Part shown: piece by piece, positions 1-51,047 of the stretch
Numbering within the stretch: position 1 is the first letter of the stretch
Layout of the letters: each line of letters begins with the position of its first letter
Source of the DNA: Bacteroidota bacterium
Lineage (GTDB): Bacteria > Bacteroidota > Bacteroidia > Palsa-965
Reading direction: 5' to 3'
Length of the DNA stretch: 51,047 nt
NCBI GenBank assembly: GCA_013298545.1
Contig: JAAFIA010000008.1
Span: 39,690 to 90,736, forward strand
The notes under the pieces: model-generated
The model's database searches: none
What the model was told of the DNA's origin: nothing
What the model saw: only the letters and a program-made list of their open reading frames with translations
Made by a program: the position numbers and the translations under genes

Positions 1-620
1 CGATGGAACGCGCTTACCGCGATGCGCGCATCAACCGTATTTTTGAAGGCACGAATGAAATCAACCGCTTGCTCACTGTTGACATGCTGCTGAAACGCGC
101 CATGAAAGGCGAATTGGATTTGATGGGACCCGCACAAAAAGTTGCAGGAGAACTCATGTCGATTCCTGATTTTGGAACGCCGGACGATAGTTTGTTTGCT
201 GCCGAAAAAAGACAACTTGCTAATTTCAAAAAAGCAATTCTGATGGTTGCGGGTGCTGCGGTTCAAAAGTTGATGATGCAATTGGCGAAGGAGCAAGAAA
301 TTTTGATGAATGCGGCAGATATGTTGATTGAACTTTACACCGCAGAGTCGATGATGTTGCGCGTAGAAAAACTGGTTTCGCAACGTGGCGAAGCGGCTTG
401 CGCAATTCACCTCGATATGATGCGTTGCACGTTTTGGGATGCAGCAGATAAAATTCGCAAAGCGGGACAAGATGCACTGGTAAGTTTTGCCGATGGCGAC
501 GAGCTGCGCATGATGCTCATGGGCATGCGTCGCTTCACCAAAGTTGATCCGATGAATGTAAAAGAAGCGCGCCGACGTGTTGCCGCGAAAATTTTGGAAG
601 AGGGGAAATATTGTTTTTAA
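1..620 (+). CDS. acyl-CoA dehydrogenase, C-terminal part (5' truncated by window edge)
   Basis: This is the C-terminal ~205 residues of an acyl-CoA dehydrogenase, a FAD enzyme of fatty-acid beta-oxidation that passes electrons to electron-transfer flavoprotein. The diagnostic motif RIFEGTNEINR, part of the flavin/substrate-binding C-terminal helical domain, lies about 12 residues into the visible part. The ~170 residues after it, with a conserved-looking helical tail ending in GKYCF, match the long (~600 aa) class with a C-terminal extension, as in ACAD9/VLCAD-like enzymes and many Bacteroidota paralogues. The reading frame is already open at base 1, so the ATG at base 3 is internal. A perfect hairpin follows the stop codon at once. 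Confidence 0.9.
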   Translation, partial: MERAYRDARINRIFEGTNEINRLLTVDMLLKRAMKGELDLMGPAQKVAGELMSIPDFGTPDDSLFAAEKRQLANFKKAILMVAGAAVQKLMMQLAKEQEILMNAADMLIELYTAESMMLRVEKLVSQRGEAACAIHLDMMRCTFWDAADKIRKAGQDALVSFADGDELRMMLMGMRRFTKVDPMNVKEARRRVAAKILEEGKYCF

Positions 621-626
621 AAAATT

Positions 627-667
627 TAAGCAGTTAGCACAAATGTTCTACTTGTGCTAACTGCTTA
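627..667. terminator. bidirectional hairpin terminator
   Basis: There is a perfect 16-bp inverted repeat (627-642 with 652-667) around a 9-nt loop, between two convergent genes. The A-rich run before it and the T/A-rich flank after it suit termination from both sides: the acyl-CoA dehydrogenase on plus and the small secreted protein on minus. Confidence 0.8.
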
Positions 668-689
668 ATATAAATAGTGTCGCGTTTTT

Positions 690-1151
690 CTAAATCACAT
701 ACACATCCATCCGAAACGCTGCCGAAAACCAAACGGGCAGGCCCATCGAACAGGAATAATTCTCGTGTGCTTGATTTTTAGGCGATCGCTTTTTTATTTC
801 TGGTGTTTCGTTTAAAAAAGCGGTTCGGTTGGTGTAGCCAAAATGATTGATGCGTACCCATTTTGAATCTTCTTTTTGAAAAAACGCATAACCAATTTCA
901 TTCATCACTTTTCCGGCTGACATGCGTTTGCGAACATCAATGACGATGGCAATATTTTTTCCGTTTGGTTTTCCAACGTCGATGGTATCGGTACGATCGG
1001 TGATTTCAAGAAAAAACGACTTCGGTGTTTTAAAACGAATCGAATCGCCGTTGAGCATGAGTTTATCAATGGTGAGGTGAACCAAATACCCTTTGGCCTG
1101 AGCAAAACTGCTGAGGCATAAAAAAAGCAAGAACAGTAAACGATTTCGCAT
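690..1151 (-). CDS. small exported protein of unknown function
   Basis: This encodes a ~153-aa protein beginning with a classical signal peptide (MRNRLLFLLFLCLSSFAQA, cleavage expected after AQA). I chose the ATG at 1151 because it starts exactly at the basic n-region of that signal; an ATG 13 codons upstream would bury it. The mature part is mostly beta-predicted (alternating hydrophobic residues) with no motif I recognise and ends in the hydrophobic MDVYVI. It is probably periplasmic. It is convergent with the acyl-CoA dehydrogenase across a shared hairpin and stands alone. Function unknown. Confidence 0.65.
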   Translation of the reverse strand: MRNRLLFLLFLCLSSFAQAKGYLVHLTIDKLMLNGDSIRFKTPKSFFLEITDRTDTIDVGKPNGKNIAIVIDVRKRMSAGKVMNEIGYAFFQKEDSKWVRINHFGYTNRTAFLNETPEIKKRSPKNQAHENYSCSMGLPVWFSAAFRMDVYVI

Positions 1152-1287
1152 GGTCAAATGTAGTTTTTTAGAACGGTGTTTATACCACATAATTCGGGCC
1201 AGTTTATAAAATGCGTGAATCTGATGTTGCTTTTATCAAAAAGTTAGCTCTTTTTGGATTAGAATATAAATTTAAAGCGTAATAAAT

Positions 1288-1317
1288 TTTGCTTTATCGG
1301 TATTTATTCTATGTTTG
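1288..1317 (+). promoter_or_regulatory. Bacteroidota-type promoter of the lipoprotein operon
   Basis: The -33 box TTTG (1288-1291) and -7 box TATGTTTG (1310-1317) are 18 bp apart, fitting the TTTG / TAnnTTTG consensus of the Bacteroidota primary sigma factor. The ATG at 1340 follows after a ~20-nt leader. Confidence 0.65.
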
Positions 1318-1339
1318 CATAAACAAAAACCACCTACAC

Positions 1340-1801
1340 ATGAAAAATCTCTTTTTTCTTCCTCTAGCTGTTTGCCTAGTAGCAAGTTGTTCAAAAGAAC
1401 AAGCCTTGCCAGAAAAAACGTCTTGCACACCTGATGCAACTGCACATGCGCGTCTTTTTCAAGACTTTAATTATGTCTTATCGGTAGATGCCGAAGGCAA
1501 TTATTCTTGCCCAACACCGAAAGTAGATTGTACCAAAATTTCTCCCAATCCAACGCTCGTCTTTTCGATTGATGTGGCTATTGCGAATGGAACGGTACAA
1601 AACTTTTTCAATCAAGACGATTGGGCTGTCAACTTTCCCTATTTGAAAGAAATGCCTACGGTTGTTGCGGGCTTGCAAAACGGCAATTACACCATGCTTC
1701 GCAAAACTAATACAGACGACAACAATATCTTTTACATTGTTGTTGCTGCGGCTGACAACGCACAAACAATTTTTACCACCATGGTTGACGCTTCGTTGTA
1801 A
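1340..1801 (+). CDS. lipoprotein of unknown function (first gene of a three-lipoprotein operon)
   Basis: This is a ~153-aa lipoprotein. The N-terminus MKNLFFLPLAVCLVASC carries a lipobox (VASC, lipidated Cys near residue 17), which fixes the ATG at 1340 as the start. The mature protein has several further cysteines (SCTPD, YSCPT, VDCTK), possibly disulphide-bonded in the periplasm, and an Asn/Asp-rich second half. I recognise no family. The stop codon abuts the ATG of the next lipoprotein, so the two are co-transcribed and probably translationally coupled. It is probably anchored to the inner or outer membrane facing the periplasm. Confidence 0.7.
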   Translation: MKNLFFLPLAVCLVASCSKEQALPEKTSCTPDATAHARLFQDFNYVLSVDAEGNYSCPTPKVDCTKISPNPTLVFSIDVAIANGTVQNFFNQDDWAVNFPYLKEMPTVVAGLQNGNYTMLRKTNTDDNNIFYIVVAAADNAQTIFTTMVDASL

Positions 1802-2920
1802 ATGAAGCTACTTCTTTCTCTTATTTTTTGTTGCGCATTTTTTTTCTTTTCCTGTTCTGATACACCAGCAACAAAACTGGTGAAAAAAGAACGCATTAAA
1901 CTGGAACTTCCGTTTCATGCAGAAGTAAAAAACTGGAGCACTTGCAACAAGCAAACATCGGAATGGATTACCTGCTACCGTTCTGACACTGCGGCGATTT
2001 TATTTTACGCTTTAACAGGCGGAAAACCTATATTTCAAATTAAGCTACAAAAAAAAGATAGCGCGGCATCCGATCTTCGTGTTGGTGGTTATCTTGCACA
2101 TTCGCCCGATTCTATTTTTATTTTGTTGGCCGAAGAACGTACTATTTTGCTGTTCAATCAAAAAGGTGAAATTACAAACACCTATCAAGTCAATATTCCG
2201 TTGCAAGGCGGCGTAACAAATTATTGTTTTGTAAGCACTTCGGCATCGCCAATGCTTTGTGATGGTAAAAATTTGTATGTAACAGCAACGCGTCTCGATA
2301 TTACGGTGCGCGATAAAATTTCGCGCCAAAACTATTTCACGCTATTTCCCGAAGTGCAAATTCCACTTGATGGAAGCTTGCCAAAATCGTTAGCTGGAAA
2401 CTGGCCACAATGTTACCTCAACGGCGATTCGTACCGCGATTTTTTTCCGCAGCGTTGTCTGTTTAAGAACCAACTTGTTTACGGTTACTCAGCTACCGAT
2501 AGCCTGTATTGTTCCGCTTCGCTTGCGCTTGAAAAAAAACCATTTGATTTGTTGGGGAAACAGGTTTCGCCATACCCCGACGATAGCATCGGCAATTTCA
2601 GTTTTCTAGAATGCTACGATGTAACACAATCGCGTTACCTCAGTTTCTTACATGATTCCTATCGTGGTTATTATTACCGAATTTTTCAACAGGGTATAGT
2701 ATATGAGCAGGAAAATGGCATGACCGTAAATGAATGGCTCGATAAGCCTTGGCGGTTGCTTGTTATGAATGAAACAGGAGATGCCGTCCATGCACTAGAT
2801 TTTGATCCGAAAATGTATTTCCCAATGGTACTCGTTTCTAAGGGTGGTATTTGGGTGCGCGACCGGAAAAAGGAAAACGGAATAGTGTATTGGGATTTGT
2901 ATGTTTTTCAAGCACCCTAA
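1802..2920 (+). CDS. lipoprotein, possibly a beta-propeller-like DUF4221-type protein
   Basis: This is a 372-aa lipoprotein: MKLLLSLIFCCAFFFFSCSD gives a signal peptide with a lipobox Cys near residue 18. The body is a long beta-rich sequence with repeated segments of the type 'D-S-I-F-I-L' and 'L-V-M-N-E-T-G-D', as in propeller-like proteins, and its length and composition recall the DUF4221 lipoproteins of Bacteroidota. That assignment is tentative. The start codon directly follows the stop of the previous gene with no gap, and the next gene begins 3 bp after its stop, so this is the middle gene of a tight operon of three lipoproteins. Confidence 0.65.
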   Translation: MKLLLSLIFCCAFFFFSCSDTPATKLVKKERIKLELPFHAEVKNWSTCNKQTSEWITCYRSDTAAILFYALTGGKPIFQIKLQKKDSAASDLRVGGYLAHSPDSIFILLAEERTILLFNQKGEITNTYQVNIPLQGGVTNYCFVSTSASPMLCDGKNLYVTATRLDITVRDKISRQNYFTLFPEVQIPLDGSLPKSLAGNWPQCYLNGDSYRDFFPQRCLFKNQLVYGYSATDSLYCSASLALEKKPFDLLGKQVSPYPDDSIGNFSFLECYDVTQSRYLSFLHDSYRGYYYRIFQQGIVYEQENGMTVNEWLDKPWRLLVMNETGDAVHALDFDPKMYFPMVLVSKGGIWVRDRKKENGIVYWDLYVFQAP

Positions 2921-2923
2921 ACC

Positions 2924-3334
2924 ATGCGTCATTCTATATGCTTCTTTTTTTTAGCCCTTGCGTTTTCTTGTCAGGAGAACAAGAAGCATGTTGCGGATAA
3001 ACAAACAACGATTTTCAATTACTATTTGCATCAGGCGTTTAATGATAGTATTGCCACAAAGCCTTGCTTGTATGTACTCGTCCCGCAAAACAGTTGCAAA
3101 GGATGTATTCAAATGCAATTGCGAAAAATCAGATCGGCTATTGCTCCTTATGGTTCGATTTCGTGTTTAGGCATTGTTGCACCCAAAACCGTTTCGCTTG
3201 CGTCGATGGATAGTATTTGTCCATCAAAAACCGACACATTGGGGTTGTTGGATCGGATCAATCTTCCCATTTCGGGCATTACGCTTGTACATACCGAAAA
3301 CCGTCGTGTTGCACATATTGTTGCTGTAAAATAA
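2924..3334 (+). CDS. lipoprotein with thioredoxin-like CxxC motif
   Basis: This is a 136-aa protein with a short signal ending in a lipobox-like FSC (Cys near residue 16). After about 50 residues comes NSCKGCIQ, a CxxC motif preceded by a hydrophobic beta strand (CLYVLVPQ). That arrangement is typical of thioredoxin-fold periplasmic proteins, and the C-terminal part (GITLVHTENRRVAHI) would be the last strands. A redox role is inferred from the motif only; the fold is shorter than a standard thioredoxin-like domain. It is the last gene of the lipoprotein operon (3-bp gap). Confidence 0.6.
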   Translation: MRHSICFFFLALAFSCQENKKHVADKQTTIFNYYLHQAFNDSIATKPCLYVLVPQNSCKGCIQMQLRKIRSAIAPYGSISCLGIVAPKTVSLASMDSICPSKTDTLGLLDRINLPISGITLVHTENRRVAHIVAVK

Positions 3335-3372
3335 ATTAGCCATATTCTTCTCCGATAAGCATAAGCAAACCG

Positions 3373-3380
3373 TACCTTTG
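3373..3380 (+). promoter_or_regulatory. -7 box immediately upstream of mrp (leaderless promoter)
   Basis: TACCTTTG matches TAnnTTTG and ends only 3 nt before the mrp ATG, so transcription should begin at or next to the start codon. No good -33 element is visible. The 17 nt containing it (3367-3383) recur exactly upstream of the NifU-like gene. Confidence 0.5.
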
Positions 3381-3383
3381 CAC

Positions 3384-4469
3384 ATGCCAATTACCGAACA
3401 ACAAGTCATCGACGCACTTCGTTATGTCGATGATCCCGATCTCAAAAAAGACCTTGTTACGCTCAACATGATTCGCGATATTGCGATTGATGGTTGGAAC
3501 GTTTCCTTTACCGTTGTCCTCACAACACCTGCTTGCCCCATGAAAGATATGATTCAGCGGGCATGCGAAAATGCAATCAAATACTACGTCGATCAACAAG
3601 CGATTCCGAAAGTACACATGACGGCCAATGTTACGTCGCAACGTTCCGGCCCAATTTTGCCGGGTGTGAAGAATATTGTTGCGGTTGCTTCTGGAAAAGG
3701 CGGTGTTGGAAAAAGTACGGTTGCTGCAAATCTGGCCTGTGCGCTGGCTATGCAAGGGGCCAAAGTGGGTTTGCTCGATGCCGATATTTATGGCCCTTCG
3801 GCACCCATTATGTTTGGCATCATGGACGAAAAACCGGAGGTGAGCAATCAAAACGGACAGCCACAATTTTTGCCAATTGAGAGCTATGGCGTAAAAGTGC
3901 TTTCGATTGGTTTTTTTGCTGAAGCATCCAAAGCGCTAGCGTGGCGTGGACCAATGGCTTCGCGCGCCCTCAACCAATTGATTACCGAGGCCAATTGGGG
4001 TGAATTGGATTATTTAATTATTGATTTGCCTCCGGGAACAGGCGATATTCACCTTTCGTTGGTAGCCACGGTTCCGCTTACGGGTGCCGTCATTGTCAGC
4101 ACCCCCCAAAACGTTGCGCTGGCCGATGTGCAGAAGGGTGTTTCGATGTTTGAATTGCCTACGGTGAATGTTCCGGTTCTTGGTTTAATCGAGAATATGG
4201 CTTGGTTTACGCCAGCCGAATTGCCCGAAAACAAATACTATATTTTTGGTCGCGATGGCGCTACACACTTGGCCGAACGGCTCGGCATTCCTTTGTTGGC
4301 GCAGATTCCGCTCGTTCAAAGCATCTGCGAAGCCGGCGATATTGGTCGGCCAGCGGTCTTGCAAGCAACAACGCCACAAGCATTGGCTTTTCTCGAATTG
4401 GCCAAAAATGTAGCCCAACAAGTAGCCATTACCAATGCCCAAAAACAAGCCGTGGCTGTCAGTCAATAA
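3384..4469 (+). CDS. mrp: Mrp/ApbC-family Fe-S cluster carrier ATPase
   Basis: This is a P-loop ATPase of the Mrp/NBP35 family, about 361 aa, thought to carry or insert Fe-S clusters into apoproteins in the cytoplasm. An N-terminal MIP18/DUF59 domain (about residues 1-85) is followed by the deviant Walker A GKGGVGKST (about 104-112) and the family signatures DADIYGPS and DLPPGTGDIHL. The usual CxxC that bridges the cluster in ApbC is absent; that region reads ENMAWFTPAELPENKYY, a variant I recall from other Bacteroidota homologues. The start is the ATG at 3384; an upstream TTG lies inside the promoter box. A NifU-like scaffold gene follows, which supports an Fe-S role. Confidence 0.92.
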   Translation: MPITEQQVIDALRYVDDPDLKKDLVTLNMIRDIAIDGWNVSFTVVLTTPACPMKDMIQRACENAIKYYVDQQAIPKVHMTANVTSQRSGPILPGVKNIVAVASGKGGVGKSTVAANLACALAMQGAKVGLLDADIYGPSAPIMFGIMDEKPEVSNQNGQPQFLPIESYGVKVLSIGFFAEASKALAWRGPMASRALNQLITEANWGELDYLIIDLPPGTGDIHLSLVATVPLTGAVIVSTPQNVALADVQKGVSMFELPTVNVPVLGLIENMAWFTPAELPENKYYIFGRDGATHLAERLGIPLLAQIPLVQSICEAGDIGRPAVLQATTPQALAFLELAKNVAQQVAITNAQKQAVAVSQ

Positions 4470-4474
4470 AACCG

Positions 4475-4482
4475 TACCTTTG
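4475..4482 (+). promoter_or_regulatory. -7 box upstream of the NifU-like gene
   Basis: TACCTTTG lies 18 nt before the ATG at 4501, within a 17-nt block (4469-4485) identical to that at the mrp promoter. It overlaps the very end of mrp, so the scaffold gene can be transcribed alone as well as by read-through. Confidence 0.5.
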
Positions 4483-4500
4483 CACCAGATTTTAAACGTC

Positions 4501-4770
4501 ATGAATGCACACCAATCGCCTGAATTAATTGCCCGCGTCGAAGATGCTTTGCAACAACTTCGTCCATTTCTTGAAGCCGATGGCGGAAATGTCAGTCTGG
4601 TCGAAATCACCGAAGATTTTCGCGTAAAGCTCGAATTGCTTGGTGCTTGTAAATCGTGCTCCATGAGCATGATGACGTTGAAAGCGGGCATCGAAGAATC
4701 GGTGAAACGCGCTGCGCCGGAGATCAAATCGGTAGAAGCCATTAATTTACAGCCCGCACTCGAACATTAA
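4501..4770 (+). CDS. NifU-like (Nfu) Fe-S scaffold protein
   Basis: This is an 89-aa stand-alone NifU C-terminal domain. It has the characteristic LRPFLEADGGNVSLVEI segment and the cluster-binding CxxC in GACKSCSMSMMTLKAGIE. Such proteins assemble a [4Fe-4S] or [2Fe-2S] cluster on the two cysteines of a dimer and hand it to client enzymes. I chose the ATG at 4501 because the N-terminus then matches the family and because the upstream in-frame sequence overlaps mrp. Directly downstream are the ferredoxin-dependent oxidoreductase genes, whose products need Fe-S partners. Confidence 0.9.
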   Translation: MNAHQSPELIARVEDALQQLRPFLEADGGNVSLVEITEDFRVKLELLGACKSCSMSMMTLKAGIEESVKRAAPEIKSVEAINLQPALEH

Positions 4771-4790
4771 TTATCCGGCAGCAACGTGTT

Positions 4791-4798
4791 TAATTTTG
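4791..4798 (+). promoter_or_regulatory. candidate -7 box for the korAB operon
   Basis: TAATTTTG fits TAnnTTTG. Transcription from here would give a leader of about 135 nt that contains the strong hairpin at 4896-4928 before korA begins. No clear -33 box is seen. Confidence 0.4.
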
Positions 4799-4895
4799 TT
4801 AAAGCAAAACCAAAACAGGCCTTTCAACCGTTTCCCCTTCGAAATTTAATCATTTCAGAAGCGGAACAAAACATAATCATCACATTTTTCTGATG

Positions 4896-4928
4896 AAAGG
4901 TTTTTCCGATGAAGGAAAAACCTTTTTT
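4896..4928 (+). terminator. intrinsic terminator or leader attenuator before korA
   Basis: A perfect 12-bp stem (4896-4907 with 4914-4925) with a 6-nt loop runs into six T residues (4923-4928). It may end the mrp-nfu transcript. Because a promoter-like box lies upstream, it could also act within a korA leader as an attenuator. It lies just upstream of the first sensible korA start codon. Confidence 0.7.
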
Positions 4929-4937
4929 CGTTTGTTA

Positions 4938-6794
4938 ATGAACACAATGAATACTTCTTTCGAAAGTCGCAAGCATGTTGTCATTTTATTTGCCGGAGAT
5001 TCTGGCGATGGCATTCAATTGACAGGAACGCAGTTTACGGCTGTATCAGCCTTGCATGGCAACGACATCAGTACTTTTCCCAATTTCCCTGCGGAGATTC
5101 GGGCCCCACAAGGAACACTTGCAGGTGTTTCGGGTTTTCAATTGCATTTTGGTAGTGTAGAAATTCATACGCCCGGCGATGCTGCCGATGTGCTTGTGGT
5201 GATGAATGCCGCAGCACTCAAAGCCAATTTGAAGCAACTCAAACAAGGTGGAACCATCATCGCCAATACCGATGGTTTTGATCCGAAAAATTTAAAACTA
5301 GCCAAATTTCCTGATGGTGTAAATCCTTTGCGCGATGGTTCGCTCGCTGGATTCCGATTGCTCGAAGTGGATGTAACAAAGGTTACACGCAACGCACTTG
5401 CGGGATCGGGGCTTGGCACCAAAGAAACCGATCGTTCTAAGAACATGTTTGTCTTGGGATTGATTTGTTGGATGTACAATCGTCCGCTCGAAAAAATTAT
5501 TGAGTTTTTGAAAGAGCAGTTTCGCAAACGTCCTGAATTGATTGAGGCGAATGAAAAAGTATTGCGGGCAGGCTACGCGTATGGCGATACAACCGAAACG
5601 CCGATGACGCGTTTTGAGGTGGCGGCTGCGAAATTGAAATCGGGTACATACCGCAGCATCATGGGCAATCAGGCTACCGCTTATGGATTGATTGCAGCAG
5701 CGAAACAATCGGGCTTGTCGTTGTTTTACGGAACTTATCCGATAACACCGGCCTCGGATATTTTGCATGAATTATCGAAGCATAAAAATTTTGGCATCAA
5801 AACATTTCAAGCAGAAGACGAGATTGCGGCGGTAACGGCGGCTATTGGTGCTTCGTTTGGTGGCAGTTTGGGCGTAACAGCATCGTCTGGCCCAGGCATT
5901 GCTTTAAAAGCCGAGGCCATTGGTTTGGCTACAATGATGGAATTGCCTTTGGTGATTTGCAACGTACAGCGTGGTGGGCCAAGTACGGGTCTTCCGACAA
6001 AAACAGAGCAGGCAGATTTATTGCAAGCTTTGTATGGCCGCAATGGCGAGTGTCCTGTTCCTGTTGTAGCGGCTTGTTCGCCTAGCGATTGTTTTGAAAC
6101 GGTTTTTGAGGCGACGCGCATTGCGGTAGAGCATTTAACGCCTGTCTTTTTTCTGAGCGATGGGTACATTGCGAATGGTGCAGAGCCTTGGGCATTTCCG
6201 CAGACCGCAGATTTGCCAAAAATTCAAGTGCAATTTGCAACGAATACATTGGCGCAGGGCGAAAAGTTTTTGCCTTACAAGCGCAACGAAAAATTAGCGC
6301 GCGCGTGGGCCATTCCGGGAACAGCGGGATTGGAACATCGGATTGGTGGCATTGAAAAAGAGCATGAGACGGGCAATATTTCTTACGATCCAGACAACCA
6401 TGAGTTTATGGTGAAGTTGCGCGCGGCGCGGGTGGCAAAAATTGCGGAGTATATTCCTGAACAAAAATTGGATAGTGGGCCGGATGCAGGAAAAGTGCTG
6501 GTTGTGGGTTGGGGTTCTACCTACGGTGCAATTAAAACAGCCCTGATTGAATTGCGTGAAATGGGTTTGGATGCCTCGCATGCACACATTCGCTATTTGA
6601 ATCCTTTTCCGAAAAATTTGGGCGATTTGCTGAAAAAATTTGATCGTGTTCTTGTTCCTGAAATGAACAACGGACAACTCGTAAAAATCCTTCGCGATCA
6701 GTTTTTGATTGATGCGATTGCGATGAATAAAATCAAAGGGATTCCGTTTACGGCAACTGAATTGAAAAATCGGATTGCTGAACTTTTAAAATAA
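4938..6794 (+). CDS. korA: 2-oxoglutarate/2-oxoacid:ferredoxin oxidoreductase, alpha (gamma-alpha fused) subunit
   Basis: This is a ~618-aa subunit that, with KorB, catalyses CoA- and ferredoxin-dependent oxidative decarboxylation of a 2-oxoacid, most likely 2-oxoglutarate in the TCA cycle. The N-terminal ~200 residues are the gamma domain (GDSGDGIQLTG, PAEIRAPQGTLAG). The remainder is the alpha domain with YPITPASDILHEL and the EDEIAAVTAAIGAS segment, then the C-terminal domain (GWGSTYGAIKTA, HIRYLNPFPKN). ATGs at 4938 or 4947 are preferred because an earlier in-frame ATG (4893) precedes the terminator hairpin and would add non-family residues. korB follows after 27 bp. Confidence 0.93.
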   Translation: MNTMNTSFESRKHVVILFAGDSGDGIQLTGTQFTAVSALHGNDISTFPNFPAEIRAPQGTLAGVSGFQLHFGSVEIHTPGDAADVLVVMNAAALKANLKQLKQGGTIIANTDGFDPKNLKLAKFPDGVNPLRDGSLAGFRLLEVDVTKVTRNALAGSGLGTKETDRSKNMFVLGLICWMYNRPLEKIIEFLKEQFRKRPELIEANEKVLRAGYAYGDTTETPMTRFEVAAAKLKSGTYRSIMGNQATAYGLIAAAKQSGLSLFYGTYPITPASDILHELSKHKNFGIKTFQAEDEIAAVTAAIGASFGGSLGVTASSGPGIALKAEAIGLATMMELPLVICNVQRGGPSTGLPTKTEQADLLQALYGRNGECPVPVVAACSPSDCFETVFEATRIAVEHLTPVFFLSDGYIANGAEPWAFPQTADLPKIQVQFATNTLAQGEKFLPYKRNEKLARAWAIPGTAGLEHRIGGIEKEHETGNISYDPDNHEFMVKLRAARVAKIAEYIPEQKLDSGPDAGKVLVVGWGSTYGAIKTALIELREMGLDASHAHIRYLNPFPKNLGDLLKKFDRVLVPEMNNGQLVKILRDQFLIDAIAMNKIKGIPFTATELKNRIAELLK

Positions 6795-6821
6795 AACTTT
6801 TTTCGTCGATAAGCACGACGC

Positions 6822-7859
6822 ATGTTTACCATGTCAACAACACTCGAAACTCCGAAATTAACCGCAAAAGATTTTGTAACCGACCAAGAAGTGCGTTGGT
6901 GTCCGGGCTGCGGCGATTATTCGATTCTGAAACAGGTGCAAAGTGTAATGCCTGAATTGGGTCTCAAGCGCGAAGAAATTGTTTTTGTTTCGGGCATTGG
7001 TTGCTCGTCGCGTTTTCCGTATTACATGGAAACGTATGGTATGCACAGCATTCATGGTCGTGCTACGGCGATTGCCACAGGATTGAAATCGGCGCGTCCT
7101 GATTTGAGTGTTTGGATCATTACAGGCGATGGCGATTCGCTTTCGATTGGTGGCAATCATTTGATTCACCTCTTGCGACGCAATCCCGATGTAAATGTAT
7201 TGTTGTTTAACAACGAGATTTATGGGCTGACGAAAGGGCAATACTCACCTACTTCGCCGGAAGGAAAAATCACCAAATCGTCGCCAATGGGTGTGATTGA
7301 TCATCCGTTCAATCCGTTGGCTTTGTGTTTGGGTGCTTCGGGCACATTCATTGCGCGTTCGATGGATCGCGATCCGGTTCATTTGCGCACCATGTTGATG
7401 CGCGCGAACCAACATAAGGGAACTTCGTTGCTGGAGATTTATCAGAACTGCAATGTGTTTAATGATGGTGCGTTTGAAATTTTCACCGAAAAATCGTCGA
7501 AGAAAACCGAAACCTTGATGCTTGAACAGGGCAAGCCGTTGGTCTTTGGCGAACATGCCGATAAAGGAATTAAGCTGGATGGATTTACACCGCGTATCGT
7601 CAATTTGGCTGATGTTTCGGTAAACGATTTATGGATTCACGACGAGCGCGATTTGGGTAAGGCAACGTTGTTGGTGCGTTTCTTTGATGATCCATCGGCA
7701 GCGAATCATTTGCCGCGTCCGTTTGGTATTTTCTACGAAGAAGATCGCGCGTGTTACGATGATCAGATCAATGCGCAGGTGGAACAGGCGGTTGCGGAGA
7801 AGGGTGTTGGCGATTTGGATGGGTTGTTGCGTGGGAAAAATACTTGGGCGATTGGGTGA
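6822..7859 (+). CDS. korB: 2-oxoglutarate/2-oxoacid:ferredoxin oxidoreductase, beta subunit
   Basis: This is a 345-aa thiamine-diphosphate subunit of the same enzyme. [10 protein letters not shown] near the N-terminus and the TPP/Mg motif [22 protein letters not shown] are diagnostic. [12 protein letters not shown] and the middle Cys in [12 protein letters not shown] also fit the family, which binds a [4Fe-4S] cluster. The length is normal for the two-subunit (KGOR/OGOR) type. A second ATG three codons in (6831) could be the true start. It is co-transcribed with korA. No separate ferredoxin-type delta subunit gene is adjacent, as expected for this type. Downstream the base composition shifts sharply at the restriction-modification genes. 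Confidence 0.93.
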
Positions 7860-8023
7860 GGGTTTTTTGGGGGGCGATTCGATACACTTTTTTTGGAAAA
7901 TTTGTTTGTAAATTGTTGCGCTGTTAGATGAGTCGGTGAAATGCTGTTAGCACTACACCAACCATTTAAATAATAGCAAAAAATGATCAGTAATCAACTT
8001 AGCGATATAAATATTATTATTAA

Positions 8024-9130
8024 ATGAAGATGAATTATTACGATAGAATTCGAGCATTAACAAAAAGTGTCCCTGTGGAATTAGTGGACTTTACAAAATC
8101 AAGAGACCAAGCAAGAACACCAACACAAGCATCTTCCAATTTCATCACAAACAAAGAGCAAGGCGATTGGGCTGAAAATCTTATTACGAGAGCAATTAAT
8201 GAAACTTCTAACAACTTTGTAGCCGTAAAATATGGCAAATCTGATGATTTAGTAGCTGGCGAAGACGGTTTTGATGCTTTTTACCAAGAATTTCAAACCG
8301 AACTTGACAAAATAGGCAAACGACCAGATTTACTTATTTTTAATAAAGTTGATTTTGACACAAATCTAGGCTTCGATATTAGTCAAATTCCACATGATCA
8401 AATAACTAATTATGTAAAAAAAGCAGTAGCGGGTATTGAAGTACGATCGAGTGCATTCTTAATTGACAGGTACGAAGATGCAATGCAAGTAAGAACTGAA
8501 AAGTTTACACAAATTGCATTACAGACAAAAGAAAAAATTCTTGCCGAATTTCTAGACGTTTTGCAACATCCTAATAGGCAAAATTATATTGAAATATTAA
8601 ATGGCATAACGGCTAAGACTTTAAATGTAACAGATTTTAGAACGCCAAGTTGGAGTTCTTCTGAAAGACTAATTCTAGTAAAAGAACTTTTTGGACAGTT
8701 AAAGACGGCGATAAAAGAAATTCAAAAAAGGGATTATCTGTCAATTACACCGAAAGTTGAAGATATAAAAGTTGTTTACAAATGGATTGAAACTTTCAAT
8801 GTTCCTCATTTTTATTTTCAAGTATTCTTTGATAAAGTTTATGGTATTTCATTTGAACAGATTCTAAAAATCATATCTGACCCAGACAATGATGGCGTAT
8901 TATTTTCAGTAGAGACTGACAATAAAAACCAAAACAAAACAACTATAAAAATCAACTCAAAATCAGGAGTGTCAATTGCTTCAAGAGTCGATGAGCCTTT
9001 ACACGAAAGCGTAAGAAAGGAAATGGGCAGGGGAAGACTACTATTTTATGTAACTTTCAAAGGTGGCTGTGCGTATCTGGATATAGAGAATTTACAAACT
9101 ATTCTAGAAGTTAAAAACAACGATTTCTAA
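8024..9130 (+). CDS. type II restriction endonuclease, possibly AccI family
   Basis: This is a 368-aa protein directly upstream of, and overlapping, a DNA adenine methyltransferase gene, the typical arrangement of a type II restriction-modification pair. A PD-(D/E)xK-like core can be suggested: RPDLLIF near residue 100 and GIEVRSS near 138, with Arg where Lys is usual. Size, N-terminus and the size of the partner (540 aa) recall the AccI endonuclease family (GT/MKAC), but I cannot verify this. ATG at 8024 or 8030. The gene is visibly richer in A+T than its neighbours, suggesting horizontal acquisition. Its stop and the methylase start share one base (TAATG), so translation is probably coupled. 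Confidence 0.75.
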
Positions 9131-10752
9131 TGATAGCTACTAAACAACTTTCATTTGACAATTCGCTTGAAAATGATTATTCGAAATCAATTTCATTAGA
9201 ACATCGGAAAAATTATGCTCAATTTTTCACACCTTTTCCTATTGCTGATTTAATGGCAAAATGGATTTTAGGTAATGAAAATCTTAATTCTGTTTTAGAA
9301 CCTGCATTTGGGCTTGGTGTATTTTCAAGAGCTATTTTGAAGCACAAAGAAGATATTCAGATTAAAGGCTTTGAAATTGATTCCAACATTTATAAAAAGG
9401 CAAAGCTGCATTTTGAAGATACTGAAAATGTAAATCTTCTTTTGCAAGATTACATGTACAATGATTGGGAAAATAAATATGATGGAATTATTTGTAATCC
9501 CCCCTATTTTAAATTCCATGATTACGACAATAAAAATATTCTAAAAGAAATTGAAGCTAATATCAAATTTAAGCTGAATGGTTTTGCAAACCTCTACACT
9601 TTATTTTTATTAAAATCAATTCATCAATTAAAACCCAACGGTCGTTGTGCATATATTATTCCTTCAGAATTTCTAAACTCTGACTACGGAAAGTTGGTGA
9701 AAACATATTTGATAAAAAGCAAAGTACTGAGGCATATCATTGTATTTGATTTTGAAGAAAATGTCTTTGACGATGTGCTAACTACTGCATCCATAATATT
9801 TTGTGCGAATGACGATCAATTAGACAGAGTTCAATTTAGCAATATCCAATCCATACAAGATTTGAATAAAATAGAAAAACTAGTTACGGATTACCCTCAT
9901 CTTTCAGACGTGGGGCAGTCCTTCCGTTTTTCAGAACTGAACCCTGAAATCAAATGGAAATCATATTACCAAAAACAAAATAGCATCAAGTTTAAAAACA
10001 TTGTGCCTTTTTCAACATACGCAAAAGTAGTCCGTGGAATTGCGACAGGATCGAATGCGTATTTTATTTTTAATATTTCAAAAGCCAAAGAGTATGGTAT
10101 CGAAGAACAATATTTATTGCCTTGCATTTGTAGTGCAAAAGATGCTAAAACGGCCTTCTTTACAGCATCTGATTTTGAAGAGTTAAAGAAAAATGATAAA
10201 AATATTTTTCTTTTTAATGCTCAAAAAGCGATAAGTAAAAATATTTTGTCCTATATAAAAAAAGGTGAAAAAGAAGAAATAAATAAACGATTCCTTACAG
10301 CAAGTAGAACACCTTGGTATTCTATAGAAAACAGAAGGCCTGCACCAATTTGGGTTTCTGTTTTTAATCGAGCAGGTTTGCGTTTTATTAGAAATGAGGC
10401 AAGTATTTCTAATTTAACATCATATCATTGTATTTATCTCAAACACACAAACCTGTTTTCGGAAGTTAGTACTGATTTACTTTTTGCTTATCTCTTGACG
10501 GATACAGCCAAAAAAATTTTTGACGATAATAGTCGACAATATGGTAACGGGTTACAAAAATTTGAACCTAACGACCTAAACAAAGGAATGATGCTTGACA
10601 TAGGATTACTTGACAATCAGACCAAAAACAAGATTTTAGATTTATATAATAAGTACAGAATTGTAACGCTTAACAATCAATGTGGAGACAAAATAATTAA
10701 CAAAATTGACAAAATATTGACTGACAAGTACAGCGAAAAATGCCCCAACTAG
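9130..10752 (+). CDS. type II N6-adenine DNA methyltransferase (AccI-like partner)
   Basis: This is a 540-aa SAM-dependent N6-adenine methylase that would protect the recognition site of the upstream endonuclease. AdoMet motif I is LEPAFGLGVFSRAIL (about residues 56-70) and catalytic motif IV is ICNPPYF (about 121-127); the order I-IV and the long C-terminal target-recognition region place it in the gamma class with TaqI/Eco57I-like enzymes. ARTPWYSIENR-like text late in the protein matches the recognition-domain signature of this class. It is A+T-rich like its partner. The 205 bp after the stop hold no gene and precede the sigma-factor gene. Confidence 0.85.
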   Translation: MIATKQLSFDNSLENDYSKSISLEHRKNYAQFFTPFPIADLMAKWILGNENLNSVLEPAFGLGVFSRAILKHKEDIQIKGFEIDSNIYKKAKLHFEDTENVNLLLQDYMYNDWENKYDGIICNPPYFKFHDYDNKNILKEIEANIKFKLNGFANLYTLFLLKSIHQLKPNGRCAYIIPSEFLNSDYGKLVKTYLIKSKVLRHIIVFDFEENVFDDVLTTASIIFCANDDQLDRVQFSNIQSIQDLNKIEKLVTDYPHLSDVGQSFRFSELNPEIKWKSYYQKQNSIKFKNIVPFSTYAKVVRGIATGSNAYFIFNISKAKEYGIEEQYLLPCICSAKDAKTAFFTASDFEELKKNDKNIFLFNAQKAISKNILSYIKKGEKEEINKRFLTASRTPWYSIENRRPAPIWVSVFNRAGLRFIRNEASISNLTSYHCIYLKHTNLFSEVSTDLLFAYLLTDTAKKIFDDNSRQYGNGLQKFEPNDLNKGMMLDIGLLDNQTKNKILDLYNKYRIVTLNNQCGDKIINKIDKILTDKYSEKCPN

Positions 10753-10957
10753 CATTAATTGGACAAAATGATACAACCGCAAATGCTACATTGACATGAT
10801 TGTGAGCTATTTGGTGTAACAGAACAAAGGTGTTTCATTAGATTTGAGGATTAGTAATTTTCAATAACTTAATCTATCACACCAAACTTGGTAGTATTCC
10901 AAACAAAAAATATGGAATCCCACCCTATCTTGCGTCTTCATTCACAGAATACAACGT

Positions 10958-11533
10958 ATGCGGTTTTTCCCTTGGAAACGTAAAAGTTCGCTTAGCGACG
11001 ATGAATTGTTACTTGCGTATCGCAACACAGGTGATAAGGCGTTGGTGGGCGAATTATACACGCGTTACGCACATTTGATTTATGGTCATTGCCTGAATTA
11101 TTTTGGCGATCGGGAATTGGCGCGTGATGCGGTGTTGCAGGTTTTCGAGAAATTATTTGAGACTTTGCTCAAGCAAACGCCTGATAATTTCAAAGTTTGG
11201 ATCAGTTTTGTGGCACGAAATCATTGCATTTCGGAATTGCGTAAACGGAAAACGGCTGACGGCAAACAGGATTTGTATGTGCGCGACGAAACAGAACTAA
11301 GTGTTGTTCCGAATGATGACGAGCAAAATCCGAAAGAGGCGCAATTGCAAAAACTGGAATCGGCGGTGGAAGAATTGGGCGATGAGCAGCGACGTTGTAT
11401 TGAATTGTTTTATCTGCAAGAAAAATCGTACCGCGAAATTGTGGCGATAACGGGTTTTTCGGAAAAGCAGGTGAAGAGTTATTTGCAAAACGGAAAACGA
11501 AATTTAAAACGCATACTGACACAATCGGCATGA
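10958..11533 (+). CDS. ECF-type RNA polymerase sigma factor
   Basis: This is a 191-aa sigma-70 family protein of the extracytoplasmic-function group. Region 2 (about residues 20-90, LYTRYAHLIYGHCLNYFGDRELARDAVLQVFEKL) and region 4 (about 125-185, ending with the helix-turn-helix YREIVAITGFSEKQVKSYLQNGKRNLKRIL) are both present and complete. It lacks region 3, as ECF factors do. The last 4 bp overlap the next gene (ATGA), a zinc-finger membrane protein that is the obvious anti-sigma partner, so the pair probably senses an envelope condition. No convincing TAnnTTTG box lies upstream; autoregulation by its own promoter type is possible. Confidence 0.9.
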   Translation: MRFFPWKRKSSLSDDELLLAYRNTGDKALVGELYTRYAHLIYGHCLNYFGDRELARDAVLQVFEKLFETLLKQTPDNFKVWISFVARNHCISELRKRKTADGKQDLYVRDETELSVVPNDDEQNPKEAQLQKLESAVEELGDEQRRCIELFYLQEKSYREIVAITGFSEKQVKSYLQNGKRNLKRILTQSA

Positions 11534-12618
11534 TTACATCTCCACAAACGCCAGTCGTTGACGCTTGTTTGACTGAAACTGCGTTCAAACAATACGTTGA
11601 AGGGAAACTTTCTTCAGCGGAGCAGCGTGGCATTGAATTGCATTTGAACGAGTGTAGCTTGTGTGCTTCGGCCATGAGTGGTTTCTTGGCATCGCCGGAA
11701 GCCTTAAATGATGTTTCGTCCATTCGTGCAGAACTTGCACAGCGTAGCGGCATGTCTAGCTTTTCGACGGCATCGAAAGTGATTATGGGAACGGCGTTTC
11801 TTGCGGTGGCGGCACTTGTTGCGATCTTGGCGTGGCCTAGAACGGAAGTAGAAAAAGAGCAGCCGTTTGTTGGTCCTGAAATAAATACTATTCTTCCAAA
11901 TCAAACGGCAGAAAATACTGCTGCTCCAGCGCGCGACGAGCATTTTATAAATCCGCAAGCACCAGCACCGCGCCCGAAACCCGCGACGGATGCGTCAGTA
12001 GAGGATTCGGCAGAAACGCAATTGCCGGAATGGGTACAGCCGATGGATGCGAAACCTCCGCAGCCGCTCTTGCCGGAAGAAGTGCAGCCGGGGAAACCAC
12101 AACCGGAGTACAATGCAGCCTTTGTTTACATCTTGGATTTAAAAGTTACGGGGTTTGACACGTATTACCGCAAAAATATTGTGGTGGACGATTTACCCTT
12201 GCGTGGTGTTCCAGCCCAATTTGGGAATGAAGAGGAAATTGAAAAGGCCGATGATGAAACCAAGCGAAGTATTCCGGCAGATCGGGTTTTGCGCGAGGCC
12301 TTGCAAAGTTTTAATGAGGGGCGTTATGGCCGTTGCATTTCGAAATGCGATTTGTTACTGAAGTCGAATGCGCAGGATGTGAATGCGTTGTTTTATACAG
12401 GCGTGAGTTATGTGCGGCTGGAAATGCCAGAAAAAGCCATTCCGTATTTAGATCGGGTGTTGGCGGAAACGAATAATGTGTTTCATGAGGAAGCCTTGTG
12501 GTACAAAGCACTTGCGCTCAACAATGCTGGAGATCGCGAAGGAAGTATGAAGTTATTTAAACAGATTGCTGCACAGCCAGGATATTATCAGGCGAAGGCG
12601 AAGGAAAAATTAAAATAG
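11530..12618 (+). CDS. anti-sigma factor with zinc-finger domain and periplasmic TPR region
   Basis: This is a 362-aa single-pass membrane protein. A cytoplasmic N-terminal zf-HC2/ZAS domain has the H-x3-C-x2-C signature in HLNECSLC (about residues 37-44). One transmembrane helix follows (about 86-105, GTAFLAVAALVAILAW), then a Pro-rich linker (about 135-195), and the C-terminal ~100 residues form TPR-like helices (LQSFNEGRYGRCISKCDLLLKSN, ALFYTGVSYVRLEMPEKAIPYLDRVL). The ZAS domain would hold the sigma factor, while the periplasmic TPRs could bind an envelope partner. It overlaps the sigma gene by 4 bp. Confidence 0.85.
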   Translation: MITSPQTPVVDACLTETAFKQYVEGKLSSAEQRGIELHLNECSLCASAMSGFLASPEALNDVSSIRAELAQRSGMSSFSTASKVIMGTAFLAVAALVAILAWPRTEVEKEQPFVGPEINTILPNQTAENTAAPARDEHFINPQAPAPRPKPATDASVEDSAETQLPEWVQPMDAKPPQPLLPEEVQPGKPQPEYNAAFVYILDLKVTGFDTYYRKNIVVDDLPLRGVPAQFGNEEEIEKADDETKRSIPADRVLREALQSFNEGRYGRCISKCDLLLKSNAQDVNALFYTGVSYVRLEMPEKAIPYLDRVLAETNNVFHEEALWYKALALNNAGDREGSMKLFKQIAAQPGYYQAKAKEKLK

Positions 12619-12625
12619 GTAGCGG

Positions 12626-13051
12626 TTGAATACGATTCACTCCACAAATTCATTTGCAGAAAAAATCACTAGTTTTTTGCTGCGTGCGTGGTTTTTCTCT
12701 GTGCTATTTTCTATTGCTGTTATTGTGCCTTTCTATTTGTCGGCTGATGGACTTGAGCGAAAACAGGGGTTTATTATTCTTTTCTTTATTGGTGTTGGTG
12801 CTTGTCTTATAAGTTTCACGTTATCGCTTTTTGCGTTACTCAACACATTCGCTACAATTCGAAATTCTTTGTTATTGAGCATTTGCTCATGGATACTGCT
12901 GCCTTTTGCTTTTTTTATTTTTTGCTTATCTAATTATTTTTCAGAAAACGATTTTTTTGATATGCTTGAGATGTTCTTATTTTGTGGACCGTCGTTCTAT
13001 TCCCTCGTTATTTTACTTTACCAATTTTATCGTTTTAGAAAATTGCTTTAG
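12626..13051 (+). CDS. small polytopic membrane protein, TTG start
   Basis: This is a 141-aa very hydrophobic protein with about four membrane helices (around residues 20-40, 47-68, 80-102 and 115-135). The start must be the TTG at 12626: an in-frame TAG stop lies directly before it (12620-12622) and no ATG occurs until late in the protein. It begins 7 bp after the anti-sigma gene, so it may be the third member of that operon and perhaps a target or partner of the sensing system. No family recognised. Weak translation from TTG is likely. Confidence 0.6.
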   Translation: MNTIHSTNSFAEKITSFLLRAWFFSVLFSIAVIVPFYLSADGLERKQGFIILFFIGVGACLISFTLSLFALLNTFATIRNSLLLSICSWILLPFAFFIFCLSNYFSENDFFDMLEMFLFCGPSFYSLVILLYQFYRFRKLL

Positions 13052-13137
13052 ATCATCTCTTTTTATTATAAAATAAATTTCTTCAAACGTTTTTATTGCT
13101 TCATATTTGTAGCAACATCAACCTGATTGCTACAACT

Positions 13138-13554
13138 ATGACAAAAGAAATCTGGATCAATCTTCCGGCAAAAGATGTTGCAAAATCGGTTGCTTTTTTT
13201 GCGGCGATCGGCTTTACAAACAACACCAACTACCCAGCAACGGCACATTCAGCAAGTTTGTTTGTGGGCGAGAAGAAAGTTGTGCTGATGCTTTTTCAGG
13301 AAGATGTTTTCAAAACACTTACAGGCACAGCGCTTGCAGATACGCAGACGAGTGCGTCGGTTTTGTTTTCATTTGATGCGGCAAGTCGCGCAGAAGTAGA
13401 TGAACTCGCTCAAAAGGTAATTGCGGCGGGCGGAACATTGTTTGCTCAAGCAGCCGAGGTTCAAGGATGGATGTATGGTTTTGGTTTTTGTGATTTGGAT
13501 GGCCATCGTTGGAATGTCTTGTACATGGATCTAGACAAAAAGCCGAAAGGTTAA
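13138..13554 (+). CDS. VOC-superfamily (glyoxalase/bleomycin-resistance-like) protein
   Basis: This is a 138-aa single-domain vicinal-oxygen-chelate protein of the type often annotated as glyoxalase or extradiol dioxygenase. The beta-alpha-beta-beta-beta modules are visible: IWINLPAKDVAKSVAFFAAIGF, then the second half beginning at VLFSFDAASRAEVDELAQKVIAAGG, and the C-terminal GFGFCDLDGHRWNVLYMD typical of the family. The substrate cannot be told. ATG at 13138 was chosen because MTKEIWINLPAKDV is the usual N-terminus. A near-match -7 box (CATATTTG) lies upstream. It opens a run of four small, loosely related enzymes or binding proteins in the same direction. Confidence 0.88.
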   Translation: MTKEIWINLPAKDVAKSVAFFAAIGFTNNTNYPATAHSASLFVGEKKVVLMLFQEDVFKTLTGTALADTQTSASVLFSFDAASRAEVDELAQKVIAAGGTLFAQAAEVQGWMYGFGFCDLDGHRWNVLYMDLDKKPKG

Positions 13555-13604
13555 CGCAAGAAATAAAATAACATATACTTTTTAAAACATCCTTTCACTC
13601 ACTC

Positions 13605-14447
13605 ATGAAACAGCTTTCATTTTCAATTGACATTCAGGCTATGCGCGAAAAAATTTGGTCGGTTCTTTGGAACGATGCAACTTATCGTATTTGGACAACG
13701 ACTTTCCATACGGGATCGTATGCCGTAAGTGACTGGAATGAGGGAAGCAAGATTCATTTTCTCTCTCCAGATGGTAGCGGTATGTTTGCTCGTATTCAAA
13801 AGAAAACCGATCACGAACACATTGCGTTTCAATACCTCGGAATTATTCAAAATTTTGCGGAGGTTGTAAACGATGCCGAAAGTGAAGCGTGGGCAGAGGG
13901 TTCTGAAAAATACACCTTGTCTGAAATTCCGAATGGAACACGGTTGACAGCGGAATTGAATGGTGCAGATGAATACGTCGATTTTTTCAATACGAATTTT
14001 CCGAAGGCATTAAACACGATTAAGGAACTTGCCGAAAAACCGTTTATTACGATTGAAGCAACGGTAGCCAGTTCGTTGGAAAATGTGTGGAAGCATTGGA
14101 ATACTCCGGAATCGATTATGGCTTGGTGCCATGCTTCTGACGATTGGCATGCTCCGGCAGCAACGGTGGATTTGCAAGCGGGTGGAAAATTCAGCACCAC
14201 CATGGCGGCCAAAGATGGTAGTTTTAGTTTCGATTTTGAGGGAACTTATGACATCGTGGTTCCAAATCGTCGCATTGATTATACGATGGGTGATGGACGC
14301 AAAGCGTTTATTTATTTTGTGGAAGAAAATGGTACAACCAAAGTGGTTGAAACGTTTGAAGCGGAAACGCAAAACCCCATTGAGATGCAGCAAGGTGGCT
14401 GGCAGATGATTCTCAATAATTTTAAAACATTTGCTGAGAAAAATTAA
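13605..14447 (+). CDS. tandem SRPBCC (AHSA1-like) domain protein
   Basis: This is a 280-aa cytoplasmic protein made of two SRPBCC/START-like domains. The first (about 1-145) begins FSIDIQAMREKIWSVLWNDATYRIW. The second (about 146-280) begins ITIEATVASSLENVWKHWNTPESIMAW and contains the AHSA1-type FEGTYDIVVPNRRIDYTMGDGRKAFI and a C-terminal helix GGWQMILNNFKTFAEK. Such domains bind hydrophobic ligands in a deep cavity; the ligand here is unknown. Single-domain versions are common in Bacteroidota, while the fused double form is less so. The DinB-family gene follows after 5 bp. Confidence 0.85.
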   Translation: MKQLSFSIDIQAMREKIWSVLWNDATYRIWTTTFHTGSYAVSDWNEGSKIHFLSPDGSGMFARIQKKTDHEHIAFQYLGIIQNFAEVVNDAESEAWAEGSEKYTLSEIPNGTRLTAELNGADEYVDFFNTNFPKALNTIKELAEKPFITIEATVASSLENVWKHWNTPESIMAWCHASDDWHAPAATVDLQAGGKFSTTMAAKDGSFSFDFEGTYDIVVPNRRIDYTMGDGRKAFIYFVEENGTTKVVETFEAETQNPIEMQQGGWQMILNNFKTFAEKN

Positions 14448-14452
14448 AGAAT

Positions 14453-14974
14453 ATGACCATTGGACAAGAATTGTTGCAGGAATTAATGATAGAATCGGCT
14501 GTAACTCGACGTTATTTAGAGTGTATTCCTTTTGATCAACTTCACTTCAAACCCAATGAAAAATCTGAAACGTTGGGTAGGTTAGCTATTCATACTGCAG
14601 AAATTATTGCATGGTGGTCTTCCGTAGTTCATTCTGACAAGCTTGATTTTATTGATTTTGAACCTAAAGACATCCAGACAAGAGAGGAACTTCTTGCCTA
14701 TTTTGATGATTTATTAGCTGCTGCTAAAGTTTCATTAATGTCAGCTCAGGACAATGTATTTGAACAAGAATGGTCGATGATGTATGGTGAAGATGTATTG
14801 ATGAAATTGCCAAAGAAACAAATTGCTCGTATTTTCTGTATGAATCATTTCATTCATCATCGTGCACAATTGGGTGTATATCTTCGTTTTCTATCTATCC
14901 CGATACCAGCGACGTATGGTCCATCGGCAGACGACGATCATGTTATTTTAAGCCATCCTTTTCAATCGTTTTAA
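14453..14974 (+). CDS. DinB-family putative metal-dependent protein
   Basis: This is a 173-aa four-helix protein of the DinB/YfiT-like superfamily. Metal-ligand histidines are visible in AIHTAEIIAWW (about residue 46) and in the C-terminal HFIHHRAQLGVYLRFL (about residues 138-142). These are the expected three-His arrangement for a divalent-metal site. Many members are thiol-dependent hydrolases or transferases, but the substrate here is unknown. It lies 5 bp after the SRPBCC gene and 4 bp before the DUF1801 gene, so the three are one transcription unit. Confidence 0.88.
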   Translation: MTIGQELLQELMIESAVTRRYLECIPFDQLHFKPNEKSETLGRLAIHTAEIIAWWSSVVHSDKLDFIDFEPKDIQTREELLAYFDDLLAAAKVSLMSAQDNVFEQEWSMMYGEDVLMKLPKKQIARIFCMNHFIHHRAQLGVYLRFLSIPIPATYGPSADDDHVILSHPFQSF

Positions 14975-14978
14975 TCGG

Positions 14979-15368
14979 ATGAAATCGGCCTCACCCATCA
15001 ACAACATTGACGCATATCTTGCGCCATTACCCCTCGAAGTGCGCGAGGCACTTGAACGTTTGCGTGGAATTATCTTGCAAGTAGTTCCTGACGCAGAAGA
15101 AACAATCAGCTATCAAATTCCGACATTCAAATGGCATGGCAGTCTAGTTGGTTTTGCGGCATTCAAAAATCATTGTAGTTTTTTTGTGATGAATGCACAG
15201 ATGCTAAACGATTTTAAAAAAGAGCTTGTCGGATATAAATATGCCGCCAGTACGATTCATTTCACACCTGAAAAACCGTTGCCTGTTGCTTTATTAAAGA
15301 AGTTGATCAAGTTTCGCATGAAAGAAAATAAGGCGAGAGTAGCAGCGAATACAAATGGCAAAAAGTAA
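14979..15368 (+). CDS. DUF1801 / YdhG-like protein
   Basis: This is a 129-aa protein of the DUF1801 (YdhG) family, a frataxin-like fold. Characteristic stretches are YLAPLPLEVREALERLRGIILQVVPDAEETISYQIPTF near the N-terminus, GFAAFKNHCSFFVM in the middle, and the C-terminal IHFTPEKPLPVALLKKLIKFRMKEN. The molecular role is not established; relatives have been described as putative iron chaperones. It is last in the VOC-SRPBCC-DinB-DUF1801 run, a combination that recurs in Bacteroidota. The neighbour order gives no further hint. Confidence 0.85.
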   Translation: MKSASPINNIDAYLAPLPLEVREALERLRGIILQVVPDAEETISYQIPTFKWHGSLVGFAAFKNHCSFFVMNAQMLNDFKKELVGYKYAASTIHFTPEKPLPVALLKKLIKFRMKENKARVAANTNGKK

Positions 15369-15408
15369 TCGCAAGTATAATTTTTACGGAGTTGATTAAA
15401 AAACATTT

Positions 15409-15416
15409 AGCTTTGT
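15409..15416 (+). promoter_or_regulatory. -7 box upstream of the TonB-receptor locus
   Basis: TAGCTTTG matches TAnnTTTG and ends 10 nt before the ATG at 15427, implying a leader of only a few nucleotides. It would drive the His-rich protein, the TonB receptor and the two lipoproteins. No obvious Fur/Zur-type palindrome is visible beside it. Confidence 0.5.
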
Positions 15417-15426
15417 ATTCAGAATA

Positions 15427-15759
15427 ATGAATACGTCAAGCCCATCATTTATCCAACGATCAATCAGCATATTCTTGTTGGTTGTCTTCTTCGTGTTTCT
15501 AACACCGGGCGAAGCGATTCACAATTTATACGATCACCACGATACCGATCACGCTAAAAAAGCGACGGGTGTTTCGCTTGATGAGGTACATACGCATTGT
15601 ACGTTTTTACAATTTGAGGCGCAGGTTTTTGATGTTGTTGGTTTAACACATACCCCTGAATCGCGGTGTGTTCTTTTGGCAGAATTTACGATTCCTGCCC
15701 TTGTACATTATACCATTCCTGCGGTTGCGGCAGATAGTCGTGGCCCACCTGTTTGCTGA
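15427..15759 (+). CDS. small His-rich exported or membrane protein upstream of TonB receptor
   Basis: This is a 110-aa protein with an N-terminal hydrophobic segment (about residues 12-28, SISIFLLVVFFVFLTP) that is a signal peptide or anchor. It then has metal-ligand-like clusters YDHHDTDHAKK (about 35-45) and VHTHCTF (about 53-59), and ends RGPPVC. I recall small proteins with an HTHC-type motif and a terminal RGPP preceding TonB receptors in Bacteroidota, which suggests a periplasmic metal-handling role. This is inference from residues and position. It sits 63 bp before the receptor and is likely in the same operon. Confidence 0.65.
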   Translation: MNTSSPSFIQRSISIFLLVVFFVFLTPGEAIHNLYDHHDTDHAKKATGVSLDEVHTHCTFLQFEAQVFDVVGLTHTPESRCVLLAEFTIPALVHYTIPAVAADSRGPPVC

Positions 15760-15822
15760 AAAGATTTATTTAGCCAGTCTCATCTGGGCTAATTTTCTCT
15801 TCTTTTTAGCAATTCCTTTATC

Positions 15823-18210
15823 ATGTCCTATTCAACGGTCAAGTACAAGTACTTGCTGTTATTGGTTGGTATATTTATTATGCTGGCTAGTGATGCAAAC
15901 TTGCTACACGCCCAAAATCAAGATTCGTGCAAATTGGTTGTACAAGGTTTTGTTCGCGATTCAACGTCGAACGAAGCATTGGGCTATGCACACATTCACG
16001 TTTCCGAAGCGCCAGAGAAAAGTGTGGATTCTGACGAACAGGGACGTTATGTATTGCGTGGCCTTTGCCCCAACAAAACCTATACGTTAATTTGTTACCA
16101 CGTGAGTTGCGAACGCGTAACACTTGTTATTCGTCCAACAACAAATCAAATGCTCTCTATTTTATTGCCGCATGATGCGCATGTAACATCGGGTGTAGTG
16201 ATTACAGAAAAAGCGGGTCAGGCTCCTTCGTCGCAAGCGCGTTCGGAATTGAGCGGGCGGGCGTTGTCGTATGTGCGTGGGCAATCGCTTGGGCAGGCGA
16301 TGGTTGGCCTTTCGGGTGTTTCTGTTTTGCAAACGGGCGCTGGAATTGCCAAGCCTGTCATTCACGGTATGCACAGCAATCGGGTATTGATTCTCAACAA
16401 TGGCATTCGTCAAGAAGGTCAACAATGGGGATCTGAACATGCGCCGGAAATTGATCCATTTATTGCTTCGAAAATTACTGTGATTAAAGGAGCGAATACG
16501 GTTCGTTACGGAAGCGATGCGATTGCGGGTGTTATTTTGGTTGAGCCATCAAACCTGCGCGATTCGGTTGGCTTTGGTGGCGAGTTGCACGTGGTTGGAC
16601 AAAGCAATAACCGACAAGGTGTGATCTCTGGTTCGTTTGATCAAAACTTGCGACGTTTACCGGCGTTGCGTTGGCGTTTGCAAGGAACGGCATCAATGGC
16701 TGGAAATACGCGAACACCGAACTATTGGATGAAGAATACGGGAGTGAAAGAATATAATTTTTCTTTTGCTGCTGCATGGACGAAAGACCGTTGGGATGCT
16801 GATGTATTTTACAGCCAGTTTAATACCGATTTGGGTATTTTCTCTGGCGCACACATTGGTAACTTAACTGATTTGGAACGTGCTTTCAACAGCCCTACTC
16901 CACTCGATTCGTCTGGATTTTCGTACACCATTGCTCGTCCGTACCAACATGTAACACATGAATTGGTGAAAACGCGTTTTCGGTTTTCGCTTTCCAACAA
17001 TTGGATCATGCGTGCGACGTATGCGCGTCAGTACAATTTGCGTTATGAATATGACAAGCATCGTCCGTTGAGTGATTCGCTAGCGGGTTTGAACCGTCCA
17101 GAATTGCAGTATGAGATTACAACACATACAGGCGATTTGAATTTCGAGCACCAAATGATTCATCATTTTACGGGTTCGTATGGTGTTTCGTATATGCGCC
17201 AGGGCAATACTTATACGGGGCGTTATTTCATTCCGAATTACCGCAATTATGCTTTTGGCGTGTATGGGATTGAGCGTTGGGTGAAAGATAGTGTGATTAC
17301 GATCGAAGCTGGAGTTCGGTATGATTATCGGCATTTGCAGGTTTTCAAATGGGAGAACCAAGTGATCATTTCGCCCGTTCACGAGTTTTCAAATTTATCG
17401 GGAACAGTTGGTGCTGTGTTTACGATTCGTCCTACTTGTATCTTGAGTTTGAATGCGGGTTCGGCATGGCGCGCGCCAGCGGTAAATGAGCTGTATAGCG
17501 AGGGTTTGCATCATGGTGCGGCTGCGGTTGAGTATGGTGATCGGAATTTGAAAACGGAGCGTTCGCTGAATCTGATTGCGAATTTGGATGTGCACAAACA
17601 CGAAAAATTTAGTTTTGAATGGAGTGTCTATGCATATTTGATTCGTGATTTTATTTACCTGCGTCCGGTATTGCCGCCAACGTTGACCATTCGTGGTGCA
17701 TTTCCTACATTTCGTTACAGCCAGGCAGATGCATTTTTGCGTGGTATGGATTTCAGTGGGCAGTTGAATGTGTGGAAAGGGTTGTTTTGCGATGCGCGTG
17801 TTACGCTCTTACGCGCGTGGAATTTGGAGGACAAAAAATGGTTGATTGGCATGCCTGCAGATCGCGGAACACTTGGTCTGCGTTATGCGTTTGAAGATTT
17901 CAAGCGTATAAAAGGATTGCAGTTTGGTACAAACGTAACGTACGTGAATAAGCAATTCCGTGCACCCATTAACGAAGACTTTGTGCCACCGCCATCTGCT
18001 TATACCTTATTGGGTTTGCAAGTTGGCAGTAGCCTTGATTTTGGCGGGTTTGCGATGGAATGGGACATTACAGCGAGTAATTTATTGAATGTACGTTATC
18101 GCGATTACATGAATCGGTTTCGGTATTACAGTGATGAGATGGGGCGCAATGTGCGGGTGCATGTGCGTATTCCCATAACACAAAAATCACCTGCAAATCA
18201 TTCACATTAA
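15823..18210 (+). CDS. TonB-dependent outer-membrane receptor with carboxypeptidase-like regulatory domain
   Basis: This is a 795-aa outer-membrane transporter. A signal peptide (cleavage about residue 30, NLLHAQ) is followed by a carboxypeptidase regulatory-like beta-sandwich (about 40-120, VVQGFVRDSTSNEALGYAHIHV), a plug (about 120-240, GAGIAKPVIHGMHSNRVLILNNGIRQEGQ, then KITVIKGANTVRYGSDAIAGVI), and a 22-strand barrel ending in an aromatic-poor terminus. It has no SusD-like partner, so its substrate is more likely a metal or siderophore-type ligand than a glycan. Flanking genes encode His/Cys-rich exported proteins, which favours a metal ion or metal complex. The gene opposite in function (inner-membrane transporter) is not nearby. 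Confidence 0.9.
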   Translation: MSYSTVKYKYLLLLVGIFIMLASDANLLHAQNQDSCKLVVQGFVRDSTSNEALGYAHIHVSEAPEKSVDSDEQGRYVLRGLCPNKTYTLICYHVSCERVTLVIRPTTNQMLSILLPHDAHVTSGVVITEKAGQAPSSQARSELSGRALSYVRGQSLGQAMVGLSGVSVLQTGAGIAKPVIHGMHSNRVLILNNGIRQEGQQWGSEHAPEIDPFIASKITVIKGANTVRYGSDAIAGVILVEPSNLRDSVGFGGELHVVGQSNNRQGVISGSFDQNLRRLPALRWRLQGTASMAGNTRTPNYWMKNTGVKEYNFSFAAAWTKDRWDADVFYSQFNTDLGIFSGAHIGNLTDLERAFNSPTPLDSSGFSYTIARPYQHVTHELVKTRFRFSLSNNWIMRATYARQYNLRYEYDKHRPLSDSLAGLNRPELQYEITTHTGDLNFEHQMIHHFTGSYGVSYMRQGNTYTGRYFIPNYRNYAFGVYGIERWVKDSVITIEAGVRYDYRHLQVFKWENQVIISPVHEFSNLSGTVGAVFTIRPTCILSLNAGSAWRAPAVNELYSEGLHHGAAAVEYGDRNLKTERSLNLIANLDVHKHEKFSFEWSVYAYLIRDFIYLRPVLPPTLTIRGAFPTFRYSQADAFLRGMDFSGQLNVWKGLFCDARVTLLRAWNLEDKKWLIGMPADRGTLGLRYAFEDFKRIKGLQFGTNVTYVNKQFRAPINEDFVPPPSAYTLLGLQVGSSLDFGGFAMEWDITASNLLNVRYRDYMNRFRYYSDEMGRNVRVHVRIPITQKSPANHSH

Positions 18211-18222
18211 AAAACAAAAAAC

Positions 18223-18792
18223 ATGAAAACTAATTTCAAATACTATATCTTTTTTGCCGCATCGTTGATTACGTTTTTGAGTGCTTGTAAAAAAGACGAT
18301 GACCTTGTTGAAGTTCCTCCTCCGGTCAACGAATCGGAAGTTGTTACAACATTGCGGCTCATCATGACAGATTCTATTACGGGCAATCCTGCGGGAACAT
18401 TCACCTTCCGCGATCCGGATGGCGATGGTGGTGCTGTGCCTGATATTACAGATACCATTGTATTGCAACCCAATACAACCTACTTGTGTTCCGTTGTGCT
18501 ACTGAATGAAACGGTAAATCCAGCCGATTCAATTTCAAACGAAGTTGCGGAGGAAGCAAATGATCACATGTTCTTCTATCATTTTACAGGTGTAAATCTG
18601 ACGCATGTATATGCCGATTTGGATACGAATGCGCCGCCCCTGCCCATTGGTTTGCAAAACCGTTTTCGGACAGGAGCTGCAAGTACCGGAACAACACAGG
18701 TTATCTTAAAACACCAGCCGGGCGTAAAAGATGGCTCTGAAACACCTGGCGATACCGATATTGATGTTTCTTTTTATACACGCATTCAATAA
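18223..18792 (+). CDS. lipoprotein accessory to the TonB receptor
   Basis: This is a 189-aa lipoprotein: signal peptide ending FLSAC with the lipid-bearing Cys near residue 22, followed by the acidic/basic KKDDD typical of surface-exported Bacteroidota lipoproteins. The body is beta-rich with an acidic, Ca-site-like FRDPDGDGGAVPDITDT segment (about residues 64-80) and the pattern AEEANDHMFFYHFTGVNLTHVYADLDTNAPPLPIGLQNRFRTG. I recognise this as a type that recurs beside such receptors but know no function for it. It begins 12 bp after the receptor stop, so it is co-transcribed. Probably it captures or releases the ligand at the cell surface. Confidence 0.75.
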   Translation: MKTNFKYYIFFAASLITFLSACKKDDDLVEVPPPVNESEVVTTLRLIMTDSITGNPAGTFTFRDPDGDGGAVPDITDTIVLQPNTTYLCSVVLLNETVNPADSISNEVAEEANDHMFFYHFTGVNLTHVYADLDTNAPPLPIGLQNRFRTGAASTGTTQVILKHQPGVKDGSETPGDTDIDVSFYTRIQ

Positions 18793-18803
18793 AAAAACAC
18801 CTT

Positions 18804-19262
18804 ATGAAAACAAAACTGATTTTATTCGTTATTGGTCTGGGCTTGTTTGCAGGTTGCAACAAAACGAAACAAGCGTCGAAGCGTCTTTCGGGCGAGACTT
18901 GGAAAGTAGTTGAATTGACGGTTGCTGGTGTAGCTCCGGCGGAACTTCCTACAACATTGGTCTTTCATGATTGTGATATTTATGCCGAATCCTGTAAAGG
19001 TGAGTGGAATCGTGATGCACATCATGCGCATTTTGTTTGGCAATTTCGCGATAAGGGGAAAACATTTGAATTGTCCAATCAGAGTAGCGCAGAAGATGCG
19101 CATGGCGGCGGACATGAAGCGGAAGAAAACATCGCACAGTGTGCTGAACTGAGTGGTGTGTACACAGTAAAAGAGCAAAGCAAAAAAGCGCTTTGGCTTG
19201 AAAGCATGAATACGATTGGTTATGCGGGGCAAAAAGTAGTTTTCAAATTAGAAAAGCAATAA
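18804..19262 (+). CDS. Cys/His-rich lipoprotein, lipocalin-like fold possible
   Basis: This is a 152-aa lipoprotein (lipobox FAGC, Cys near residue 18). GETWKVVELTVAG at the start of the mature part looks like the first strand of a lipocalin-like domain. Potential metal ligands are plentiful: HDCDIYAESCKGEW (about 54-67), RDAHHAHFVWQF and EDAHGGGHEAEENIAQC. This density of His and Cys, next to a TonB receptor and a His-rich protein, supports a metal-binding role, perhaps zinc or copper; this is inference. It is followed by a strong intrinsic terminator, so it closes the operon. Confidence 0.7.
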   Translation: MKTKLILFVIGLGLFAGCNKTKQASKRLSGETWKVVELTVAGVAPAELPTTLVFHDCDIYAESCKGEWNRDAHHAHFVWQFRDKGKTFELSNQSSAEDAHGGGHEAEENIAQCAELSGVYTVKEQSKKALWLESMNTIGYAGQKVVFKLEKQ

Positions 19263-19286
19263 GAGCTTCTTTTTCTTATTGCCTCA

Positions 19287-19325
19287 CCGCAGCGACAAGC
19301 CCCATTTCGCTGCGGTTTTCTTTTT
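19287..19325 (+). terminator. intrinsic terminator of the TonB-receptor operon
   Basis: A 9-bp GC-rich stem (19287-19295 with 19307-19315) with an 11-nt loop is followed by a T-rich tract (TTTTCTTTTT). Confidence 0.85.
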
Positions 19326-19373
19326 CCCAAACGTTTTCGTTACCTTTAATGCTTAGATCATTTTATTTCGGCT

Positions 19374-20861
19374 ATGAAAACTATTTTTCTGAAATTATCT
19401 TTTGTGCTTTGCTTGGTAAGTGTTTTGTACACTGGCTGCGAGCGCGAGTTGGACATTGATTTGTCAGGAAGTGGTTATCCAAAAGAGGTTGGCAAATTGT
19501 TGCTGACGAAATGTGCGGTAAGTGGTTGTCATAACACAGCGAGTAAGGATGGTGCGGCAGGCTTGGATTTATCGTCGTGGGAAAATTTGATGGCTGGTGA
19601 TCGGAATGGTGCGGTGTGTATTCCTTATGCAACAGATTATTCTACCTTGCTTTTGTTTACAAACACGTATGCTGATTTGGGTGTTTCGGTTGGCCCAACG
19701 ATGCCTATTGGTAAACCGCCATTGACGCGTGAGGAGTATTTGCTTTTGCGCGATTGGGTGGCGAGTGGTGCGCCGAATGCGGCAGGAAAAGTGAAATTTG
19801 CCGACAATCCGAATCGTCCTAAATACTACATTACGAATCAAGGATGCGATGTGGTGGCGGTGTTTGATGCAGAAACGGGTCTGCAAATGCGTTATGTTCA
19901 AGTTGGTGCTGAGGCTACAATTGAATCGCCTCACAATGTTAAAGTATCGCCAGACGGGGAATACTGGTACGTTGCTTTTTCATCTGGGAAATATTTAGAG
20001 CGTTACAAAACATCGGATAATAGTTTTGCGGGGCGGATTCTACTCGGTGCAAATGAAGCACAGGCCTTGGGTAGTTGGAACACGATGGCAATCTCGCCGG
20101 ATGGTACAACTGCTTTTGTTGTGGATTGGAATTTTAATGGTCGTACGGCGGTTATTGATTTAGCAAACATGAATTGGATGTTAACGTATTCGGGTTCTTC
20201 CTTGCTTGTTCAGCCGCATGGCTCGGCGGTTTCTTCCAACAACAATACGCTTTTGTTGACGTGCAATCTTGGAAATTACCTTTACAAAGTAGATGTTACC
20301 GATCCAACAAGTCCGTCGTTTGATAAAATCATAATTGATGGTTCTTCGTTTCCGTCGAATACAAGTGCTCAAAATGCGCATGAGGTAATTTTTACGCCTG
20401 ATGGTTCTAAAGTTTTTGCAACGTGCCAAGGCACGAATGATGTGCGTGTATTGGATTGGCCTTCGGGAACGCTTTCGGCTACACTGCCTGTTGGGGTATA
20501 TCCGCAGGAGGTGGCGATTTCTACAACACGTCCTTATTTATTTGTAACGTGTACAGAAGATACGGCCACTTATCCGGGTCGTCGTGGCTCGGTTTACATC
20601 ATCAATTATGAAACGAATACGGTTTTAGGTTCTGTGAATACTGGATTTCAGCCGCATGGTGTGTGCGTTGACGAGGCGCGGGGGCTTGTGTTGGTGGCGC
20701 ATCGGAACATTGACTCCGATGGCCCTGCTCCACATCACAGCACAAGTTGTAGTGGACGCAATGGGTATGTTACCTTTATTGATATGAACACATTGCAACT
20801 TGTTCCCAATTCAAAGATTGAAGTGAGTGTTGATCCTTATTCTGCGGTGATGCGTTTTTAA
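19374..20861 (+). CDS. lipoprotein with N-terminal haem-like CxxxxCH domain and YncE-like beta-propeller
   Basis: This is a 495-aa lipoprotein (lipobox YTGC, Cys near residue 22). Residues ~30-135 resemble a small cytochrome c-type domain of the kind found in Bacteroidota: LLLTKCAVSGCHNTAS contains CAVSGCH, a C-x4-C-H motif rather than the standard CxxCH, and a later Met in PTMPIGKPPLT could be the sixth ligand. From about residue 145 on there are YncE/lactonase-like beta-propeller repeats (PHNVKVSPDGEYWYVAFSSG, MAISPDGTTAFVVDW, HEVIFTPDGSKVFATCQGTNDVRVLDW). A periplasmic electron-transfer or ligand-sensing role is possible. The DCC-family gene starts 2 bp later. Confidence 0.8.
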   Translation: MKTIFLKLSFVLCLVSVLYTGCERELDIDLSGSGYPKEVGKLLLTKCAVSGCHNTASKDGAAGLDLSSWENLMAGDRNGAVCIPYATDYSTLLLFTNTYADLGVSVGPTMPIGKPPLTREEYLLLRDWVASGAPNAAGKVKFADNPNRPKYYITNQGCDVVAVFDAETGLQMRYVQVGAEATIESPHNVKVSPDGEYWYVAFSSGKYLERYKTSDNSFAGRILLGANEAQALGSWNTMAISPDGTTAFVVDWNFNGRTAVIDLANMNWMLTYSGSSLLVQPHGSAVSSNNNTLLLTCNLGNYLYKVDVTDPTSPSFDKIIIDGSSFPSNTSAQNAHEVIFTPDGSKVFATCQGTNDVRVLDWPSGTLSATLPVGVYPQEVAISTTRPYLFVTCTEDTATYPGRRGSVYIINYETNTVLGSVNTGFQPHGVCVDEARGLVLVAHRNIDSDGPAPHHSTSCSGRNGYVTFIDMNTLQLVPNSKIEVSVDPYSAVMRF

Positions 20862-20863
20862 AC

Positions 20864-21280
20864 ATGAAGGATAAAACAGTTCTTCCAGATTATTTAATTC
20901 TCTTTGATGGGGTGTGTAAATTTTGCAACAATTCGATCAATTTCACCATTCGTCACGATAAACGCGATGTGTTTCGGTTCGCACCGTTTCAAGCTGAAAT
21001 TGGCGCACAAGTGCTCACCGATTTTGCTGTTGATTCGGAAAAACTACAAAGTGTGATTTTGATTGAGCGCGGAACGCTCTACGTAAAATCAACAGCAGCA
21101 TTGCGTATTGCGCGCAAATTAAATGGCCTTTGGCCTTGTTTATATGTGTTGATCATTGTACCGCCTTTTTTACGCAATTGGATTTACGATTGGATTGCGC
21201 GCAATCGCTACAAGTGGTTTGGCAAGATGGATGCGTGTATGGTTCCCACTCCGGAGGTGCGTAGGAAGTTTATTGCTTAA
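20864..21280 (+). CDS. DCC-family thiol-disulfide oxidoreductase-like protein (DUF393)
   Basis: This is a 138-aa protein of the DCC/DUF393 family. The family signature FDGVCKFCNNSINFTIRHDKRDVFRFAPFQ (DGVCxxC with the nearby RFAPFQ) is intact near residues 10-45, and the C-terminal half has the expected hydrophobic helix (LYVLIIVPPFLRNWIYDWIARNRYKWFGK). These are predicted to be thiol-disulfide oxidoreductases, with little direct evidence. It starts 2 bp after the cytochrome-like lipoprotein, so the two are co-transcribed. The repeat element at 21361-21566 follows. Confidence 0.85.
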   Translation: MKDKTVLPDYLILFDGVCKFCNNSINFTIRHDKRDVFRFAPFQAEIGAQVLTDFAVDSEKLQSVILIERGTLYVKSTAALRIARKLNGLWPCLYVLIIVPPFLRNWIYDWIARNRYKWFGKMDACMVPTPEVRRKFIA

Positions 21281-21360
21281 TAACACACAAGTGTAAGTTT
21301 CAAAAAATCAAATTCCGAATTCTAATGTTTTTGTTTTATCACTCGCTGCGCTCGTTTTTT

Positions 21361-21566
21361 TTAGACGTGAGACAGGAGACTTGAGACGTGAGACTGGGTG
21401 GATTGGTAAATTAGCGAATTACTGATTTTGCCAATTCTCAAATTCACCAACTGTGCGCTAGCTTCGTGCAGTCTCTCGTCTCATGTCTCATGTCTCAAGT
21501 CTCCTGTCTCACGTCTGCGAGGGCCATGCGGGGAGATAAATATCACGTCTGCGAGGGCCATTTCGC
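21361..21566 (+). repeat. dispersed intergenic repeat A (GAGACNN heptamer hairpin family)
   Basis: This fills most of the 363-bp gap between the DCC-family gene and the retropepsin gene. The left arm consists of GAGACNN heptamers and the right arm of GTCTCNN heptamers, giving a perfect 25-bp inverted repeat (21363-21387 with 21492-21516). The loop holds a unique-looking core (21390-21490). After it come two copies of a GC-rich unit with 34-bp spacing (acgtctgcgagggccat at 21511 and 21545). The core is identical over 101 bp to the reverse complement of 49430-49530. Short open frames across it are by-products. Confidence 0.85.
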
Positions 21567-21643
21567 GCGCAGAAAACACATTTACATTTACCCTTGAAGT
21601 TACAGAAACGCATGCGTATTAAAACCGCAATCTTTTTAATCTT

Positions 21644-22213
21644 CTATCTTTTCTTTTTATTGTTTTTCTTAACTGCCGCTTTCTTTTTAGTTGATACAAC
21701 AACTAATTTTTTATTGCCACTCTTCTTCGTTTTGGTGATTTTCTTTTTTGATGTTGTCGCTTTTTTCTTGGCTACTTTCTTTTGCTTCGGAACATCGAGG
21801 CTGATGTGTTTTTTAGCAAAATCGATCACGGCTTTGTAATTGTGGAAAACATCGCTTCCTAAAACGCCTTCGACTTCAGGCAATCCGAGTTGTTGGTAGG
21901 TTTGGTTGACGTGATTGAGATCGAGTACAATGGCGGGATAATCTTTTAACTCAAGCGTTCCGATTTTGAGCTTTTTAATTTCTACACGTTGGCTGAGCAT
22001 GGAATTGGTACCCAGTCCGGTAGAGAGTTGATCGTTATCGGCTACTTGTTCTCCTTTGAGCAATAAGGCGATTCGTGTTTTATCAAATACTGTTGACGAA
22101 GCTCCAGTATCGATGATCATGCGCGCAGGTTTATTGTTGATCTTGACGGCAAGCAACAAATGAAAACCGTTTCCTTCAATTTTCAACAGGCGAAATGGGA
22201 CTTTTATTCTCAT
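21644..22213 (-). CDS. retropepsin-like aspartic protease with Lys-rich tail
   Basis: This is a 189-aa protein with a single-domain retroviral-type (clan AA) aspartic protease fold. The catalytic loop IIDTGASSTVF is near residue 34-44, and the second conserved segment GVLGSDVFHNYKAVIDFAKKHISL is near 115-138. Such proteins dimerise to form the active site. No signal peptide is visible, so it is cytoplasmic. The last ~45 residues are almost entirely Lys, Thr, Val and Ser, an unusual basic tail that might bind nucleic acid or the membrane surface. It lies downstream of mdh on the same strand, separated by a hairpin. Confidence 0.8.
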   Translation of the reverse strand: MRIKVPFRLLKIEGNGFHLLLAVKINNKPARMIIDTGASSTVFDKTRIALLLKGEQVADNDQLSTGLGTNSMLSQRVEIKKLKIGTLELKDYPAIVLDLNHVNQTYQQLGLPEVEGVLGSDVFHNYKAVIDFAKKHISLDVPKQKKVAKKKATTSKKKITKTKKSGNKKLVVVSTKKKAAVKKNNKKKR

Positions 22214-22228
22214 GGGTCTAGTTGATTA

Positions 22229-22270
22229 CAAAGAAGGTTGGCCATCGACAAGTCGAGCCAACCTTCTTTG
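22229..22270. terminator. hairpin between mdh and the protease gene
   Basis: A perfect 14-bp inverted repeat (22229-22242 with 22257-22270) can be extended by TCGA pairs inside the loop. It lies 20 bp after the mdh stop codon (minus strand). The T-tract is weak on the mdh strand, so it may act as a terminator, a processing site or a 3'-end stabiliser. Confidence 0.6.
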
Positions 22271-22289
22271 TTGTTGTTATGGTTACAAT

Positions 22290-23234
22290 TTAAGCGGTAA
22301 CGTTGTTGTTCATGTTATCGAGTACGTTCATCACTTCTTTTACTGCTTTAGCAGACTCGGCGAGCAATTGTTTTTCTTCGTCGTTGAGTTTAAGTTCGAT
22401 GATTTGTTCGATACCGTTGCGACCGAGTTTAACGGGAACGCCGAGGTAAATATCTTTCAAGCCATATTCGCCTTGCAACCAAGCGCAAACAGGGAAAATA
22501 CGTTTCTGGTCGCGAACAATGGCTTCAACCATTTGTGCAGCAGCAGCACCAGGAGCATACCAAGCAGAGGTTCCGAGGAGGTTAACGATTTCTCCGCCGC
22601 CTTTTTTGGTGCGTTCGATGATGGCATCGAGTTTATCTTTTTCGATGAGTTCGGTAACTGGAATTCCACCAACGGTTGTGTAACGTGGCAGTGGAACCAT
22701 GGTATCGCCGTGACCGCCCATGAGAACAGCTTTGATGTCTTTTGGTGAACAGTCGAGTGCTTCAGCGAGAAACGCGCTATAACGAGCGGTATCAAGAATA
22801 CCAGCCATACCAAACACACGACGCGAATCAACTTTTGCAGTGAGGTAAGCGCAATAGGTCATCACATCGAGTGGATTAGAAACGATGATGATGATGGCGT
22901 TTGGCGAGTGGTTGATGATGTTTTCCGTAACGCTTTTTACGATAGCGGCGTTTGTTGAAATTAAATCGTCGCGGCTCATGCCGGGTTTGCGTGGCAAACC
23001 GGAAGTGATGACGACAACGTCGGAATTAGCTGTTTTGGAATAATCGTTTGTCGAACCTTTTACGCGGGTATCGTACAAATTGATTGGGGCGGTTTGCCAA
23101 ATGTCGAGGGCTTTACCTTCGGCAAAATTTTCTTTGATGTCAACGAGAACTACTTCGTTGGCGAGTTCACGATGTGCAATAACATCGGCACAAGTTGCGC
23201 CAACATTTCCTGCACCTACGACTGTAACTTTCAT
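22290..23234 (-). CDS. mdh: malate dehydrogenase
   Basis: This is a 314-aa NAD-dependent malate dehydrogenase (malate to oxaloacetate, TCA cycle), of the LDH-like bacterial type. The NAD-binding GAGNVGA is at residues 7-13 and VVLVDIKE at about 28-35. The substrate-binding arginines lie in GLPRKPGMSRDDL (about 82-94) and the catalytic His in MGGHGDTMVPLP (about 171-182). The C-terminus NNNVTA has no special features. It shares a metabolic theme with the upstream 2-oxoacid:ferredoxin oxidoreductase. The promoter lies in the 219-bp divergent gap with the T9SS gene, but only a near-match -7 box (TAATTTAG on the minus strand at 23291-23284) is visible. Confidence 0.95.
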   Translation of the reverse strand: MKVTVVGAGNVGATCADVIAHRELANEVVLVDIKENFAEGKALDIWQTAPINLYDTRVKGSTNDYSKTANSDVVVITSGLPRKPGMSRDDLISTNAAIVKSVTENIINHSPNAIIIIVSNPLDVMTYCAYLTAKVDSRRVFGMAGILDTARYSAFLAEALDCSPKDIKAVLMGGHGDTMVPLPRYTTVGGIPVTELIEKDKLDAIIERTKKGGGEIVNLLGTSAWYAPGAAAAQMVEAIVRDQKRIFPVCAWLQGEYGLKDIYLGVPVKLGRNGIEQIIELKLNDEEKQLLAESAKAVKEVMNVLDNMNNNVTA

Positions 23235-23419
23235 GTGTGTTTGTGTTTATGTATTTGGAGTGCGATATATTCTAAAACGGCTGCTAAATTAGGAATTCCT
23301 TTTGGCTGAAAACCTGTTGCGGCACGATTTTTTCTGTAAATATTAAAAATCGGTTTGCCAGCTTTAAAGTAAAGTGCACCACTTACAAACTAAAACGGGC
23401 CAGAGCCGAACAAAGGTCT

Positions 23420-23427
23420 TATTTTTG
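23420..23427 (+). promoter_or_regulatory. -7 box of the first T9SS type B gene
   Basis: TATTTTTG fits TAnnTTTG and lies about 26 nt before the ATG at 23454. No -33 element is evident at the proper distance. Confidence 0.45.
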
Positions 23428-23453
23428 TGTTCTTCTAGAGAAAACAGCATCCC

Positions 23454-25829
23454 ATGCATACAACGCTACATTCCCGCCTATTTTATTCGCTTTTGGCGAT
23501 AGCGTGTTTTCTTTCGCCTTTCTTACATGCGCAAGTGCCTACCAATCAGGATTGTTTAAATGCGATTCCGATTTGCCAGAATGTCTATTCGACACAGATT
23601 TCATATAGCGGTGAAGGCAATTACCCGAATGAAATCAACAACAATTCATCGTGTTTGGGTTCTGGGGAATTGAACGATGTTTGGTACACGTTTACAGTAC
23701 AGCAAAGCGGCAACTTGAATTTTTTGATTACTCCGAATAATAGTGCGGATGATTATGACTGGGCGGTTTATAACTTGACGAATAATAATTGCGCTGATAT
23801 TTTCACCAATCCGGGCCTTGAAGTCAGTTGCAATTTTTCTGCAACACCGGGCACTACGGGACCGAACGGAGGTTCGAATCAAAGTTCGCAAAATGCTGCG
23901 GGAACGCCATACAATCAGGTTGTTCCAGTTATTGCTGGTCAAACGTATGTGGTGAATGTGAGTAATTATTCGTCAACGCAATATGGCTATACGATTGATT
24001 TTGGGGCATCGACGGCGGTTATTTTTGATCAAACGCCACCAACCTTAGTTTCGATAAGTAATCCGGGATGTGGTTCAACAACGTTGACGTTTACCTTTTC
24101 CGAAAACATATTGTGCAATACAGTTCAACCAGCAGATTTTTCGATTACTGGGCCGGGCGGGCCTTATGTGGTTGTCTCGGTTTTCTCTGCGGCTTGTGCG
24201 GCGGGTGGAACGTATGACAATCAGTTTACGATTACGGTCAATCCGGCCATCAATCAGGCTGGCAATTTTCTTGCAAATCTTGTAGGGCCGGTTACGGATT
24301 TGTGTGGCAATATTTGCATTTTTCCGGCACAAATTCCATTTATTGTGGGTTCGTTTACTTATACGAATTTATCGACACCTGCCAGTTGTAACAGTTCAAA
24401 TGGAACGGCGACAGTTAACGTTATTGGAAATGGACCATTTTCGTATGTGTGGAATCCGAATGTGAGTAATACAAACAGCGCATCGAATTTGGCAGCTGGA
24501 ATTTATACGGTAACCATAACGGATCAAAGTACGGGTTGTACCTCGACCGACACGATTCATGTGAATGCAAACAATACGTTGCAGATGACAACATCGCCAA
24601 ACGACACCATTTGTCCTGGCGGAACGAGTACGATGAGTGTGAATATTGTGGGAGGCAATGGGCCTTACATTTATACGTGGAATCCGGTTTTGCCGAATCA
24701 GGCAAGTGTTACGGTTTCGCCTGCGGTAACAACAACTTATACCATTAGTGTAGTGGATGCAAACGGTTGCACGGGCGGGCCGTTGACGATTACGGTTGCG
24801 ATTTTACCGCCGTTGACCGTAAGTATTTTAGGTGTCAATTCGATTTGTGCGGGGGGAAGTGCGGCGTTGTCGGCAAGTGCGGCGGGGGGCGATGGAAGCT
24901 ATACATATATCTGGCAGCCGGGGAATTTGATTGGTCAAAATCAAAACGTTTCGCCTGCGGCTACAACCACTTATACCGTTACAGCTAGCGATGGTTGTAC
25001 ACAAACCGATTCAGATGTGTTTACCGTAAATGTAACGCAACTTCCTGTCTTGGCTTTTACGGCTGATACCACTTATGGCTGCTCGCCCTTGGCTGTCAAT
25101 TTCTCGATTGACACGACAGGTTTTGGGAATGGTACTTTCTTATGGGATTTTGACGATAATGGAGCAACATCTGCAAACGCCATACCATCGCATGTATTTA
25201 CGAGCGCGGGTTGTCACGATGTGAGTTTGACGGTTACTGTACCGCCCGGTTGTTCGGTTACACAAACGTATCCGTGTATGATTACAACTTTACCGCAACC
25301 AACAGCAGCATTTACAGCTACGCCGCCCTTTACAGACATTGAGGATCCGACCATTCGTTTTGACAATAACTCAGCAGGATTCAATGCGTTTGCATGGAAT
25401 TTTGGCGACAATAATTATTCTACTTCCGATCTTGATCCGATTCACACCTACGAATTGCCGGGCGTTTATCCGGTAGTGCTGATCGTTACGAATAATTACG
25501 GATGTTCTGACACAGCTTATCTAGACATTGTGGTAAATGATTTGCACACCTTTTATGTTCCCAATGCGTTTACGCCAAATGCAAACGGCAACAACGATTC
25601 GTTTGGCCCTGAGTACACCAATATTTTAGATAAAGACTACACCATGCGCATTTTCGATCGTTGGGGAAATTTGGTTTTTGAAGGAAAAAACCCTGCGGAG
25701 CGTTGGAATGGTGGATTTCGGAATGTGGGTGAGCCGGTTTTGCAAGATGTATATGTCTATGTGATCGAATACACGGATAATATGTATGTGCGGCATACTG
25801 TGCGGGGGCATGTGAGTGTCATTCGATAG
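23454..25829 (+). CDS. T9SS type B secreted protein with PKD domains
   Basis: This is a 791-aa secreted protein. A signal peptide ends at about residue 26 (LSPFLHAQ). The N-terminal beta domain (about 30-180) has the SGELNDVWYTFTVQ pattern, followed by an Ig-like domain (PTLVSISNPGCGSTTLTFTFSE), SprB-type repeats (GIYTVTITDQSTGC), and two PKD domains (FLWDFDDNGA, FAWNFGDNNY). The C-terminal ~90 residues are the CHU_C type B sorting domain (YVPNAFTPNANGNNDSFGPE, then MRIFDRWGNLVFEG and a final VRGHVSVIR). Type IX secretion should export and attach it to the surface; an adhesion or gliding role is possible. No PorP/SprF-type gene is adjacent. Confidence 0.9.
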   Translation: MHTTLHSRLFYSLLAIACFLSPFLHAQVPTNQDCLNAIPICQNVYSTQISYSGEGNYPNEINNNSSCLGSGELNDVWYTFTVQQSGNLNFLITPNNSADDYDWAVYNLTNNNCADIFTNPGLEVSCNFSATPGTTGPNGGSNQSSQNAAGTPYNQVVPVIAGQTYVVNVSNYSSTQYGYTIDFGASTAVIFDQTPPTLVSISNPGCGSTTLTFTFSENILCNTVQPADFSITGPGGPYVVVSVFSAACAAGGTYDNQFTITVNPAINQAGNFLANLVGPVTDLCGNICIFPAQIPFIVGSFTYTNLSTPASCNSSNGTATVNVIGNGPFSYVWNPNVSNTNSASNLAAGIYTVTITDQSTGCTSTDTIHVNANNTLQMTTSPNDTICPGGTSTMSVNIVGGNGPYIYTWNPVLPNQASVTVSPAVTTTYTISVVDANGCTGGPLTITVAILPPLTVSILGVNSICAGGSAALSASAAGGDGSYTYIWQPGNLIGQNQNVSPAATTTYTVTASDGCTQTDSDVFTVNVTQLPVLAFTADTTYGCSPLAVNFSIDTTGFGNGTFLWDFDDNGATSANAIPSHVFTSAGCHDVSLTVTVPPGCSVTQTYPCMITTLPQPTAAFTATPPFTDIEDPTIRFDNNSAGFNAFAWNFGDNNYSTSDLDPIHTYELPGVYPVVLIVTNNYGCSDTAYLDIVVNDLHTFYVPNAFTPNANGNNDSFGPEYTNILDKDYTMRIFDRWGNLVFEGKNPAERWNGGFRNVGEPVLQDVYVYVIEYTDNMYVRHTVRGHVSVIR

Positions 25830-25920
25830 GACTTCTGTAAAATTTGAAAATCGGAGTCTCTTTTTTTTATTTCGTATTTAGTCTGATAATTGTATCTTAG
25901 TCAACTAATTTTTTGGCTAC

Positions 25921-27579
25921 ATGAAACAGACTTACAAAAATCTTCTTACGCTTCTTCTCGGAAGCGCAACAGCACTTACATTGAGTGCCCAAATCCCACA
26001 AGTATGGGCGCAACGTTACAATGCTCCACCAGATAATGCTGACGCTTCGCGTTCGATTGGTGTTGATGCGGCTGGTAATGTATATGTTACCGGAAGTGGG
26101 TTTAACAACAACGGAAATCTTGATGTGATTACCATCAAATACAGCCCTGCCGGAATACCGCTTTGGGTAAACAATTTTGATGGTGGTGTAAACGACAATG
26201 ATGAAGGACAAAGCATAGCGGTTGATGCGGCTGGAACAGTTTATGTAACTGGCTATTCTCGTGGCAGCGGTACAGCACAAGATGTACTCACGCTAAAATA
26301 CGATACACAAGGAAATTTACTCTGGTCATCGACTTACAATGGTGCAGGAAATGGCTGGGATCAAGGCCGTTCGGTTGATTTCGATAACAGTGGCAATGTG
26401 TATGTAGCTGGATTTATTGCAACACCGAATTTCACAAACGATATGGTTACGGTGAAATATAACAGTGCTGGCGTTCAGCAATGGGCAACTGTTTATAACG
26501 GAACTGGAAATGGTACGGATGAGGCTCTGGAACTCGTTGTAAGCAAAGCATCGGGCGATGTCTTTGTTGCAGGTTTTACAGAAATCACAAACGCACCGCT
26601 CAACAACAATACCCTTGTTGTGAAATACAACAACGCTGGTGTTCAACAATGGCTGCAAACATACAATGGCCCAAGTAATGAGAATGATTATGGTAAAGCC
26701 ATTGCGCTCGACAAATTTGGCAATATCATCATTACCGGATATAGTTTTGAAACAAACAATTGGTTTGATATTGTAACCATCAAATACAATGGAAATGGTG
26801 TGCAGCAATGGGCTACACGTTACAATTATGGCCCAAATCGCTACGACGAATCGCAGGATATTGTTGCTGACACATTGGGCAATGTATATGTAACCGGACA
26901 AAGCCAAGCAACAGGAAACAACAGTACACCTCCTGATTATGTTACCATTAAATACAACAGTGGTGGTACGCAACAATGGGCAAGCCGCTACAACGGACCT
27001 TCAAACGACGACGATCGTGCTGTTGCTATTGCTATTGACGATTCACTCAACGTTTATGCAACAGGGTTTAGTAAAGGAATGGTTGCAACGGGTGTTGATT
27101 ATGCAACTGTAAAATACAACAGTGCAGGTGTACAACAATGGGTTGTTCGGTACAACAATGCCTCGGCTAATGGCCTCGATCAGGCCAATGCGATAGCGGT
27201 AAAAAATGGCGATGTGTATGTAACTGGAAACAGTGCTAATAATACCAATGAAGACTATTTAACCATCCGTTATAGCTATCAAGCTGTCGGAATTTTTGAA
27301 ATTCCGGGGTATGCTGTTCATCTCAATTTATACCCAAATCCGGCACCCGAAGTTGTCAATATCCAACTCGATGGTCTTGAGCAAACCGATGGTGTTCAGG
27401 TTGAAATCACCGATGCAACAGGTCGTCTTGTTAAAACTGTTCAACCAAATACGTTTGGAGGAACGGCACCAACGTTAGTGAGTTTCAATACGGATATTCT
27501 GGCAAAAGGCATTTATGTTGTTTCTGTAAAATCGGCCAGTGGAACTATTCTTGGTCAATCAAAATTAGTGATCGAATAA
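25921..27579 (+). CDS. T9SS type A secreted beta-propeller-repeat protein
   Basis: This is a 552-aa secreted protein. A signal peptide (about residues 1-23, ending LSAQ) precedes a long run of about eight SBBP-like repeats of ~50 residues, each with a SIGVDAAGNVYVTG, DVITIKYNSAGVQQWATRYNG type pattern, predicted to form one or two beta-propellers. The C-terminal ~85 residues are a type A sorting domain (VHLNLYPNPAPEVVNIQLD, then DATGRLV and KGIYVVSV). The type IX system should export it. The repeats are similar enough at DNA level that copy number could vary. It is followed by a strong terminator and stands as its own unit. Confidence 0.9.
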   Translation: MKQTYKNLLTLLLGSATALTLSAQIPQVWAQRYNAPPDNADASRSIGVDAAGNVYVTGSGFNNNGNLDVITIKYSPAGIPLWVNNFDGGVNDNDEGQSIAVDAAGTVYVTGYSRGSGTAQDVLTLKYDTQGNLLWSSTYNGAGNGWDQGRSVDFDNSGNVYVAGFIATPNFTNDMVTVKYNSAGVQQWATVYNGTGNGTDEALELVVSKASGDVFVAGFTEITNAPLNNNTLVVKYNNAGVQQWLQTYNGPSNENDYGKAIALDKFGNIIITGYSFETNNWFDIVTIKYNGNGVQQWATRYNYGPNRYDESQDIVADTLGNVYVTGQSQATGNNSTPPDYVTIKYNSGGTQQWASRYNGPSNDDDRAVAIAIDDSLNVYATGFSKGMVATGVDYATVKYNSAGVQQWVVRYNNASANGLDQANAIAVKNGDVYVTGNSANNTNEDYLTIRYSYQAVGIFEIPGYAVHLNLYPNPAPEVVNIQLDGLEQTDGVQVEITDATGRLVKTVQPNTFGGTAPTLVSFNTDILAKGIYVVSVKSASGTILGQSKLVIE

Positions 27580-27600
27580 TTATTTTTTATTTACCGTACA

Positions 27601-27634
27601 AAAATAATGGGGCAATATTGCCCCATTATTTTTT
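27601..27634 (+). terminator. intrinsic terminator
   Basis: A perfect 15-bp inverted repeat (27601-27615 with 27618-27632) centred on a 2-nt gap continues into T residues. It ends the beta-propeller protein transcript just upstream of the next gene's promoter. Confidence 0.85.
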
Positions 27635-27639
27635 AAGAC

Positions 27640-27669
27640 TTGTATGAATCACTTTTTTTTGTATGTTTG
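27640..27669 (+). promoter_or_regulatory. Bacteroidota-type promoter of the large type B gene
   Basis: TTG (27640-27642) and TATGTTTG (27662-27669) are 19 bp apart, a close fit to the consensus. The ATG used is at 27717, giving a leader of about 45 nt. Confidence 0.7.
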
Positions 27670-27716
27670 TTTTTGGCAAATTAGAATTGAAATACATCTT
27701 TAAAAACACTCAACCG

Positions 27717-30700
27717 ATGAAGAAGCATTTACTCCCCCTGCTTTTCTTCGTCTTAGCTACAATCAGCAATACTGCGGTTGCTCAAACCACAGTATGTAAC
27801 CTGAATGCTGGCCCGGACCAAACCATTTGCGCCCCCAACTGTGCAACGCTGACTGCTACGTTTACACCAACGTTTCAGACAACGTCTTATACGCAAGCGC
27901 AAATTCCCTATGCCCCAGATCCTTTCAACGTAGGAACAAACGTTCCGCTATTTGATGATCAGTGGTCGCAATCCATTCCGCTACCATTTACGTTTTGCTT
28001 TTATGGGCAAGCGTATAACAACTGTTTCATTGGCTCTAATGGAGTTGTTACGTTCAATCCAGCTACCCCTCCAGGTGGCTACTGCACGTGGCCGATTCCA
28101 AACACACCCGTTCCTACAAACGTTGCAGGAACTCCGGTCAATTGTGTTATGGGTCCGTGGCAGGATTTGAATCCGGGCGTTGGTGGAAGCGTTCGCTACA
28201 CCACTTATGGAGTAGCACCTTGCCGTCGTTTTGTGGTGAGTTGGTTCAACGTTCCTATGTATTCTTGCGGAACACCGTTGACCCAACAAATTACGCTTTA
28301 CGAAACTACCAACATCATTGAAAACTACATTCAAACAAAAGCAATTTGTGCATGGAATGGCGGTAAAGCAATTCAAGCCATTCAAAACCAACCTGCAAAC
28401 ACAGCTACCGTTATTCCTGGTCGTAATACACCAACCCAATGGGCTGTAAACAATGAAGGTCGTCGCTACTCGCCAGCCGGAGCTCCAACCTCCACCGTAC
28501 AATGGACTCCAGGCCCAATCAATGGTAACCCTGCGGTTGTTTGTCCAAACGTAACAACGACATACACCTGCACCGTTACTTATACCAATTGCAATAACAC
28601 AACAGTTGTTCGTACAGATGCTGTTGTTGTAAACGTTAGTTCCCTTGTTGCGAATGCTGGTCCTGACCAAAACGTATGTTTTGGCGGTTGTGCCACATTA
28701 ACGGCCAATGCCCCAGGAGCAACAAGTTATTCTTGGGTAACAATACCCGGCAATATTAATGTTGGAAACACGCAAACAATTAATCCTTGTCCGCTGGTTA
28801 CTACAACATACGTCGTAACTGCCACGGACGCTAGTAACTGTTCGGGGAGGGACACCGTTGTTGTAAACATATTTACGATGAATACAGCGAGTGCTGGTCT
28901 TGACGATACTATCTGTTCGGGATCATGTGCTACATTAAATGCATCTGGTGGTGTTTCTTACCTATGGAATGCTGATCCATCGTTTGTTGGTCCAATCAAT
29001 ATCCCGAACCCACAAGCATGCCCACTCGTTACAACCTCTTATGTTGTAACTGTAACCGATGCCAATGGCTGTGTGGGTACCGATACGGTTACTATTTATG
29101 TTGCGCCTGTTCCACTTAGTGTTAACGTTGTTGGAACTGATGCGTTATGTAATGGTGCTTGTAATGGAAGCGCGACGGCAACTGGCGCGGGGGGATGGCC
29201 ACCATATAGTTATTCTTGGTCAAATGCTGCTGTAGGAAATATTGCCAATGGACTTTGTGTTGGGCAATATACTGTTACGATAACGGATAATATCGGTTGT
29301 ACGGCAACGGGAACAGTAACAATTAGTGAACCTACCGCCGTTGTAACAACAGCAACAAACATCGCCACAGCAAACTGCGGACAAAACGATGGCTCTGTAA
29401 CCATCAGCATTACTGGTGGCACCCCGAATTACACCATTTTATGGCCTTCGGGAAATACCAATAACTTAACTGAAACAAATTTACCTCCCGGACAGGTTTG
29501 TGTCATTGTTTCAGACGCAAACGGTTGCAGCGATACACTTTGCGTAAACGTTCCAAATACACCGGGTGCGGTTGTAAGTGTCGTCGATTCTTCGATGGTT
29601 ACTTGTAACAATGCGTGCGACGGATGGGCCGTGGCGGCTGCTCAAGGTGGAACAGGTCCTTATGTTTACACTTGGTACAATCCTGTTCAAGTAAATGATA
29701 CCGCACTTAATTTATGTATTGGTACATATACTGTTGTGATGGTCGATGCAAATGGATGTCTTGACTCTGCAACTGTTACCATTACACAACCTAACGCTTT
29801 ACAATTGCAAAACGTAACAGGTACCGCAACCATTTGTATCGGTCAATCAACATCGTTGAGTGCAGCGGCTATTGGCGGCTCTCCAAACTACAATTTTGTT
29901 TGGACAGACGGAAACAATATTTGGAACGCTGCTACATGCAACGTCTCGCCAACAGTAACCACTACTTATTCGGTTAGTGTTGTAGATGCCAATAATTGTA
30001 CGGCTGCTATTCAGACTGTAGTTGTAACCGTAAATCCACCACTGCAAGTAACAGCCATGGCAAACACAACCGTTTGTCAAGGCGCACAGATTCAACTTAC
30101 ATCAAATGGTAGCGGTGGCGACGGAAACCTCACTTATACTTGGTTAGCACCCGTCAACTCAAACGGTCAGAATGTAAATGTTACTGTAAATAATACACAA
30201 ACCTATACGGTTGTTCTTACGGACGGTTGTGGAACTCCTGCGGATTCGGCAACGGTAACAATTACCGTAAATCCAGCTCCTGTTGTTACTTTTGCGGCGA
30301 CGAGTGTTACTTCTGGTTGCGAAGATTTGTGCGTGTCCTTTATCAACAACACACCCAATACGGCATCCATTTCATGGGTATTTGGAAACAACCTTGGGTC
30401 GTCTCAATTAAACAATCCAACATTCTGCTTTACGGATCCTGGTACTTATGATGTAACAGCAACGGTTGTAGATAATATTGGCTGTGTAGGAACAACTACT
30501 TTAACAAACCTTGTTACGGTATGGCCGTTGCCTGTAGCTGATTTCAGTGCAACACCACAACCAACATCATTGTTAAATTCAGCGATCACATTTACAGATC
30601 AATCAATTGGTGCTGTTTCGTGGGTATGGAGTTTTGGTGCTGACTCGGCAACATCTTTGCTGCAAAACCCAACCTATACTTATCAAGATACAGGATCGTT

Positions 30701-31061
30701 CAATGCTACACTCATTGTAACAAATCAATACGGATGTATGGATAGTACCAACAAGGAGATTATTATCCTTGAAGATTATGCCATCTACATTCCAAATACA
30801 TTTACGCCAAATGCCGATGGTATCAACGATCTTTTCTTCCCACAAGGAATTGGCATCAATCCTGACAACTACGAAATGTGGATTTTCGACCGTTGGGGCA
30901 ATCTAATTTACAAAACCAATACATGGCCAGGCGGCTGGGATGGAACGGTTCAGGGAACTGGACGACTTTGCCAGATTGATACATACGTTTGGAAAATTGT
31001 TACGACAAATCCAGAAGGATTACGCCAACAATACGTTGGTCACGTAAACGTCGTTCGATAA
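27717..31061 (+). CDS. large T9SS type B secreted protein with SprB-like repeats and PKD domains
   Basis: This is a 1114-aa secreted protein. I chose ATG 27717 because MKKHLLPLLFFVLATISNTAVAQ is a clean signal peptide; an earlier in-frame ATG sits beside the -7 box. The N-terminal domain (about 25-260) contains the SIPLPFTFCFYGQAYNNCFIGSNGVVTF signature of nidogen-like surface proteins. Next come cysteine-rich Ig-like modules (AGPDQNVCFGGCATLTA, AGLDDTICSGSCATLNA), then SprB repeats (CNGSATATGAGGWPPYSYSW), two PKD domains (ISWVFGNNLG, SWVWSFGADS), and the CHU_C type B terminus (YIPNTFTPNADGINDLFFP, MWIFDRWGNLIYK, VGHVNVVR). Probably a surface adhesin. Confidence 0.9.
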   Translation: MKKHLLPLLFFVLATISNTAVAQTTVCNLNAGPDQTICAPNCATLTATFTPTFQTTSYTQAQIPYAPDPFNVGTNVPLFDDQWSQSIPLPFTFCFYGQAYNNCFIGSNGVVTFNPATPPGGYCTWPIPNTPVPTNVAGTPVNCVMGPWQDLNPGVGGSVRYTTYGVAPCRRFVVSWFNVPMYSCGTPLTQQITLYETTNIIENYIQTKAICAWNGGKAIQAIQNQPANTATVIPGRNTPTQWAVNNEGRRYSPAGAPTSTVQWTPGPINGNPAVVCPNVTTTYTCTVTYTNCNNTTVVRTDAVVVNVSSLVANAGPDQNVCFGGCATLTANAPGATSYSWVTIPGNINVGNTQTINPCPLVTTTYVVTATDASNCSGRDTVVVNIFTMNTASAGLDDTICSGSCATLNASGGVSYLWNADPSFVGPINIPNPQACPLVTTSYVVTVTDANGCVGTDTVTIYVAPVPLSVNVVGTDALCNGACNGSATATGAGGWPPYSYSWSNAAVGNIANGLCVGQYTVTITDNIGCTATGTVTISEPTAVVTTATNIATANCGQNDGSVTISITGGTPNYTILWPSGNTNNLTETNLPPGQVCVIVSDANGCSDTLCVNVPNTPGAVVSVVDSSMVTCNNACDGWAVAAAQGGTGPYVYTWYNPVQVNDTALNLCIGTYTVVMVDANGCLDSATVTITQPNALQLQNVTGTATICIGQSTSLSAAAIGGSPNYNFVWTDGNNIWNAATCNVSPTVTTTYSVSVVDANNCTAAIQTVVVTVNPPLQVTAMANTTVCQGAQIQLTSNGSGGDGNLTYTWLAPVNSNGQNVNVTVNNTQTYTVVLTDGCGTPADSATVTITVNPAPVVTFAATSVTSGCEDLCVSFINNTPNTASISWVFGNNLGSSQLNNPTFCFTDPGTYDVTATVVDNIGCVGTTTLTNLVTVWPLPVADFSATPQPTSLLNSAITFTDQSIGAVSWVWSFGADSATSLLQNPTYTYQDTGSFNATLIVTNQYGCMDSTNKEIIILEDYAIYIPNTFTPNADGINDLFFPQGIGINPDNYEMWIFDRWGNLIYKTNTWPGGWDGTVQGTGRLCQIDTYVWKIVTTNPEGLRQQYVGHVNVVR

Positions 31062-31080
31062 TCATTTTATAGGATATACT

Positions 31081-31116
31081 AAAACGAGGCGTTCGTATGC
31101 GAACGCCTCGTTTTTT
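31081..31116 (+). terminator. intrinsic terminator of the large type B gene
   Basis: A perfect 15-bp stem (31081-31095 with 31100-31114) with a TATG loop runs into six T residues. Confidence 0.92.
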
Positions 31117-31151
31117 ATCTATTACATGTGAGTTTCTAGCTCAAAACAAGA

Positions 31152-31182
31152 TTTGTTAAAGTTGATTATTCGTTTATCTTTG
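31152..31182 (+). promoter_or_regulatory. Bacteroidota-type promoter of the collagen-like gene
   Basis: TTTG (31152-31155), a 19-bp spacer and TATCTTTG (31175-31182) give the best-matching promoter in the window. The ATG at 31205 follows after a ~18-nt leader. Confidence 0.75.
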
Positions 31183-31204
31183 GCTCAACTCTATGTGTAC
31201 AGAT

Positions 31205-33700
31205 ATGCGAAAAATCTACAAAAAACTTGCTATTGTTTTTGTCTTGATGGCTTCATCTGCTTTGAGCTTGGTGGCACAGACAAACAATGTTGGTATTGGA
31301 ACCAATACGCCTGATAATTCTGCACTACTCGAAATGCAATCAAGCACCAAGGGTGTCTTGGTGCCGCGTATGACTGCTGTACAGCGCATCGCTATTGTTG
31401 CGCCTGCAAATGCCTTGTTGGTGTATGATACCGATTCTGCTTGCTTTTTTTATTGGAATACGATTTCATGGGTGTCGCTTTGCAATGCAGGCGGAGTTGG
31501 CCCCGCAGGACCGACTGGTCCCACTGGTTTAAATGGTGCATCTGGTACTAATGGAACAAATGGCCTCAACGGTATAAATTGCTGGGATTTGAATGGCGAT
31601 GGCATTCAAGATCCGGCTGAAGATATGAATGGTGATAATGCTTGGAATGCCCTCGATTGTGTTGGGGCTACAGGTGCGGCGGGTGCAAATGGAGCTACAG
31701 GTGCAGCAGGCCCTGCGGGTGCGAATGGCGCTACGGGCGCAGTTGGCCCTACTGGTGCAGCGGGTGCGAATGGCGCGACAGGTGCAACGGGACCAACTGG
31801 ATTAACTGGTGCAAATGGTGTTACGGGACCAATTGGACCAACAGGTGCAACAGGTGCAAACGGAATCAATGGTGCTACTGGACCAACAGGGCCGACAGGC
31901 TTTGGCATTGGGCCGACAGGACCAACCGGACCAAATGGTGCTACGGGTCCAGCGGGTGCGAATGGTGCTACGGGTGCGGCAGGGCCAACAGGCGCGGCGG
32001 GTGCGAATGGTGCTACGGGCGCAGCAGGGCCAACAGGTGCAGCGGGTGTGAATGGTGCTACGGGCGCAGCAGGGCCAACAGGTGCAGCAGGGCCAACAGG
32101 TGCAGCGGGTGCTAATGGCGCTACGGGCGCAGCAGGCGCAACAGGTGCAGTAGGTGCTAATGGCGCTACGGGCGCAGCAGGCCCAACAGGTGCGGCGGGA
32201 GCGGCAGGTGCGACGGGTCCAACAGGACCAACATGGACGTTGACAACACCAACACTAAATGCTAACGGAACAATTACCATCAACGGAACCGCGGGTTCTG
32301 GTGGACCAGTAACAACAACAACACAAGCGTGGATTTGTGCTCCAAATACTGCTGGAACTAATTCCCTCTTAGCTACGGGTTTTCTCGGTACTTCCTCAAA
32401 TAATCATATAGATCTTGTCTCGAATAATATTGTTCGTGGACGGCTTTCAAATCTTGGTGAGTTCTTTATTGGCGCAACCAATACCGTTATTGCAGGCGAC
32501 TTGATGAATGGCGTTGGTAACGCAACATTCCCTTGGGCGATCAACGGCTATACGAGTTTTAATGGTGGTGGCGTTTATGGTTCTGTTCAATCTGGTACAA
32601 CCAATTTCTCTGCGATTGAAGGGGCTTACATTGGTACAGGTAATGGTTCCGGTGTTTATGGAAATAATCAAGGAACTGGAACTGGTGCAGGAGTAACAGG
32701 TAACTATGTTGGACCAGCAACTGCTGCGACAAATCCAATTGGTGTTTCAGGTTATTCTGATCCTTCTACGGCTGGCAATGGCCGTATTGGCGTGATGGGT
32801 GATTATGATGATGTTGCTCATTTTGGTATCGGTGTGATTGGTTTGAGCTTGGGTGGTGGTATTCCGATTGGAAACCTTGATATTGGTGTTGTGGGCTGGC
32901 GTACCAACAATGCCAACTATTCGGGTTATTTTAACGGTAACCACGTTATTGCAAACGGTACAAAATCTGCATCCGTAGGAACGAGCCAAGGCAATCAACT
33001 TTTGTATGTTACTGAAACGCCAGAAGTTTGGTTTGAAGATATTGGTATGGGGCAATTGGTGAATGGCCGTGCGACCATCAACCTCGATCCACTCTTTTTA
33101 GAAACGGTTCTGATTGATGACGAGCATCCGATGCAGGTTTTCATTCAGGTACAAGGCGAGTGCAACGATGTATTTGTTATTCCTGGCAAGACAAGTTTTG
33201 AAGTGGTGGAAAAAGGTGGTGGAAATTCCAACATCAAATTTTCTTACCGGATTATGGCCAAGCGTTTGCATTTTGCTGATCATCGTTTTGGAAACGATCC
33301 GGTTTGGGGACCTGGCGATACCCGTCAATACAATTCTGATGCAAAACCGCGTCCAATTGATTACTATCAAGGATTGCAAATGGATGCACAAGAAAAAGCA
33401 AATCCAACAGCACCAACTTACCCAGCAGGGCTTATTGCTCCAGCTACGGCACCGCAAAATGCAGCCCGCGACATCAATGACACTAACCCAACTAATGGCA
33501 CACAGCAAGCGGCACCACAGCAAGCCAATGGTGGTACAACAGTTGCGAATGATACGCAACAACAATTGCAATCGTTGCAACAACAAATGATTTTGCAACA
33601 ACAGCAAATGCAGCAACAGCAACAACTTATTCAGCAACAGCAATTGCAAATTTTACAGTTGCAACAACAAGCTGCACCGTCTGGTCAAAAGCCGCAATAA
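31205..33700 (+). CDS. collagen-like (Gly-X-Thr) surface protein with EF-hand-like insert and Gln-rich C-terminus
   Basis: This is a ~831-aa exported protein. Start 31205 gives a normal signal peptide ([25 protein letters not shown]). An N-terminal ~75-residue segment ([29 protein letters not shown], a phrase common in Bacteroidota surface proteins) is followed by a Gly-X-Y region (about residues 95-345) rich in GPTG, GATG, GANG and GAAG. Near its start it is broken by a Cys-flanked DxNxDGxxDxxE calcium-loop-like insert (31580-31660). A C-terminal ~120-residue domain ([20 protein letters not shown]) then precedes a Gln-rich tail likely to form a coiled coil. Trimeric collagen helices are expected. 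No T9SS terminus seen. Confidence 0.88.
31660..32232 (+). repeat. tandem-like DNA repeats encoding collagen triplets
   Basis: The Gly-X-Y region is built from near-identical 9-bp and longer units (GGTGCxGCxGG, GCTACGGGCGC, CCAACAGGTGCx). It lies inside the collagen-like gene, in frame, with no stop on plus. Repeat number may change by recombination without frameshift because units are multiples of 9 bp. Confidence 0.8.
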
Positions 33701-33710
33701 GAGCCTATTT

Positions 33711-33742
33711 AAAATTTATCCCGAAGCATCGGGACAAATTTT
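33711..33742 (+). terminator. hairpin downstream of the collagen-like gene
   Basis: Inverted repeats aaaattt(a)tcccga (33711-33724) and tcggga(c)aaatttt (33729-33742) flank a 4-nt loop with one mismatch. It lacks a T-run and is followed 30 bp on by a stronger terminator. Confidence 0.55.
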
Positions 33743-33771
33743 AACAGACTCTAAGTTTAGATTCTTTTTTT

Positions 33772-33804
33772 AAAACGCTCCGAAAATTTCGGGGCGTTTT
33801 TTTT
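33772..33804 (+). terminator. intrinsic terminator of the collagen-like gene
   Basis: The stem AAAACGC(T)CCGA... pairs with ...TCGG(G)GCGTTTT (33772-33800), with a short loop, followed by eight T residues. It is the second of two hairpins after the gene. Confidence 0.85.
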
Positions 33805-33930
33805 ATTGCTTTTTTAAATTGCGTAAAAGCGACCTACAGTCATGGTTTCAGGGTTTTTGATTGGAATAAATATCAGTTGACTAACGTGTGTTCACAATCA
33901 TGTTTCATTGAAATGCGGACGTGTTTTATT

Positions 33931-34030
33931 GGCCCTGATGGAGCTGAAGGAGCGCGGGGATTTGTGTGTATAGCAAAGACGAAGCGAGAGCAGGACAGGT
34001 GCCTATTTGTTGCGCAACAAGCATGGCTCC
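33931..34030 (+). ncRNA. candidate structured RNA (intergenic, possibly Flavo-1-like or related)
   Basis: About 100 nt lying in the 409-bp gap between the collagen-like gene and gyrB. It starts GGCCCTGATGGAGC and ends GGCTCC. GGAGC (33940-33944) can pair with GCTCC (34026-34030), and CCTG (33934-33937) with CAGG (33991-33994) in GAGAGCAGGAC; the two pairings cross, as in a pseudoknot. A TTGTTGCGCAACAA palindrome (34007-34020) precedes the last helix. The layout and the phrases GCCCTGAT, GAGAGCAGGA and GCTCC recall a widespread Bacteroidota intergenic element; I cannot confirm the family. No coding frame fits. Confidence 0.4.
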
Positions 34031-34047
34031 TTCTTATTTAAAGACAT

Positions 34048-34084
34048 AAAAAAACTCATCTGCATAATTTACAGATGAGTTTTT
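34048..34084 (-). terminator. intrinsic terminator of gyrB
   Basis: A 13-bp inverted repeat (34050-34062 with 34072-34084) has a 9-nt loop. Read on the minus strand it ends in a run of seven T residues, 26 bp after the gyrB stop. Confidence 0.85.
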
Positions 34085-34109
34085 GAATTTTTGTTTTGTT
34101 GTGTTTAGG

Positions 34110-36107
<1,998 letters not shown>

Positions 36108-36110
36108 TTA

Positions 36111-36118
36111 CAAAGATA
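36111..36118 (-). promoter_or_regulatory. -7 box of gyrB
   Basis: On the minus strand TATCTTTG fits TAnnTTTG, ending 21 nt before the GTG (39 nt before the ATG) start of gyrB. A TTTTG-like sequence upstream (36143-36146) has a spacer slightly too long. Confidence 0.5.
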
Positions 36119-36183
36119 CGGAAAATGCAGAAAAAAATGTAGCAAAAGCCGCGAAAAGCCCTGTTTTTACTAACAATCTGTCA

Positions 36184-36221
36184 AAAAAATAACCGCGTCA
36201 ATCTTTTGGATTTTCGCGGTT
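36184..36221 (-). terminator. terminator of the outer-membrane barrel gene
   Basis: A 7-bp GC-rich stem (AACCGCG, 36191-36197, with CGCGGTT, 36215-36221) is followed on the minus strand by T residues (36190 downwards). It lies 28 bp after the stop. Confidence 0.75.
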
Positions 36222-36248
36222 TTTTTATAGGCTGTATTTCTTACGTCC

Positions 36249-37898
36249 TCAAAAGGTATATGTTAGGCCCCCAAGCACGTTGAAACGCTGTGTAGGATAA
36301 GCATCCCAACGGAAGTAACGTTGCGATGCCAGATTATTGAAATTAGCATACAGCGATAGGAATTTGGTGTAGCGGTATTCAACCCCCAAATTCACATCCG
36401 TCAATCCACCCAACGTAACCGATTTAACGACATTTTGATCGAAGTAACGCGCGTACTGTCCGTTGAGCACATACACCTGCGCGCGGGCCAAAATTTTATC
36501 GCGCAAATTGTATTCTGCAATTGCACTCATACGCAAGGAAGGTGTATGCCAGGGCTTCAATTCATTTTCCGTTTTAAACAGAAAATAATCTGCACTCAGC
36601 AACAAACGTGTTTTCTCTAAGCGTTGCCATCCGATTTGTCCGTGAAACTGCGTAACATCAATATTATCATACACTACCGAATATTTATTTCGGAAAATAT
36701 CTTCTGCTTCGGTTGCCATCACAAACAAGGCTGCATCTTTTTGTTCTTCATGCATCACGCGCACATCGTAAGAAAGATCGGCGGTGATTGTTCCACGCAA
36801 GCCCGCATAAATTTGATAGCGGTGTTGGGTGTTGCGCAAAGCCAAAGCCTGTTGTGGGCGCAAGAATGGATTCACATCGGTAAGGCTGCGATAACTGTTT
36901 CGTTCTAATTTACCGGTTACACCAATATACGGTTCGATGATGTGGTTGTAAATATCATAACTGAAACTTGCTTGCGGATAAAAAAACGCGCGCTGATCTT
37001 CGCCCACATCGAAAAATAAACCAACACCAATGGCTGCATCAAACTTGCGTCCGTTGACACTAAACATGGGCTGAAAACGCACTATTGTATTGTTGAGCGT
37101 GTCTTCTGTATTGGCGGTGCGGTTGTAATCGACACCAAGATCTACGTGTAATTTTTCTGTTTTGATGAAACGCCCCCCCGCAACATCCACCCGCACATTT
37201 TGTTCTGTGGTTTTACTCAAATCAGAAAAATGATAATACCGGAATCCAATATCGTGATTGATCATATCCGAATCGTGGTAATGACTTTGCAAACGCAAGC
37301 CGCCATCAAACAAATTGTACCGCTGCCGCGAAAAATCGCGCGTGTAGAAATTCGTCATCACTTGACTTCCATAATTATACACCACATCACGATCGTAGCC
37401 AAAATCGCTCGAAAGCGTATGCTTCTTCAAAAAGCGTTTTCCAAACACGCCAAATTCCTGTTGCGAAAATCCAGCATAATCGCCCTGAACGCCTTTTGGT
37501 CCAGAACCCGCCGAGAAATGACGTGCACGCATGCCCCAAGCACCCGATTTTGAACGCATGGAAGTAACGTAAGCATCGCCAGCCAACATGCCATAATTTC
37601 CAATTCCCAAACGCACATACCCGCGGTACAATTTTGGCAACGGTTCGCCACTCATCTTGGCTGCCGCAATCGTATCAATGGTGATGGTTGTGGTGTACTG
37701 TTTCTGCAACAACACATACTTAAACGAAGGCGGTGCCAATACGGTATCTTTTGTTTGTGGCTGATCAGAAATTTTCGGCGTTTTTTGCATCACCTCTTTC
37801 TGCGCATCACCTTCGGCAACAATACTAATATCCGATTGCGCCTGCATGGAAAAGGACAGACCAAACGCGAAACATGTTGCTATCAAAAACGTTTTCAT
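36249..37898 (-). CDS. outer-membrane beta-barrel protein of unknown function
   Basis: This is a 549-aa exported protein with a signal peptide (about residues 1-20, FSMQAQ) and a ~70-residue periplasmic leader. It then has strands typical of outer-membrane barrels (alternating aromatic/polar, e.g. GYVRLGIGNYGMLAGDAYVTSM, LSYDVRVMHEEQ), ending RFNVLGGLTYTF, whose final Phe is the usual barrel-assembly signal. TonB-type plug features are not seen. Its ATG overlaps the stop of the upstream TPR gene by 4 bp (37895-37898), so the two are translationally coupled and likely partners in the envelope. Function not recognised. Confidence 0.8.
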   Translation of the reverse strand: MKTFLIATCFAFGLSFSMQAQSDISIVAEGDAQKEVMQKTPKISDQPQTKDTVLAPPSFKYVLLQKQYTTTITIDTIAAAKMSGEPLPKLYRGYVRLGIGNYGMLAGDAYVTSMRSKSGAWGMRARHFSAGSGPKGVQGDYAGFSQQEFGVFGKRFLKKHTLSSDFGYDRDVVYNYGSQVMTNFYTRDFSRQRYNLFDGGLRLQSHYHDSDMINHDIGFRYYHFSDLSKTTEQNVRVDVAGGRFIKTEKLHVDLGVDYNRTANTEDTLNNTIVRFQPMFSVNGRKFDAAIGVGLFFDVGEDQRAFFYPQASFSYDIYNHIIEPYIGVTGKLERNSYRSLTDVNPFLRPQQALALRNTQHRYQIYAGLRGTITADLSYDVRVMHEEQKDAALFVMATEAEDIFRNKYSVVYDNIDVTQFHGQIGWQRLEKTRLLLSADYFLFKTENELKPWHTPSLRMSAIAEYNLRDKILARAQVYVLNGQYARYFDQNVVKSVTLGGLTDVNLGVEYRYTKFLSLYANFNNLASQRYFRWDAYPTQRFNVLGGLTYTF

Positions 37899-40800
37899 TG
37901 TTGACCTCCATCCTGATTTGGAACAGTTTCTTCGCCCTCGCCCATCGGCACAATAATTTCCTCTTGTTTGCGAAGTGTATTTTTTTGTTCCGAAAGTAAA
38001 ATCATGTCCAGTTTTGTTTGCGCTTCTTTTTGCAATTCAGGAACATCGCCATTATCGATGTAATCCTGCAACACATACTTCGCGTTAAATGTATCTTTCA
38101 AGGCCAAATAATTATCGGCAAGGAGCAACATGCCTTTGCCTTTCCATTGTGCAAAGCCAGCGTAATCGTTGATGAATTTGAACAAATCTTTCTCTGCTGT
38201 CTTGTATTCTTTTTTCTGGTAACGAATCCAAGCGAGTTGGTAACGCGCTTCGGCGGCATAATCATTTTTTACATACTTCTCGACTTGTAAAAACGCGGTC
38301 TTCGCGTCGTCCAAATTTCCTTGCGACAAAGCCGCTTTTCCTTTCAACCAATACGCCTGACCCAAAATATCGCCATTGGGTTTTGGTGAGATGTTTACAA
38401 CTTTATTGGCCCAAACCGCAGCCGAATCGGTGTTTCCTAAATTCACCCAACACTTCATCAAATTCACACGCGCATCTTGTTGTGTTGCTGGAGTCGATTC
38501 AACTTCCAAGCGGTTGTACATGCGAATGGCATTTGCATAATCTTTTTGCTTGTGATACATAAACGCATTTTGTGTCAAGCAACGATCGGTGTATTTTGAT
38601 TTTCCTTTATCGAGTACCGCATTGTAGGAGCCAATTGCCGTTGGGTAATCGTTCGATTTAAACGCACACTCCGCACGCATATACTGCACATCGGTAATGT
38701 AATTTCCAGCAGGATATTTCTGAATATATTTATTCAGTTGTGGCATAGCCTCTGCACAATTTCCAGCCGAATATAGGCGGCGAGCCACTTCAAATGTGGT
38801 GCTATCGCCAACGGCTGTAGCCTCCACAAATCCAACAGACTCTGCATATTTTTCCCACTCATCAATGCGGTTTGTTTTCAAGTAAATTTCTTTGATCTCA
38901 CGCAGCGCACTCATTTTGTCGCCTGTACCACCACTCATCGAAACGGCTGTTTTATACGCCTTCAATGCATTCGCATCGTCGTTTTTGGTGCGGTATATCA
39001 GGCCCATTTGCATTTGGCACATCATGGCCTTGGGTCCTTTCGGATCTTCCAGATAAATTTCGTTGTACAAACGCAAGGCTTCGTCGTACATCTGCAAATC
39101 GTGGTATGTACTGGCTTCATCAAAACGCGAAGCACCTTTTACATACGGCGAATTGGGATACGTCTCACGCAACTTGCGCAGCATATCTACTTTTTCTTTT
39201 TTGCGCCCCAAATAACCGAGTGCCAAAGCGTGTTGACGCATGGCATAATCTTTATGCACTTCGGTTGGCGTTTTGGTTGTTTGTGCAGCTTGATAAAATT
39301 CTGATGCATTGATGTAATCGCCTAAAACTAAATAGCCATCGCCCAAGCGCAAGTTCGCATCCATCAACCGCTCCGCCTGATTTTCTGGCTTATTCACCAC
39401 ATATTTCCGAAACCAAACAACCGAATTTTTGTAATCCTTGCGTTGATGGTAAGCGTATCCAATATTATAATTGGCCGTATTGTAATTGGTTAAATTGGAA
39501 GCACCGGGCGCAAACAAAAACTTTTTATACTCCGTTACCGCTTTGGTGTACATGCTCGTATCGCGTTCAGCCTCCGCGCGCGCGTACCACGTCTCCCCTT
39601 TCCAGTAATAGGCTTGCGCAATCAAATCTTTATTCATCGGATACGTCATCGACTTATCAAAATTCACAATGGCTGCGGCATATTCTTTTTTATTGAACAG
39701 CTCCACCGCATAATTGTAGGCGACTTGTTGGTGTGCAGGACGCATGGCCGGACTAAGCGTCTTGATTTTTTCCATCGACGTAAGTGCCTTGCCGTAATTT
39801 TTGGTGCTCAAATAAACATTCGTGAGCAAGGTGTATGCTTCGTCATGACGCGAAGAATTTGGAAATTCTTTAAGGTATTGTTCCAACGCCACAATTGCTT
39901 CGTTGAAGGGACTAAACGAAAGTTCGTAACTCAACCGCGCATAATTGAACAAAGCATCTTCGCGAATACCCGGATCGTGTTTCATTTCCGATGCTTTGCC
40001 GAAAGCCGTTCGCGCCGCTTGCTTATTATCTGTTTTCACATAACAATCGCCCAAATGATACCACGCATTTTGATCGAGTCGGTCTGCCGAATCGGTTAGT
40101 GCTTGTTGGAAATACGGAATCGCAGCGGAAGGATTTTCTGCACGGTAATTGGCGTAGCCAAATTCGTAATAATCTTCGCGCGTCAAATTCCACGACCCTT
40201 GTTTGTAAATATCGAAATACGTTACGGCCTCTTTGTAGCGCGCGGTGCGGTAGTACGACTCGCCAATCAATTTTGCAATTTCCGATTTCCGTTTGGCCGA
40301 ATCCATGAGCGGAGGCGCAAACTTGATCACATCCTCATAACGCCCTTGCAAGTAATAAATCTGTGCAATGTAAAAGGGCACAACCGGACCAAACGTTTCG
40401 TGCTTTGTTAAGCGATTAAATCCATCGAGGGCCGTTTGGTAATTGCCTTCGGTATAAGCAATGTGTGAGTAGTAATAATTTGCCGATGCCGAATACTTCG
40501 TATCAATATCGCGAATCTCAAAGAAATCGGTTTTTGCAGAATCGAGATAACCCAACTCGAAGTACGAATAGCCGCGCTTGAATCGAAATTCGGCTAATTC
40601 TTCTTTCTGCAAATCGCGTAAATCAACAATCCGAAACCAGTTGATGGCCTCGTCGTATTTCTTTTTCCGGTAGTGATAACGTCCTAACTGAAAATACACG
40701 CGATGCACTTTCGGACTTTCGGGATGATGCTCGATAAACTTTGTCAAGCGCCATTCGGCGTCTTTGTGAAACAATTCCAACGCACAAACCGCCGCATAAT

Positions 40801-41020
40801 ATTCGGCATCAATGGTTATTAAATTTTTTGGGTCTTTTGCTTGCTTGACAATGTCGTCAAAACATGCTTGTGCTGCGACAAATTTTTGTTTTTCAAACAA
40901 ATCAAGTCCACGGCGAAATTCTGCATCTGGGGCAATGAATGTTTGTGCCTGTTGAGCAGACAAAGAAAAAAATGGTGAGACACCGAGAAGAAAACAAATC
41001 AACCACCTTACGAGGCGCAT
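37895..41020 (-). CDS. large periplasmic TPR protein
   Basis: This is a 1041-aa protein of tandem tetratricopeptide repeats, about 20 units across nearly the whole length (e.g. YHYRKKKYDEAINWFRIVD, AYHQRKDYKNSVVWFRKYV, RYQLAWIRYQKKEYKTAEKDLFKFINDYAG). A signal peptide (about residues 1-22, ending LSAQ) sends it to the periplasm. The units alternate with YfgM/BamD-like 'tetratricopeptide outer membrane protein' patterns. It is coupled to the barrel gene by a 4-bp overlap, which suggests a scaffold role for the barrel or its cargo. The C-terminus is acidic (MGEGEETVPNQDGGQQ). Confidence 0.85.
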   Translation of the reverse strand: MRLVRWLICFLLGVSPFFSLSAQQAQTFIAPDAEFRRGLDLFEKQKFVAAQACFDDIVKQAKDPKNLITIDAEYYAAVCALELFHKDAEWRLTKFIEHHPESPKVHRVYFQLGRYHYRKKKYDEAINWFRIVDLRDLQKEELAEFRFKRGYSYFELGYLDSAKTDFFEIRDIDTKYSASANYYYSHIAYTEGNYQTALDGFNRLTKHETFGPVVPFYIAQIYYLQGRYEDVIKFAPPLMDSAKRKSEIAKLIGESYYRTARYKEAVTYFDIYKQGSWNLTREDYYEFGYANYRAENPSAAIPYFQQALTDSADRLDQNAWYHLGDCYVKTDNKQAARTAFGKASEMKHDPGIREDALFNYARLSYELSFSPFNEAIVALEQYLKEFPNSSRHDEAYTLLTNVYLSTKNYGKALTSMEKIKTLSPAMRPAHQQVAYNYAVELFNKKEYAAAIVNFDKSMTYPMNKDLIAQAYYWKGETWYARAEAERDTSMYTKAVTEYKKFLFAPGASNLTNYNTANYNIGYAYHQRKDYKNSVVWFRKYVVNKPENQAERLMDANLRLGDGYLVLGDYINASEFYQAAQTTKTPTEVHKDYAMRQHALALGYLGRKKEKVDMLRKLRETYPNSPYVKGASRFDEASTYHDLQMYDEALRLYNEIYLEDPKGPKAMMCQMQMGLIYRTKNDDANALKAYKTAVSMSGGTGDKMSALREIKEIYLKTNRIDEWEKYAESVGFVEATAVGDSTTFEVARRLYSAGNCAEAMPQLNKYIQKYPAGNYITDVQYMRAECAFKSNDYPTAIGSYNAVLDKGKSKYTDRCLTQNAFMYHKQKDYANAIRMYNRLEVESTPATQQDARVNLMKCWVNLGNTDSAAVWANKVVNISPKPNGDILGQAYWLKGKAALSQGNLDDAKTAFLQVEKYVKNDYAAEARYQLAWIRYQKKEYKTAEKDLFKFINDYAGFAQWKGKGMLLLADNYLALKDTFNAKYVLQDYIDNGDVPELQKEAQTKLDMILLSEQKNTLRKQEEIIVPMGEGEETVPNQDGGQQ

Positions 41021-41151
41021 CTGAGATAGATTTAGCGAATAAAATTAGGTAAGGCTGTTTGTCGTCTTGGCTGGTTGGTGATGAAGTTATTAACGCGCAT
41101 TTGTTAAGATTATTATAAACGAGTTTTAGGCGTGGCTAGACATATACGGTT

Positions 41152-41376
41152 TGGAGTTGGTGAGTTACTAAGTTGGTGAATTACTAAATTGGTGAGTTGG
41201 TGAGTTATTGAGTTGGTGAGTTGCTAAATTGGTGATTGGGTGATTCGCTAATTCACCAACTCACTAATTCACCAATTAGCGTAGGCAGGTGCGGAGGAAA
41301 TCAATTCGCCAATTAGCGTAGGCAGGTGCGTTGGAAATCAATTCGCCAATTAGCGCAGCAAGTGCGGAGGAAATTC
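41152..41376 (+). repeat. dispersed intergenic repeat C (TTGGTGAATT words plus 37-bp tandem)
   Basis: Most of the 392-bp gap before the FtsE-like gene is low-complexity text of TTGGTGAGTTACTAA-type words (41152-41245), then a dyad CGCTAATT ... AATTAGCG (around 41246-41281), then a 37-bp unit beginning AATTAGCGTAGGCAGGTGCG at 41274, 41311 and 41348 (three copies, the last divergent). Words such as AGTTGGTGAATT and ATTCGCTAATT are shared with repeats A and B. No gene fits. Confidence 0.75.
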
Positions 41377-41400
41377 GTGCTGATTGTGGGCGGAAAATTT

Positions 41401-41408
41401 TACCTTTG
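41401..41408 (+). promoter_or_regulatory. -7 box directly upstream of the FtsE-like gene
   Basis: TACCTTTG ends only 4 nt before the ATG at 41413, so transcription should start at or beside the start codon. It is preceded by the repeat C tandem units. Confidence 0.5.
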
Positions 41409-41412
41409 GCAC

Positions 41413-42114
41413 ATGAGTTCAAACGCAATCATTCACCTCGAACAGGTTACTGTTTTTCAGAAACACAACATGGTTTTGTCTAATGTGAGTTTTGACATTT
41501 CCGACAATGAATTTGTTTACCTCGTTGGAAAAACCGGAAGTGGAAAATCGAGTTTGATGAAAACCTTGTATGCCGATGTTCCGTTGGTGAAAGGCCATGC
41601 ATCGATTGCGGGTTATGACCTCAACACCATTTCAAAAAAAGAAGTTCCTTTTCTGCGCCGCAAACTGGGTATTGTTTTTCAAGATTTTCAATTGCTTTAC
41701 GACCGTAGTGCAAACGAAAATTTATTTTTTGTCATGAAGGCAACAGGCTGGAACGACAAGAAAAAAATGCAGGATCGTGCGCAGGAGGTTTTAGATAAAG
41801 TTGGATTAGCAACCAAAGGCCATAAAATGCCGCACGAGCTTTCGGGTGGCGAACAACAACGCGTTTCGATTGCCCGCGCGCTCATCAATGATCCAGAAGT
41901 GATTTTGGCCGACGAGCCAACCGGAAACCTCGATCCAGATACTTCGGCTGGAATTATCGGATTGCTTCAAGACATCAGCAAAACAGGTCGCGCGGTATTG
42001 ATTGCTACGCATGATATGTTGATGATTCAGCGTTTTCCTGCGCGCGTATTGCGTTGCGAAAATGGCGCTGTTAGTGATTCTGCACTCGTTAGCAACGAAG
42101 CTACGGTATCGTAA
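41413..42114 (+). CDS. ftsE: FtsE-like ABC-transporter ATP-binding protein
   Basis: This is a 233-aa ABC ATPase. Walker A is GKTGSGKSS (about residues 39-47), Q-loop [14 protein letters not shown] signature [15 protein letters not shown] (about 143), Walker [13 protein letters not shown], and H-loop IATHDM. Gly-Lys-Thr-Gly-Ser-Gly and the short form with [12 protein letters not shown] agree with FtsE, which with FtsX couples ATP hydrolysis to peptidoglycan remodelling at division. FtsX itself is not adjacent, so some lipoprotein- or LolD-type exporter role cannot be excluded. Start is ATG 41413; an earlier in-frame ATG lies in the repeat region. The convergent glycosyltransferase gene ends 3 bp away. 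Confidence 0.85.
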
Positions 42115-42117
42115 ATT

Positions 42118-43236
42118 TTATTTCAGCAAGTGAATGATTTTGGCAGCGTTCAACTCGTTGCTAAATCCTTTTCCCAATATCCGTTTTCGTGCTTGAATGG
42201 CTTCGGCTGTAAAGGGTTTTTCGTACATATCGAGCAACCGTAATTTCATCATCAGCGCCGTTTCTGCCACAACACAAGCGGCTTCCAATCCGGTATTGGC
42301 CACCATCGGCGGATTCACAACACAATGCCGTCCGCGAAATAATGCTGCAAGCAATTTCAATTTGATTCCTGTTGCTTGAAAAGTGGGTAAGACGTTAATT
42401 TGTGCCGACGAAATCAAATGATCAATTTCTTCCGGTGCGATATTGGCTTTTAAGGAACAATTGGCTCGTGCCGCAACAGCTTCTTGCAATTCGGCAGAAG
42501 GATTATTTCCGGAAATGATTAAGTCAATATCAAGTGTATTAAAAACTTCGCGCACCAAAAAAAGTGCAGCTTGATTATTTTCTCCTACTTCTAAATTGCC
42601 ATGATACAAAGCAAATTTTCCACGTCCCGTTTCTGAAACAACATCGCTGTATGCGTGAAATGCCATGACGTGATGAACATTTTCGTAGCGCGCGGCAAGC
42701 GATTTCGCATCTGCCGGAGAAATAGCTAAAATCCGATTGGCGTGTTTCAATACGGCTTCAAATTCGCGCAGTTTTTTCGCCTCGCGCTTGAAGTACATTT
42801 TTCGGAAATAGTGTTTTTCAACTGTTGCCAAAGAATCGTAATAATCGTGCTCGATGTTGTGTGTGCGAACGAGTTTCAATCGTTTCTTCAACCGCGGATC
42901 ATCTAAAAATCCGCAACAATGAAGACCTTCAAATAAAATAGGATAATCATCGCGCAATAAATTTTCGAGCAAGGCTTTTACCTTTCGCGTTGAAACGATG
43001 TAAGGCAATTTCCCGAATAGCAAATGCTTGTTGGTTCGTCGCGGATAATACCGAACACTCGCGCAAATCGCTTCCAATTCTTTACTCGCCTCACGACCAT
43101 ATTGGAAACAATGCAAATGCACGTGCATTCCAAATGCTTTCAATGCCTTGATTTTGTAAAAAATATCAATCACCCCGCCATAACTGGGAGGAAACGGAAC
43201 ATCGAATGCCACTAAATGAATATGCTCAGACGACAC
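42118..43236 (-). CDS. glycosyltransferase (GT4-like)
   Basis: This is a 372-aa cytoplasmic glycosyltransferase with a two-domain GT-B layout. The N-terminal domain has HLVAFDVPFPPSYGGVIDIFYKIKALKAFG, the SYGGV loop typical of GT4 acceptor binding, and KRLKLVRTHNIEHDYY. The C-terminal nucleotide-sugar domain has KFALYHGNLEVGENNQAALFLV and LISSAQINVLPTFQATGIKLKLLAALFRG. Donor and acceptor are unknown; it may serve surface polysaccharide or glycolipid synthesis. The start codon is GTG at 43236 (MSSEHIH). A second glycosyltransferase lies 143 bp upstream on the same strand. Confidence 0.85.
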   Translation of the reverse strand: MSSEHIHLVAFDVPFPPSYGGVIDIFYKIKALKAFGMHVHLHCFQYGREASKELEAICASVRYYPRRTNKHLLFGKLPYIVSTRKVKALLENLLRDDYPILFEGLHCCGFLDDPRLKKRLKLVRTHNIEHDYYDSLATVEKHYFRKMYFKREAKKLREFEAVLKHANRILAISPADAKSLAARYENVHHVMAFHAYSDVVSETGRGKFALYHGNLEVGENNQAALFLVREVFNTLDIDLIISGNNPSAELQEAVAARANCSLKANIAPEEIDHLISSAQINVLPTFQATGIKLKLLAALFRGRHCVVNPPMVANTGLEAACVVAETALMMKLRLLDMYEKPFTAEAIQARKRILGKGFSNELNAAKIIHLLK

Positions 43237-43379
43237 GTTAGTAGTACTGCGTCTTCACGCAGGTTGATGAATAAAAAAATTAATGATGTAAAAATGTGTC
43301 GATCGCGAATGGATTTGGGTCTATTTACAGGCGCAAGATCAGTATTTTTTTGGGATGCAACAACCTTTTTCGACCGATT

Positions 43380-44504
43380 TTATTTCGCTTTTAAGAGCGG
43401 TGCGAAAACCTGTTTCAGGTTGACTTCTTCGGCCTCCCAACACAATTCATGTTTTACTTTTTCGGCTTGTGCTCGCCAGTGTTGCTGTTTGCTTTCATCA
43501 AACATAGCGCGAAGTGTTTGCGCAATCGTTTTGGGGTCATGGCTTGGCGCGATAGCACCAATGGCATACGTTTCTACAATGCGTTTTACTTCAATCAAAT
43601 CGGACGCCAATACCGGAACACCAGCATGGATGTAATCAAAAATTTTGTTTGGTAAACTAAAGCGGTAGTTGATGTTGGTGTCTTTATCTAACGTCAAGCC
43701 CACATCGGCAAGGCGTGTGTAAATGCGCAATTCTTCGAGCGGAAGCCGCGCGATGAAACGCACGCGATCTTCTAATTTTTTTTCGGCAACATTTCTTTTG
43801 AGTGTCGCAATGACGTCGCCGCTACCAATGATGAGCAAGATGGCTTCGGGCAAAAATTCCATAGCGGCCACCGCTTCTTCGGCTCCCCGATCTACATTAA
43901 TTCCCGCTCCTTGCAACAATACAATTTTCCGATCGGTGGGCAATCCCAATGCTTCGCGCGTTTTCATGCATACTGGCGAAACGTGCAAACGTGGCATGTT
44001 GCGCAAGACATACGGATTGACGTTGTATCGTTCTTTGTACCAAGCTGCAATGGATGCGTTGACGGTAAACATGTTTTTTAGTCCGGGCACCAAATGCCGT
44101 TCTAAGCGTTTCCATAATTTTTGCTTGGTTGGCCGATTGGTTAATTCTGGAACTTCTGTAAAAATTTCGTGTGCATCGTAAACAATCATTTTATTGCGCC
44201 AACGTGCCAAGATGCGATTTGGCCAGAGGGTATCTAAATCATTGGCCACATAAACATCGGCTTTACGAAACAACAAAAACCAGAACAAGCGCCATTGAAA
44301 CGTTGCGTAAAACAAAACGCCTTTTTCAAACATCAATTTCATGCGGTGCGTGCGGTATGCGCGGGGAGCAAGTGGCGGACTGTCTCGTTTTTCGCGGCCT
44401 ACGAGCAACACATCAAAGCCCATTTCGTGCAGCGTAGTGCAGGTTTTATGCACACGCTGATCGGTAACTAAATCGTTGATAACAGAAACGATGGCTTTTT
44501 TCAC
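43380..44504 (-). CDS. glycosyltransferase (GT4-like)
   Basis: This is a ~374-aa GT-B glycosyltransferase. I chose the GTG at 44504 because KKAIVSVINDLVTDQRVHKTCTTLHEMGFDVLLVGR is the family's usual N-terminus, while 32 extra residues from an upstream ATG do not fit. Donor-domain motifs are KIVLLQGAGINVDRGAEEAVAAM, LEDRVRFIARLPLEELRIYTRLADVGLTLD and the FSLPNKIFDYIHAGVPVLASDL segment of GT4. EIFTEVPEL... lies in the acceptor domain. It is divergent from murB across a 140-bp gap. Adjacent to a second glycosyltransferase; both probably build a cell-surface glycan. Confidence 0.85.
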   Translation of the reverse strand: MKKAIVSVINDLVTDQRVHKTCTTLHEMGFDVLLVGREKRDSPPLAPRAYRTHRMKLMFEKGVLFYATFQWRLFWFLLFRKADVYVANDLDTLWPNRILARWRNKMIVYDAHEIFTEVPELTNRPTKQKLWKRLERHLVPGLKNMFTVNASIAAWYKERYNVNPYVLRNMPRLHVSPVCMKTREALGLPTDRKIVLLQGAGINVDRGAEEAVAAMEFLPEAILLIIGSGDVIATLKRNVAEKKLEDRVRFIARLPLEELRIYTRLADVGLTLDKDTNINYRFSLPNKIFDYIHAGVPVLASDLIEVKRIVETYAIGAIAPSHDPKTIAQTLRAMFDESKQQHWRAQAEKVKHELCWEAEEVNLKQVFAPLLKAK

Positions 44505-44644
44505 GGGCGAAAATTGATGGGGTGAAATTAGGAATATTACAGCGAGTACCTTCATCGCTTGCGCATAAATCGCAACACACGCGTTTTGTAAATCGGGCAT
44601 TGCTTATCTTCGCAAACAGATTTTATCACCTCATCGAAAAACGC

Positions 44645-45670
44645 ATGTCTGAAATTTCTGCAAACGCGTCCCTTCATCCGTACAACACATTTGGCATGCA
44701 TGCGAACGCGCGTTGGTTTACGCGTGTGCGTTCGCTCGAAGATGTTCAGGTGCTTGTTGCTACCGAAATTTTCAACCAAAACGAACGGTTGATTTTGGGT
44801 GGCGGGAGCAATATGTTGCTCATCCAACATTTCGATGGGTTGGTGATTAAAAACGAATTGTATGGCATTGAAGTGGTGCGCGAGGATGCGGATGCGGTGT
44901 ATGTGCGGGCGGGCGCGGGCGAGAACTGGCATGCGTTTGTACAACATACCATTGCGCAGGGCTGGGGCGGGCTGGAAAACCTCTCCTTAATTCCGGGCAA
45001 TGTGGGTGCTGCGCCCATGCAAAACATTGGTGCTTACGGTGTAGAAATTAAAGATTGTTTTCACACGCTCGAGGCTTTTCATTGGCAGCAAAAAGAAGTT
45101 CATACGTTTGATGCAGCAGCTTGTCAGTTTGGCTATCGCGAAAGTGTTTTCAAACATGCGGCCAAAAATCAATACTTGATTCTGAACGTAACGTTTCGTT
45201 TGTTGAAAAACCCAACCCTCAATATTAGTTACGGCGCAATTGCAAAAGAACTTGAAACGATGCAGGTTGTGCAACCAACCATTCGCGATGTGAGCAATGC
45301 CGTGATGCATATTCGTCAAAGTAAATTGCCCGATCCCAAGCAAATTGGCAATGCTGGAAGTTTTTTCAAAAACCCTGTCGTGGGTGCAGAAAAACACGCG
45401 GCTTTACTGGCTGAATTTTCGAATCTTGTTGCGTACAAAAATTCAGATACGGAATTTAAACTGGCTGCGGGATGGCTCATCGAGCAATGCGGATGGAAAG
45501 GTCAACGTTTTGGCGATGCTGGTGTGCATAAAGATCAAGCTCTTGTTCTTGTCAATTATGGAAATGCAAGTGGAAAAGAAATTTTCGATTTATCGCAACG
45601 CATCCTCGATTCTGTCCAAGAAAAATTTGGCGTATTGCTCGAGCGCGAAGTGAATATGATAGGCTTGTAA
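44645..45670 (+). CDS. murB: UDP-N-acetylenolpyruvoylglucosamine reductase
   Basis: This is a 341-aa FAD enzyme (E. coli-type I length) that reduces UDP-GlcNAc-enolpyruvate to UDP-MurNAc in peptidoglycan synthesis. FAD-binding GGGSNMLLIQ is at about residues 52-61, with LSLIPGNVGAAPMQNIGAYGVEI (about 115-137, including the Y/S region) and the catalytic Ser and Glu in GNAGSFFKNP and the C-terminal half. ATG 44645 gives the family N-terminus (NTFGMHANARW). The stop codon abuts that of aroA on the opposite strand. A near -7 box (TATCTTCG at 44605) lies upstream. Confidence 0.94.
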   Translation: MSEISANASLHPYNTFGMHANARWFTRVRSLEDVQVLVATEIFNQNERLILGGGSNMLLIQHFDGLVIKNELYGIEVVREDADAVYVRAGAGENWHAFVQHTIAQGWGGLENLSLIPGNVGAAPMQNIGAYGVEIKDCFHTLEAFHWQQKEVHTFDAAACQFGYRESVFKHAAKNQYLILNVTFRLLKNPTLNISYGAIAKELETMQVVQPTIRDVSNAVMHIRQSKLPDPKQIGNAGSFFKNPVVGAEKHAALLAEFSNLVAYKNSDTEFKLAAGWLIEQCGWKGQRFGDAGVHKDQALVLVNYGNASGKEIFDLSQRILDSVQEKFGVLLEREVNMIGL

Positions 45671-46927
45671 TTACAATTCTTCAACCACAAATCCCAACCG
45701 TTTCAATTCTTCCCAAAAACTGGGGTACGATTTTTCAACGACCGAAGCATCATCAAACGTAACAGGGGCAAGCAAGGCCAAGGGTGCAAACGACATGGCC
45801 ATGCGGTGATCGTTGTAGGTATGAATCGTTAATTCGGAAAATTTTTCGGTCGCGAATGCGGTTATGCCTAAAACGCCGTTTTCAGGTTCATTGCACACAA
45901 CACCATATTTCCGCATTTCGTTCTGAAGCGCAGCTACACGATCGGTTTCTTTGATTCGTAACGTATTGATGCCACAAAACAACAGGGGTATTTTTAACGC
46001 CGAAGCCGTTACCGCAACGGTTTGTACAATATCGGGGCAGTCTTCAAAATTGAAGGCTACATTTTTGGGGCGATAACCTGTTTTTGTCAAACGCACACCA
46101 CCGTCTTCAAATGTCGCATGAACACCAAAAAAGTCGTACAAATTGGCCGTTACCCGATCGCCCTGCAAACTATCTTTGCGTAAACCAGGAATAAATACAT
46201 CAACATCTTTTGCAAGCGCAGCCATCGAAAACCAATACGAAGCCGCACTCCAATCGGGCTCTACCAAGAAATGGGTTTCACTTTCCGGCACGTAGTAATT
46301 CTGTCCACTCACCGATAAGGTATTTCCTGACCAAATTGGATGTACACCAAACCGTTCCATGATGCGAATGGTCATGTTGATGTAAGAGCGCGAAACAATT
46401 GGCCCTTTGAAATGAATCACTAAGCCATTGTGCAATTTTGGAGCAATGAGTAAAAGTGCTGAAACGAATTGGCTGCTCACGCTTCCGTCAACTTCAATTT
46501 CGCCTCCGGCCAAAACGCCACCTTCAATTTTCAACGGAACAAATCCGGGTTCGCCCAAGTATTCAATTTTTGCACCCAAGGCGCGAAGGCCATCAACCAA
46601 AATATGAATCGGACGTTCCTGCATGCGCGCACTACCTGTCAGTACACGCGTTCCCGGTAGAATTGAAAAATACGCCGTTAGAAAACGGGTTGTTGTTCCG
46701 GCAGGTCCTGAATCATATACTTCGCCCAAGCCTTTGCCAACTTTCGCCTCAGCTAAAATGCGTACCAAGGTCTTGGTATCTTCGGCATCAGAAAACACAT
46801 CCATCGGAAATTCGACACCACTTAACTCTCGAATAATGAGCAAGCGGTTGTTTTCGCTTTTAGAAAGCGGCAACCTTACTTCTCCTCGAAGTGTTTGTGT
46901 TGGATGTGATAGCCGGATTCGTTTCAT
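45671..46927 (-). CDS. aroA: 3-phosphoshikimate 1-carboxyvinyltransferase (EPSP synthase)
   Basis: This is a 418-aa shikimate-pathway enzyme making EPSP from shikimate-3-phosphate and PEP. SKSENNRLLIIRELSG near the N-terminus corresponds to the SKSxxxR substrate loop, GPAGTTTRFLTAYF to the GTTMR-like loop, DGSVSSQFVSALLLIAP to the shikimate site, and TYNDHRMAMSFAPLALLAP to the C-terminal active site. I chose ATG 46927, since the extra 30 residues from an upstream ATG do not match the family. It lies 2 bp downstream of aroB in the same direction, forming an aroB-aroA operon, and ends back to back with murB without a gap. Confidence 0.92.
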   Translation of the reverse strand: MKRIRLSHPTQTLRGEVRLPLSKSENNRLLIIRELSGVEFPMDVFSDAEDTKTLVRILAEAKVGKGLGEVYDSGPAGTTTRFLTAYFSILPGTRVLTGSARMQERPIHILVDGLRALGAKIEYLGEPGFVPLKIEGGVLAGGEIEVDGSVSSQFVSALLLIAPKLHNGLVIHFKGPIVSRSYINMTIRIMERFGVHPIWSGNTLSVSGQNYYVPESETHFLVEPDWSAASYWFSMAALAKDVDVFIPGLRKDSLQGDRVTANLYDFFGVHATFEDGGVRLTKTGYRPKNVAFNFEDCPDIVQTVAVTASALKIPLLFCGINTLRIKETDRVAALQNEMRKYGVVCNEPENGVLGITAFATEKFSELTIHTYNDHRMAMSFAPLALLAPVTFDDASVVEKSYPSFWEELKRLGFVVEEL

Positions 46928-46929
46928 GG

Positions 46930-48024
46930 TTAACGAATAAGAAGTGCACTCTTGACGGAATAACGGTAATACTGCAAGGCTTCGATAATTTGATCCGGCG
47001 AACAAGCTACATGCCATTTCGCTTGACCAATGCGTTCGAGCAAGGTAAAACGAATTTTTCCGCCTTCGTTCTTTTTATCATGACGCATCAATTCAATGAG
47101 TCGGTGATCGGCATCATCGTCGAGCGTGATGGGTAAATAACGTTGGGTAATGAATTGCGTAATATCTTCCAATTCATCGGCAGATAATTTCGCTTGTTGG
47201 TTTGATAACCAAGCCTCACAGATCATCCCCGCAGCAACAGCTTCGCCGTGTAAAACAGAGGAAGAAACGCGTTCGAGAAAAAATGCTTCGATGGCATGAC
47301 CAATAGTATGCCCGAAATTCAAGCTTTTACGCAATCCTTTTTCTTTGGGATCTTCTTGTACAATTTCAGACTTAATCTCCACCGAGCGGGCAATCAATTC
47401 GGGCCACGCTTGATTATCGGCAATGGATGTTATTTTTATTTTTTTCCAATACGAAGCATCGGCAATAAGTCCATGCTTGATGGCTTCGGCAAAACCAGCA
47501 AGCATTTCGCGTTTGGAAAGTGTTTGCAAAAAATCGGGGTAAATAAATACGGCTTCTGGTTCGCTGAATGTTCCTATTTCGTTTTTTAATCCATCGAGAT
47601 CAACACCCGTTTTTCCACCAACAGAAGCATCGATCTGCGCCAACAAGGTTGTTGGAATGTTTAAAAAACGAATACCACGCTTGAATGTGGATGCGACAAA
47701 GCCACCCAAATCGGACAAAACGCCACCACCAAGATTGATGATGAGTGATTGCCGGTCGGCCCCGAGTTCGGAGAGGACGCGCCAGACTTGCAAAACCACA
47801 TCGGGGGTTTTATTGAGTTCACCACTTTCCAGTTCAATGATTTCTGCATTAGCCAAACTTTTTACGCGACCAATGAGGCGTGGAAGGCAATGTTGTAACG
47901 TGTTTTCATCGACCAGAATAAATACCGAAGACATTTTCTCTTTTTTTAACCAGAGGTCGAGTTGCGTCAACGCATCGTCGCCTAGATAAATTGGAGTGCC
48001 AATCGGAATCAAAGGTTTGCCCAT
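46930..48024 (-). CDS. aroB: 3-dehydroquinate synthase
   Basis: This is a 364-aa NAD-dependent enzyme that cyclises DAHP to 3-dehydroquinate, the second step of the shikimate pathway. GGGVLSDLGGFVASTFKRGI (about residues 100-119) and IDASVGGKTGVDLDGLKNEIG (about 131-151) are its NAD and active-site loops, and NFGHTIGHAIEAF (about 243-255) holds metal-ligand histidines. The ATG at 48024 (MGKPLIPIGTPIYLGDDAL) is chosen; an upstream ATG extends into the divergent promoter region. A -7 box lies 5 nt upstream. Followed by aroA. Confidence 0.93.
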   Translation of the reverse strand: MGKPLIPIGTPIYLGDDALTQLDLWLKKEKMSSVFILVDENTLQHCLPRLIGRVKSLANAEIIELESGELNKTPDVVLQVWRVLSELGADRQSLIINLGGGVLSDLGGFVASTFKRGIRFLNIPTTLLAQIDASVGGKTGVDLDGLKNEIGTFSEPEAVFIYPDFLQTLSKREMLAGFAEAIKHGLIADASYWKKIKITSIADNQAWPELIARSVEIKSEIVQEDPKEKGLRKSLNFGHTIGHAIEAFFLERVSSSVLHGEAVAAGMICEAWLSNQQAKLSADELEDITQFITQRYLPITLDDDADHRLIELMRHDKKNEGGKIRFTLLERIGQAKWHVACSPDQIIEALQYYRYSVKSALLIR

Positions 48025-48029
48025 ATCAA

Positions 48030-48037
48030 CAAAAATA
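48030..48037 (-). promoter_or_regulatory. -7 box of the aroBA operon (leaderless)
   Basis: On the minus strand TATTTTTG fits TAnnTTTG and ends 5 nt before the aroB ATG. Transcription therefore starts at or next to the start codon. It is divergent from the proline dehydrogenase promoter ~95 bp away. Confidence 0.45.
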
Positions 48038-48131
48038 ATCTTTTTATGAGGCAAAAGCGAATATCCCAGACGATTAATGGAGCTTCGGGACATACTTCGC
48101 CAACAAGCGAATCACGAAGCCTCTTTTCCCT

Positions 48132-48139
48132 TAATTTTG
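48132..48139 (+). promoter_or_regulatory. -7 box of the proline dehydrogenase gene
   Basis: TAATTTTG matches TAnnTTTG and ends 20 nt before the ATG at 48160. This box supports that ATG over an upstream one (48046) lying before the box. Confidence 0.5.
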
Positions 48140-48159
48140 CCTACGATTTAAAAAACACA

Positions 48160-49323
48160 ATGGTTTCATTCGACAATACCGAAATTGCTTTTTCAGGCAA
48201 AACAAACAGCGATTTGCGTCGTTCTTACTGGCTTTTCAAACTCATCGGAAATCCAGCATTTGTTCGCATGGGAAAATCGCTCACAACATTTGCGATCAAA
48301 ACGCATTTGCCCATCAAAGGCATCATCAAAGCCACTATTTTCAAGCAATTTGTAGGTGGTGAAAACATCGAAGAATGTAGTCGTACCATTGAATCGCTTG
48401 GAAAGTTTCGGATTGGAACTATCCTTGATTATTCGGTCGAGGGCAAAGAATCGGAAACCGATTTTGACCATTGTGCTACCGAAACAATTGCCACCATCAA
48501 CCGCGCAAAAAACGATACGAATATTCCATTTTGTGTCTTTAAAGTAACGGGTCTCGCTCGCTTTGACCTACTTGAAAAAGTAAGTGCTGGAAAAACACTT
48601 TCTTCCGAAGAGACTACAGAATTTGAACGTGTAAAAAAACGCGTTGAAAAAATTTGCACGACTGCTCGCGATGCCGGAAAGCCGATTTTCATCGATGCCG
48701 AAGAAAGCTGGATTCAGCAAGCTATCGACGATTTAGCGGATGCCATGATGGCCCTTTGTAATCGTGAAAAAGCAATCGTTTACAACACCTTTCAATTGTA
48801 CCGCAAAGATCGTCTCGCATTTTTGAAACAATCGTTTGAAAAAGCACAGGCCGGAAATTATTTGTTGGGGGCCAAACTAGTTCGCGGGGCGTATATGGAA
48901 AAGGAGCGCGAACGTGCTGCCGCAAATAATTACCCTTCACCCATTCAAGACACGAAAGAAAACAGCGACCGCGATTACGATCTAGCCTTGCTTTATTGCA
49001 TCGAACACATCGAGCGGTTGGCCGTTTGTGCAGGAAGCCACAACGAATCGAGTTCCTTGCTCCTTGTAAAATGTATGCAGGAAAAACAAATTCGTAACGA
49101 TCATCCGCATGTGTTTTTTTCGCAGTTGTTTGGCATGAGCGATCACATCAGTTTCAATTTATCGAATGCTGGATATAATGTAGCGAAATACGTTCCTTAT
49201 GGTCCGGTACGCGAAGTACTTCCTTACCTCATTCGCCGCGCACAAGAAAACACATCGGTAAAAGGACAAACCGGACGCGAATTGAGTTTGATTATTAAGG
49301 AAAAGAAAAGAAGGAAGAATTAA
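48160..49323 (+). CDS. proline dehydrogenase
   Basis: This is a 387-aa FAD enzyme (PutA-type PRODH, monofunctional) that oxidises proline to pyrroline-5-carboxylate and reduces the quinone pool or an acceptor. The (beta-alpha)8 barrel signatures are KPIFIDAEESWIQQAIDDL, YNTFQLYRKDRLAFL, AKLVRGAYMEKERERA, CAGSHNESSS, VFFSQLFGMSDHISFNL and VPYGPVREVLPYLIRRAQEN. The start at 48160 is supported by the promoter box and the loss of a nonconserved leader. No pyrroline-5-carboxylate dehydrogenase gene adjoins it, so the pathway is split. The stop lies 29 bp before repeat B. Confidence 0.93.
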   Translation: MVSFDNTEIAFSGKTNSDLRRSYWLFKLIGNPAFVRMGKSLTTFAIKTHLPIKGIIKATIFKQFVGGENIEECSRTIESLGKFRIGTILDYSVEGKESETDFDHCATETIATINRAKNDTNIPFCVFKVTGLARFDLLEKVSAGKTLSSEETTEFERVKKRVEKICTTARDAGKPIFIDAEESWIQQAIDDLADAMMALCNREKAIVYNTFQLYRKDRLAFLKQSFEKAQAGNYLLGAKLVRGAYMEKERERAAANNYPSPIQDTKENSDRDYDLALLYCIEHIERLAVCAGSHNESSSLLLVKCMQEKQIRNDHPHVFFSQLFGMSDHISFNLSNAGYNVAKYVPYGPVREVLPYLIRRAQENTSVKGQTGRELSLIIKEKKRRKN

Positions 49324-49352
49324 TTCTTCTGCAAGTTGTTAGGTTATGGAGA

Positions 49353-49571
49353 TTTTTCTCCCCGCATGGCCCTCGCGGACATGATGTTTTTCTCCCCGCA
49401 TGGCCCTCGCAGACATGAGACAGGAGACTTGAGACATGAGACGAGAGACTGCACGAAGCTAGCGCACAGTTGGTGAATTTGAGAATTGGCAAAATCAGTA
49501 ATTCGCTAATTTACCAATCCACCCAGTCTCATGTCTCCTGTCTCAAGTCTCTTGTCTCAAGTCTCTTGTCT
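49353..49571 (-). repeat. dispersed intergenic repeat B (inverted copy of repeat A)
   Basis: This is the reverse complement of repeat A. Two copies of a GC-rich unit (ctccccgcatggccctcgc at 49358 and 49392, period 34 bp) are followed by GAGACNN heptamers (about 49411-49450), the core (49430-49530, identical over 101 bp to 21390-21490) and GTCTCNN heptamers to 49571. It differs from A in heptamer number and order. It fills part of the 529-bp gap between proline dehydrogenase and the CRISPR array; no gene fits. Confidence 0.85.
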
Positions 49572-49852
49572 AAAGCATTTTCCCTAAATCCCCGCACAGT
49601 ATAGCTTTTGGAGTATATTCGTTACCAAACGAGTAACGTTTTAGAACCAAATGCCAAAATTTACCGCGAACTAGCCCGTATTTGCTTATGCTTGGCAAAT
49701 GATTTCAGATTGTTTCTGAATGTGCCGTTATGCTGCATTGTGAATGAACTATTTCAAATATACAAGATTCTTATGGATTAAAAAATTATTCCAAACATTG
49801 ACTTGATAGCATTATTTTTTTGATCGTTTCTTAGCCAGATATTACTTTTTAG
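49572..49852. other. A+T-rich gap between repeat B and the CRISPR array
   Basis: 281 bp without an open reading frame that I can support. A short dyad CGTTAC-CAAACGA-GTAACG (about 49619-49637) is the only clear structure. I see no anti-repeat (tracrRNA-like match to the CRISPR repeat). Because the first repeat beside it is degenerate, this looks like the distal (trailer) side of the array. Confidence 0.5.
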
Positions 49853-51047
49853 GGAATAATCAAAAATGAAATTGAAGGCGTTCCCAACCAACCTGCTCCA
49901 ACTCCTTACTTCTTAAGGGTTGTGTGTGCCATTCAAATTGAAGGCGTTCCCAACTAGTGTATTTTTCTACGTGGGCAATCACCGTTGTGTGTGCCTTTCA
50001 AATTGAAGGCGTTCCCAACTTGGTGTGTTAGTTTCCATTTTTAAAAACAGTTGTGTGTGCCTTTCAAATTGAAGGCGTTCCCAACTCTGTAATACTCGGA
50101 ACTAAACAGGTCAAGGTTGTGTGTGCCATTCAAATTGAAGGCGTTCCCAACGCAGAAAGTCAAGTTGAAAAACAGGCGGTTGTTGTGTGTGCCATTCAAA
50201 TTGAAGGCGTTCCCAACCACAATTGTTCTACAAACATTAATTGCACTGTTGTGTGTGCCATTCAAATTGAAGGCGTTCCCAACAGAAAATTTCTTTTAAA
50301 ACAATGACACAACGTTGTGTGTGCCATTCAAATTGAAGGCGTTCCCAACGGCAGACTTTGTGCCAATCCCAATGGCAGGGTTGTGTGTGCCATTCAAATT
50401 GAAGGCGTTCCCAACGACATTCTTTTTTCGTAGAAAGTGTGTCCAGTTGTGTGTGCCATTCAAATTGAAGGCGTTCCCAACGATACCGTTGGCGCAATCC
50501 GCGGACAATTTGTTGTGTGTGCCATTCAAATTGAAGGCGTTCCCAACAACTTTTTTTGTTAAAACCGAACCAATCTAGTTGTGTGTGCCATTCAAATTGA
50601 AGGCGTTCCCAACGTATTTGTATAATGAAGAATGACCACTTATGTTGTGTGTGCCATTCAAATTGAAGGCGTTCCCAACGTAATCAGCGGAGTTGAGCCA
50701 ACTGGAAATGTTGTGTGTGCCATTCAAATTGAAGGCGTTCCCAACTTGTTCAGATTCACCTGCAATTGTTTGCGGGTTGTGTGTGCCATTCAAATTGAAG
50801 GCGTTCCCAACAAATTGTGATGAAAAACTTTGACGAAGAAAGTTGTGTGTGCCTTTCAAATTGAAGGCGTTCCCAACACACAAGGAAAAAATGACTAAAG
50901 CACTTTAGTTGTGTGTGCCTTTCAAATTGAAGGCGTTCCCAACCCGAAAATCAAAACAAAGTCGTAACAACTTGTTGTGTGTGCCTTTCAAATTGAAGGC
51001 GTTCCCAACTTATGAGAAAAAAAATAAGGCTGAAGGTGCGTTGTGTG
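49853..51047. CRISPR. CRISPR array, 17 intact repeats plus one degenerate and one cut by the edge
   Basis: 36-nt repeats begin at 49919, 49984, 50050, 50116, 50182, 50248, 50314, 50380, 50446, 50512, 50578, 50644, 50710, 50776, 50842, 50908 and 50974, with a partial one at 51040. A degenerate copy, intact only in its right half, is at 49853. On plus the repeat starts GTTGTGTGTGCC and ends GGCGTTCCCAAC. All 18 spacers are 30 nt except one of 29 nt (49955-49983). Position 13 is A in most repeats but T at 49984, 50050, 50842, 50908 and 50974. The array runs off the right end; no cas gene is in the window. Confidence 0.98.

Follow-up and report, generated by a model that had tools for sequence, protein, structure and literature searches.

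A CRISPR array at a contig end of a Bacteroidota genome as the probable leader-distal part of a divergent type VI-B2 locus

In subtype VI-B2 of the CRISPR-Cas systems the accessory protein Csx28 has been described as universal, and the processing of the crRNA is attributed to conserved lysine and arginine residues of the Lid domain (review, PMC8209922). The function reported for Csx28 is that of a pore (VanderWal 2023, as described in PMC12669027 and PMC13153721). A leader-repeat hairpin was shown by experiment in the VI-B2 system of Porphyromonas gingivalis (PMC13187072), and in Flavobacterium columnare the VI-B array makes use of the Cas1 of a II-C system (PMC8092290). We compare with these systems a locus that begins in the stretch of 51,047 nucleotides analysed here (the window), which corresponds to positions 39690-90736 of contig C133, in a genome assembled as 154 contigs (4.53 Mb, 97% complete); the contig terminates where the window does. 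We have little doubt that the array which closes the window is one part, the leader-distal one, of a type VI-B2 locus that would operate by the mechanism proposed below.

The array lies on the minus strand (Table 1) and is real, a chance origin being excluded by so many near-identical copies. Its intact 36-nt repeats are spaced 66 nt apart, and the 18 spacers within the window measure 30 nt, with one of 29 nt, so that the lengths given in a preliminary description of this DNA were confirmed save for that single spacer. In minus-strand orientation the repeat reads GTTGGGAACGCCTTCAATTTGAA[A/T]GGCACACACAAC, which begins with GTTG and closes with CAAC; these ends, together with the 36-nt repeats and the 30-nt spacers, are those expected of type VI-B. 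The motifs GTTGGGA, TTTGAA and CACAAC named in the preliminary description are all present, but TTTGAA is not followed directly by GG, as had been written, since one base, either A or T, stands between them. The copies with the A variant (GAAAGG) occupy the right-hand end, with two more near the trailer, the remaining copies being of the T variant (GAATGG). That the left end is the trailer and that the leader lies to the right, as had also been proposed, agrees with the decayed repeat at the left end and with the leader side carried by contig C123. In the same way, the reported absence of a tracrRNA-like anti-repeat held when we searched the flanks of the array, where none exceeded chance, and an Rfam search of window positions 40000-51047 gave no match.

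The trailer flank ends at a gene (48046-49323) that we take, from recognition of its sequence and not from a family search, to be proline-dehydrogenase-like. An empty site is not demonstrable, because in the regions fetched from genus mates this gene had no common downstream neighbours. Within that flank, at 49353-49571, lie intergenic repeats formed by two 32-nt direct copies (TTTTTCTCCCCGCATGGCCCTCGCGGACATGA) and by 41-nt inverted arms of the GAGACATGAGAC type, an arrangement that suggests an intergenic repeat of mobile or structural nature.

Outside this array, the one place in the genome that carries the same repeat is the start of contig C123, where five intact copies in the identical orientation give way to non-repeat sequence; the repeats of the two contigs are identical across all 36 nt. 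C133 holds the decayed trailer and no leader, C123 the intact leader side and no trailer, both contigs break in the middle of the array, and the repeats flanking the break are of the A variant on either side. From these complementary halves we infer a single array interrupted by an assembly gap of 35 nt or more, which join rests on the shared repeat, the orientation and the repeat variant, and not on reads. Both contigs together carry 22 complete spacers and one partial spacer, and further ones may be missing. In the direction of transcription the order would be cas13b, csx28, leader, array; and the orientations of repeat, leader, trailer and genes fit an array co-directional with cas13b and a crRNA having the spacer 5' and the repeat 3'. 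Transcription very probably enters the array from C123, through the leader. Beyond cas13b on that contig we also observed a gene whose 1558-aa product bears a type IX secretion tail (L010, 4721-9397) and, on the same strand, a near-identical partial second copy of it (10717-12378).

Table 1. Features of the array, its flank and its putative continuation (window positions unless contig C123 is named)
Feature	Coordinates	Strand	Remarks
CRISPR array, leader-distal part	49853..51047	-	contig end at 51047; probable continuation on C123 (locus L010, 1-322)
Terminal (oldest) repeat, 3' half degenerate: GTTGGGAACGCCTTCAATTTCATTTTTGATTATTCC	49853..49888	-	first 20 nt (minus strand) kept
17 intact 36-nt repeats with spacers	49919..51009	-	
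Spacer closest to the contig end	51010..51039	-	
Repeat cut by the end of C133; last 8 nt, minus strand, CACACAAC	51040..51047	-	
Trailer flank between array and proline-dehydrogenase-like gene	49324..49852	.	anti-repeat: none above chance
Array, C123 part	C123 322-1	-	then putative gap of at least 35 nt, then window 51047-49853
Leader, 52 nt	C123 374-323	-	between csx28 stop and repeat 1
csx28, 181 aa	C123 375-920	-	8-nt overlap with cas13b end
cas13b, 1190 aa	C123 913-4485	-	

The preliminary description had expected the effector beyond position 51047, and had proposed a search to the right for csx27 or csx28 and for a Cas13b with two RxxxxH motifs; the continuation on C123 does encode such a Cas13b, and next to it Csx28. 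The Cas13b matches NCBIfam NF038190 with 681 bits (cut-off 150), is also called by PADLOC, and matches PbuCas13b (PDB 6dtd) with an E of 3.4e-140. Its HEPN motifs RNKYSH (122-127; R122/H127) and RNAIMH (1133-1138; R1133/H1138), which lie near the N- and C-termini, both align with those of 27 relatives, and neither cas13b nor csx28, each of full length, has an internal stop. The Lid lysine, which nearly all relatives present as Y-x-K at what we take to be the position of K393 in PbuCas13b, presumably a processing residue, is found here one residue later, as Y-E-S-K371. A one-residue insertion is the simplest reading of the alignment with the relatives, and we rejected in its favour the loss of this lysine; nevertheless, because the lysine sits one residue later, the processing of crRNA by this Cas13b is not certain.

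Csx28 was recognised by NCBIfam NF040556 with 147 bits (cut-off 50), by PADLOC, and by its sequence match to PDB 8gi1 (E 1.1e-29); and the AlphaFold model of the protein (pLDDT 78) had 8gi1 as its sole significant PDB match (E 1.8e-6; TM 0.80 by target length). The predicted monomer fold matches that structure, and the octameric membrane pore would follow from membership of the family. The HEPN-like RxxxxH motif is eroded to RLFALA (R153-x4-A158), and in the Csx28 of two other loci, L030 and L046, the arginine is lost and the histidine kept, beside cas13b genes that are apparently intact. Since the motif appears to erode in several lineages, the sequences fit a pore better than an RNase; a fold and a gene pairing that remain when the HEPN-like histidine has gone would be expected of a pore.

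Because the accessory is Csx28 and not Csx27, the locus is, by its sequence, of subtype VI-B2 and not VI-B1: no csx27 stands next to cas13b, and this Cas13b lies apart from the csx27 loci in the tree. Thus, of the preliminary reading of the repeat as Cas13b-like, the assignment to type VI-B stood, upheld by NF038190, whereas the proposed likeness to the Bergeyella type, which is VI-B1, gave way before Csx28. The suggestion that the locus could hold a new effector or accessory found no support, both proteins belonging to known families, and the locus, though divergent, is in other respects typical of a known kind.

Among 12 genomes examined of its order, Cas13b was present in this genome only, and 3 of the 395 genomes of a sample of the class had a Cas13b match above the family cut-off. 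When 84,980 species genomes, one per species, were scanned with an alignment query, 29 Cas13b loci were obtained, about 23-30% identical over the matched part, versus zero relatives from a scan of genome contigs with a single sequence; measured by sequence against its relatives in those one-per-species genomes, at most about 30% identical, this Cas13b is divergent. A maximum-likelihood tree split the csx28 loci (ours, L022, L030 and L046) from the csx27 loci by a 100/100 branch; in this tree our Cas13b is a long branch whose exact position is unsure.

Some other loci deserve mention on their own account. One Cas13b clade (100/100) comprises L018 (Dysgonomonas sp. 511; 745-3313, 3749-4629 and 4767-6329), L025 (3206-4768) and L027 (443-1981), and in it a divergently transcribed gene for a 512-520 aa protein with C-terminal membrane helices adjoins cas13b. 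In L018 this protein was weakly CorA-like in PADLOC (E 4.7e-7), and an RT-Cas1 fusion, Cas2 and an array adjoin the locus as well; a survey of 2019 found RT-Cas1 only with Cas13a (PMC6753606). The association of a CorA-like accessory with type VI-B could represent a new variant. Locus L020 (genome G083, with the same genus label as Bacteroides pyogenes; 5935-8050, 8158-11514 and 11411-11977) has an array of some 31 units at 66-nt spacing, an adjoining 1118-aa protein with two RxxxxH motifs (RCYCTH and RNAAFH), for which PADLOC and NCBIfam gave no matching model and the PDB no clear relative, and a 188-aa membrane protein like the PycTM/2TM effectors; it may represent a variant of type VI that is rare or has yet to be described. 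Outside the Bacteroidota, a cas13b relative was found in the betaproteobacterium Methylophilus aquaticus (L026, about 4926-8318), with no array detected in the fetched stretch.

A search of the assembly for Cas1 and Cas2 found neither. The cas9 of the same genome (G000:C118:25545-27460; L080, 5547-7461), an ORF that matches TIGR01865 with 302 bits, is cut at residue 638 by the contig end, and in three genus mates (G002, G003 and G005) the gene immediately after a full cas9 is cas1, which in G002 and G003 is a type II Cas1 by NCBIfam. For these reasons the absence of Cas1 and Cas2 is probably due to an assembly gap, and we rejected as a firm claim that of a genome without adaptation genes: to go by these sequences, a type II-C locus is very probably present in the genome, its cas1-cas2 lying in the gap, where its array probably lies too. 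By analogy with F. columnare, this II-C Cas1-Cas2 would probably supply new spacers to the VI-B2 array in trans. Nothing beyond chance was matched by the concatenated spacers among phages and plasmids, by eight spacer 22-mers in IMG/VR, or by the spacers in their own genome, which absence of targets says little, since sampling of the viruses of this lineage is probably poor, and leaves unproven an immunity to any given element.

Folding predicts that the sequence UCCCAC of the leader pairs with nucleotides 1-7 of repeat 1 and that a leader-internal stem extends the pairing. The resulting fold is favoured by 8.5 kcal/mol over the alternative in which the normal repeat hairpin persists, a difference that was reached by 50 of 5000 shuffled leaders (p about 0.01) and that none of 20 internal repeats attained, their maximum being 6.2; the fold would open the outer stem of repeat 1 only, and leave the inner repeat hairpin closed. 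This comparison of energies is sharper, but was picked after two earlier, cruder tests, of which the stricter, the opening of all repeat pairs, gave zero, and the other, the probability of outer-stem opening, was not significant (184 of 1000 shuffles), the outer stem being weak and opened by the shuffles too. L046 has a similar leader arm of different sequence (20 of 1000 shuffles), and in L022 the leader hairpin is weak (82 of 1000). The predicted leader-repeat hairpin would constitute an independent case in VI-B2.

Inside the 5' arm of this hairpin there is a promoter-like TAnnTTTG element (TACCTTTG), preceded at a distance of about 20 nt by a TTG, and this possible promoter, if used, would bypass the hairpin. 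Were there a switch of start site, a transcript coming from the cas operon would include the complete hairpin and block repeat 1; one begun in the leader would be without the 5' arm and lead to a leader-derived crRNA. That such a switch controls the first repeat, alongside a Csx28 that acts as a pore without a complete HEPN motif, is a conjecture to which we give little credence.

The mechanism that we propose for the VI-B2 locus is as follows. A single transcript would run from the cas genes via the leader into the array, and the pairing of the leader with the 5' end of repeat 1 would prevent a useless leader-derived crRNA. The crRNA, with its repeat 3' as in the family, would pair with a phage transcript and activate the two HEPN domains of Cas13b, which, again by family, would cut RNA indiscriminately; the Csx28 pore would then depolarise the cell and halt phage growth. 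New spacers would be added by the Cas1-Cas2 of the separate type II-C locus.

Against this proposal it could be argued that the array is that of the genome's type II-C (Cas9) locus and that the Cas13b array on C123 only resembles it, for cas9 is present at the end of C118 and the II-C repeats of the genus mates also have GTTGTG...CACAAC-like ends. Those repeats, however, differ in sequence, whereas the C133 and C123 repeats coincide at every position; C133 and C123 break inside an array, and C118 inside cas9; and near the array there is no significant anti-repeat and no cas9, a neighbour that the preliminary description had named as counting against its own reading, so that we deem this origin scarcely conceivable. 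It is very unlikely, in turn, that C133 and C123 represent two separate VI-B2 arrays with the same repeat, the former an orphan served in trans by the genes of the latter. A join drawn from repeat, orientation and repeat variant would allow it, but the leader side exists on C123 only and the trailer on C133 only, each contig breaks mid-array with the A variant at its broken end, and one array in two pieces takes fewer assumptions than two.

There remains the reading of the locus as a decayed and inactive VI-B2 system without function, to which the eroded Csx28 motif (R153...A158), the shifted Lid lysine, the degenerate terminal repeat and the spacers without targets would all be congenial. We nonetheless judge it improbable, in view of two full-length genes free of internal stops, a Cas13b with its HEPN catalytic residues intact, repeats that are nearly uniform, at least 22 complete and different spacers kept, and a Csx28 motif that is also broken in L030 and L046 (arginine lost) beside apparently intact cas13b genes. 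The proposed VI-B2 locus in two pieces is hence the reading that we retain.

The case illustrates how visual inspection of a repeat can assign a class 2 system to its correct type while the effector is still out of sight. The locus also adds a deep-branching pair of Cas13b and Csx28 from a thinly sampled Bacteroidia-like order, and orthologues as divergent as these are of use in testing which residues are important.

Compared with the VI-B2 system of Prevotella buccae (PbuCas13b, 6dtd; PbuCsx28, 8gi1), this locus has the same HEPN motifs and the same accessory, but its Csx28 has R153-x4-A158 in place of R152-x4-H157, and its Lid loop appears to have a one-residue insertion before the conserved lysine. 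With the VI-B2 locus of P. gingivalis AJW4 (EMBO J 2026, PMC13187072) it shares the order cas13b, csx28, leader, array and the 36/30-nt array; both leaders are short (43 nt in AJW4, 52 nt here) and are predicted to form a hairpin with repeat 1, a likeness drawn from the published description, although the hairpin here would take only nucleotides 1-7 of the repeat and leave the inner repeat hairpin closed. VI-B1 systems, of the Bergeyella and Bacteroides pyogenes type, have Cas13b and the 36-nt repeat in common with ours, but carry Csx27 instead of Csx28 and occupy a separate part of the Cas13b tree. Among the loci of our scan, L022 (Saccharicrinis), L046 (Odoribacteraceae) and L030 (Bacteroidia PG1894_40), whose Cas13b proteins are only about 26-29% identical to ours, have cas13b followed by an overlapping csx28, as here; in L030 the array that was detected flanks cas13b on its opposite side, whereas in L022 and L046 it comes directly after csx28, in the same order as in the locus described here.
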